Assembly: GCA_949358305.1 (NCBI GenBank)
Contig: OX442314.1
Coordinates: forward strand, 17,415,060 to 17,479,059
Reading direction: 5' to 3'
DNA length: 64,000 nt
Source of the DNA: Strigamia acuminata
Lineage: Eukaryota > Arthropoda > Chilopoda > Geophilomorpha > Linotaeniidae
Of the stretch, positions 1 through 64,000 are shown piece after piece. A program made the position numbers and the translations under genes. The number at the start of each line of letters is the position of its first letter. Positions within the stretch are counted from its first letter, which is position 1. Below the pieces are notes generated by a model that saw nothing but the letters and a program-made list of their open reading frames with translations, made no database searches and was not told the DNA's origin.

Positions 1-733
1 ATTTTATAATTTCCCGTGGTAGATTTATAAAATAATTTTTATTTATTAACCTGTTTATGGTTTTACCACGTGGTAGAATTCTCGTTTTACGAAGATGTTC
101 GATTTTTCTACAGAAAATCAAAATTAAAGTGAATATTTTTCACTTCTTGTGATTCTAATACAAGATCTTTATAACTAAATTTAGTTATGACTTAAATTTC
201 GGTCAAAACCTACTTTTCATTTTCATGCGCACAAACTTCCCGATCAATTTGCATTCAATGTGACCCCAACGAGCGGTGGTCCGCCCATCTGTCTAGTGGC
301 TCGCCCATCTGTCTAGTGGCTCTCAAGAACTCGCAAGCCGAAACAACTGGGCGACAGGGGAGATTGGGATGACGGAATCGGAACATGTTCGATTCGTCAG
401 TAATAGGAACGGATAAATTAACCATATTATCCGGGATGACGGGATCAGAAACATTGTTCGATCCGTCTGCGTATGTACCGTTTACGGTTGGATCCGAAGC
501 GGATAAAATTACCGGTCCGCCTGCGACGACAGGGGTATTCGCAAGGACGGGGTTCAAAAACAAAGCTTGTCCCAATATTTGGATCCGTTCCGCCTGTAAC
601 AACAGGGGCAATCGCCAGTGCGGGGCTAAAAAACAAGTTTTCCCGACTAATGGATCCGCTTCGCCTGTGACGACAGGGGATTTTGCCAGAACGAGGTTCA
701 AAACAAAGTTTGTCCTGATATTTGGATTCGTTC

Positions 734-1010
734 CGCCTGTAACGACAGGGGCATTCCGCTCCGCCTGTAACGACAGGGGCATTCCGCTCCGCCTGTAACG
801 ACAGGGGCATTCCGCTCCGCCTGTAACGACAGGGGCATTCCGCTCCGCCTGTAACGACAGGGGCATTCCGCTCCGCCTGTAACGACAGGGGCATTCCGCT
901 CCGCCTGTAACGACAGGGGCATTCCGCTCCGCCTGTAACGACAGGGGCATTCCGCTCCGCCTGTAACGACAGGGGCATTCCGCTCCGCCTGTGACGACAG
1001 GGGATTTCGC
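734..1010. repeat. 28-bp GC-rich minisatellite with a hairpin in each unit
   Basis: Nine head-to-tail identical units of the 28-mer gcctgtaacgacaggggcat + tccgctcc run from about 735 to 986, followed by a variant with gtgacgac. Each unit contains CCTGT-AACG-ACAGG, a 5-bp stem with a 4-base loop. Diverged single units recur from about 520 to 1160 at wider spacing (near 530, 590, 670, 1060, 1145), suggesting the array grew from an older dispersed motif inside the retroelement. Several ORFs open across it only because the repeat lacks stops; they are not counted as genes. Confidence 0.9.
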
Positions 1011-1350
1011 CAGAACAGAGTACAAAACACAGTTTGTCCAGACTATTGGATCTGCTCCGCCTGTGACGACAGGGGATTTCGCCAGAAAGGAGTACAAAAC
1101 ACAGTTTGTCCCGACTATTGGATCTGCTCGGGATCTGCTCCGCCTGTGACGACAGGGGAAGTCGCAAGAACGGGGTTCAAAAAAATAAAAATTTTTGTTC
1201 CGTTTACGGAAGTCGGAACGGATATATTAACCGTTCCGTCCGTAGCGATAAGGTTTCTTTGCGGTAAAACGACAACCGTTTCCGCCGGCTGTTTATCCAA
1301 CACATGTTAGAAAGCCAAGACGTCCAGCCAAGACGTTAGTGGTCAGCGGT

Positions 1351-1608
1351 TCAGGCACGGCGCCTGACCCAGCCACAGGAAGTACGCCAGTCTGCGGAAG
1401 AACGACGACCGTTCCCGCAGCAATCTGATTTGCAGCGATAGTCTGCATCAAACCGCGCAATTTCGTCGGTTAGCACATCTAGCCGCTGGTTCATCCTTCT
1501 CGGCGAAGGCAGCGGCGATTGTTGGTTCAAAGTTTGGACCGCGTGGTCAGTATTATCGTCATTGTCATTAATAATCGGGAAACCGATAACCTTAACGAAG
1601 GAATTCAT
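1351..1608 (-). pseudogene. possible ORF1 (gag-like) start of the DIRS-like element
   Basis: This short ORF opens about 180 bases inside the terminal repeat and is the first ATG frame after it. It has 85 codons. The middle contains a Leu/Asp/Glu-rich stretch (RLDVLTDEIARFDADY) that could form a helix. I recognise no domain. It stops at 1351 and other frames open further on through the minisatellite, so the original ORF has probably been frameshifted. It could also be non-coding leader sequence. Confidence 0.3.
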
Positions 1609-1818
1609 TTTATGTAACTATAAAAAACAATGATATTACAAAGGGGTTCGAAAAATATAACAATTTCTTTTGAAAAAGGTAGAAAAAACGATACTTATTG
1701 AAAATTTTCTCGTAGAGCAATTCGAACCTGACCGCGCAACCCGTTAGTAGAACCGGAAGTGACGTAACCCGACTAGTAGCGCCATCTCCTGTTTAGCCGG
1801 AGATTACAAAGAGTGAAT

Positions 1819-2789
1819 CATAAACCAACCAACCAACCAACCAACCAACAGACGACATTCACAATTTAAATGCAACGCAATTGTCCACTGCCTTCTGTTT
1901 GTTGGGAAATTTTTATTTCCAATTTAATTACTGATATGGGTCCAATCTGAAAGTCCATCTGCATTATTGTCTCATTTAATGAATGTTCAAGTAATATACG
2001 GTAATAATAGTAATAGCCTGCACCTAATGCCAATTGTGTGCGCCAATTTTTTTTGGGCAATTCAATGCTGCATGGCATTACAAACTGTATGTTTAATTTT
2101 GTTTAGCAATAATGTGTAGAATAAAAAGTCGAGTCAAGTGAAGCTTTTAGTTTAGTGACAATGTACATACAAAGACTCATCTAGTACAAGACGCAAATGA
2201 CAAAATGTTTGCATAATTTAAAACGCTGAGTTCAATTAAGTCCTCAAATACAAACTAGAGAATTCCAGCAATTCTCATTCCAGGAGATCATCGTTTAGGC
2301 CTATGGAGCAAAAGTTTAACATTATAGCATAATTACACTTTTATACATTTTTGAAAGTAAATCATCACAAGTTATTTATCAACACGTCTCATACTCATCA
2401 ACATTCACCATCGTATAAGCACAAACAGAAGCAGCGTAGGAATGTGACAACATAAATGGTTTCGTGTGGCAATGATTATATTACTTAAATATATCATTAT
2501 TGTTATTACGTTATTTTTCTTATCGTCATACTAATCTGCTAATACTATATAAAAGTTATTCTTTGGGCATTTTTAAAAAATGAGAACTAATTTTTTTTTT
2601 TAAATTTGCTTTTACATTTTAGACACAGGTACGTGTTCGTTAGGAGACACCTTCAAAATGGAACGGCTAAGATGCATATTCAGAAGTGAGTAATTTTCAG
2701 TTTCATTTTTTTTTTTGCACATTATTTTTCTTCGAGTGTCAACTGCTTTGGTATTCATCAATGCACTTCTCTTTGAACCTTTATCCTAT
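1819..2789. other. 3' flank of the Rap1GAP gene
   Basis: No coding exon was found here. The stretch starts with a short aacc tandem repeat (about 1830-1850) just outside the retroelement terminus. The rest is AT-rich and must include the 3' UTR of the minus-strand Rap1GAP gene, whose stop codon is at 2790-2792. I could not place a convincing polyadenylation signal. Confidence 0.5.
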
Positions 2790-5700
2790 CTATACGCTGG
2801 ACACTTCTCCACGTTCCTTCAGCAGACTTTTAAGCCGCGTCACTTCTTTATTAGACATGGATAAATCCGTTTGTAAGCGAATTTCTCTTTCTTTTAACTT
2901 CTTCACATCTCTTTGGCAGCTCTAAAATGTACGAAAAAGGAAATACAGTTTAATCCGAGTTGATTTTTCTTTTAAAGTAAATAATTATCACTGACCACAT
3001 TCTGCCTGAGCAAATCAAGTTTGTCGCACTTGAGTTTGTTTACCTCCAATTTGAGCGACTCGATTTGTTTCAATAATGCTACACGAATCAAATAAGAAAA
3101 TGATTATGAGTGTAATATGAATAAGTTGAAATGTTACCATCAGTTTCCATGGCAAAGGTACACCCACCCTCATCCAAGCAGAAACTGCACGACAAAGACA
3201 CACGCTTGTTAGGTGTCTCAGCAGATGACATGCTTTCCATGCCCGTATCAGAATCATCATTATGTACATATGCTACGTGTTCCAGCTCGATGCTGTTCAC
3301 GCTGGACGAATCAGATTCGGACATGGCCAAACGTGGAAACGTGTCACTAGAATTATAAAAAAAAAATTATAAAAAAAAAAAATCCAACCCTAACGTGAGA
3401 AACCTACCTAGTCCCTCTGTGAGGCGGAGTATCTGGACTAGAAACGGGAGTCGCTGGACTGCTGTTGGTGCGAAATGTTGATCGGACATTACTAGTTGAA
3501 TTCACATTATCCGATAACCTATTGCTTTCTCTGAAAGATTAAAAATAATTAATAAAAATAATTTAAAAATAGAAAAGAAAAAAATGTACTTTTTGCTTGA
3601 CGCTTCCAATTTGGACTGTGACAACCTTTTGTTAAGATTCTGGTTTTGAGGTGTTCTGTTATTCGAGGATGCCGTTTCCAATATGGGTGAATTGTTGTTA
3701 TTGGAAAGAGATCTCTTGGGCGGTACACGACTCGACAATGCTTTTCGCACCGTTTCGAGAAAGCGTGAGCTGCCTGTTGGTTCGGTCTTGGAACCGTCAG
3801 ATGAAGACTGGCCAGCGACTCCCCCGCAAAAGTCCCGAGTCTTCTGCTTCAGTTCCTCTACGAGAGACGTTAACAGAGCCGCGCGTGTGCGCAACTGCAA
3901 TAATTCAACAAAAACACTGTAGTACCAAGAAATGCTTAAAAAAAATTTTTTTTTTAAATCTTACCTCAAGTTTAGAAAATTTTTCTGCTTTATAACATGC
4001 AGTTTCGGCATTGATGAGCTTGGTGAGAAGAAATTCTCGAAATTCTGGTCCCCTTTTGAACACAGAAGGATTGGGCAGTGTAGGGCCAAAGAAGGGTACG
4101 TCATCTCTTGCAGTGACGCTCACTTTGTAGCGAGTGTTCGGACTGTTGGGATCGAGAACTTGGACCACAATGAAGGCGTGCAGGAAATGAGACGCAATCA
4201 TATCGGGAACGAATGGGGTGTTTGATTCTTGGAAAACAATAGCAACTATGTCGTTTCCGATATGCCGTTTTCTTTGCAACTGTTGCGGGTCTCCTTCTGT
4301 GTAAGGTAACAAAGTAGATACATGGAACATAAGCTCTCGTTCCCTGAATTTAATGAACACCGAGTCTTCGCCCGTTTGACCATACTGAATATCCAATCCT
4401 CCTCTGTAACTGTTCATTTAAAATTAAAAAAAAAAAATTAAATTGAAATTAAATAAAATAAATTTTTTAATTTTAATTTTTATTTTTATTTCATACCCTT
4501 TGAAGTCTTTTAGTTTTACGCGATCACCCAGCATATCTAAGAATTCATCCATAGCAGGACTGTGACTCATGTTTCCAAATAATTCCTCTTCTGTCGTCTG
4601 AAATTCAATTGACAATTTTTAATTCTCCACAAATGCGCGAAATAATTTTTATTTTTAAACTCACCTGACCGAATCTCTGATATATAATTCCGAATTTAAA
4701 AGTATTGACTAGAACATGTTCATCGTAATAAACTACCGTCTCGGAATTTCGAGGGAAAACAGACGGCATGAATTTTTCCACTGTTATGTCTTCATTTAAA
4801 AGCTTAAATTATGAAAACAGTAAATAAATTAGATCTGTCTAGATTCCAGACCAATCTCATGAAATTACACACCTTTGCCATCCGGGCTGGTGTAGGATTA
4901 TCACCCAAACAGGAGGACGGAACCAACTCATGAACTGTGCCGGATTTCATTCTTAATATTAATCTGTTATGTTCTTGTGACGATATAATTTCAGATTTGA
5001 CAGACAACATGAGCGGTCCGAGATTGTCATCAACAGCAAAAAAATTGCCGTGTTCCTTTAGAAAAAAAAATATATAAAAGTTAAGAGGGGGAAGAAAAGC
5101 AATTTAAGTCAGTGACAGATTCTGATGGGAATATCCATCACTTTCACTTACCCTTCCCAAAAAAAATCTCCGATAGCACTTGGCTGTTTCATCAATTTCA
5201 AATTTGGCTTTCCAATTGTGTTGAGGTACAATTGGATTCCCCTGACTGTCAAATGGACAGTCGTGTTCTAATCCGTCTACCCAGTAACCGCCTTTAGAGG
5301 GCAGAATGATCATTGGAAATGGCCCAGGTTTTTTCAGGATCTGAAAAATTAAAATATATAAAAGTTTAAGCATTATTATTATTTTTTTTATTTAAAAAAG
5401 CACTTTATTTTGCCTATTTTCGGTAAATATCAACATTTTTGCAGTCACACAATAATAAAATTTACTAAAAAAAAAAAGCACAGTATGGCCACTTTGCATA
5501 AATTGAACACTAAAGTTGTTTTTCTCTAAAAATGCATTTAAACTGAAATAGATATAAATAATTCATGCTGAAATTAAATTAAACTTCCCTAATCTATGTT
5601 GAAATAGAAGCAAAAAGGAAGCGAGACAAATGAAATGGAATTTTGCTACAGGAACAATTTCCCAGAGGGTAGACAAACGGAAAAAGTTGTTGTAAATTAA

Positions 5701-8700
5701 TTACAAAAGAATTTTAAATGGAATTTAAAAAGAAAGAAAAAAATAAACATTACGGCTGAACAATTACAACAATTTTTTTCACTGCTACTTCGAAGCTACA
5801 GTCTGACTGACACAAAGCAGAATTAATCAAGAGAGAATTGTCAGATTCTGCTCTAGGGAAAGGAGTTGGGGTTACCTGACTAGGGGGGAAAGTTCCAAGG
5901 AAATTTGTCCAGTAGCTTTTCAACTGTAATGGAAAGGAACAAAAATGTCTCACGTTTAATTCTTCAATTGCATTGAGTGTTTGATTTGATACAATTACAA
6001 CAATAAATTATTATTCATCAGTGGCCATTTATCGATTTGTTTTAATGCAATCAATCAAATTTTAAGTGAGTATTTATTAGTTATGAGGTAATGGCAAGAT
6101 TTACACTGACCTCTTCTATGGTTTCACAAGATTTCTTGTCCTCAATATCATTTTGTGAAGTCTGAAAATTAATTTTGCAAAGAAAAATCATTAGTACTTC
6201 GTAAAATGTAAGCAAAACGTGTAATTTTCTTGTTAATTCTCATGTGCGATGTACTTACTTGTGAGAAATAGGCGGGCAACACGCACCTTTGGTCATCCAG
6301 CCTACTGTTCTGCAACTTCTCCAAGAGCTCAAAGAGGTCATGTGGGCCCTATGTGAGAAACGAAGCGTCACAAATTAATTCAGCAGCTGCATATGCACTT
6401 GGCTCCCAATGGAATATCATTAGATGCCATTGGTGCTCAGTTCTCACTCCATCTTTCACTAATCAAACAATTATTCCCCCAAGGAAATAAAAACATCTGC
6501 AAACACAAGTTGTTTCATTAAACAACAATTAAAAGCAGAAACACAAATTTGCTTAACCCGATTTCAAACTTTAAAAGAAAATTAATATTTGTACTATTAG
6601 TCATGGTGAATAGGTTTCTAGCATAAACCACATTTATTTCTCGAATTATTCCAACATGTCGAATTCTATTTTAAATTTCTAACCTTAATTTTTTCTGATT
6701 GTGCTGTCTCCTGCTCGTGGAGTGGAGTTGGGGGATAATGGGATTGGCAATACAGTTGACCGTCCATGGTTTGTTTCCTACAAATAAAGTGTAACAAAAT
6801 AAATATTAAACTTTTTTGAAATGAGAAAACAATAAGTAAATTAATCCACAGATTTCACACTTTCTGTCCACGTCCAAAGCCTTAAATTACAACTCCAGCT
6901 TTAGACCACCGAATCAAAATTCAAATTAACTAAAATGTTTACCACTGACCCATTAAAAATAGAGCACATTATGAAATGTGCTTGACCTACTACTGTTACT
7001 CTACAATTTTTACTAATGGTCCTTTTTAGAACTACATTTTCTATGAAAATCGTACAAAAATGCACTGGTAACCAGGCATGTCGGAAAAACAAAACATAAA
7101 GGAGTTACTAGTGCATTCCAAACCCCTCAGCCTTGGGCGGCAAATAAATATACAAAAAAAAATATATTAAAAATACTATTAAAAAAAATACCTTACTCCC
7201 CTGTATTAAAAATAGAACAAATTTTTATAAAAAAGAAAAAAATTTATTTCCTGAATAACTTCAAATTAAACTCCCACACGTTTCCCTCAAACAAAACTAT
7301 TTAAGAAACATGTATTCTTTATTCAGATACACGTGCATGTAGTAAAATATCGACGAAAATAACCACAAAACGAGACCTTTGTACGAAATAATAACTAATA
7401 ACGTTTCCCGTTCTTCTGTGCTTGAAAAATCACAATATGAGGGCAGAATTTATGCGGTTAACAAAAAACTCCATTGCACAACCACAACAAACTTGCTGGG
7501 GAAATAAATATCCTTTCAGAATTTGGAGAATTTCCACCTCAAATATAAATGTTAAATGAAGAAGAAGAAGAAGGAGGAGGAGAAGGTCTTGCATTATGTA
7601 ATAAAGATACACCTGAGATAGAAAATCTAAAACTCGCCAAGGTGACCTCAGCAATCATGACGTAAATATACGCGCACAAACACACGCCGTGTGATGTTTA
7701 TGAAAATTGATGCGGTTAAGTTTTAACAGTCTTAAATTGTCACCGTCTGCGTCTGAAACCATTACTCATTCAAGCATTCACAGTCAGGCCACTATTTTGC
7801 AGTTATTGGCTTAAGGTCAAGCGTTGTATTCCAAATAAAACGATCCTATTGACACAAGTAACTTAACGCATCCTTGAAATTAGATTAAAGAATAAAAAAA
7901 ATCTATCTGTGAAATGACTCCATGTTTTGTTAAAGAGGAACTGGAAGGGGCACCGGGCACCTAACCTGGGTGGAGAGTAGTTTACCTTGACTTTCAATTC
8001 AGGTAAAGCTAAGGGCAGATTTATTCTTTCACCATTTTCGTATAGCCTAAGCTTAAAAACCGTGTGCGAGGAAGAATTTTCCTACGCCCTTTAACTTGTG
8101 TCAGATAAAACTTGTTCGGGAGGAAGGCAGGTTTGTAACTGTGATGAAAGATTGAGTAGGTGGCAGGTGAATTAAATTAACCAATCGGCTCGGACGAAGC
8201 GGGTTTAAAGATCACAGATGAGCAGGAAGTGTTTTATTCATTACAAACCAATTTATCATGAAATAACGGTAATCAATTTGATTCGAAAATGACTTAATGA
8301 CTCGAAATTGACTTTTTTTCCTCCAAAAATAAATTTGAGATTAGTTTTTTTTCTTGTAAAGTTAATGCGGAAATGGTCATTGGCTGTAATTACCCATTGC
8401 TTATGTTGATTTTCGATGGAGTACTCGAATAAACTCGTCTAAAAGGCAAAGTTTCAGCCTTTGATGGCTAGTAAAATGTTTATAGCCATAACAACATCAA
8501 TCCACACTTTAGCTGGAGTCGTTAACCCAATTTTTTCCAAAATAATTCTCCATAATTCCTAGTATAAAATAGTCGAAATATAATATTCAAAATTTTCCAA
8601 AAGCTTGTTTCCCACGGTAATGTCCCCCCAGATACGTAAACTTGCTCAAACTTGTACCGAGGACAGGTGGTCAGGGTCAAAGGGGCTCCAAGTGGGGTTC

Positions 8701-11700
8701 GCAGACATCCATTCACAATCCCGAACAAACTAACCCGACACAAAAGAAACTTGAGCAACAGGGAGGAAAAGTAAGAGAACCCCAGGGGGTCTACGACGTA
8801 GGTGGAGGTACAGTGGCGAGCACTTAGGGAAAATCCACACCTTCACTCACACACCCCTTAAAAAAAATCGCATTTCAATTGCAGGAAATTTTCATTCTGC
8901 AACCCGAAACCCCTTCTATTAATTTGAAGAGAAGGGGCCTTTTAGTTTGCGAAACATGGAATTAAGTGGCAACCCATGTAATTTTGAAACCTTGGATGTA
9001 ATCCAAGTACAAAATGAAATCACATCCCTCGCGCGAGAAGAGTTAAAGCAGCGAGTTCAAAACTCTTCAATTGCATACAAAGCATTAATTAGAAATGTCG
9101 GATGTCATTTTCTACAAGGAAAGAGTTCATGGTCCCCCGTTTAGTAAAAATTTCATTCACGAACAGTATGTTTACATCGAAACGTGTCTTGTCTGGACAA
9201 ATAACCCTATCCGTGTAATGGCAGGCAGCGAATAAATCCCGGATGTTTTCTTTTGTTTCTCCCATGTTTTTATGGCCGACCTAAGCATTTTCTTCGTCAT
9301 ATACATCTATCCTACTCTGCAGTAGACAAAGCCCGCAATTGGCTCGCTGCAAAAGAGTCATTTTCTGCACTGCTGCTCACAAAACTCATTAGTTTTTCAA
9401 CTCGATATACGAAATAAAGGGAAAATGAGGGAAAACTCTGGAGAGGAGCAATGGCCGAAAACTTGTCTTTCTGTTTTAGACAAACGGTTTTGTTTACTTT
9501 AATCTTGTTTTATGACTCGACAAGAAGATGAAAAAAGAAAAAGAAAAAAAAAACACACAAAAACACAAGAATAAAAAGAATAAAAAGATGGAACGTGCAT
9601 ATTCAAAAGAATTAAAATTGCGTGATCATTTCAGGAAAGTCATCAAAACATAATAATAAACAATTGAGAAAGGAATGTTAAGAAAACAATAGATGACGCA
9701 CACACAAAATACAGCAGCACCTGCAGACGATCTATATGTCTTGATACGAACCACACCCGTTTCGCTAATTGCGCGGAAATGCGAATGAGCAGCCAAGGTT
9801 GCAATCGCAACTAGCACTTACTAAACACGTGGTGGGCATCAGGGCATTATCTACTTTACCTAGAAATGCTATTAAAATAGGTAAGTAAGGTAAAGTGTGA
9901 AATAAAAAGAAAATAAATAAATATGCATGTGCAAAACCAGTAAAAATGAAACGTTCAGATTATATTATCATTCATTACTTTTTTTCCCTCCGCTTTAAAA
10001 ATGAAAAGTACGTATTTAAAACAAGTTTTGGTGAATATTTTAATACCTGAATGCGCGCACGTGTCTAAAAAATTGTAATGGAGATAAAATATGTTGAGTC
10101 GTCAGAATTTTCTGCGATTTAAAATTCAAACGAATTAAGATAATAAAGTTAGGGGTATGAAGAAAGGATTTAAGGAATCCGAGGTGTGGTTTCAGGCGGA
10201 GTGAACGAACGCAAGCAGGTAAACTCAGAACCTGAATTACATTTGAAAAAAAAAAGAAGAAAAAAAAAAAGTGCATCGTATAAATATAGAGGTAAACGGA
10301 AGAGATGCTACGTGAATTCACGTTACGAATTGTAACCACAACCCTTTAGGTTATAGTGACCCAAATTAGAAACTAAGACGAAATCACTCTAGGCCAAATA
10401 GTGTATAATTAAATCAGTGATCTTAACTTGGGTTGTTTGAACCTCATTTTGAAGAAACTCGAAACGTGGCTTTAATTTTAATTTCCTTCCAAATAAATCA
10501 CGATTTTAGCTAATTATTGAGGAGATTGTACGAAATCTAGGTCTAAAATTTGTATGTAATTTATGGTCTAAGTAAAAAGATTTCCTTTTAAAATAAAAAA
10601 TAAAATAAAAAAATTAATTTAATTTAAGATCTAGAAAAACAATACAGTATTCGCTTCCTTCCGTCTGCATTACGCTTGCAAGTAATTCAACATAAATAAC
10701 TAAGTAATTTATTTATAAATAATTAATTAAGTTGGCTACTGCGGAATGTTTCATTTTATTGATATCAAATGGATTCTTATTGGCTCGAAGAATCACTTCC
10801 TGCATGACCTCAGATCAACGCAAATTATAAATCATTATTTTAAATCTCTTACTACTCGTATTTGAAGAAAAAAAATCATTAAATATTAGTATTTGCTTTT
10901 TAAATCGGCAGTTGCAAAAGGGAGTGTTTGCAGATTTCCTTCATTTTTACTGCTGGATGAAGTGAATCTGGTTTTTGTTGGATTGAATATCATCATCCTC
11001 GGTGTCATTTGAAGACTTTTTCAGATAAATTGAGGTTAAGGAATAACCAAGGAATCTGTTCATCTCAGGGGTAACCACCTTTCATCGTGAAGACCAAACC
11101 CAAATATACAAAAAATTGGAGAAATTAAAAAAAAAAAAATCGGAAAAGTAGGTTTTCGACTTTAAAAATAAGGTTCACATTATATTGAGTAGTTTTAACC
11201 CAAATCAACAACCTGCCCAGAAATAAATTGCTCCACTTGTTGCTAGGCAACAATAAAAAAAATACAAAACCTTTCTCTTAATTTCAACATTAATCAATAT
11301 GAAAAATCGCCATTTTCTCACATTCCCACCCGAAAATCAAAAAATAATAAAAAAAAAATCTGATTTTTTTTTCCTTCAAATGCAATTGAATCTATGCAAT
11401 TGAATTCCATACCCTGGAAACCTTTGACTCAAACGAGAATGTTTATTGGAAGACCTCAAAAATGTTGATAACTTTTCTTCCTTCCTCAGCTTCGATTCCA
11501 AATGGACTACACTTTATATTTTTAACTCCATCTTTACCCATTCTTTATTTCCTTCCTTCCTTCCTTCCTTCCTGGATTTGGGTGGTTCATGTTTATACCA
11601 CGCTTCTGAAAACGCAATGTGAAACTTAACACGCCAAGTTTGTTTCTTTCGCCGCTGCTGACCCGTTCCGTATGGACGCCTCCCCACAAACCATTGTAAT

Positions 11701-14700
11701 CTACAATACAATAGCTACCGTCCACCCACGCATTCCTTACACCACAAACGGTCAACAGAAATTCCACACGGAACCTCACGACCGCAAATTACTATTTAAA
11801 CACCACGAAACCAAACCAAAACAAAACAAAAAATAAAAACACGAAAAAGTTGGACAACATACCTCAAGAAACGTCTGGAAAGAGCCAGGACCTTTTCCCT
11901 TTGCTTTTCCAAAGCCTCCTCCAATCCCAAGTCAGGAAGCAACGACTCCAACAAATGTATTTTCAACATGTTGTGACACAGGAAGACAACAAATGCTACG
12001 CGAAATGTCGAGCAATCCGTGAGACAAAACGAGCCAACATTCTTCGGTAGGAAAAATCCAGGTCACTTCAATCCGAAGACAACAACAACAAAAACAGCCA
12101 ATCACTCGATAATAAAAATGTCCTCTCTTTTTTCACCCCAGCCTGATCGTCTATTTATGGCAGTGGTCAAGGATTGTGGTTACTCAAAAGCACACCTCGT
12201 GTTGCAGACGCACCCCCTCGACTAGAGAAACGCAGTGCGGCTTGGGGAGGGGATCTACCAACCGCCACTCACAAACGGAATAGTCCAATGCAGCCGCCAG
12301 AGGAGAGTTACGCAGTCCACGGCATGCGGAACGCGGATAGGCCAATCCTACAAACTCACCTGAGTTCTGACCGGCCGAGTCCAATTTCAAACACAAAGGG
12401 ATGGGATAAAAAAAATAAGACAGTTCATTCAAATTTTATATCTATCTTTTAATCAATTTAATTTTTTTTTAAATTTCTCAAAGTTCATCAAGGATGAATC
12501 AATTTTTGCTTTGTTTCACCTTTAATTTCTACATTTAATCATATCGTTAAGTGAATCACACTTGTTAGTGGGGAAAAAAAGTTTGTATTTTTTTCAAAAG
12601 CGTTTCAACCTTGCTAAGACGAAATAAATTGATGTCTCTAATTGGCTCCGGAATAAAAGACGGTTGGACACAAAAACTCGTCCTTAGTGAATGCTGAATA
12701 TTCAGTGAAGTAAAAATAAAAACGAAAACCAGATTTTTTAAAAAAAAAAGTCGCCGAAAAAAAAAGTGCACGAGCAGGAAGTAGTCAATTATATACAATA
12801 CTGGACTTTCTTTCTTTCAGTCCCCATGTATGTTGTTTTCCGCACCACTGATTTCACGAATTTCTTGCCTACCTTTTACTCAAATGTCACTAAACCATTG
12901 ATTAAATTAAACCACAGGCATTGACCACAAGTAAAACCATCATTTCATCATTGAATTAACTCAAAGTAGGTTTGTAGCGCCACCAAGTGATGAAAGTAGC
13001 AATTAATAAAATGCGTGCTCGCATTTGTGTGTCAATCAAAACACATTTAAAATATAATTTATTCATTTCAAACAACCACTAATTTTATATCTTGGAATTT
13101 AACCTTGATTCAAACTTTCCCCCTCTTTTTAACAGCGAGGGTAATCAATTTCAGGTATGTGAACCACTTAAATTCCATACAATATTTCCCATTGTCTATT
13201 TCTCGAGGCAAAACAACTTTAACACTGATTTCCAGCAAATTCTAATAAATGCAATTATAAATGCCAAAAAAATGATATACCTGTCAACAGTAATAATCAT
13301 TACGCATTAATTTTCTTGCAAAATCTGCTAAAGAAACAACGTATTGATTGGACATTAAATTGACAAAAATTCCTCGATAATATAGTGATCAGGATCGCCG
13401 CCTATTACAGTATTATTGGCTTAAATGCTAAAGTAGGCGCCAAAGGGAGCAAGGAATGGTGGTGGGAACTGCCTGTGGCACGAGATAGAATTATAGGATG
13501 CCAGGTGAGATGGGTAAACGAATAAGAAGTCCAAAAGGAGGGGCAGTTGGACACCAAATCTACCCATTCAATTCATTACGGCTAAACGAAATGTTTTTCT
13601 TTTCACTGTGGCAATTTTTCACCGCTGTAACAAGATGGAGATCTTGATACTTCACACTATACATGAAATAAACAAATCAGAAAAAGCTGATGAATATTCA
13701 AAAAGCGGGACCCCACCCTGCATCCAAGTAAGGCAAAGGGTTGACGAGACCTTGAAACTCAGTTCACACCTGCTAAAATTGGCAATTTCGCTTTTATTTC
13801 TCCGAAACTAAATGCTGTTAAGAACAATAATAATCCAAATAGTTCCTCATGGGCTAGTTTGGATGACACAAATGGCTTTTAAAATTCTTTTTTTTTCCTC
13901 GTCTTTTCTTCCAATGTGGTATCAAGCTCACAGAGACACTTCATAAAAACATCACGACCAATTTATTTCACATTTTCCAAGTTATAAAACAAGACACCGC
14001 AAAATAAGGACAACTGCGCATGCTCATTGCAATTAGCGACATCTGGAACTCAAACCACCCTTAATATTGTGTACATAACGAACACCTAATATTTTTCCCA
14101 CACATTTCGAAACATATTAACCCACTTGTAACAAATGTAAACATAGCCCAACACCAGATACAACTTTCTTTTTTCCAAACCGCACGAAACATTTACTTAG
14201 AAACATCTTTGCGTTGCACTAACTCAATTTTGTTGCCGCCCAATTTTATTTGGTGGACCCACCACTGTGGTAAATGCACAGCTGAAGGATAACAAGTTTA
14301 ATTCTGACAATTACTGTACTTCCAACTCGAGAACCTTGATATTAAATTTACAAAGAAAGGAAAACTCAAATCGAGGCGCAAGGAGTGGATGAAATCAACT
14401 GATGCATCTTTTATTTTTTCCTGAAGTGGAAACCGATTAGATTAGGACTGAATGATAAATTCACCCACACCCAGCGGAAACAAGCCTCGGTTGGTTTACT
14501 GTGTTTAGAATGGTTCCTCCTTCATCGTTGGGTGCATGTTGCACAGTTTCCTGCGGGGGCGATCTCCTCCCTTTCCTTTAAACCAACTCTCTCTCTCTTT
14601 TTTAATTTTTAGCTTTAAAAATTAAGGATGAATAAGAAGACAGCCCCAGGAAATTTATGGAGATTCCATGGTCACACACACGCTCGAAAAAAATACTAGT

Positions 14701-17700
14701 TTATGAATAATTTAAAAGAAGAAAAATAAGGAAAAGTTAAAGAGAGGAAGGAAGTTGCAATTTAAAGACAACAAAAAAATTTTGTTTTTTAAATGCAGGT
14801 GTACTTAAAACTTTTTTTTTTAACAATGGTAACGACGAGACTGGGTACTATTATACACTTGAAAGGTCAACGTCTCTATTTGTGGAGTTAAGCGAGTGAT
14901 CAGAGTGTAATTTGATGCAATCCTCGTACGTGACAAAGTCCTATTTTAGGGCACGCAGGTGGTCCCCAACCCTTCCTGTTGTTAATCAAAGCCAGGTGGA
15001 GGGATCGTGAAACCGTTATTCAAACTAACAAGATAAAGAAACCCATAATTTTTTTTATAATCCCGTCTATTGTGACTAAAACATTTTTTTCAAGTGGAAT
15101 ATTTCCCAACAGAAAATTGGATTCAGGATATCGAATTACAAATGGCAAAATATCAAAGTAATTTTTTATAATTATTATGAGACATAATTTCATAAGAATA
15201 AGGCTAATAATGTGAAACTGGATATTTTTTTTCCTGTTATTAAACTCTCGTCTTTCTCATTAGTAACTTTTTTAATGAATGCAATAATAAAGTTACGTCA
15301 TAAAAGCTCCAAAATAAAGTATAATCTTCTATTTGAATCAGTAAATATCTGTAATTTATCTAGTCTCGGTTATATGTCAACACAAACTTCAGTACATTTA
15401 AACTTAAAAACTTATTATAAATATACAAGCGGAAATATAAATTGTTTCTGATAAACAAACAACGCAAATCCAAATCTCTTGATTTATCTATCGCGTTAAA
15501 TAAGATGCCTGTTTGTTAACACAAAGTGTCTTTTCATCCTACAAAAACTTCATTGAGAGGTCGATTGAAATAGCATGTCGCGCGAGCGTTCGGAACATTT
15601 CTTAACATTTCTGACAGTTTTTAAAGTAGCAAGAAAGTTTTAAAAAAAAATTCTTTAAATGCACTTACTCATGGTGAATTCCCCGCATGATAAATACGAA
15701 TGTAATACGCTAAATGAACAGTCTTAAACAAGGTAAAAAATTAGAATCCCGACTGAATTCATGGTGGCGTCCCATCGACTCCTCAACACTCAATGACTAA
15801 GTGCCCAACTCAACTGCCTGTATGCAACGCCAACTAGCACAAGGATTCGTTCATGAGGCAGCCACAGGGAAGCAGATGCAGCTCGTGGAACTATGCAACG
15901 CCAATTAACTCAAAAAATAAACATTTCCCATCACAATAATTAAAAAAATAATAATAATGATGATTTTAAAATTTTGGCTTACATAAAATGCACAAAACCT
16001 AAAATTATTCAAGAAAATTGTCATTTTCTGTAATTTTTTTTATCTTAATTAAAAAAAAAACCACTCGTAAAAATCCATTCACTGATTTCTTTTCCCGTTT
16101 CCCATTCAACGATGTATTCAAACGCACAAGAAATCATTCTATGCTATTAAGAAGAATTGCATCATTTAATTTAAATCAGTTTCACGAACTTTTTATTATT
16201 CCTCCTCAAGTAAACAGCTCGAAGCTTTTCAGGAAGAGCCGTCCGAGTGCCTCTGAGGCCTTCAATACATCTCGTTAACTCACCTTTAACCCTTATGGCC
16301 CAGTATTTAGTCTCCACCCGTTCATCAAACAGCAGAGACAACCACCAATTCATAGCCATTTAAACTTCGCAGATGAAATACCCCCGGGAAAAATACATTA
16401 CGTGACAGTATCAAAAAAATGTTTCATTACCTGGAAGTACAAAAACTTTTTTAAAAAAAAATAAAAAAAAAAATAAAAAAAAAAATAAAAATTACTTCAC
16501 TTTCGCTGTAATATTTTTTTTACATAATATTTTAACGATTTTTTTACATCTCCATTTTATTACCGTGCAATTTTCATACTCTATCACTTTACATAAGACT
16601 ACATATAGATGCCTAAATTATCTTTATTATCCCGTCATTGGAATGTCATGTCAAACGTCTCTCAAGCACGTGCCTATTATTACAATTGAACGAATAACAA
16701 GGTTACAATTAATCTAAAAAAAAGTCTATTAAAACAATGATTAACAATGGGCATTGGTTGAAGAAATTATTGGAATATCCCGACAGTTAACAATTTCAGC
16801 AAAATGGTGCGAAAATGCTAGAAGGTAAGCTCTGTTCATTTTACATTTTTAAACATTTCCAAATGAATTACATTACATCTGCCTCCTTAAATATTGTTTT
16901 AAAAAAACTAAATTACAATTAGTAAATGAGGCCTAAAACAGGTTTTGTATTTGTTAATGTAGCAATTATCTTTTCCCTCTTAAATGCAAATTTTCTTAAA
17001 TTAGCGGTGCTCGAATTTTCTTAAATTGAGGCAATAAACTCATCAGCAGGCCCTATTTCTAGTCTCCAGAAATTAAATCGTGCCAAATAAACACGTTTTC
17101 CACATGATGTACGCAATGTGAGCAGCAAAAGCTGTTTTTCGATCGATTAAGTTGCAGCTTCGTCCGCTGCTTATAAAGAAGCGCTACTTGTTCTTCTATA
17201 AAGTCAATATATCTCGAAATATCTCGCGATACATCATGAACCTAATTTGGGTTTTAGCGACAACCAACAAAAACACAAATGGACAAAATTGAATTATTTT
17301 CAAAACAATTTTCTACTTTATTTTACGAAACAAAGTTCATTCGAGTCAAAGAACAATAAACTAAAGTTTATTTGTCTTATTTTTTCGTTTCCTTATTGTC
17401 AACCTCATAAAATTTAAGTCATTCCACCAGAACAAGCTTCTCGAGACATTGTGGGCTTGTCCCAAATAACCTTTTAAAGAAATTATTGCAATTTTTCATA
17501 TCTTTTGGCGCGCCAAACTCTGCTCCCATATTACATAAACGAAGGCCCCTATTTGCCTTTTTCAATCTCTCTTAATGACCCCACTCGCGAATGAAGTACC
17601 ATTTTTGCCTTCAATGGAGCGAAATCAAAAAAGAAAAAATAGGAAAGATGTTATCAGCTGATGAAACATACTGAGCTCACAGACCCACTATACCATAATT

Positions 17701-20700
17701 AGAATCAAAATGAACAACCCCGAACGTCGCATTAATAAGAATCGTGCAATTTTCTCGCCCTATCAGTGCAAATTCAATTATAAACCCAGCACAAACAAGC
17801 CAAACAAACACACCTAAGTCATTCAATTGACTAATAAATAAGGTAAACCTACTTGTTAAACAAATTAACATCGCTTAAATTAAAACTTTATAGCCTCTTC
17901 CCGTGTTATTTCACGAAACTAATTTCCGGTTTAGGCGGAATAAACCAAAATGAAAATAGAAAATTTGTTTACGAATCCCCTTCAATTAACGAAAAGAAAA
18001 TTATGTCAACAATAATAAATGCTTTCAACATTCTTTCGGGTTGCATGAAAAGCAGAAAAACAGTCTCAACATTTCCCCACAACTCTCCGAGATTCGGAAA
18101 TCTGCTCTATAAGTCTTTCAAATCCTCTGATAAAACGCTGGGGAAAAAAATGGTGAAAGTTGCAGGTGGATCACGTGATACTGGCTCCAAATGGCCCCAT
18201 CACTCAGAATTACTTTCCGCAAATCCCAGACTATCAAATGACATAAAACCTAATAAATTCACTTTTCTTTTTACCTTCTATTCTTGATGAGGAGGATCCC
18301 TCCCCAGGTGTGGCGTCTCATCCATGCATTCATTTCGACTATGCGCTCTCACCGCAAAAGCTTCTAAACCACGCCCGAAACTCAACTCGGGTTTATGTTA
18401 TGTTGATGCGTGGTGATAATCAGTTAACAAATAATAAGGTAATTTCGTTCGAGTAGTAAACCTACAAAACCGAGTGAGGCGTTTTCACTTGCCATCAATG
18501 CAATAAAAAAAACGAAACAGTTTGTTCTCGGGTTAGAAGGCCAAACTCGTAACTTGCACAGATGTCTCGTAACTAGGCCAGTGAGTTCGACTAACATTCA
18601 CTCGGCTTTCAACTGTAGTACTACATACAAGTGAATCAAAATAAAGTGAGAGGAAAACTAAGTGTGTGAAAGGCAGGAGATAAACCGTGGGAAAGAAAAA
18701 TAGGACATTACACCTCTAAATAGATCAAACAGCACACAATGGTGACATAAATTAAACCATCAATGACAGGTTTAAGTTGGGAATTGCAGCAGATGGATTG
18801 ACAATTAAAGACTTTCATTAATGATTCCATTCCTTGGTTACTATGACTTTACATAGTTTTGTCGTTTATTAAACTGCCAATCTATATTTTAACTAGAAAA
18901 ACTAACCCTTAAATTCTAGGTTTCAGGTTTAGGCGCAACTATTGCAGCTGTGACATCTGGACATTTTTAACATTGCTGTTCAATACTGTTTGTTCTTTGC
19001 CCCTGAGTTTTGCTGCATATCAGCGCAAATAAAATTTTACTGCTCGTAGAAATAAAATAAAATGAAATGAGAACGTTAAAAGTTTTTTATGCCAAAATTA
19101 TAAGTTAAAATCCAAAAAAAAAAAAATTAAGAAATCAAATATTTTCCGTTGCTTTCAATGTTATTCAAACAACAGAATGCTCCTTGTATATATATACCTT
19201 GTATTTTAAATTACTTACATGAACCAACAAGAAAATTTTCAAAGTATACAGATGAAATGCGTATCAGATTGAACTTATCTCCCCGAGCTCTCAATCTACT
19301 TTAAATGATTGGATTTTTCGATCTAATGCATCGTTGCTTTCAAATCATCGACTTAAATAACATCAGCAAACAAGAATTAGCTCGTCCATTGCTAACCAGA
19401 AGGATTGCAAACCATTTACACACGTACAAACCCCCAAAAAATCTACATTAAGATAAAATTAGATGAAATTAGCACCAGCTGAATATTCCAATGAAAACGC
19501 TAATTGGCAATTTTAAGATCGTCTATTCACCCCATCTCAACTTTGCAGTCTGACCATCACATAAGAAAGAAATATCTGCTTAGAATTGCGTGTTTAAAGC
19601 AGATATTAAACCGACTTCAACACCAAGATACTCATAAATAAATTCTAAAGGTAAACCGAGATGGAACAACTTATTAAAAAAAGGAGGAAACGAATTTATA
19701 AATTAAACCCAACGTCTGCGTGTGGCTGCCGTCGTGAAATACGGTGCAAAAATATTTTTCATGCCAGCTGGGAGCCTCCTTCGCCGAAGCAAAATTGCCA
19801 AAAAAGTGAAATAAATTCTTCTTTTCGTTTCAATTTGAACACATTACTTGACAAAATCCAATTTTTGGCGTGTGGCCAAATAAATATCTGAAGAGTGGAC
19901 AAGCGGCCCACGGCACCCTTCAAACTACCGTTTCAAAAACTTAATTCATTACCGCAAGCTCAAATTACGGCCTACGCATGCTCATTTTAATCGATATAGC
20001 GTTGCTCGATCATTTCATCGCGTTCTTTCAACCCCGAGTCAAAATTCCTCTTTTCATTATTTTCCCCCACTCTCAAATGTTTGAACGCATCAGTACAAAG
20101 GTTTCTTCTTTTCTTCCCCATTGCCCCACTAATACCTAGGCTTAGGTCTGTACGATTACCCTTTGTACCTAGCTTTAGGCGACGGAAATAAGTGGGCCAA
20201 ACCCACGGAGCAGTTTCCAGTGGCAATGAGTGGGCGAAAGAAATGGAGATGAGATAAAGGTGACCTCAACTGTGCGTTGAAAACAAATGAGGTTCGTTAA
20301 GATAGCGAAAGAGAAAAAGGTGTGCGAGTCAGACCAAATAGAAAAGTCAAGTGGAAATAAATTAATTACATACTAAACAAACAAACTCGTCTTTTGCATT
20401 TAAACGAGAACATTTCTTTTCGTCATTATTTTTTACAAAACATAATTATACCACGTAATAACCAAAACTATCAGTGTTGAAAAAAATCGTCTCTTCGAAT
20501 TCTGCAACAGCTGTTACCATACAGACTGAGACCAGCAACCAATGAGAGTTTGTTTCTCCGTTTGGAAGCAGTAAAGTGATACGTGCCATGCAGACAAGCT
20601 CAGGGGGAGCATTTGTTGTGAAAGTTTAACCAGGAATTGAAAAGGAAAATCGTCAAAGTAATTTAAAACTAATGTAGAGTACATGTAATCGTTGGTTATC

Positions 20701-23700
20701 AAGGGTCAACAACTGCAGATTAGGAACGCTTGGAGTACTCCCAAGGCAACCAAACTGCTAAGACACCCACGAGACGCGGCAATTCATTGACGAATCGAAG
20801 CGTGACTAAGTTAAACATGGACGAGAGAGAAAGGTCGCATGTTTTCTATTCAATTTGATCAACTGCCCAAATTCTCCCCATCTTGCGCTGCCTCTCAGCG
20901 TTCGATATCAACTAAGTCCATTGAACCAAAGTCTAAATTACTCCCAACGGCAAGCCAAACGGCACCTGGCCATCAATGGAAATCAATCTGGAGCGAGACG
21001 CAAATCCCAAATAACACAGGGTGACTAATTAAGAGGAGTAGAGTTGTGTTACACACATGTTCCAACGTTAATTAAAACGAAAAGCCATAAAACCAAGGGA
21101 TTCATTCAAATGGCTCTGATCTGTTCTTTAAATTCGCAAGAAATGAAGCTGCATATCCAACTTTATCAACTTTACATTATCTTGTTTACCTCTGCGTTTT
21201 TCCCCCCATGCAACTTTAATGATACCGTGTAAACCTTTCAGGTTAAACCAATGCGAATAAATCCCAAGGTATCAGAGGGTTAAGTACCGGTCATGTTGCA
21301 TTGGTGACACAGCTTTACTGCATCCTTTCGCTGTTTTCCGGATATTTTGGCGTGTACTTTCGCTTCTTATCTGTTCTCTTACACCACCGTTTTTGTGCGC
21401 GAGGTTTCAGTCGTCACTGAAGAGTTATTTCATTAACAAATTGCTCCTAATGATATTCTATACATTTTTGAGTCGAAACGTGTTAAAATACAGCAGTGGT
21501 GCAAATAAACTGCTGACTTCGCATCAGAATTTAAATTGAAACTTATTTTCAATTATGCAGAGAGTGTTGAAATATAGTTGAGTCATTTCAAACATCTCTT
21601 CATATCCATTGATGGAGCACTTTGATAACGACATATGAGAAGCAGGGAGGGCAAAATGGAAAAACGCGAAATATAGGACTCCCCAATATGGTGTAGCTAA
21701 GACATTTTACGATGAGGGAACCTCGAAGCATGTCTCTAACAACGTACCAAAACTGTTGGCACGTCATTAGTGAACAAATCCCCTCTCACATCACGCGTGC
21801 TCTGTTCAACTCCCGTAAAAATTTGCATATTCCTTGATTATATTCTAAGCTTTATTCCGCCTTTGAGCGCAGGAATGCGCAAGTTTTCTTTGGTATAAAA
21901 ATAAAATGCGAAAAGAGTGGGTATAAAGAAAAATTGATCGAACCTTCTCTATCAAAATGGTGCACCGTTTTTACAGTCCTCCGAGTGCGTAATGTTTTCG
22001 AAATTATCGAGACATTTCACTCGGAGTGAAATTCTCCTAAGAAGTATTTTACTAGCGTGTATTGTCATAGCAACAAGACCTTCCGAAGTAGCTCTGTGAG
22101 CCGCTGGTGAGAATGATGACGCCCATTGTGCCTAAGAGGAGACATACACACACACGTGTAAAGGAGGGATAAATATTGACTGAAGGAAAACAAAAGAAAA
22201 GCAAACACTATCGAAAACAAAGCTGCAAATAGATGAAGAGGAGAGAGAAAGAGAGAACTGGCACCGGAATTATCTTAAAACTTGTGGTTGAAATAAAAAT
22301 ACCAGAATAATGCCAGCGGAGCGACGAGGGAGACAAAAGACAAAACAGATTGTGACAGTAATAATGTGCGATTTATTACACAACACAGACAGACGAGCAG
22401 CAAAGGTCAAACATTCGAAACCCCGAGCAAATGCACACTTGGATTTCAATTGAAATTGCATTTTCCAAAACTGCCGTTGTAATTTACCTTCATCCTCGTC
22501 TTTCAACATTTGGAGGGAGGGAGCCTGCGCAAAACGAGTTGATGAGTCATCCATTTGTCACGATCCAGTTTTGGATCAACAAATAGTTGGTCATGTTTTT
22601 AAAAAAAAAAAATTTAAAAAAAAATCCTCAGTGGAAACTTTCCACAAATTTTTCCACCAAAGAGCAATCACTCGAGATAATTCAATCAAAACAAATGAAA
22701 ATTGTCACGTGACACATCTGGCAGCGACTCAAATTCATTTCAACTTACCAGCCCAACTTGTACGCGGACCTGCTGATACGCATGGAAGTGAGTTGCATGT
22801 ATTGGCTCCATGACCGCCTGAAATTCATGGAAGCGCTTCGTCGTGGAGGGAATTTCTCCTGGGCTTCCATGGTCGTAGGACACGACTCTAAACAGCGCTT
22901 TTCAAAGCCGGGCATTGAGCCGCGAACCGCGCTTCATCTGTGTTGCGAGTCAAGTCATGGCATAAGAGAAGTCGACTGAGTGTGCGCCGAGACCTCTCAC
23001 CCCTTCTGGCGTCTCTCTGGGTGAAGGCATCTGATCAATAAGCGCAAGATGGGGGCATGTATAAAGAAAAAGTTCGATCCTTTTCGTCTTACACCAATAA
23101 TTAATTCTAATTTCATCGTATATGACACACCTCAATGATAAACAAACGAGTTTTTCAAGGTCTTTTAGGATCAAAGTTAAAAAGAAACTTCCTTAAAGAC
23201 ATAAAAATACATTTTTTCTCCCATTTATCATATTCATTTCCTTCACTTTACCTTTGTCAAGCCGTAGAGTATTTTAATATTACGTGCAAGAGCACATCTG
23301 TGCCGAAGGTTTCCCTTCTCCATCCATCCCGCCACCCCAAGGCAAGAAAAAGTGCATTTGCTTCATGATTTTCTCTTCACACCTGAGCTCCATATTACAC
23401 CTGTGCTTTCTCTCTCACATTTTTTTAGGTTACCGCGTACGACTAATGCGTTTGCAGCGGTTTCCTCATATTTTTCTTACTTTTTTTTCCCGTCATGTTG
23501 GCACATAAACTTAAAGTCGTAGAAAAATTAAAAATTAAAATATTTCACTTTTTATATTTTATGAGTGTAATATATAAATTTTTTAAAAAAATGTAGTAAG
23601 AAATGTGTTTTGAAGCTAAAGCAAAGAGACACCAACTAGATTCAAGTACTTGGAGCAATAAAAACACACAACATCTGTAAAATTTAAATGTGTTTTCGTT

Positions 23701-26700
23701 TATTTTATTGCAATTAGTATTTTTTAAATTGAGTTTTGTCATTTGTTTCATTTTATATTGCTCGAGGGCCGTTTTAAGTGCCCTCTTGTATGCAAATTGT
23801 GCGCCGCCAAGATCCCTGCTGACCGGTAGTGGACCCCGAATATTTGTTAGAATTTCATGTAAATCCGCGTGCTTGCCACTTACAACAATACCCATCACTG
23901 CGACGCCGGATTTATTTGCTACTCGCAAAACATCTAAAAATAAATTAATTCCCTCGAATTCCTCTCGAATTCCATACTACAAATAAACATGAATGTACTT
24001 TTTCTTACCCCTTTTTCCCTCACTATAAAAACAAGCATTTGTGGCAGCTGGAGAGGAAACCAGCCAAACGCAGCTGCAACAATTAGGGAAGAAAGAAACT
24101 CATCGCCGACTTTGAAACACCTAATTTCCGCATTTCTTCTCGCATCTCGATACTGGAACTGAGATTTCTCACGTGTGATTTATTGAGAACTAATACGGGT
24201 CCCGACAGGTCAAAATCCCGTTGTGGCAGTTGATTATTTCGAACATAATCGGATTGAGATTAGAAATAGAGAAAGCTATGACATTTTTTCTTTCCTTTTC
24301 TTGATTTTTTCTCTTTCTGTCAGCAGTAAAAATCCAGTGCCCGCAGTCTACAAAAGCAGTTGTAAAAACACAATTTGAGTTTTGTGTTTTAGAAATAAAA
24401 AAAAGATGTCAATAAAACCTGAGAAAAACTGTCACAACTTATTTATTGCCAAAAACTAAAAAGAAAAGAGCGAAAGAGAGGGAAAAAAAGAAAATACTGA
24501 AGTTATTGGCAACTGTAAAGAAAAAAAAGAATTCCAATTCATTTTCTGTCAAGTAACCGGAAAAAGACTTTGATTCCCCAAAGAAATTTTCTGATGCTGA
24601 TAAGTAAGTATGATAATGAGTCAATGGAAAAACTTTCCAAGTCACATTTTCAATTCAACTCCGAAGGGTTTCAACTTAAAACACTCGGAAATGGCTTCTT
24701 AGCTTTTGTAAACAAATTTAACATGCAAATAAATGATAATCGTAATAAAAATTCGTTTCCTTTCACGCCATAAAACCTGATAAAATAATACAAACACTAA
24801 AACACATTTCTTATTTTGTTTTCATTTCTCTTCCAACAAGCTTGAAAATCAATGCGAATTTCTTTGGGTCATTTTGCAAAACCATTTTCTTTTACACGAT
24901 CTAATTCCTTCTGTATGATTAAACTCCAAGTTTATTCTCTTTCTTTATTCTTCAACTCCATCCATTCGAGTTGGAATAAAACAATATCATCATCTTTAAG
25001 AGCGGTTCAATTTACGACTTGGGAATTAATGCGAGAAAACGAACACTTGCTAAGAAGATTTAGAACTGAAGACGACTATCTAGCCCGATCTAGCTCAATA
25101 AAGCATTAGTCCAAAGTGGCGGTAAACACGTCGCCATCTGCGCAAACTCCATCCTTCATCAGAGTAACAATTGTCGAAAATATCGAACCATCAATTGCCA
25201 ATAAATTGCGAGTAAACAATTCTGATTGGACGAATAAACAAGGTTAAATCCACCGTAGGTCAAGCGTAAATCAATAATTAAATACGCCGCAGCATCTCGT
25301 TGCTGTGGAAACCATATCCCAAACTCCTGCTGCCATCTGTGGATACAAATTGCACGCTCTATTAGTCGTGTGAATATTGCACAACTCGAGATGAAATCTG
25401 CACGATGGATTAACCTCAAAGCGCACCAGTGAAATATTTGGTCCATCCCACTTCTCATTTCAACTGGATTATGGATTATAAATGGCGTAGCGAGGAAATT
25501 ATCTTCGTGGATTAATGGTAGTAATTACATGTAATCCAATTATAGACCACTCTACAAAATCCATAGATCTGTTATTCTCGGATATAATTCAACATAAATC
25601 CCCCATGAACTAAAAAGAAACATTGTTTCCAGACGAGAAAATAAAGCCTTCATTGGTTACTGGGCTTTTTATCTGCTTTCCTTTCTGTTATTATCTATTC
25701 TATTCTATAGTTATATTCAATAAAATAAATGGAAAACAACGGAAAGCTTGTTTATCCACCAAGTGATGAGTTTCAACCAAAAGGGATTTGTTATTTCGTT
25801 TGGAAATGGAGTTTGCAGTTTATTTATTCCTTCATTTCTTTATATTTTCATCGTGGGACGTAAAACACCAAACATTCTAAGAAATTCCTTCGACATATAA
25901 ATCACGATTTAGTGACTTTTTTTATAGTCAGAAGTCGCACTCGTTTTTATCCCTCATTATCGGGTAGAATATATGATATGTAGAACATTTTTATCTTGCA
26001 TCATTCATTGTTAAAAATTCACTTCACATTTTGCAGGAAATAAGAACAAGAACAATTTCCAGTAAAAAAAAAAAGCACGACTGTAATAAAAATAAAAAAA
26101 TAAAAAAATAAAGTATTACTCATAAATCAGGAAACTATATAACATTTTACATTCACAATAACAAAACATTTCAACAGTTACAACAGTTTTCTGGAAAAAA
26201 ACGCAAAAATCGTGATTCACAAATAATCCGCTAATCAAACTTCCTAAAATCCAGAAAATCAGTTATAAACATCCTTTATGCAACAACGGTTACGAATAAA
26301 TATGACGTCAAAATCAAATTCAAAACCAACAAACGTATTTACACGAATCAATTTTCTTTGTCACTAGAAATTCAATTTCATTAGGAGTTTTACCAGCTAA
26401 TTAATGCACGAATACGGGTAATATCAAGAATATTCTTGGTAACAGTTTGAAACATTGCAAATGCGGGTTGTCTAATATTAGATTGGCAAAAAAGGAATTC
26501 AATTTTCGTCGAACAAACCAATAGCAAAGAATAGACGAATGAGCCTCTTATTCCTTTATGAGGGTTCCCATAGCCAATCTCCAAGCCCAACACTTCAACT
26601 TGCCAATTATGTTTCAAATAGGCCTAGGTGAAGGGCGGTGACTAGAAGGGCTCTCGACCTTTTATTCCCTACTGGTTTGTTCTAGATTGGATTGAAAGAA

Positions 26701-29700
26701 CCACAGCACCAACGACATGGGTTGACACACACACACAAGCTAGTTTATTTTTTTTCCTTTGAAACTTTTTTCCTGAATACAAAAAAAAATTTGCTGAAGA
26801 GCTTCCATAAATAAATCACGAATGAAAATCACGTGACTGGCGTGTAATTTTTACACAATTTACTACATTTTCAAGCTTTGCCAGACAAAAGATTTGAGAA
26901 AAAAAGGAAGAAAATAGATTTGGTTGTCAGGGGAAATACAGTGTAAAGGATCGTTTTATTTTTAGAAAAGACTTTCTTTTCCCTGCTCAAAGGACTCAAG
27001 AACCCCAGAGGGAGTCAGAAACCCGAGAAAAAACCCAAGTTGCAAACGGACACAAGAAGAATCACATTTCAGAATCAGCATCGAAATTAGCCGCAGACTG
27101 CATAAAACAAGTTCTAAACTTAGCCAAACCAACCCTCACGAGATGAAAATCTCTTGTTTACCTGTCAAACTTCAAAACTAGGCCTAGGCGAGTGGAAAAT
27201 TTATATTTTTATTATTCCAAAAGAAAAATAGAAAAACAAACAGAGAGAGGAAATACAAAATTCCTTAATTAACCATGATCTCATTTTCTCTCTCCATATT
27301 TTGTTTCACAGCATAAAATAAAATAAAAAAATTCTTTTCGCAAATTCCACTTGATTTGAATAAAGCAGGTACAATTGAGGTCAAGTATGTACTTTATAAT
27401 AATACCTATTATCTACTAGACGTCGGCCGACACTGTGCCCCACGTTTTAATTATGTACAAGGCTCGATATGTGAAATTTATCTGTTTGGCAATGGCCTTG
27501 ATAGCTGATTGAATTTCGCCTGAAATTTCAACTTCCCTTTATCATTCGATCCCTGCAATTGATCGAAACAAATAGAGCGGAACACCGCTTCTCATTTGAT
27601 TCCTCACAATCCTTTCATTCCATTTACTCATCCAAACATTTTCTCCCGATAAAAACATAACAGGATGGCCAACTCGAAAAAACAAGCAAATTCTTCCTTG
27701 TTTCCATAGCAGCGCCAGCTGTATTCTATCGCGTGCGCCAAACGCGCGTGACAACAAAATGAAATCAGGGGCCACGTTTGTCACACCTGCTGATAACAGA
27801 AAGAAAAGTGTGGTCTACAGCTGAAGAGCCAACTTAAAGAGGACGCACGGCTGCGTATCCAATAAACTAAGTTAGAGAACTTAACACTAGACTTACCTAT
27901 ATGTGCTCCGGGTGAGAGGAGTTTCGCACCTATAAAAGGGATAACAAAAAAATAAAAATAAAAAAATAAGAAATTGAAATTATAATTAAAACGTATCGTT
28001 AAATCTTTCCATTTTGGGGAGCAGGTGACCCAATTAAGCTTCGAGGTGAGAAGATGTCACATGTGAGTGAGCAAGTAAATAAAAGCAGGTTGGTGAGTTT
28101 AGGGGTTAAATGAGATGAGATTTCAATTCATCTCTGCCCCCGTATAGAAATTTAATTTCAAGGTGTCTGATGGAAACCTTGAAATTATTTATCCGTCCAA
28201 TAGTGGTTCAGTAATAAGCCGAGCTTTTATCACGTTTTCCCGAAGGTAATAAAAGATCTTTTAAGATCATGCATTTTGGAATGATAAATTACATTTAATT
28301 AAACGTGTAAATGTCACATCCTTCATAAAATTAATGAATACGGAAAATGAGTTTCATTCGGAAGACTTTTAACTAATTTCCATGGCCTCAATTTAAGGTC
28401 GATGAACACAAAAGGAATTGGTATTAAATTTCCAAATTCCACTCGATAGTGTGTCCTTCTTTCCGCAATTGTGTCCTTGTTTTGTCACCGACCCTGCCCC
28501 CCATGTTGAACTGTTTTCCCCTTTCACTGACCTCACTAACCTTGTTTGAAGGAAACAACCAACTAAATAAATTGTTGTCTTATTTTAATATCTGCCAAAC
28601 ATGTGTTAAATTGCGTTTTAAATAAAGATCACATCGAATGAAAAATAAAAATAAAAATAAGTTGATGCAAGAGTTTGAGCTTTAGCAGGCCTTGTTCAAA
28701 CGATTTCTCTACCAAATTGATAATCAATAAAGAACTTTCCCTTTAGAGACATACTCCATTTTGTCCCAATAAACCCTGCAAATTGAACAAAACTCACCTC
28801 AATTTGTACTTTAAACTCGCTCTTTTTACGTCGTACATTATCAATGAAAATAAAAGGGTCAAACAACAACATGAAAGACAACTGTTTTCATACAAAAACT
28901 TAGAAAATGGGCGACGCCGAAAACAGGATGTCCGATTTAAAACCTACTAACTCAAATCCTGTTTTCCCTACCTACCGAATAATATTTTAAAAATAATAAT
29001 TATTATTATTATCATCATAAAACAAAAAAAAGATGCACGCTTCATGAATCGACTTACCTAAATTCATTTACGGGCACTGTGTGAGACGATACGTAACACG
29101 TCCACGCCATGCTTAAACCACGAGTAACTGACCACAAACAAAACAAGTAACCACTACAAAAACCGGAAGCTCGACCTCGGCACACCAAACCAATGCCTTG
29201 ACGTCATTTTCTCACAACTCGATCGGTAAAACATGTTGCTAGACGTTGCACCTCTAAAGTAAACAAATATCAACATCCCCTCGAGCCCGGAGAAATAAAG
29301 TGAGCCTTAATTTGCGTCAACCCACTAGACAATTGCGTAATCACGAAATAATGCTTTTGTCGATATTAATGTGGAATGACTCAACATAAAGCACGCACTC
29401 CACACGATTTTATGGGATGATTCTGGTTGATCCTTCCAGTAGTCATATGCTCATCTCAAAAGTTAAACTGCGCATATCTAAAGAGTCAAAACTGCGGTTT
29501 TACTCTCGGCCTATTTTAACAGTTCTCCTTAGGTCACGCCAGGATACTTTCATTATACATTATACAACTTTCTTCTTTAGAAAATAAAACAATACCCACC
29601 ATAAATTTTAACGAGATAAAATAAAAATAGGGTCAACAATGTTTGGTCAAATTTATATCCCTATAATACCAACCATGTCCTTCGAACAAAATAAGTAGGA

Positions 29701-32700
29701 AATTGCCGCCAATTAAATCACGAGCAAAGCAGATTGAGGTTTGCTTTCCTCTCCACTTCATACTTTTTGCACTTGTTAATTAATTTTTCGTGGGATTTTA
29801 ACTCTCACCTAACATGTGTCAAGTGACAATGTTATTTTTATTTTCAATTCAAAGTGTAGCATACAAGACCTCGCCATGAAATCGCCACTCGAGTGGAATT
29901 CAATTTGGCTCCGTTCCACTACTTGGCTTTTGGCAGTGGGACGCTCAACTCGACTCTCGACACAAGATTACACCTGGAATTCATCCATGTACAACCACAC
30001 CAACAACACTTCATCATCTAACCCCTTTTCTCTATTGATAAATTGTAATAAACAAGTCCCCATCAATTTAATGACTATATTAAACTCCCTAACAAACATG
30101 TAAAAAGCGCCTTAAAATTTAACGAGTCCAGCACTGAATGAAATAAGTCGTGCGAGTATCGACTTAATAACATTTCATCCTTTCATGTCTGCAGGATAGT
30201 CGTTAGCACCAAGGCGTTTGAGGCGGCACGCGACAATTTTGCGCCAGTCAGACTGGCACCCAATCTAAAGGTAAAAGTGGCTGACGCCAAAGCTCAAAGC
30301 AGACCCACCCACTCGACGAATCCCCTAATCCCCCTGCAATCAATCAGACACCGACCCGGAATAACGTTATGCGCATTACAAAATGCAAAAACAATGTCCT
30401 ATTTTTCAAATATGTTTATATGAGCTTTTGTTCTCAACTTTTTCTGATGCAATCTGATGATTAACACCTGACAGTGACTCAATTTTCAATAGTGTTATAA
30501 AAGGAGTAAATATTTCAGTTTACCTAAGAGCACGTTTCTTGAATGACAAGTCGAGTGGAGCGACTCGTCTCAGCGACTTTGTTTGACGATCTAGTATATG
30601 CAAAGGAAAAACGCATGCCTAATAAGCTAATTATGATAACGAAGCTCAACCAACTTCTCAAATAACTTCGCGCTCCAATACCTCATTACAACGAAACAAT
30701 AATCTTTCCATCAACGCAAACTCAATAAATAAGTATGAAAAAAAAAATGCGTTGTAAAATGATATATATATTTTTTTAATTTAAAATTCGAACGAAAAAA
30801 GAATTTAAAATAAAATTAAAAAAAACCTTTCCTCATGTTAAATGAATAATTCGAGAGGGAAAACCCACAGCTGTAACAATTCAAGCATTGCAACAATTCC
30901 GCTGTAAAATTAAATTTCAATTTCTATTCACAGAAATTGTGAAAATAAATCAGCAAAATTGTTGCTCCAACGCAACTTGATTGATTACTTGCAACTATGG
31001 CACAAAAACTAAACAAAGTTAGCAACAACATCAACAAGCACTTAACCACAGTCTAAATGTTAATACTTTAACAGCATACCTTGAAATTAGTCCACGATCA
31101 AATCGCTCTCTCTCTTTCTGTCTCTAGGTGACAACAGTCCTATTAACAAGGGATATTATAAATTCACGCGCCAAACGGCCAGGTGTGGCCCAAAGCGGAG
31201 GGGAAAAATTTAGATGGAGCGTTGAAGCAGCTGCGGGGGCGGGAACACCATGGCGCCGCCAACTGATCAATGAGAGACGCAGCTCGGCGGATCCAGGAAA
31301 CGCGCCAAAATGGAGAGAAAAGGTAGAATAATTTCCTTCGAACGATGATTTGTTGCGTCAAAAAACGCGATAATACAAAAATGCGATCAATCTCATTAAA
31401 GAAACAAAAGAAAAAGAAAAACAAACCCGAATTTATTGAAAATCGTTTCAATAACAACATTTAAGATGATTATCAAAAGGCTCTAAAAGGTCCTTACTTT
31501 CAGCCAAGGCATTGTTTAGGCAGCCAGATGTTAAAACTTTAATGTGTTTAATATTTCATGATAAATCCAGTAATGATAAAAAAAAGCACACGATTTATAT
31601 TAATTCATTTTGTTGGCACTAGATGGACTCACGCATCACAAACAACTGCAGATCACAATAACGATACGAAATCAATAGTGATAACAGAAGTATACTTTTC
31701 TCAGTGATAAGCACAATATCACCTAAAAAATCTATATGCCAGTTGTTCAAAACAATGAATTACCAATTTTAATTGTCTCTACTTTTATATTTAAAAAAAA
31801 AATTTAAAAATATATTTTTTAAATGATTAGAATGCCGAAATGAAGAAGAAATAGAAAGGGTCAGTGAACCCAAAATGTATTTTGGTTTGTTCCCTCAAGA
31901 CTACTTATTTGAGATCCATAATTAAAGTTAATTTAACATTTTTATAAGGTGGAAATAAAATTGGTATGAAATTGCCCCAGAGAGGTATTACAGTAAAAAA
32001 AAAAAAGTAAAAAAAAGAAAAGTTTCAAACTCATCCTTGATCTAGATATAAATATTGGAGGATACTACAGTTCGCGCCCGGTATCTTGATGCTAAATTCG
32101 TACTGCGCATTCCATTCTGCGCAGACGATTTTCTAATTCCAGTTGTTATTCAGCAGTATATTAAGCCTAATATTAGGTCTAGTAATGCCTAAATAAAGTA
32201 AATACTCCGTAAACAACAAAAAACTCATTATTAAAAGTAATTTACACCGTAGTACCAAAATATTGTTTCTTATTTACTTTATTTAAGCATTAAATAATAA
32301 GCTTAATACCGTTAAATAACTGGAATTAGAAAATCGTCTGCGCAGAATGGAATGCGCAGTACGAATTCAGCATCAAGACACCGGGCGCGAACTGTAAGTG
32401 GCTACCATGATTCTATAGTAAGGTTGGAGAATGGGAGATGCAATTGCAACCCGTTAAGCAACAACTTAATCTCACCTGAGTGCTCACCAACTGAAAGCTC
32501 AACTCATTCGTCGTCTGGGTAACGCAAACTGTTTCTGACCATCGTGGGATTAAGGGAAATGTACAGTAAACATCACTTTCATTTAGAAGGAACAAAAAAC
32601 ATTTTACTTTCTCTAATGGTTTCATTTTTTTTTTTGTATCTCCCCTTTCTCTATCTCTTTTTACTACTGTGTACTTAATCTTGCTTTTAATACAAGACTT

Positions 32701-34436
32701 TTGTACCATTATCAACTTCTTTTTTCCTTTATTCGTTTTATGATGCACGTGACACATCTCACTCATAATTTAAATGCCATTAAAATTCCAAGTAAGTTTC
32801 TATTAAGTACCTTACCCAAATTAAGCTTTTTAAGCGTGACAAAAATGTAATGTTTAAAATCTAATATAGAATAATGTAAAATAGATAAAATTTTAACATT
32901 TTTTTTGTTCTTGGTCAAATATTTTCACATTTATTACGGAATACATAAGGTTACATCACAAACATTTTGATGTTTGTTCTCTTGTAACCTAAAGTGTTTG
33001 AGCATGCATAATTGATCGTTACAAACCCTAGGTAAACTTTGTAAATTTTGAACTTAAATTGTCAACCTCAAACCAAACAATCGTTTAAAACCTAAACTTA
33101 ATTTTCAGCTTTCAAACACGCAGTGTTTGTATAATTTAAAAACAAAAAGTCTAATGAAATAACAAAATGTTTTCTTACATTTCTTACCAAACTCTTCGTG
33201 CTTGAAATCAAGAAATCATTTATTCTCGTCATGCAATAAATCAAAAAAGAAAAGAAAAAGAAGAAGAAAAAAAACTTACTTTGTACATTTGAAGCAGTTT
33301 CGATGATACATCAAACCCTCCTCTTGAACCTTATCATGGGCCACAACAAAACCACAAACAGAGCACCTGTTGGGCAAAGGGAGGCGCAACTTCATCCCTG
33401 AAATGTTCTTGAGACTTGCACTCATGAATCCTTTGGCCTTAGACGTGACCTGCGTTCCTCCACCGCCTCCTCCTTCCCCTGCGGCTGGCGGGCCAGTCAG
33501 GTCCTGCGTGCTGCTGGAGAGGGTATCTTTCCTCGTCGACTTGTGTCCCAAACTCAATGATGTGTGACTCAGAGCCTTTTGCAACTTTAGCGTAAAGTTT
33601 GGACTACTAAAACTCTTGAGTGTGTAACGCGATTTGTCCGAATGAGGCGACCGAGTGGCCACCGGCGTGTGGCTTAAAGTGGCAGTAGGGGTAGAAGCAG
33701 AAGAGGCGGCAGGTGGCGCTGCACCGGATGACATCAACGTATTTGCAGTGAGCGATCTCTGGATGGCCGATGATACCACCACCGAGCAACTGGACGGCGA
33801 AGACCCTGAAGAACTCTGGTCCACACTTGGACCCCGTGTCATCAACTCCTCCTCGTCTTCCTGTAAATCTAATTTGAAGTCCTCACCTAAAAAAATACAA
33901 AAAAAAACAATATTTAATTCCAAATTCATTTTTTTCCTTCACTTTTTTTATTTTACCCAATCAACACACGCTTCTCAAACAACATACCCAATTCGATTAG
34001 ACTTAATTGTATTTTTACACAAACTATATTAGCTTCGTCAACACCACTGTCACTCCGCAACACAATCAATACAATAAGCCGCATTCAATCCGTCTCGATT
34101 GTTTTGATCGTCGTGACTGTGCTAATTTTTGCCCGATTTCTTCTCACAAATCAATGAAATCAAATTAAAGGGATGGTTTTTCGTACCTGCGATCAAAGAG
34201 CGTCCATTCAGATTGCCCATTGACACAGGTGTGGTCCAGAAATACAGCAGTTGGTCCATTTCTTGCGTACTCAAACTAGTGGGTGTTTGCGGATTCGAGG
34301 TGGAAGTGTGATCATCCTGACTCGAGGCGGACGGGTTTGGTGATCCAGGTGAGGCAGACAGACCTTGCGGGGAGTACAGGTCGAGATCTGAATTGCCCCC
34401 CATGTTTCCGAACAGGTCTGGCATCATGAGGTCCAT
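2790..34436 (-). CDS. RAP1GAP: Rap1 GTPase-activating protein with N-terminal LIM domain (17 exons)
   Basis: Coding exons in transcript order: 34436-34187, 33886-33280, 27929-27897, 6777-6684, 6348-6259, 6161-6111, 5923-5876, 5340-5152, 5055-4873, 4802-4665, 4597-4497, 4409-3965, 3894-3590, 3530-3408, 3346-3138, 3078-2996, 2921-2790. Phases match at every junction and the sum is 3081 nt (1026 aa). Seen: a Ser/Pro-rich N-terminus; a LIM finger at about 258-310; a GoLoco motif at about 332-350 ([19 protein letters not shown]); a RapGAP domain at about 392-745 with the catalytic asparagine in [14 protein letters not shown] (about N647); a C-terminal segment with [16 protein letters not shown], like vertebrate Rap1GAP; and a Lys/Leu coiled coil over the last 70 residues. 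Known for the family: RapGAP supplies an Asn to speed GTP hydrolysis by Rap, and GoLoco binds G-alpha-i/o-GDP. The donor at 3589 (gtacat) is weak. The LIM half is unlike the mammalian proteins I know. Confidence 0.9.
6259..6348 (-). other. RAP1GAP: GoLoco-motif exon of Rap1GAP
   Basis: This 90-nt exon is in phase 0 at both ends. It encodes 30 residues starting [13 protein letters not shown] and including the D-D-Q-R core that in GoLoco proteins inserts an Arg toward the bound GDP. In mammals the GoLoco-containing N-terminus distinguishes Rap1GAPII. Here it is an exact in-frame cassette, so it could be skipped without a frameshift. Confidence 0.88.
11863..11969 (-). CDS. RAP1GAP: candidate alternative first coding exon of Rap1GAP
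   Basis: On the minus strand an ATG at 11969 opens 35 codons ([20 protein letters not shown]..., Leu/Glu-rich, probably helical), followed by AG and a good donor, gtatgt. It ends in phase 2, exactly what the next exon (6777-6684) needs, giving an Arg codon at the join and reading on into [10 protein letters not shown]. Such a transcript would carry only the second half of the LIM finger and then the GoLoco and RapGAP domains. A GC-richer stretch with two CCAAT motifs lies upstream at about 12200-12370. The phase match and donor are seen; its use as a first exon is inference. Confidence 0.55.
18275..18333 (-). other. RAP1GAP: weaker candidate alternative first exon of Rap1GAP
   Basis: An ATG at 18333 opens 19 codons ([19 protein letters not shown]) ending in AG before a gtaaaa donor, again in phase 2 and compatible with the exon at 6777. 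A ccacgccc box lies about 40 bases upstream (18369-18376). The donor is only moderate and the peptide is not recognisable, so chance cannot be excluded. Confidence 0.25.
23767..23932 (-). other. unassigned exon-like open frame inside the Rap1GAP intron
   Basis: On the minus strand, after an acceptor-like tttatttttag, an open frame begins [19 protein letters not shown] and continues through a helical-looking segment ([16 protein letters not shown]). It stays open to about 23545, past an aataaa, but the later part is low-complexity. The amino-acid mix to about 23767 looks like real protein, but I do not recognise the family. It has no clear partner exons. It could be an exon of a nested gene, a retrocopy fragment or chance. 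Confidence 0.2.
27897..27929 (-). other. RAP1GAP: 33-nt microexon completing the LIM domain of Rap1GAP
   Basis: On the minus strand this reads ttttatag, then 33 bases, then gtaagt. It lies 5.3 kb downstream of the exon carrying the first half of the LIM finger (ends CFKCT, phase 2) and 21 kb upstream of the exon carrying the last half ([11 protein letters not shown], enters in phase 2). Translation in phase gives [12 protein letters not shown], which supplies the missing cysteine. The assembled finger is C-x2-C-x16-H-x2-C-x2-C-x2-C-x19-C-x2-H, a canonical LIM spacing. At 11 codons, its skipping keeps frame but removes a zinc ligand. Confidence 0.85.
29058..29110 (-). other. RAP1GAP: candidate alternative first exon of Rap1GAP with promoter-like upstream
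   Basis: An ATG at 29110 opens 17 codons ([17 protein letters not shown]) ending in AG before a strong donor, gtaagt, in phase 2. It could join the 33-nt microexon or the exon at 6777 in frame. Immediately upstream are an ETS-like ccggaag (29163-29169), a CCAAT box (29190-29194) and a perfect CRE, tgacgtca (29199-29206). The combination of a strong donor, the correct phase and a promoter-like block supports it; no homologous peptide is known to me. Confidence 0.4.
29111..29240 (-). promoter_or_regulatory. promoter-like block with CRE, CCAAT and ETS motifs
   Basis: Within 100 bases upstream of the candidate first exon ending at 29058 there are ccggaag, ccaat and the palindromic CRE tgacgtca at roughly 53, 80 and 90 bases from the ATG. 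The spacing resembles a TATA-less animal promoter. Motif matches alone are weak evidence; the neighbouring strong splice donor is the main reason to keep it. Confidence 0.35.
29421..29536 (+). rRNA. degenerate 18S rRNA 5'-end fragment (pseudogene)
   Basis: The sequence ctggttgatccttccagtag followed by tcatatgctcatctcaaa is the conserved start of eukaryotic 18S rRNA with a few substitutions (gcc to tcc, ttg to tca). A shortened match continues with aaactgcg and ttaacagttctccttaggtc, resembling the next conserved segment after a deletion. The rest of the rRNA is absent. It is an inserted, decayed fragment inside a protein-gene intron, not a functional rRNA gene. Confidence 0.75.
32068..32394. 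mobile_element. 327-bp MITE with long terminal inverted repeats and TA target site
   Basis: The left end (cagttcgcgcccggtatctt...) matches the reverse complement of the right end over about 77 bases with only a few differences. Both ends are flanked by TA, the target duplication of Tc1/mariner-type elements. The inside is AT-rich with no ORF. It is a non-autonomous DNA transposon; no matching transposase is in the window. Confidence 0.85.
33887..34186. other. Rap1GAP first coding intron
   Basis: A 300-base intron between the initiator exon and the Ser-rich/LIM exon. Its donor is gtacga and its acceptor is a T-rich tract ending in tag. The phase is 1 on both sides. Nothing else is seen in it. 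Confidence 0.7.
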
Positions 34437-34467
34437 GATTGATGACTGTCAACAAGTTATGTCGTAC

Positions 34468-37400
34468 CTGCAATGTAGGAATAGCGCGTTTATTGGTTTT
34501 ATTACACGTTTAATAATTTAATAAATTTGATATGAGTTTTCTTGCGCGATCCATCAAACTCTCAGTCGGACACATGTGTCGTTATCAAGCGCGCACACGT
34601 CACAAAATAGGTCAGCTTGATTAATTTTCACGGTTGATTTCAATCGGGCCAACACCCACATCATATCTAAGACCAATTTCGGAGCAAAGTCATTTTAATT
34701 AACTTCGTAACTAAATTAAATTAAATCTAGAAAAAATATCCATTTTATCAAGTTTTTTTTTCTTTTGCTAAATTATTAATTTGCAACCTCTTGTGTTGCA
34801 ATTTTCAATTTATGGATCCACAAGCCGGAAACCTGAGACGTGTATGTGCTCATTACAAGCAATCAATTGAATATTAAAACAACTTTCGAGCAAAAATAAA
34901 AGTTTATTTTTGTTAAATTTAATTTATGAACAATTAAAAAAGTATCACACACCTTATTCGTTGCATCAAGCCCATTCTAAACCCATCTAATTAAACCTGT
35001 AAACTGTAATAAATCATTGAAGAAAATAATTATATTTAATCCCTACGGTACTCAAAAAAATAAAAATAAATATGTAATGAACACATACCAGGCTCTACGG
35101 TTCCTCCTGCAAATGCCGTTATTATTATTCCACCCTCATATGTTGAGACCAGTAATGTTGCTATGGAAACCCATCTATTTCAACCCCCTCGTATCGATCA
35201 GTTCGTAACCCCCTCAATGAACGTGTGGGCTTTCCAGCATTGATTTTACACACGCATGTACAAATTCCTTTACTCCAAAAACCTCAAATACAAAGTCCCA
35301 TAATTCATTTTTATTTGTACATAACACATTTGAAAAAATATACAAAAATCAGCATTAAAATAACAAAAAATAAAATATTAAAACAATTAATAAAACATTC
35401 GTTTCAACCCTTATCCAAACGCCAATCCTCTGAATTTTTCTCGTTTTCCTGCTAAAAATCTGTCCCTGCGCCCGCTGCCATGACGACGATGATTCAGCAG
35501 TGAAGCAGCTGTGTATGTGTGTTAAAATAAGGGGTGGGGAGGGTCACATAATCAATGTCACACTGATGTTCCCCACAATGCGTTTGTTTGAATCTCCAGT
35601 AGGCTTAAGTCCCGTCAGGGGTTGCAAGGCTGAATTGAGATAAATTTTTCACTTTTCACTCGATTTTATATAGCGAGCGAAGTATTTTATATTTCATCAT
35701 CTCATCTATTAAATGACTTTTTTACTAATTACTTTTAACGTGCAAAAGAAGATCCTTAACAAGCGACTCATCGGAATAACTCACCAAAATAGACTTTACT
35801 ACACTGGGGGTCTCCCATTCCCCCCGCTGGAAAAGAGTGCAACACGCCAAAAAAGGAAATTTACATTCTTATCATACAGCCAACCTCTGCCACATCTCAA
35901 GAACCCTGAGACATTATACACTTTCCGAAAAAAGAAAAGAAAAATTAAACTATCTTTCCTGAACAAGTACAAAACTCGCCATTAAGCTTATCTCCAATTT
36001 CTCTTTCTTCGCCCTAAAGTGAATAAACCAAACTCATTTCGCTTTCACTTTTACCAACCAACCATGCCCGAGACATGTTGCCGTGACAACTTGTGCCAAA
36101 AGAAAAAATGAAAATGATCTGCCAAAAACTAACAGTAAAGATATACACAACGTGTGCAAACAAGTGCCAAAACCATATGAGACGTACGGCAATAAAAACA
36201 TTTTTTTTCTTAACATAGATTCTGATGATCCATTTGAGATTTTATTTTTTCTTTATCGCCGAAACATAAATTTGGTGGAACAACAATATTTGTTTTCTCT
36301 TTCATTTGTACTAAATTTACCAAAACGAATTTTTAGCTAATACTTCCAATAAATACCATCGTATACCGTATTTTATCGATTAAGAGTCGCCCTCGAATAG
36401 TAGCCACGGCTGAGACACCAAGAATACCGCATTTTTGCAAAATTATGGTATTGTTTCCGTATTTAACCTCACAAACGATGAACGTACGCGTCGTTCGTGA
36501 CGTTCAGACTTCACAAATGTAACAAACGAAAAACCGAAATTGTAATTGCTGACAAAAATGGCAGTATTGAATAAGAGCCGCGGCTCTTAATCGATAAAAT
36601 ACGAAAACTATATTTTAAATTTTTGTTTAGAATTTCTAAAAAAAAAAATAAAAATAAAACAAAAAGCTAAATCCGAGGCTGTCTCTCAGTTGTACTAAAA
36701 TCGCAGTCACCAGATGGTGACTTTCATACACACAAATGCAATTTCAGCTCGACGATTTTCTATAGGCGAGTCATAACTTTATTGAATGCAAAATAATGGG
36801 TTGGTAAACATATAAACACAGATTGTTGCAGCCTTAATTATATAGAGATGTTTCTTCTCCGAGAAATTACTCGTTGTGAGTATAATTGCAAAGAAAAAAA
36901 TAATAATACTTAAGTCATTTATGATATATATATTTTTTTCTTTCTTTCCTGTCTTTTTTTTAATCTCCCTCCTCCTTTATTCTTTAACTTCTTTCAAATT
37001 CACTCTTCAAAAGGTTAATTGGAGCAGGTATATTACACACTACGAACACAGAGGCCACTTTTATAAAACGTCGTGGTTGCCTAGCAACAGGAACAGTTTT
37101 ATTTGGTCCAATTTCAACACTTTCCTTACTATATTGAAATGGTTCCATTTTTTTCCTTCGTTTTTCAATTGAATTTTATAGAAATAGATTTCAAAATTCA
37201 TTTTCCAATATTAAATGTTTTCAATTCTTCCTTCCTTGTGTTTGTTTTTAATAGATTTTGATAATTATTGTTGGGAAAACCGGGCGATGGATGCGATAAA
37301 ATAGACGAGTCTTTTTTGGCTTTTTTTACTCTATAAGATAAAATGAAGTCCTGGATCCATTTGGAGGCTGATAGTGCTGTACTAACAGACCCAGACAAAA

Positions 37401-38290
37401 AACAACAACAACAGTGCACCAAAAAAACAAAATTAACCCTCGTCTCATTTAATATTTTATAATAAAAACACCCACGAGATCTTATAAATTCAATTTGCAA
37501 CTAATCAATTTCCTCAAGAATTTTGCCGTACCCACACACAAGTTGATTGTTTTATATTATCTTTTTTCATTAGAGATAAATTAATGACATCATAACGAGT
37601 GAATGGCTATGTATTGCCTTTCTTGATTTCCAGATGAAATTTCTCTACATGGGTCATCGATGACGTCAGTAACAGCCCCTCCAAATTACCCATTAAAACC
37701 AACAGTACTAAACATGAATCACTCACCTCGAAAACTAAAGAAAAATTACAACCTCAACAATCCGAATAAATCAATTCACGTCTAATAATATAGCAAATAA
37801 ATAATAATAAATAATTAAACTTTACATCATGTGCTTGACTGCTGAGCTTGTGACAGTAAAGTAAGCACTAACTCACCACTTGGTATTAATCGCCATCTCC
37901 TTTAAGCGTTGCCTGTTGTTTGACCAATTCCAGACTGCATTTCACTCATCATTCCATCTGCAAGCGTGCATTTTTTCGGCTCCTAGCAACTGACTTTGCT
38001 GCCAGACTCGGTCTTATGTCCAGCAAAACGGGCCTAACACGCTCTTCTATCCATACCTTTCCAGCATCAGCGCCTCACTTTTTCTATTGTGCGCAGGCGT
38101 ACTAGAATTAAAAAGGACGAGTCCATAAGGGTTTGTCGAGCTAGGGAATAAGATGCGTTTCCCTCTTTTCTTTTTTATTTTCTGCACGAATGACGTAAAC
38201 GTAACCTTGAAGATTGACCCACATTTGTTGGCGAGAGTGTTAAACGAGTGAATGCTATCGGCTTTCACTCGTTCGCTCCGCTTCGCTCCG
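34468..38290. other. upstream region of Rap1GAP
   Basis: The initiator exon extends to an acceptor at 34467 (cattgcag), so at least one non-coding 5' exon must lie further right. Minus-strand donors gtgagt near 37731 and 37876 are candidates, and a perfect CRE (tgacgtca) sits at 37661-37668. A MITE lies at 36367-36603. I found no protein-coding exon that I trust; the remaining sequence is AT-rich. Confidence 0.35.
36367..36603. mobile_element. 237-bp MITE-like element with 20-bp terminal inverted repeats
   Basis: It starts cgtattttatcgattaagag and ends with the exact reverse complement. Just inside the right end is a second palindrome, taagagccgcggctctta. There is no ORF. I could not define a clear target-site duplication, so the superfamily is left open. 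Confidence 0.7.
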
Positions 38291-38760
38291 CTTCACTTCG
38301 TTCAGCCGAGATTACATTCACTCTTTGTAATCTCCGGCTAAACAGGAGACTTGAAAGGTAACTTTTTTCCATAGGATAAAAATAAAAATGTTTTGGAAAA
38401 AACAAGTTTAACAATTTTTCAGTTTAATCATTTTTTATTTTATGAAATTATTTTGGAATCGGTCTGTTTAGGACTGATTCTTGAAAAGCATTGTGGTTGA
38501 CAATAGTTTTGTTGTAGAACCTCGCGAATGTTTGTTCGGAGGTCCAACCGGCAACACCTAATATTTGTTGCACCGGAATAACACTGGCGGCTGCACTGGT
38601 GGCCGCAGCTCGCGTCGAATGAGCACCGAACTCTTGACGGTAAACCGTATGGTGACCCGCACGAGAATCTTGTGCATAGTTTTGGAGTTGAAAATTACAG
38701 CGTCGGTTGACTTCAGTTATGACTTTAGCCGCTAGGAATGAAAAACAAGTCAACGATCTT
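38290..38760 (-). mobile_element. DIRS-like retroelement fragment, 3' end
   Basis: On the minus strand this fragment contains the end of a tyrosine recombinase ORF, about 100 bases of spacer, and then the 34-bp terminal repeat at 38316-38349 in inverted orientation relative to the copy at 1785-1818. The terminus can fold: agccgagattaca pairs with tgtaatctccggct around a 9-base loop. The 5' part of the element is missing, so this is a truncated copy. The two fragments are 36 kb apart and probably separate insertions of one family. Confidence 0.6.
38448..38753 (-). pseudogene. tyrosine recombinase C-terminal remnant
   Basis: The 101-codon frame contains GAHSTRAAATSAA, then a helix, then GW and ARFYNK, matching the H-x-x-R box, the H/W position and the nucleophilic tyrosine of tyrosine recombinases as found in DIRS and related retroelements. 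The N-terminal part with the first catalytic arginine is not present, so the protein cannot be active. Its start lies at a frame break, not at a real initiator. The next gene to the right is the unrelated cytidine deaminase. Confidence 0.75.
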
Positions 38761-39093
38761 TTAACTTTCAGGAAGAAGATTAAGGAACTCGTTTTTTTTT
38801 CTTACAGATGGCATTTTTAGATTACAAATAGTGTTTACGCTGGTCGTTAATGAATAAATTGTAATTTAAACAGAAAACGGAAAATCATCCACCTGGTGGT
38901 TAATCTAAAAACATGACTGGCAAATATTTAATAATCGTATCGATCAAATTATTTAGATATAATTTGTTTTTGTTACTGAATGAAAGAATTATGTTTTGTC
39001 TTGTTTCCTGAGTGAAACATGATTAAAAAGTCACATTTGAAGGAAATGATTAGTCATAAAAACCATACTGGAAATTAAAATCAAAACTGAGAA

Positions 39094-39726
<633 letters not shown>

Positions 39727-41426
39727 TTTGATGCAGTAAATCGAGCGGAAAGAGAAATAAATTGGATTTCGATATGTCCTTTTCGCAAAATCGCTTCAAT
39801 TTATATCATTAGATCAGTATCTAATTGATGTCTTCGATAAACTTTCATGTTATCATTGGTTTAAAAACAATCAAATTATAGATTAGGAATCAAAGCCAGA
39901 TCAGGTGGCGCAACTTTTGTGTATGTTAAGTGTTCGTGGCAAAAGGATCAAACGTGCAGGTGGTATTTGAATTGTGCTGCCATCTGTTGGAGAGTGTCTT
40001 AATTGCCAAATGTAACTCTTTTTATTTTAAATTTTTTTTTTTTTTAGTTTTTGCTGCTCAAAATTATTGAAATGAATGCATTTTCTGTTTTCAAGATAAG
40101 CAATTATTTTAAGTTCTCATCAATTATCATCATGTGTTATCAGACTTTAAATTGTGCTGACTATCAAATCAATAAAAATAAAAATAAAATATGTCAATTT
40201 ATCATAACTTTTATTTCATTTTATTGGCGAACCAGTTTTAAATTTTTTCACAGATTTTGTTCGAAATATTTGTATTTTTCAGTAAAATAGAGAAACTTTA
40301 ACTTATACTTTTAAATTCAGTACCAGTATTCGACAGTCAAAAATTTATACATAAACGTTGTATCTTGATATGTTTTTAAGCATATTTAGCAAAGTTCTCT
40401 GTTACGACATAACAAAAAAAATAAAACAAATATTTTAAAATGTTTATTTATTTAATTAATTATTTATTTATGTAATGTAATGAAATGTATTTAGGTACGA
40501 TAAGATAGAAGAAATTAAGTAATTTTACAAAAAACTCGATTTCTCCGATAAATAATGAAAAATATAAGTACTGTACAAAAATAAAAACTTCTATTCTTAA
40601 CATACCGTTATGTTTTATCATAAAGATCATAGCAACACCAACATACTTTGTCCTTTAGTCCCCTTAACTACACCGATAAAAATAAAATTATTCAATTCTC
40701 AAATCGTACTGTGACCTTTTATGTAATTAATTTGCAGTTTTTTGAAGGCAATAACTCAGAAATAATATCATATGGTACATATTCCAATTGATATCAAGGT
40801 ATCAGCAACATCATCATTACAGAACAAATTGTGTGATAGCATAGTGACATCATCTTAAAATGCAAAATCAATTACGTTACCGGTTTTAACTACAGTTTAA
40901 TTAAAAAAGTAACAATTAATGGTCTGGTACTATAACTACCCCGTAGTGTACATTCAGTATACAGTCGATTAATAAAGTATGCGTGTCTAAGAAAATCAGT
41001 AAAAACCGGAAACTTTTTCAAAAAGTAGGCATTATTATTACTACCCACTGGGAAGTAATTTTTGCCTAAAATACATAATTTTAACACATATCACGCCTAA
41101 ATGTTCATAAAAATATTGATAACTCAATTAAGAAATATTGTACATGTTTATATATTTCATCAATTTTTATTTCTTACAATATAACATCAAAAACTGTGTT
41201 TGGTAACGAATATAGCGGGAAATACCAGGAAATTCCCGGTAGCCCTTCGGGCCAGTCAAACAAGAAATATTTGACAATACAGCATATGCTCTGCAATATT
41301 CTCCCCTCTATAATTCAACCAGCAAAGAAACTTCACAACAAAAAAACCAAAGACTAGCCAAGTCTTTCCGGCTTACTTCTGATAGACCAATACCATCTCC
41401 TTCACAACCACACTTACACTACACTA
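39727..41426. other. intergenic, no gene seen
   Basis: AT-rich sequence upstream of the cytidine deaminase. It should contain that gene's promoter just right of 39726. I see no conserved ORF or splice-consistent exon up to the foldback element. Confidence 0.5.
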
Positions 41427-41785
41427 ACAAGGGGAGAGCACCAATAAGCTATCACAGATTGTTATAATATTAAACAAGAAGGATTGTTATATCATGCTGA
41501 ATGAGACCCTAAAATAATTTTATTCCATAGACAGCCAACAATGCAAACAATGAGCTCAAAGTTGGCACTATTTTGTCTGTGTATACATCAAATCTGAGCA
41601 ATCAGGCCTAGTGTATGAATACTGTAAACAACAGTTGCTAGGTAAAAAATAGTCCCAAGATCCAAGTTCAATTTTATCATTTGAGATTCAATGATGTCAT
41701 TTCCTCTTTTGATATCACATGACATATGACATCAGAACTTTGTTCAACAACATGACTGTCTTCATGAAGACAATAATAGTTTGTA

Positions 41786-41854
41786 GTGGTGGTCCAGTGG
41801 TTCAGGCAATGGACTAGGAATCTTTCCACACAGGTTCAAATCCTGGTGTGTGTG
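41786..41854 (+). repeat. tRNA-like (SINE-type) sequence, left arm
   Basis: The segment ggtccagtggttcaggcaat followed by ggttcaaatcc has an A-box-like and an exact B-box pol III promoter at tRNA spacing, and a T-arm-like hairpin cagg/cctg. The acceptor stem is poor, so I do not call a functional tRNA. It resembles the head of a tRNA-derived SINE. Confidence 0.55.
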
Positions 41855-42020
41855 AAAATTTTTTACTTTATTTTTTTTTAGCAGTAATTTTAATGTTTGT
41901 AATTTTATGTTTGTTTTTAGAAAACTTTAATTAATTAATTTTAATTTTTTAACAAACATAAAATTACAAACATTAAAATTACTGCTAAAAAAAATTAAAA
42001 AATAAAAGTAAAAAATTTTC

Positions 42021-42089
42021 ACACACACCAGGATTTGAACCTGTGTGGAAAGATTCCTAGTCCATTGCCTGAACCACTGGACCACCACT
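42021..42089 (-). repeat. tRNA-like (SINE-type) sequence, right arm
   Basis: This is the mirror copy of the left-arm tRNA-like segment, with the same B box ggttcaaatcc on the minus strand. The two pol III-type promoters would transcribe toward each other and toward the centre of the foldback. Confidence 0.55.
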
Positions 42090-42981
42090 ACAAACTATTA
42101 TTGTCTTCATGAAGACAGTCATGTTGTTGAACAAAGTTCTGATGTCATATGTCAAGTGATATCAAAAGAGGAAATGACATCATTGAATCTCAAATGATAA
42201 AATTGAACTTGGATCTTGGGACTATTTTTTACCTAGCAACTGTTGTTTACAGTATTCATACACTAGGCCTGATTGCTCAGATTTGATGTATACACAGACA
42301 AAATAGTGCCAACTTTGAGCTCATTGTTTGCATTGTTGGCTGTCTATGGAATAAAATTATTTTAGGGTCTCATTCAGCATGATATAACAATCCTTCTTGT
42401 TTAATATTATAACAATCTGTGATAGCTTATTGGTGCTCTCCCCTTGTAAATATAATATATAATCGAAACTTATCCCAAAATGCAAAGATTTGCATCTTTA
42501 GCAATTGCATAAGCTTAGTCTGTGCTAATTACATTGTCAAACATTTCTTGTTCATTCATCTGCTGTAGTGAAAACACTTGCTCAGATGCTTATTTTGCTA
42601 AAGCTAAAAAGTATTGAGTGTGAACAAAATAACTTTCTCTTTTTTTTTGCATCAATTGTACACGTAAATTAAATAGAGTTTCTATCTGAAATTATTTGTT
42701 GTAATGTTTTTCTCTTTTTCCTTGTAATTTTCCAAACTTTGACAATTTCTTACACCCTCTCAGCGTGAATACATTGTTCACCTCCTTCAGTATTACCCAT
42801 AATATTGCAATTCTGCCTTTTGTTTTTTACCTTTTCACTGCCAACTGCCTTATTCTAAAAACAATAATGTTTTAAAAATGAAAGTGCAATTATATAAACT
42901 GTTTCCTTATCCTTACGATAATCATTTGATTCTGTTTGTACGATTGTCTGTAGAATTTTGGCCAATCTTGATATGTCTTTT

Positions 42982-45358
42982 TCAACCATTGACTGTTTTG
43001 ATGCCGTTGTCATCAATCTTTTTTTCTGCTGAGTTGGTCGCTAAAACCTTGACAGAGGGCAACACACATGTTTTTTGATGCACTTGTTGAGCAGAGAAAA
43101 GTGCCAAAGTCACATTTGGCTGATAATGTTGATCAAACCTAAAGCAACAAAACATTTAAAAATAAATCAACATTTAGTTGCATCGTATGAATGTAATCAC
43201 CATACCGATTTGTCTCCGAATGAAGTACAACACGCTCTGGATTGAGTAACACCGGGGGTCCATGATTCAAAAATGGAAGAACAGAATGAGAAATTCTAAA
43301 AATAAATGGAAAAGTGTTTTAAAAAATAAATATTTCTGTAAAAAAGAGAGCTGAGTGAGTGTATCATACTTGTCTCTATAAAAGGCGGTTAGTTGTGGTT
43401 GTGGCATTGACTGATGAGTCAACATTGGTTTGGCAAGTTTTCCCATTACAGAAGAGCATGGAACGGATACTTGAGACCACAAAGTTGGAACAGTCGGATA
43501 CCAGTAAGTAGTCACAGGATCAAATACATTAGACAAGTATCCTGGAGTAACTGTTTGTTCATCATACGTAAAATATTTTGCTTTTTTGGTCGAAATATTT
43601 ACTTCTTCTGTGTACTACAAAATAAAATACTCCGTATGTATTTAAAAAAAATCAATTTAGATATTCAAATTAAGCATTCAAAAAGAAAAAGAAAATAAAT
43701 ATAATTCTTAAAGTAAAAAAAACATTTTTGAAAAATTTGAAAAAGATTTGCTGTCTCCCATTCAAACACACACAAAAAAACCAGTAAACGACACCAAGTC
43801 CATTTGGGACATTCACTGCACTTTCTTCAATTGCCCATCTTGAGTTATAGACCCTTGTCTGATGTTGTATCCAGAAAGCTGATCATGTAGCTCTTTACAT
43901 CAACTAGGTACTATAAAGAGAATTCATGTAGTAGCTTTCTCACTGAACATACGAAACACGTCTATTGCATTTTCCTTATCACCCAAGTCCCTTTTTTGAA
44001 ACGCACAAGAACTGCACAATTCAAAGTTAAACAGTTATTAATACATGTACAATTTGCATTTATCAATTTCTGTTCTCCTAATCAGTCAGTCCACCCTTTA
44101 ATATTTTGTCAACAAAAATTGCGAAATAAACAAGCGGAGCTTTACGTTGGCTAATTGGGTTGTCGCCCAAGGACCTGGTCCATAAAAACTGTTAATTGCG
44201 AAGTACACCATCATGGGTTTAATTTTTTAAACCCCAGGGTTTGTTTTATAAAAGATCGATAAAATGATTTTGTGTTTACCAAATAAAAAATTATGTTGAA
44301 AGTCCCAGGGACCCGAAATCCACCATTCATCCCTGTCTAAGCTGCAGCTTAAAGAAAGTTTGAAAACTTAATTACCAGAAAACGTTTCTTACCATCTTTT
44401 TCTTATATTTATGATTGCTGTCATCGAAATACTTGTTCTTCATTTCATTCAATTTGATTTGTAGTTGCTCCAAGTTGACCTGATCTCTTGCCAAAAGCAC
44501 GTAAGCCCTCCAATTGGCTGAATCAAAGCCCCAGTGACAAGTCCGTTTTTCGAGGCCTTTATGGGCATGACGAACAAATTTTTGGGGCGAAAAATGGACG
44601 TTACACCCAAGACATTCGATACATAAAGCATCGGGAGAAAAGTAATATTCAGGAGTGTACAATCCCTTACATCTTCCAAAACACTTGTGATAAACTTTAA
44701 ACGAACTCTTCTTTCGTTTTAAGGCACCTAACACCACTGGTTGTTGATAAAGGAGGGCATTTGTCAACCTTTCAGCATCAGTTTTAGTGATGAGTCCACA
44801 ACTCGGAGCTCTAAATGGCAAAACTCCAGTTACCTTGAGCACCTCCAGTTGCTCGTGATTGCATTGTGAGCAGAAAATTTGCAGATCGTCGCAAACACCG
44901 TTTATTTGCTGCAAACTAAAATCTCTGAGAACACTGTTGAGGATCTGAGGTAGACATAACCGCTTTTCTCCTCCGACAACAAAACACGAGATCACATTTC
45001 CTTCCAATATCGTCTCGGTTTTCTCACTTCGACTTTGATCAGGTGCAGTTAAAATTGGCAGCTGTTGAATGGGAAAACGAGTGCACGATGGAAACGAATC
45101 GTGAATTGCTGATGTCGATGAAGGGTTCGGAACGAGTGCAATATTTTTCTTAATAGATTCGGTCAAAGGTATAAATGTACTGGTTTTTGACCCAAGTTGG
45201 TCGAATTTACTCACTCTACTTGCCGTCCTAGCGCCCAAATAACTGTCCGGCCCACTTAGGCTTGTTCTAGCAGCTTTCCGATAACTGTTGAGAACCTTCT
45301 TCAGACGAAGAGTTTCGCATGACGCCTCGCACGGTTTCATTTCCGACCCTTTCTTCAT
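42982..45358 (-). CDS. SKI: Ski/Sno family transcriptional co-regulator (4 exons)
   Basis: Exons: 45358-44393, 43614-43370, 43295-43206, 43138-42982; phases agree (0, 2, 2) and give 485 residues. Residues about 111-205 are the Ski/Sno/Dachshund domain ([20 protein letters not shown], then [18 protein letters not shown]). Residues about 218-290 are the SAND-like Smad4-binding domain with its Cys/His zinc set ([33 protein letters not shown]). Known for the family: these proteins bind Smads and recruit co-repressors, damping TGF-beta/BMP signalling in the nucleus. The last exon resembles vertebrate Ski in a [12 protein letters not shown]-like segment. The long C-terminal coiled coil of vertebrate Ski/SnoN was not found; the frame stops at 42982, so this is a short form or an isoform. 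Orthology to Ski versus SnoN is not resolved. Confidence 0.9.
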
Positions 45359-47560
45359 TTATTACCGGTATTATTTTCTGCGCGGCTTTCGGATTGACGG
45401 TTGAGTTGTTGTTGATGAATAATTCAAAAACTGTAAAATAGTAGGCCCTTTGTCCTCGGTCTTATTCGAGTGAAGTGTGTTCATGATCGCAGAGCCTTCG
45501 TACGACCAAGCTCGCAGTGTTATTGAGACTGAAGTTCCACTAGTTCCACCTGGAGTGCGCTTTCCCCATTGCTCGTTTTTGCTCCTCCCGATTTGGCAGA
45601 GCGCCAGTTGCACTCTAGCTCTATACAACTCGGTTACTTTTTTTTTAATTCGCGGAAGACGCCCTCTCATTTAGTCATTCATTTCACATTAAAGATTTGT
45701 TTTTCATTCAAAACAAAAATATTTCGGCGAATTAAAATGGTGAACAAACTGCCAAATGGTTACCATTTAATCTTAAATAAAAGCATAATTGAACTTCTCG
45801 AAAATCAATTTAAATATATGAGATTTTGTTGTTTTGTTTCATTCTAGAAGTCAAAACATAGTCTACGAACTGCGTAATTCAATCACAAACTAATTATGTC
45901 GACAAAACCATCTTTAATTCATGTCTATAAATTACAGAAATAAAGCAAATTACGAAATTTTTTGGCTTCAAGTATTGTATTCGTTTCAAATGTTTGAAAA
46001 TAAAACCTTATGGGTATTCAACCGAACCTTCAAACAACCTTCAACCAAGAAGAAGCGACTGTAGGGTTTCCTGGGGACGGCTTTGAAATGATGAAAACTG
46101 ATATGCTTAATCAAACCACACAGAAATCACAAGCAATCAACTTGTTTACATCTATTTGTATGAATCTATGGTTTGTTTATCATTGCAAGGTACATATAAA
46201 AAGAACAGAAAATTGAATTCAAGGATCTGGAAATGATGAAAATCAAAGATTTTAACAGTCAGGTAGCAATGTGGCATAAAATAAATTACAAAAGCCCCAA
46301 AAGGAAAGAATTGGCGATTGACTCGGATGAAAAAAGTTACTATTTCATTTTTACTATGATTTCTTGACAGTTGCCCAATTTTTTTAGTTTTTCAACTTGT
46401 TTACACCCCACAATAGTGGTTGCTATATATCATCACTGTCTGTTGTAGTGGAACAAGCTTACGCAGCTCTGAGTGTATTCGAAGAAATAGTATCTTAGCA
46501 GCGGCTTTGAAAAAAGAAAATTAATCCAAAAAAAAAAATTATTTCTAGTCAAAACATTTTGCAATATAATCCCTAGCTATTAATTTTGTCCCGAATTAAA
46601 TCTTTTATTCAATTAATAATAAGACTAAAGGGGGAGATTTTCTCATTTGCATCTTTGGGTCTCTCGATAGATGAAAATTGTGAACTTTAAGTTGCATGCT
46701 GAGGGGAAGTAAAACAAGTTTTCTTTAATTAGAACGGGTTGACGAATAAAGTGGGGAAGTGTCAGACTAGCCAAGATAATTAGCATAACTATTAACTGAG
46801 TGATTATCCACCTGCTACCAAAGCGTGAGTACTATTTCGAGTAATTTTTTTTTTTACCATTTGCATCCGGCTTATTACTGCATCACGCAAACTACTGATA
46901 TCATCTTTAATTTTTGTCAAATACCGGTAATTAACTAGATATCCTTTCTTTTGTTGACTCCTGCAACACCGGGGCTAGAAAAAAGATTAAATTTGCATTT
47001 TATACACTGGATTGTTTGGAATGCTGCTGCTACAAAAAGGAAACAATCAAGTGTTAATTAGGTCAACTACTTGTAAATTTCATATTCAATAACCTCTAAT
47101 GCGAAATGACTTGGATTATTAAACTTAAATGGAGAGCAATAACTGAAATTCAGAACAAAAATTGAAAATTTCACATAAATTGCTCTTATTATTATTATTA
47201 TTTCGCATCGTTACATTTAAAAGCATTCAGCTAAAGGAAACTTCAACATATGTATAGCATGAATCTTTTTTCTCACTCGGATAAGTTTGATGGCGAGAAA
47301 TGCTCTCAAATCATGCACAACGTAAGCAAGCCATCATTGAAACTAAACTTTTCCATTTATACTGTCATTGTACGTAATTGCAAATTAGAACGACGGATTT
47401 GAATCTAGATGTGGAGTACAATTTCTTTTTTAGTACAATATGCGGAATTTATGCCAGAAATGTGTTTTGCGTGTTGTGTGTGCTTTTTGGGGATATAACG
47501 GTATCAGCAAAATAGCATTTACCAGTAAAAGATTTCGCAGTTAAATTAGATTCATGTCAA
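45359..47560. other. Ski/Sno promoter and intergenic region
   Basis: The first 350 bases right of the Ski start codon are GC-richer and probably hold its 5' UTR and promoter. A 99-codon minus-strand ATG frame there (45670-45371) ends 12 bases before the start codon and may be an upstream ORF. From 45.7 to 47.5 kb I see no exon, only AT-rich sequence and simple repeats. Confidence 0.4.
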
Positions 47561-47566
47561 TTTATT
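47561..47566 (-). terminator. polyadenylation signal of gene A
   Basis: The plus strand reads tttatt, giving AATAAA on the minus strand 92 bases past the stop of gene A. The surrounding 90 bases are also found beyond the stop of gene B (52700-52790), so the 3' end is a conserved part of the duplicated unit. Confidence 0.5.
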
Positions 47567-48561
47567 TTTAACTAATAAAACAAATTTTAATTAATTAATT
47601 TTTTTAGGTTTTTTTTTTCAGCCTGGCAAACGTTGGGGTGCGACTGTTATCAGCTCGTTATTCTTCTGAAGAACTAGAAGAAGAAGAACTAGAAGAAGAC
47701 GAGCTAGAAGAAGAAGAACCAGAAGAAGAAGAACCAGAAGAAGAAGAACCAGAAGAAGAAGAACCAGAAGAAGAAGAACCAGAAGAAGAAGAACCAGAAG
47801 AAGAGGTAGATGAAGAACTAGAAGAAGAGTCAGATTTTTCAGAAGAAGAACCAGAAGAAGAAGATTCAGAAGAAGAAGAACCAGAAGAAGAAGAACTAGA
47901 AGAAGAACTAGAAGAACTATCCAAATAGTTTAAAATTATAAAAGAAAAAAAAATTAAATTAAACTCAAACATAATATTTGTAGTGAGCATACGAATATAA
48001 TACCTGGGGTTTTTAGGCAAATAAATTTGACGAAAATCAAAATGGTAGCCTCCTTTGTGTCGGCCTGTCGAACTTGTGCCTTTTGGAAAACCATAGTCCA
48101 AGAAAGATTTCACGAAATAGTATACGGAATTGACAATGTCATCTTCAGTAAGGTTTTCTAAGAGTTTGCCTAGTTTTGCAACCCAATCTACTTCTGCTTT
48201 CTTTTTTTTGCCACCAAGTATACCTAAATTGGGTGAAAAAAAAATCATTATTTTCATTTAGATATGCATTAAAACCTCCTCTTGCCGATTGCCTTTTAAG
48301 TTTTTCTTTGATTGGTTTGCTGTGCGACCTTTACGGTTACCTTTGCGGTGTGGGTGAGTTTTTCCACGTTTACCATTATAATAATCTTAACACCGGTAGA
48401 AATGAGAATTGATATTTTAATTCTCGGTGAAATTTACACGGATGAATTCAAAACGTTTTATGTATTTTTGAATCTGCTGTGTTTATGCTTAACACACAAG
48501 AAATAATTTTGGCTAAAATTCTTACACATTTTTTCATTTTAACAATAAGTCGTGCAATTGC

Positions 48562-48741
48562 ATATGCGAAGTATGTGCACAAGCGACATCGCGCTTGCGA
48601 ATAACCACGATGCAAACGCGTCGCGCTTGCTCATACACACATTATTTACAAGCGCGATGTCGCGAGTATTCATAAGCGCTACGTCGCAGTTGCAAATGCT
48701 ATGCGTCGCTGCAGAGAATATCGCGCGTGGAATAGCGTGCC
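48562..48741. mobile_element. 180-bp CpG-rich insertion in an intron of gene A
   Basis: Aligning this intron with the same intron of genes B (about 56370) and C (about 61445), all three read gtgcaa/gtggaattgc and then ctgaattttttattt, but A has 180 extra bases between. The insert is rich in gcg/cgc, unlike its surroundings, and contains the inverted pair cgacatcgcgcttg / caagcgcgatgtcg. It looks like a small foldback insertion acquired after the duplication. Confidence 0.6.
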
Positions 48742-49854
48742 CTAATTTTTTATTTAAAAAATAGACATAGTGGTAGGACCATCCATCCTTTGATTCTGTA
48801 ATTACCAAACTATTCCAACGTTAGGTTTGTTCAAAGTTTCTGTAAACAGCACAAACAAATGTAAAATACACGCCTAACTATGAATGTGTGTACGGCAATT
48901 TCGTTTTAGGGCCTCTTTCAGTTCAATCTTTTCTTTGGATTTTATGAATAAATGGCGCTTAAAAAGTTTTTCATTTTTACTCAATCAACGAATTGTGGCC
49001 CACTTATTTGAACACAATTACATGTATTTACTCACGTTTAAGGAGCTGAATGCTTCGTTTGAAAGCATTGTAACAGTTGGAAAATTTGACCCCTCGATTT
49101 AGCTTGCATAAACAATTTCAAAAACACACATGTAAGCGTAACAAATACGTGATTTGCAGACGAAACAAAAGATACAGTAAGTGCCCTTGTGTGCAATTGA
49201 CATTTTAGATTTTTGTGTTTTCATTTTTGAATTTGGTATTAAGATACCAGTATGCAGACTGTAGCTACTTACTGCTTTCCTAACCTTAGTTTTCCGCGAA
49301 AGTTTACAGCATGAAAAGTTTCAACAGCGAAATATTTCATCATTTATTGGAAGCAAATTCCATAAATTATTTATGAAATCTTTTTTTTTAAATTTCTAAG
49401 TTGTTATTTATGTGCTCTGATAATTTTTTGTACTTACGACCATGAAAATCTTCATCGCTCTCTTTCAGGACCTGTAAAAAGCGGATATAAGCATATGTGG
49501 GAAATGTGTAGCGCCTACACATATTTTGGCATCACTGACTTTGACTTTCTTTCCTTTTCCTTTTGCTTTTGCTGCCCGTCCTTGATTAAACTCCTGGTAA
49601 ATTCTTGGAAAGGGTGGACCCTGGAAAGAATAATTAAAAAACTTGCAAAGACAAGTATATAAATCACTAACTAAACCTCCAGCATCCTAGGAAGTTTATT
49701 TTGATCAAAACATAAGTAATCGAATTTTTGGGCAATTAAAACTGAGCTCATTCAATAATTTGTGATGGTGCTGATTGTTTTCTTAAAAAATAATAAAGAA
49801 TTGCGTCATAAACAAATAGCCTTCAACCGTCCAGCCAATGATAACAATCTTCAA

Positions 49855-49945
49855 TGCTTAGCTATGCCAACGAAAGTTTGCCTAGCTACGCCAACAAAAG
49901 TTTGCTTAGCTATGCCAACGAAAGTTTGCTTAGCTATACCAACGA
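49855..49945. repeat. intronic 24-bp tandem repeat in gene A
   Basis: About four copies of cttagctatgccaacgaaag + tttg lie in the intron between exons 2 and 3. The same motif, shortened to 19 bases and expanded, occupies the equivalent intron of gene B. Confidence 0.75.
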
Positions 49946-50189
49946 AAATTAAAAATATTGAACCAACAATAGAAGAATTTATGATTAATGGCTACATACC
50001 AGATCCGTAGCTTTGCCTGATACACCACTATTCTTCTGTGTGGATACATTCTAGCAAAAATAATATATACAATGAAGTGAATGAATTAGTTTTAAAAAGT
50101 ATTGAAAATAGCAACTATTAGTCATTACTTTTGACAAAAATCCAATTAAAACAGTCAGGAAAAGTGCTATTTGGATGTTCGCAAACATC

Positions 50190-52799
50190 CTGGTGGTTAA
50201 CACATATGATACTATACTACCTTATTGTGAACTAACTATAACTTAATGTTCCTTTGTTCCATGCATTCTTTAATTTTAATTTGAATATAAATTTTAAATA
50301 CAAATAACACATGCTTTGAAGCGGATAATTTTTTATAACTCTTTATTAATATTTTAGATTTCTTGAAAAAAAAATAAACTATAGTATCCCCGAAATTGTA
50401 ATACTATAAAACGGATATGTTTCACTGCAGAAATAATTTTGGTTTTGTGTACAATGATGTTACTTATGGTACTGCTGATGGCATTTGCTCCAAACAATAC
50501 GGTTTCAGTGTTAATTACAGCCAAGTTCTTAATTTGCTGTAGTGACAAAATTCTGTGTAATCGCTGCAGTGAAAAGTGACAAAATTTAGAGCATTTATTG
50601 TAAGAATAAGATTGTTCGGAACCAATTGTATTATTTATTTGTTCTGAGAAATTTTAACATGCTGATCCGGTACAATTTCACTCATATTTGATTTATAGCT
50701 TTGTCTGCACTCTTTATGTCTGTAATATTAATAAACTGGAATACACGTGGTTGTTTGTCGTCATCATTGATTGGACAATAAGTTGTACAAATTTTATGAG
50801 TTTGTATCTCGGACGACAGTAAATTATCAAGGATGGTAACACTCAACCAAGTAAGTTAGCCTTACGTTCCAACAACACAATTACTCAGGCAGTTACTATA
50901 TTCAATGTTTTTATCCAGGACCTATCAATACTGAAGAAGAAAAACAGTTGGAAACTTGGCATTGAGCGTCACCCTCGAATTTCGACAACAATGGAGGCTT
51001 GATCTAACAAAAATACTGTCAAAGAAGCAACAATTCAAATTGAATTTGTTCTGTCAATTGAGGTTGACCTATTTTAGATTTGCTTCATTTTTGCTGTTTA
51101 TTTCTAAGCCAAAAATTAATAGATTTGGATGATTTTTTTTGTATGTTTCTGTTTTTTAGTGCGAATAACTTATCAATTCGACATGTCGTTTTTTTAATGA
51201 GCACAAAAACGATCTTGTGTTGACTTTTTCACAAATTTAGAAAACAGTTGGACAAAAATATTTGGAATTTTAAAAAATGATAGATAAGAGATACAGAACT
51301 CTAAAGCAAGTAGAACAAACAGCAAAAATATAGATTTAACATTTCCAACCATTTCATCTGATGTCAATAGATAAGAAATAATCATTTTTGAAATGCTATC
51401 CATCAAAACAATCACACTTCACTGCCAGATATGATTCCTAAACTAGAGAATTTCAAAAATCAATGCTGCTAAACAACTTTCTAATTTGAAATTAGTCCAA
51501 ATGTCAGGTGATATTTGGGAATAAAGTTTAAAATTGGTGTCAGGCTAAAATAAATATAAGCTTGCATCACTTTAGTATTATTCTATACATTGATTGGCAC
51601 TGAACTACAGTGACTGAAGTTATGTAATCATTCTAAGCTAATCTCCAGTACAGTACGTTTACATAAATTAAGTACCATATTTCTTGTAGGCGGAGTTTTA
51701 GTATATTTTATCCTGTTTAGTCGAGGTCATAAAAATCGTCCCAGTCCAGCTTGAAGCTCACCTGCAGAAAGAGAGTTTTTGGCTTTATCCGCCAAGTAGT
51801 GCAAAAATTCACTGATATGTTATGACAAATTGACATTTAAATGATGTCAGGTGCAGGTGATTGAGTGACATCATGTAAATAATGTGGGATATTTTATTCT
51901 AGATTTTGCATATATTAAATATTCGATGTAAAATAGGTTTAAGGATTTGTTTATTGTATTTTGGTAACAGCGCATGAGTTGCATATGTTTGTTGTTGCAA
52001 GTGTGCGTTGTTTTCACACAATTGGTTTCTGAATGCGTAAAATGGTGTTGTTAGGAGTTTTGTCAAGTTGTGTTTACTGGGTGAATACTGCTAAATGCCT
52101 CACAAAGTGATAACAGAGGACGGTTGTGTTTTGGTGGTTGTGTGTCTGGAGCAGTGTGACCAGAAAGGCATTAAGGATTTGTGAAAATAGTGAAAGATTT
52201 CAAATAAAGCTTAAGGAAGAAATAAAGAGCCAACAATGGAACAATAAAAGCTAAACCTAACGTGCTCTGTTTAATAGCGCGAATAACTCATCAATTCGAT
52301 ATAATCGTTATAACGAATCGATTTTTTGGGTCCCTTGCAATTCGTTATACAAAGAGTTCCGACTGTATTGAATGTGGATCGGAAGTCATCTTTTTCGTGC
52401 AAAATACATCCAATTCTGTTTTACAAATACATTCCAGAAAAAACCATGAAAAAACATGGAAAAAAATACAAGGAAAATTCTTTAAATATTTCCTAAACAA
52501 GGACAATTACCTCAATATTTTGTACTCCGTAAAAAATTACAGTCAATGGAGATATTTTTCGTGTTAAATCAAAAGAAATCGTGTAAAAACAGAATTGTAC
52601 AGTAATTTACTTTCTAAATTGTGTTATATCAGAACTGCAATTATTCCAGAAGTGTTTGTCATGTTATGTGTGGGGGGTTATAAATATATTTTATTCAGTT
52701 AAATAACATTTATCGGTAAAAGATTTTGCAGTTAAATTAGATTTATGTCATTTTAATTTTGAACTAATAAAACAAAAAAAATTATCTATTATATTTATC
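50190..52799. other. gene A upstream region and spacer to gene B
   Basis: The first 600 bases upstream of gene A (to about 50800) match the upstream regions of B (60240-60500) and C (63310-63980), so promoters were duplicated with the genes. Shared blocks include ccttattgtgaactaactat in A and B and actataaaac with cactgcagaaataa in A and C. From 50.9 to 52.6 kb I see nothing recognisable. At 52680-52790 the 3' flank of gene B begins. Confidence 0.5.
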
Positions 52800-55700
52800 T
52801 TAAAATGCTCTGGTATTATATGTATCTTCGTATGCTCTGGGTTTATGTTTATCTTCATATGCTCTAGTATTATATGTATCTTCATATGCTCTAGTATTAT
52901 ATGTATCTTCGTATGCTCTGGGTTTATGTTTATCTTCATATGCTCTGGTATTGTATGTATCTTCATATGCTCTGGTATTATATGTATCTTCGTATGCTCT
53001 AGGTTTATGTTTATCTTCATATGCTCTGGTATTGTATGTATCTTCATATGCTCTGGTATTATATGTATCTTCGTATGCTCTGGGTTTATGTTTATCTTCA
53101 TATGCTCTGGTATTATATGTATCTTCATATGCTCTGGTATTATATGTATCTTCGTATGCTCTGGGTTTATGTTTATCTTCATATGCTCTAGTATTATATG
53201 TATCTTCATATGCTCTGGTGTTATATGTATCTTCGTATGCTCTGGGTTTATGTTTATCTTCATATGCTCTGGTATTATATGTATCTTCGTATGCTCTGGG
53301 TTTATGTTTATCTTCTAATGCTCTGGTATTATATGTATCTTCATATGCTCTGGTATTATATGTATCTTCGTATGCTCTAGGTTTATGTTTATCTTCATAT
53401 GCTCTAGTATTATATGTATCTTCATATGCTCTGGTATTATATGTATCTTCGTATGCTCTGGGTTTATGTTTATCTTCATATGCTCTGGTATTATATGTAT
53501 CTTCATATGCTCTGGTATTATATGTATCTTCGTATGCTCTGGGTTTATGTTTATCTTCATATGCTCTAGTATTATATGTATCTTCATATGCTCTGGTATT
53601 ATATGTATCTTCGTATGCTCTGGGTTTATGTTTATCTTCATATGCTCTGGTATTATATGTATCTTCGTATGCTCTGGGTTTATGTTTATCTTCTAATGCT
53701 CTGGTATTATATGTATCTTCATATGCTCTGGTATTATATGTATCTTCGTATGCTCTGGGTTTATGTTTATCTTCATATGCTCTGGTATTATATGTATCTT
53801 CATATGCTCTGGTATTATATGTATCTTCGTATGCTCTGGGTTTATGTTTATCTTCATATGCTCTAGTATTATATGTATCTTCATATGCTCTGGTATTATA
53901 TGTATCTTCGTATGCTCTGGGTTTATGTTTATCTTCATATGCTCTGGTATTATATGTATCTTCATATGCTCTGGTATTATATGTATCTTCGTATGCTCTG
54001 GGTTTATGTTTATCTTCATATGCTCTAGTATTATATGTATCTTCATATGCTCTGGTATTATATGTATCTTCGTATGCTCTGGGTTTATGTTTATCTTCAT
54101 ATGCTCTGGTATTATATGTATCTTCGTATGCTCTGGGTTTATGTTTATCTTCTAATGCTCTGGTATTATATGTATCTTCATATGCTCTGGTATTATATGT
54201 ATCTTCGTATGCTCTGGGTTTATGTTTATCTTCATATGCTCTGGTATTATATGTATCTTCATATGCTCTGGTATTATATGTATCTTCGTATGCTCTGGGT
54301 TTATGTTTATCTTCATATGCTCTAGTATTATATGTATCTTCATATGCTCTGGTATTATATGTATCTTCGTATGCTCTGGGTTTATGTTTATCTTCATATG
54401 CTCTGGTATTATATGTATCTTCATATGCTCTGGTATTATATGTATCTTCGTATGCTCTGGGTTTATGTTTATCTTCATATGCTCTGGTATTATATGTATC
54501 TTCATATGCTCTGGTATTATATGTATCTTCGTATGCTCTGGGTTTATGTTTATCTTCATATGCTCTAGTATTATATGTATCTTCATATGCTCTGGTATTA
54601 TATGTATCTTCGTATGCTCTGGGTTTATGTTTATCTTCATATGCTCTGGTATTATATGTATCTTCATATGCTCTGGTATTATATGTATCTTCGTATGCTC
54701 TGGGTTTATGTTTATCTTCATATGCTCTGGTATTATATGTATCTTCATATGCTCTGGTATTATATGTATCTTCGTATGCTCTGGGTTTATGTTTATCTTC
54801 ATATGCTCTAGTATTATATGTATCTTCATATGCTCTGGTATTATATGTATCTTCGTATGCTCTGGGTTTATGTTTATCTTCATATGCTCTGGTATTATAT
54901 GTATCTTCATATGCTCTGGTATTATATGTATCTTCGTATGCTCTGGGTTTATGTTTATCTTCATATGCTCTGGTATTATATGTATCTTCATATGCTCTGG
55001 TATTATATGTATCTTCGTATGCTCTGGGTTTATGTTTATCTGCATATGCTCTGGTATTATATGTATCTTCGTATGCTCTGGGTTTATGTTTATCTTCATA
55101 TGCTCTGGTATTATATGTATCTTCATATGCTCTGGTATTATATGTATCTTCGTATGCTCTGGGTTTATGTTTATCTTCATATGCTCTAGTATTATATGTA
55201 TCTTTATATGCTCTGGTATTATATGTATCTTCGTATGCTCTGGGTTTATGTTTATCTTCATATGCTCTGGTATTATATGTATCTTCGTATGCTCTGGTAT
55301 TATATGTATCTTCGTATGCTCTGGGTTTATGTTTATCTTCATATGCTCTGGTATTATATGTATCTTCATATGCTCTGGTATTATATGTATCTTCGTATGC
55401 TCTGGGTTTATGTTTATCTTCATATGCTCTGGTATTATATGTATCTTCGTATGCTCTGGGTTTTTGTTTATCTTTGTATGCTCTGGTATTATATGTGTCT
55501 TCGTATGCTCTGGTATTATATGTATCTTCGTATGCTCTACGTTTTTGTTTATCTTCATATGCTCTGGTATTATATGTATCTTCGTATGCTCTGGGTTTTT
55601 GTTTATCTTTGTATGCTCTGGTATTATATGTGTCTTCGTATGCTCTGGTATTATATGTATCTTCGTATGCTCTGCGTTTTTGTTTATCTTCATATGCTCT

Positions 55701-58700
55701 GGTATTATATGTATCTTCGTATGCTCTGATATCAGAAGAACTATAAGAGACAGAAGAAGAAGAGCCAGAAGAAGAAGAGCCAGAAGAAGAAGAATTATAC
55801 AGGACATAAAATTATATTAGAAAAAAGAAATCATAATATTTGTAGTGAGCATACGAATGTGATACCTGGCATCTTTAGACAAATAATTTTGACAAAAATC
55901 AAAAACTTACTTCGCTTTGTTTCGATCTGCCGGACTTCTATCTTTTGACAATCTATATTCTTCACTAAGGTTTTCTATGAGTTTGCCTAGTTTTGCAATC
56001 CAGTCTACTTCTGCTTCATTTTTTTTGCCACCAGCTTTACCTAAATTTGGTGGGAAAAAAATCATTATTTTCATTTAGATATGCATTAAAACCTCCTCCT
56101 GCCGATTGCCTTTTAAGTTTTTCTTTGATTGGTTTGCTGTGCGACCTTTACGGTTACCTTTGCGGTTTGGGTGAGTTTTTCTACGTTTACCATTATAATA
56201 ACTTTAATAACAATAGAAATGAGAATTGATATCAATTCTCATTTCTATTGTATTTTAACTCTAGATGAAATTTACACGAAAGAAACCTAAACATTTTTTT
56301 TGTGTTTTTGAATTTGCTATTTTGGCTGAAATTGTTACATATTTTTTCATTTTAACAGTAATAAGGCGTGGAATTGCCTGAATTTTTTATTTAAAAATGA
56401 ACATGGTTTTAAGATCATCCATCCTTTGATCCTGCAGTTACTAAACTATTAAAAAAACACTGAATTTGTTTCCAACATTAGGTTTGTTCAAAAGTTTCTG
56501 CAAACAGCAAAAACTTATGTAAAATATACGCCTAACAATGAATGTTTGCGCGGTAATTTCATTTTAGGGCCTGTTTTCTGTTCAATCTTTTCTTTGGATC
56601 TTATGATTAAATGGCGATTAAAAAGTTCTACATTTTTACTTAATCAACAAATTGTGGCCCACTTATTCGTACACAATTGTGGCCCACTTATTCGAACACA
56701 ATTGTAGCCCACTTATTCGAACACAATTGTGCTTTTATTAATGTTTTAGCAGGTGGATGCTTTGCTTGAAAGCATTGAAGGTATTATTCTACTTTACCGG
56801 CCATCTCTCAGATCATCTCCAAAATTGGGATGTACAGGTAGGGTGGGAAATCGAATGGCGTTAACGGTTTTGGGGGCAAACGGAAACGGATGCAAAAAAC
56901 AGGAGATTAATGGCAGTAGGTTTATACTTGTTAGATTAGATTAAGCATTGGAATCAAATGGACCATTGTTGCCGTTGTTTATTGTTATTGTGGTCGCAAG
57001 TTCCACAGCATTAGCGGGCAGGGAATTTAGGGGGGGGGGGGTGGCAGAGCGCCCTTAAATAAGAAAATAAAAAGCACGTGCATAACAATGCTGGAGAGAA
57101 TGATGACAGCTAACAATAAAATTAAAAAATTGAAATAATGGACCATATGATGTCAATCAAAAGTAGTATACAGTAACAGGTCGTTAATCTCCTGTTTTCC
57201 GGTTAGTTGTCTCTCAAAATTAATCAGTGAGGTCACGCTTTATTGCACTCCCAAAAAAAACATGAACAAATGTCTGAATTCTGAAGAATGAATAGGCCTT
57301 CAGTTAAATGTTTACAATATGGGAATACTTAACAGTGCCCTTGTGTGCAACAGACAATTTTAAATTTTTGTTTTCATTTTTGTGTTTTTGGAATTTGGCA
57401 TTAAGATGCCAGTGTGCAGACTGTAGCTACTTACCGTTTTCCAAACCTTTAGTTTTCCGCGAAAGTTTTCAGCTTGAAAAGTTTCAACAGCGAAATATAT
57501 CATCATTTATTGGAAGAAAGTTCCAAAAATGATTTAATTTTTTTTTTTAATTTCTAAGTTGTTAGTTGTGTGCTCCGATAATTTTTTGTACTTACGGCCA
57601 AAATCTTCACTGCTCTCTCTGAGACCCTGTAAAAAACGGGTATAAGCACATGTGGGAAATGTGTAGCGCCTATACATACCATCATTGACATGACATCTGT
57701 TTTTTCCGGTCGTTTATCACTATCCATATAAACTCTTGGAAAGGATGAATCCTGGAAAGAATGATTAAAAAACTTACAAAGCAAAGTAACTGAATTAGAT
57801 TTTAAAAAGTATTGAAATAACAACTATTAGTTCTTTCGTCAAAGTGACAATTGCAATTGAAAAAAATTGAACACAAATCTAGTTCTGCCTTTGGTTTTAT
57901 TTTGACCAAAACATAAGTAATCGAATTTTTGGGCAATTAAACTAAGCTCATTCAATAATCTATGATGGTGCTGATAGTTTTTTTAAAAAAAACCTTGAAG
58001 AATTGTGTCATAAACAAATAGCCTTCGACTTTCAAGCCAATAGTAACAACCTTCAATGCTTAGCTATGCCAACAAAACTTTGCTTTATGACGATCATGCA
58101 GTCGCTCATCGATATAGCGACAAATTACGCCAATAGATGGCGCTGGCGACCACAGGCGGCAAATTCAAGTAGAATTTGTCACTTGATATAAAACCACATA
58201 AAATGCAACTTTTATGTGATTTTAAGGCAGAGAGTCGACTTTATCTTATATTTATGGCAATAAATATAGATATTATGTTGTTTTGTGATAACTCTGCAAA
58301 GTTACCTCAAAACTAGGTTTAGGGGATTAAATCTCCCCCTCGCACCTGCTCCAAGCGTGGACCCCCGCGGATCAAGTTGAAAGACTTAATCCAAAAGTGT
58401 TCCTCGCTATCCAGTTCCTGTCCCGACCTAGCAGAGAGCTATGGTCTGTCTTTTTGACCACCTGGACTGAAAATGTGTCCTGAGTATCCCATCACCTGGA
58501 CCAGTGATTGGGGGGATTTGCAGGACCATTGCTCTCATTGGAGCAATGGCCAAGCTATTGTTTTCCCCGAGTATATACTTCCTCGCAACAGGAAGTAGCT
58601 TGCTCTTGACCAGATATTTTGACTATATGTTTTCTTGAGCCCTTTCTACTACTTCAGTGTTATGTTGATTGCGCAAACACAAGCTTGCCTGTTGATTGCG

Positions 58701-60234
58701 CAGCCAATGCCCCTTATACTGCGGGCCTATGAGAACATACATGCGGCGCACACTTGACGTGGAGATGGGTGATATGATGCCTCCATGTCCGGGTGCCCGA
58801 TGACGGCTGTGTGGCCGTGAGGAGATCAGGTCGCGGCGATGAGTAGTAAGAATCCCGTCGGGCCGGATATATTTCAACAAGTGTTCCACAAGGCCTGCCA
58901 GTTACAGTAAACCACGGCTGCCGAACAGCGTGTCGAAAATGTAACATTAGGGTTGAAATAACTAAACTCGGAAAAGTTTAGTTAGATTAAATCCCCAACT
59001 GGTTTATGTCACAACTCAGCATTGTGCATAAACATGGATACTTCTTCCAGAACTGTGCAAAACTGAAGACTAGTTACATTAGCATTTACTTGCCAGTAAA
59101 TGTGTAGCTAAATTGCCAACTTTATGTAAGCAGAATTATTACGAGTATTTACTGAAAAGTAATACTCTAATAAATACATCCATTACACGGAACCAGAAGT
59201 TATGATTGTAAACTCGCAACAGTTTACTCTCATATGAAGAACCATTTGACGTATCACACCAATTATAAATGTCTTAAAACATTTATAAGAGGTCAATTGG
59301 TAAATGGCTCTCACAAGCCATTTAAACCAATAACCGCCCCAAGTTTGTGGCGATGCAGATACAGTCAACCGGAAGTCCTCGGATACTAACCTTTTCATTA
59401 CAGATTTGAACCAGACCCCGATGTACAATTAGGACCAAATAATCAACCGATTCAGACGACATCTTACCCACCCGATGAAGCCGACTTGATATTATCATAG
59501 AGCCGTTTAGGCGACTGTATGTATAGTTAATTGACCAATTTATACAGCCAATTGTCGGCATAGTTACTGTATAACTGTATTTTATGCAAATTGATTAATA
59601 TAATCACTTTACGGTGATTATATTTATATATCAATAAATATGTTATGTGTTGATAACTGAATGCCTCATTATTTTACCCAGTTCACACTTTAGGTTTTGT
59701 CAATCCTATCTCTCAACTACTGAATAGATAGACTAGCTTGTTATGCCAAAATACATATTTTGAGCGGATAGCGTCATCGAAAGGTCATCGTCACAGCTTA
59801 GTTATGCCTCTTATGCCATCGAAACTTTGCTTAGCTATGCCAACGAAAGTTTGCTTAGCCAACGAAAGTTTGCTTAGCCAACGGAAGTTTGCTTAGCCAA
59901 CGAAAGTTTGCTTAGCCAACGAAAGTTTGCTTAGCCAACGAAAGTTTGCTTAGCCAACGAAAGTTTGCTGAGCCAACGAAAGTTTGCTTAGCCAACAAAA
60001 ATTAAAAAATATTGAAACAACAATACAAGAATTTATGATTAATAGCTATATACCTGCTTCTTCCCGAAGCCATAATTCTTGTGTGTGGATACATTCTTGT
60101 AAAAATAAAATACGCAAAGAAGTGGATGAATTAGTTTTAAAAAAGTATTGAAAATAATAACTCTTAGTCATTACTTTTGACAAAAATCCAATTAAAACAG
60201 TCAGGAAAAGTGCGATTTGAATGTTTGCAAACAT
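52800..60234 (-). CDS. gene B: secreted protein with about 108 nonapeptide repeats (YEDTYNTRA / YEDKHKPRA)
   Basis: Exons: 60234-60175 (signal peptide, MFANIQIALFLTVLIGFLSK), 60095-60054, 57751-57680, 57626-57596, 56040-55911, 55740-52800. Phases agree (0, 0, 0, 1, 2) and the total is 3276 nt, 1091 aa. Exon 5 keeps the AEVDWIAKLGKL segment of the paralogues but ends early at a new gtaagt donor. Exon 6 uses a tcttatag acceptor; the ancestral acceptor (gatag in A and C) is mutated to tataa, leaving in-frame Ser/Gly codons just upstream as a fossil of the old tail. The 979-codon tail repeats 9 residues in the order T-type, T-type, K-type, with no stop. Tyr is nearly one residue in five, and acidic and basic residues almost balance. 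The tail frame lacks Met. Family unknown; an extracellular structural or adhesive role is inference only. Confidence 0.72.
52803..55735. repeat. 27-bp coding tandem repeat with 81-bp higher-order unit
   Basis: About 108 copies of a 27-mer (plus strand: tgctctggtattatatgtat + cttcgta) alternate with a variant containing gggtttatgttta, mostly in the pattern two plus one (81 bp). All length variation is in multiples of 27, and no indel breaks the frame. A rarer variant (ttctaatgctc) recurs near 53313, 53691 and 54150, at 14 and 17 units apart, showing longer-range duplication. The right end (55440-55735) has diverged units with ttttgtttatc. Confidence 0.95.
56210..56251. repeat. perfect 42-bp palindrome in a gene B intron
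   Basis: acaatagaaatgagaattga is followed directly by its reverse complement, with no loop. The same intron in gene A has only the left half (gtagaaatgagaattgatat), so the palindrome arose in B after the duplication. Confidence 0.8.
58084..59800. mobile_element. about 1.7-kb unclassified insertion in gene B intron 2
   Basis: Gene A and gene B introns align through aatgcttagctatgccaac, but B then has about 1.7 kb before the cttagctatgcc repeats resume. The insert is GC-richer (58310-58960), has no long ORF, and ends in an AT-rich stretch with aataaa-like signals near 59630. tgacgat occurs near both ends in inverted orientation, too short to be convincing as a terminal repeat. It is probably a non-autonomous transposon or LTR remnant; the family is unknown. 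Confidence 0.5.
59835..59998. repeat. intronic 19-bp tandem repeat in gene B
   Basis: About eight copies of cttagccaacgaaagtttg run head to tail in the intron between exons 2 and 3, with occasional single-base variants. It is a shortened, expanded form of the 24-bp repeat in gene A. Confidence 0.85.
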
Positions 60235-60566
60235 CCTGGTGGTTAACACATATGATACTACACTACCTTATTGTGAACTAACTATAACTTAATGATCCTT
60301 TGTTCCATGCATTCTTTAATTTTAATTTTAACATAAATTTTAAATAAAAATAATGCATTGTTTGAAGTGGATAATTTTTTATAGCTCTTTAATATTTTTA
60401 ATTTTTTGAAAAAAAAAATAAACTAAAATTGTAATACTATAAAACAAATATGTTTCAATGCAGAAATAATTTTGATTTACTGTATACAGTAACAAAATTA
60501 ATCTTTTTTAGTAATATATTTATTTAATTCACTGGCAAACATTGGGGTGGGACTGTCATCAGCTCG

Positions 60567-63309
60567 TTATTCTTCTGAAGAACTAGAAGATGATGAACTA
60601 GAAGACGAACTAGAAGAAGAAGAAGAACTAGAAGAAGAATCAGAAAAAGAACTAGAAGAAGAATCAGAAGAAGAACTAGAAGAAGAAGAACCAGAAGAAG
60701 GACGACCAGAAGAAAGACGACCAGAAGAAAAAGAACTATCCAGGTCATTTAAAATGATAAAAGAAAAAAGAAATTTAAATTAAACTCAAATCACAATATT
60801 TGTAGTGGCATACGAATATAATACCTGGGGTTTTTAGGCAAATAAATTTGACGAAAATCAAAATGGTAGCCTCCTTTGTGTCGGCCTGTCGAACTCGTGC
60901 CTTTTGGAAAACCATAGTCCAAGAAAGATTTCACGAAATAATATACGGAATTGACAATGTCATCTTCAGTAAGGTTTTCTAAGAGTTTGCCTAGTTTTGC
61001 AACCCAGTCTACTTCTGCTTTATAATTTTGTCCACTAACTTTGTCTAAATTTGATGAAAAAAATATCATTATTTTGATTTAAATATGTATTGAAACCTCC
61101 TCCTAATCTTTGCAGTTGCCTCTTGCCTTTTATGTTTTTATTTTGCTGGTTTGCTGTGCGAGAACTGGGTCTTTTTGTGGTCTTATCACGATTACCTTTA
61201 CGGTACGGGTGATGTGGGCCATGTCTACCACCTTCATAATAACCTTGATAACGATAAAAAGAAGAATTGAGATTTTAGTTTTGAGTGAAATTTACACTCA
61301 TGGCATACCGGTGTTCAAAAATATGTATTTTTGTGTTTTTTTGAATTTTATGATTTTATGCTTTAACACCAGAAATTTTTTAACACCTATTTTGGCTGAA
61401 TTTCGTATATGCCTACATTTTTTTCATTATAACAGTAAGTCGTGCAAATGTCTGAATTTTTTATTTCACAAATGGACATGGAGTAGCAGGATGAGTTTAA
61501 TTTTAAAAAATCTAAAAACTAAAAACTAAAAACTGCCCATATCTCTGCAACGGTGCCAGATATGCAAATTCCAACCGGGAGAATCGATTTTTTTAGGTCA
61601 TTTTATGTCTAATCAGCACATTTTTAGCACTTTTTCTTAAAAATTTAGTACAAAAGATTTGAGGAGTAGTCATTTTTAGACTAAATAAATGTTGCTCTAC
61701 AAGTTTACAATTGGAGATTTCTGTCTATCTCTAACGGTTTTCGAGATAATTTTCCAATGACCTTGAAGGAACATCCCAAGGTCAAATTTTGGGTCACCAA
61801 AAGATTGCCCCACCCAACTTTAATACTTTGCCATCATTAGATTAGATGCATTGTCAGCCCTTTCAGAAATATTTAGTAGAGAACCAGACTTTTTTACCAC
61901 CCTATATAAAATCTAAAGTAATCATCGTCTTTTCGTGGGAAATTGTGGGATTTTTTCCGGGGCCCTCGATGGGTGGTGACTCCCAAGCAACTGCTGATTT
62001 TTCTTATGCATAAATCCGGCCCTGCCCCTCAATATTTAACTTGCACAAACCATTTCAAAAACACACACATACAAACAAAACAAATATGTGATTTGTCAAA
62101 GTAATAATTCTATCACTTGTTCGCTGAAGAGAATTTTAGATTTTTGTTTTTTCATGATTGAATTTGGCATTAAGATATAGTGTGCAGACTACTTTCCAAA
62201 ACCATAAGGTTTCGTCGATGTTTTCAGCATGAAAATGTTCTACAGCGAAATATTTCATCATTTATTGGAAGCAAATTCCATAAATAATTTATAAATTTTT
62301 TTCTTTTTTAATTTATAAGTTGCTAGTTATGTGATTCGGTCATTTATTGTACTTACGTCCCTCAAAATCTTCATTGCTCTCGCTGATAAAACCCTGCAAA
62401 TAAAAATTTTTTAAAAAAAAAATCAGGTATAAGCATGTGTGAAATTTGTCATCTTTCTGGAATCACTTGCTGTCGGCGTTCCCGGATCTCTATCAAAATC
62501 CAAAGAATTTTTTTTAAATAACTCCGGTATGGAGTAAATCTGGAGAGAATAATTAAAAGTTTGCAAAGAAAAGTAAATAAATTAGATTTTAACAAGTTCT
62601 TTTTTTTTGTCAAAAAAAAATTGAACATAAATCTCGTTTTGCCTTTGCTTTTAAGTAATGGACTCCACTAAAAAAAAACCCCATTGATATAAGTTACCCT
62701 TTTTAGTTTGCATTAAGAGTTGATTTACATACATATCCTGCAAATTCCGTCTTAAATTTTGTAAGATTTTTTTAACTCTTGAACTGCTTAGAGTTATCAA
62801 TTTTAAAAACATGATGAATCCACCAAACACTACTTGTAATCCAGTCTCAGTCACATGGAATCAGATCCCTAGCTAAACTTCCAATAATCTTTAGAGTTTA
62901 TTTTGATGGAAAACGTCAGACTTACAAAAATATAATCGCTTTTATGCGGAATTATAAATTGAGCTCCTTCAATAAACTCTGATGGTGCTGTTGCTTAGCT
63001 TTGCCAAAGAAATTTTGGTTAGCTATAACATCAAATATTAAAAAGAATTGAACTAACAATACGGTAGTCTACTATTAATTTATTATTGATGATTACATAC
63101 CTTCTCTGCGTATTCAATGTCTTTGCTTCTCAGTCTAGCTTTATACATCTGGCTAAACATTTGTGTGGATGGAATCTGAAAAAATAAAACATGCAAAGAA
63201 TTAAATAAATTATATTTAAAAAAATATTAGAACAACAATTAGACATTACTTTTGACAAAATGACAATGAATCCAAGGAAGAAAATTGATATTTGGATGTT
63301 TAGCAACAT
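60567..63309 (-). CDS. gene C: secreted protein with Ser-rich tail
   Basis: Exons: 63309-63250 (signal peptide, MLLNIQISIFFLGFIVILSK), 63175-63101, an exon-3 relic beginning at 62539, 62393-62357, 61044-60825, 60735-60567. The donor of exon 3, present in gene B as gtatgtatagg, is deleted here; skipping exon 3 keeps the frame and gives 186 residues. Exon 5 is the same length as in gene A and its last 60-odd residues are identical (AEVDWVAKLGKLLENLTEDD to the end), although the introns have diverged. The tail is about 55 residues, Ser-rich with Gly-Arg and Asp, ending SSSSEE. Predicted to be secreted; function unknown. It is the most upstream of the three tandem copies. Confidence 0.6.
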
Positions 63310-64000
63310 CCTGGTGTTTCACAAATGATATGATACTCCTTATTACAAACCAACAATAACTTAATGTTCCTTTGTTTCATATGTTCTCTAATTTTAATTT
63401 GAATAAAAATAATGCAACTTTAATGCTGATAATTTTTTATAGTTCTTTATTCGTATTTTTGATTTTTTTAAACAAAACCCAAAATTATAAATACAGTACG
63501 GTACCGGTACTATAAAACAGATCCATTTCTGTGGGGCGCCGTACATTTCACTGCAGAAATAAGATTGGTTTTGTGCACAATGTTGTTACTATGTGGCACT
63601 GCTAGTGGAATCATTTGATCCAGTTTTGGTTCCAGACAAGTTTTTATTTGCTGTGGTGATAAAATGATGTATAATCTCGTAGCCAGATTTCAAACATGAA
63701 AGAATAGTTGATTTGGAACCAAATTCTTTATTTATCTATTCTGAGGAATTTTAACATCTGCTGATTTGATGTACAATCGTGGACAAAAAATTGTCTCCTT
63801 TTCCAAAAAAAAGCGAGAATTTTTTTGTCCACGATTGTTCCATTTCACTCACATTTTATTTAGAAAAAAGCTTTGTCCATATCCTTTGAATCTGCAATAA
63901 ACTTGACTATTATTTTATACGCGTGGTTATTTATTGCCATCACTTTGAACAAAAAGTACTGTAATACAAATTTCTTAAGTTGTACCTTGGAATTATAAAG
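63310..64000. promoter_or_regulatory. duplicated upstream region of gene C
   Basis: Blocks here match the upstream region of gene A in the same order (for example taacttaatgttcctttgtt and cactgcagaaata), covering at least 650 bases. Conservation across copies suggests it includes the promoter, but I cannot place a TATA box or start site. The homology continues toward the window edge, so further copies may lie beyond. Confidence 0.45.
63774..63837. mobile_element. 64-bp hairpin insertion upstream of gene C
   Basis: caatcgtggacaaaaaattg and its near-complement at the other end form a stem of about 20 bp. Gene A's upstream region (near 50675) reads straight across this point without it, so it is an insertion after duplication. 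The terminus resembles Tc1/mariner inverted repeats (cgtgg followed by A-runs), suggesting an extreme deletion derivative. Confidence 0.55.

Follow-up and report, generated by a model that had tools for sequence, protein, structure and literature searches.

Adhesives of the mussel foot protein 1 type are long secreted proteins made of short-peptide repeats with Tyr, Lys, Thr and Pro. Among centipedes, the sternal glands of geophilomorphs are described as defensive in one account (PMC11170834). The window considered here, that is, the whole stretch of 64,000 nucleotides that was analysed (contig OX442314.1, positions 17,415,060 to 17,479,059), comes from the geophilomorph Strigamia acuminata and holds three tandem genes, A, B and C, read from the minus strand, of which the middle one, copy B, has its last exon filled by a 27-bp array. 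Paralogs A (60567-63309, 202 aa) and C (47658-50188, 222 aa), both modelled with exon 3 left out, lie 0.3 kb and 2.6 kb from B, respectively, and share its exon order and phases. The exons of B align with both paralogs, introns align between A and C and between B and C, and the 3'UTR of B aligns with that of C. Unlike B, however, A and C have a Ser-rich tail ending in SSEE, a usable exon 5 and the full domain, and their exon 3 donor, as judged by eye, is seemingly lost.

At least 17 further family copies are present in the S. acuminata genome, and relatives occur in S. maritima, including the uncharacterised protein T1IS48 (P0001). T1IS48 and the S. acuminata copies at C1:20.05 Mb, C1:45.8 Mb and C9:5.6 Mb belong to the same family as A and C, with which they have in common an (L)SEDDIAKF...YFFDFRQIYLP domain and a short Ser/acidic last exon; they also contain internal coding repeats, which in some are 27-bp nonapeptide repeats, and several have a signal-type first exon. 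Their repeats are, however, QQGN or GGGFNANINQNN units within a large exon, unlike those of B, and the YEDTYNTRA/YEDKHKPRA tail is absent from all of them. Of the 17 other genomic copies, 12 have a complete domain by eye, whereas L024 and L025 have a shortened one and in L010, L012 and L022 the motif is altered. Coding 27-bp repeats were found in three of the three relatives run through TRF, which we count in favour of B being coding.

For copy B, a spliced ORF of 1091 aa can be constructed from six exons, close to the secreted protein of about 1090 residues that an earlier note on this DNA had proposed. Exon 1 (60175-60234) encodes the signal-peptide-like MFANIQIALFLTVLIGFLSK, a resemblance judged without a signal-peptide program, and differs from its counterpart in C by three synonymous and no nonsynonymous changes, leaving the protein identical, which again speaks for coding. 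It is followed by exon 2 (60054-60095; AG/GT borders, phase 0), exon 3 (57680-57751; AG/GT borders), exon 4 (57596-57626), exon 6 (55911-56040; the fifth exon of the earlier note), a remnant of the conserved domain in which the interval between shared anchors has 45 nt fewer than in A and C, and the last exon (52800-55740), all on the minus strand. Every junction used is AG/GT and in phase, including the canonical join of 55911 to 55740, and the model ends at the stop in the last degenerate unit; four of 32 exon subsets keep the frame open to the end. Downstream lies a minus-strand 3'UTR (52640-52780) homologous to that of C (104 of 138 aligned bases), with an AATAAA, found by eye, at 52690-52695. 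The array had been said to join in phase to an intact spliced gene with a signal peptide. The in-phase join and the signal-like first exon hold, but the gene is not intact: exon 5 must be skipped, as its inclusion stops the frame at residue 95, and part of the donor at 55911 coincides with a TAA that replaces an invariant Tyr.

The last exon reads, from the sequence and its ORFs, as SSDIRA followed by 108 nonapeptide units and a stop in a degenerate 109th unit, running for 2941 nt with neither stop nor frameshift until its end. The array itself comprises exactly 108 units without a single indel (69 YEDTYNTRA, 30 YEDKHKPRA and nine variants), with a higher-order pattern of 81 bp and a Tyr share of 18%. 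It lies within a minus-strand ORF of 1003 codons plus stop (52800-55811) that lacks Met throughout, and from the proposed acceptor the Met-free open frame is 979 codons long, just as first read. Such openness alone is weak evidence, since the plus strand is open for 980 codons (52804-55746), as long as the minus frame, five of the six frames of the consensus unit are open, shuffled 27-mers leave a given frame open 43% of the time and an array inside a transposase is open as well. On the other side of the ledger, 7.4% of random substitutions in the array frame would create a stop, yet the 108 units carry none, which we count for coding. As to the choice of frame, leftover Ser/Gly codons of the tail (55741-55794, minus strand), which now form the polypyrimidine tract ahead of the new acceptor at 55741, are continuous with the array frame, as previously noted. 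Judged from this sequence, the array frame is that of the ancestral tail, and it is the only one that gives a path from the upstream exons open to the end, which bears out the frame originally picked. That choice had also invoked ttctaatgctc variants placing stops in the competing minus frame. Three such stops are indeed present, but they count as one event because the local unit order is identical around each (units 59, 76 and 90), and they look like a single variant that was copied three times.

Copy B has lost the ancestral last acceptor, 45 nt of the conserved domain, the FFDF motif and the splice frame of exon 5, which makes a serious rival of the reading that it is a family member decaying as a pseudogene. 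On that reading, a 27-bp minisatellite grew neutrally where the last exon used to be, and the frame is open because the array is young and homogenised and its unit lacks stops by chance. We give this reading considerable weight, though clearly less than an even chance. Where (Y)FFDFRQIY has its invariant Tyr codon, B has a TAA (55907-55909, minus strand); the other genomic copies (17 of 17) and T1IS48 all retain this Tyr. With 45 nt missing as well, the domain is incomplete, and copy B is therefore a derived offshoot of the family rather than one of its standard members. Against decay, the nonsense site doubles as part of a consensus donor, GTAAGT, in the right phase, and the same helical stretch is missing from the otherwise open L024 and L025, so that its loss need not by itself be a sign of death. 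By eye against A and C, the AG of the ancestral last-exon acceptor (55795-55796, minus strand) is now AA; the tail exon keeps its phase 2 joint, and its Ser codons have become mostly intronic. The acceptor AG of the exon 5 relic (56158-56201, minus strand) has moved by one, leaving the relic one base short of frame, whereas its counterpart is usable in phase in both A and C. In-frame rescue by another acceptor was considered and rejected, as the phase-matching upstream AG (AG sites by eye) meets a stop. In A and C, too, exon 5 can be left out without disturbing the frame, which favours coding, but the relic in B retains an AG and a good donor, and the proposed transcript needs three simultaneous splice changes, both of which count against it. 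A perfect 40-bp palindrome (56211-56250) that overlies the polypyrimidine tract of exon 5, found only in B among 18 family pieces, could cause this skipping: its hairpin has a z of -4.3, with one of 200 shuffles as good, compared with -1.0 in C and -0.4 in A.

Substitution patterns bear on the same question. Exon 6, compared between B and C, shows no constraint (dN 0.23, dS 0.19), and dN not falling below dS is what a pseudogene would give, against which stand the purely synonymous changes of the signal exon. Neutral drift amounting to 0.13-0.05 substitutions per site would spare the 333 coding bases upstream from any stop in 19-50% of cases, which weakens the case for coding. Among 12 hand-picked within-class changes of the array, with copies of one change scored once and the nonsynonymous TAT-to-TTA double change left out, seven are synonymous in the ancestral minus frame (4.2 expected, p 0.035) and none in the competing minus frame. 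The first version of this test also left out the four differences between the two unit classes; once they are added, the score is 7 of 16 (p 0.22) and the excess is gone. The test has little power, since L018, a coding control array, gives no third-position excess. Decay is further suggested by decayed-looking copies at C1:45.8 Mb (by eye) and by the occurrence of unrelated 27-bp arrays, one of them inside a transposase frame; the uniformly AG/GT, in-phase junctions of B and its last exon, free of stops and frameshifts before its end, are harder to reconcile with it. It is very improbable that the array is a plain satellite unlinked to the gene, or is expressed from the plus strand. The plus strand, besides being equally open, scores the same 7 of 12 synonymous changes in its in-register frame (p 0.17), but its translation contains no Met, and the array sits exactly between a family tail-exon remnant and a family 3'UTR. 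Were the array a dispersed satellite, other places would be expected to carry it too, yet a scan of the genome for the unit pattern gave 108 matches on the minus strand, equal to the number of units, and none on the plus strand, and all among the matches listed fall in the array.

We also compared the array and its family with other sequences. When candidates from the protein collection were limited to 0.55-1.75 times the query length, a range outside which relatives, like unannotated ones, could be missed, there was no match at E 0.001 to the array (3753 candidates) or to the A/B/C alignment (3011 candidates). Four family ORFs, T1IS48, T1IL22 and the array, each compared with its own selection of the Pfam and NCBIfam libraries, gave nothing above a curated cut-off; partial matches of low score to DUF7501, PKD_3, SPX and TFIIA (Pfam) and to thymidylate synthase and ComGG (NCBIfam) fell below cut-off and were dismissed as chance. 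T1IS48 had no match in the PDB. Neither YEDTYNTRA nor T1IS48 was mentioned in the literature searched, and the titles and abstract openings on geophilomorph secretions and Strigamia glue described no such protein; within these searches, the nonapeptide is as undescribed as it had seemed at first reading. A protein search of the genome returned 31 matches, 15 in the array and 16 outside. The best two outside, L066 (E 6e-13) and L067 (E 3e-7), turned out to be unrelated 27-bp arrays and not copies of the unit; the other 14 have E values of 0.01 to 0.91. Like B, L066 (a 27-bp minisatellite in a Tc1-like transposase, named by eye) and L067 have a 27-bp period and are open in more than one frame, whereas their units are unrelated, number 16.7 and 14.2 copies, respectively, and lie outside this gene family. 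Fifteen units folded without an alignment gave a pLDDT of 33 and no fold, which fits disorder and is otherwise uninformative.

Taken together, we lean towards copy B being a coding gene. The array, its frame, the phases, the homologous flanks and the family are established directly, and from them we infer transcription, exon skipping, secretion and function. Copy B would then stem from a family of repeat-prone secreted proteins in Strigamia in which short coding repeats are expanded again and again. The 27-bp unit would have taken over its last exon, which is a Ser-rich tail in the neighbours, and grown in the ancestral frame to 108 nonapeptides, while the former domain fell into decay and splicing of the transcript changed. 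Exon 5 would be skipped through the hairpin and the shifted AG hiding its acceptor, harmlessly to the frame because the exon is phase 1-1, and the donor made at the nonsense site would join the new acceptor inside the Ser tract. The predicted product is a secreted polymer of about 134 kDa that is rich in Tyr, free of Cys, charge-balanced and probably disordered. The simplest reading would make it a structural or sticky component of a secretion, cross-linked through Tyr. In the full scenario, a minisatellite made a tail exon into a Tyr-rich secreted polymer of nearly 1000 residues, and the ancestral domain was discarded through exon skipping, a new acceptor and a donor made by the nonsense change. 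This would amount to the recent birth of a structural protein from a satellite in a secretory gene, and it strikes us as credible but with the chances slightly against it.

Should B be a pseudogene, it would stand as a warning that a minisatellite can make a 979-codon open frame in phase with real exons. If it is expressed, the origin of a repeat polymer could be traced within one gene cluster, with the un-expanded A and C as before-and-after controls, and a route by which a protein swaps a domain for a repeat would become visible. The locus further draws attention to a family of secreted proteins in geophilomorph centipedes that evolves rapidly. The general protein search and Pfam gave no sequence relation to the mussel foot protein 1 type adhesives; what the predicted product of copy B would have in common with them is a long, secreted short-peptide repeat that bears Tyr, Lys, Thr and Pro.

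The tandem paralogs A (63309-60567), B (60234-52800) and C (50188-47658) share the minus-strand orientation and lie on the largest S. acuminata chromosome; an excerpt on the published assembly gives 237.5 Mb, with chromosomes of 66.99, 37.79, 19.35, 16.99, 16.15, 12.25 and 9.84 Mb (PMC10556566). Searched at the protein level with exon 6 of C as query, the genome has family copies at no fewer than 18 places, a lower bound, comprising A, B and C together with clusters at C1:45.8 Mb, C1:20.05-20.09 Mb and C9:5.59-5.63 Mb. Internal repeats occur in many relatives, as does a conserved domain at the C-terminus that ends in YFFDFRQIYLP and precedes a short Ser/acidic exon. Among 5.77 billion proteins searched, the sole ones matched from outside S. 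acuminata were T1IS48 (E 8e-83) and T1IL22 (E 1e-17), both uncharacterised and from Strigamia maritima; T1IS48 ends in FFDFRQIYLPEDSSQDSSSEEDY, which agrees with the inferred last junction. In the C1:20.05-20.09 Mb and C9:5.59-5.63 Mb clusters (L011, L013-L021, L024, L025), the main exons are open with at least one QLESSGGGFNANINQNN unit of about 40 aa, and some copies also carry QQGN nonapeptides. Patches of high identity join the tandem copies at 60736-61044 and 47917-48223 (A/C exon 6, dS 0.09; intron 6, 92%) and at 56041-56201 and 48224-48385 (B/C, intron 5 at 96.6%); since the adjoining stretches are more diverged (73-87%), gene conversion between A, B and C is suggested. By eye, 61045-61195, 56041-56157 and 48224-48340, coding in relatives (GGGFNANINQNN), are intron-like in A, B and C, with AAAG/GTAA and TTTAG borders, and intronisation of a frameshifted exon is possible in all three.

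B is a family descendant without the family's defining domain, because its invariant Tyr is replaced by a stop, its last acceptor is lost and 45 nt are missing. The Tyr preceding the F-x-F motif is present in T1IS48 and in all 17 of the other genomic copies, a count that includes L022, where the genome-search match ends short of the Tyr and the alignment was made by eye. At this position B has TAA, bases that also form a GTAAGT donor. Where the ancestral last acceptor had ..ATAG/TTCTTC, B has ATAA, and the next AG is at 55741. Between shared anchors the domain measures 71 nt in B versus 116 nt in A and C, and the loss takes in the stretch aligned with IVNSVYYFVKSFLD; the family copies L024 and L025 are without much the same stretch in an otherwise open exon.

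The earlier note had described B as an intact spliced gene. Its exon model can be built (60234-60175, 60095-60054, 57751-57680, 57626-57596, 56040-55911 and 55740-52800, with AG/GT borders and 1091 residues), but an extra exon lying between its fourth and fifth exons must be omitted. This exon 5 is in phase and usable in A and C, whose frame is open both with and without it; in B its AG is displaced by one base, and inclusion stops translation at residue 95. Four of the 32 inner-exon subsets of B are open to the end, all including exons 4 and 6 and omitting 5. Directly upstream of exon 5, a perfect 40-bp palindrome (56211-56250), found in B's own piece only among 18 family pieces, spans the polypyrimidine tract. 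The folded RNA of this region has a 19-pair hairpin (z -4.3, a value reached by 1 of 200 shuffles), and the corresponding region gives z -1.0 in C and -0.4 in A. Hairpins over an acceptor generally favour exon skipping. Intron 2 of B also holds about 1.7 kb (58070-59800) with no blastn match in A or C, perhaps a mobile element; similar short arrays of 19-bp and 24-bp units with AACGAAAGTT occur in intron 2 of B and C (59839-60000 and 49855-49947).

The last exon of B is wholly taken up by the array. The nonapeptides, earlier put at about 108, number exactly that: a unit-by-unit reading of the minus strand gives 108 units of 27 bp with zero indels, translating as 69 YEDTYNTRA, 30 YEDKHKPRA and 9 variants, with a TAA stop within a degenerate 109th unit. 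The higher-order period is 81 bp, and a larger internal duplication is seen at a 17-unit offset (47 of 91 units match; longest unbroken run, 23). Scanning the whole genome with a degenerate 34-base pattern at up to three mismatches gave 108 minus-strand matches and 0 on the other strand, and among the matches listed every place falls inside the array. The best two protein-search matches outside it are other 27-bp arrays, L066 (C1:28829800-28831300; 16.7 copies lying in the reading frame, open all through the array, of a Tc1-like transposase named by eye) and L067 (14.2 copies); thus 27-bp arrays arise outside the family too, and open passage can be accidental. TRF, run on three of the 17 relatives (L018, L019 and L020), found 27-bp repeats in the open coding exon of all three, with 54-bp and 81-bp periods as well in L018, so that coding nonapeptide growth is habitual in the family or at least in part of it. 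Elsewhere in the window, a 10-copy 28-bp array (732-1010) lies within a minus-strand frame of 323 codons from stop to stop, and minus-strand ORFs at 3905-4417, 33276-33938 and 44372-45358 presumably resemble, by eye, Rap1GAP, a LIM-domain protein and SKI/SnoN.

We lean towards B being a coding, re-spliced gene; that it is a pseudogene carrying a minisatellite is the less probable reading, to be taken seriously. The strongest argument for the array frame is that it is the ancestral tail frame (SSSSGSSSSGSSSSVSYSSSDIRAYED), as had been proposed from its continuity with leftover tail codons. Openness is no special argument by itself, since the consensus is open in five of six frames and shuffled 27-mers and 81-mers are open in a given frame 43% and 11% of the time; the plus strand has an equal open frame of 980 codons. 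Random substitutions create a stop in the array frame in 7.4% of cases, and the probability of none in 16 changes is 0.29. The stops said to close the competing minus frame do exist, three in all (units 59, 76 and 90), but appear to be a single variant that was copied. Within-class changes are synonymous in 7 of 12 cases in the array frame (null 4.2, p 0.035), in none of 12 in the competing minus frame and in 7 of 12 in the plus-strand in-register frame (p 0.17); with four between-class differences added, the array-frame count is 7/16 (p 0.22). The coding control L018 (9 nonapeptide units) has two of its six variable columns at third positions, so that repeats can be coding here without showing a synonymous signal. 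At most, selection on B can be detected in the signal exon, because B and C differ in exon 1 by three synonymous changes and no nonsynonymous one, dN is 0.23 and dS 0.19 in exon 6, and exons 1, 2, 4, 5 and 6 pooled (exon 3 lying outside the comparison) give dN/dS 0.64.

As a coding gene, B would yield a Cys-free product of 134 kDa and pI ~6. The expectation of a Tyr-rich, charge-balanced protein of about 1090 residues fits the predicted 1091 residues and the array composition (18% Tyr; 189 K+R versus 212 D+E). The structure predicted without an alignment has a pLDDT of 33, which is weak evidence for disorder, and the product is probably disordered. It would be a secreted polymer, and perhaps a candidate sticky or hardening gland component; defensive sternal glands are described for geophilomorphs in an excerpt of PMC11170834, and a passage of PMC8056527 calls adhesive secretions common in centipedes.
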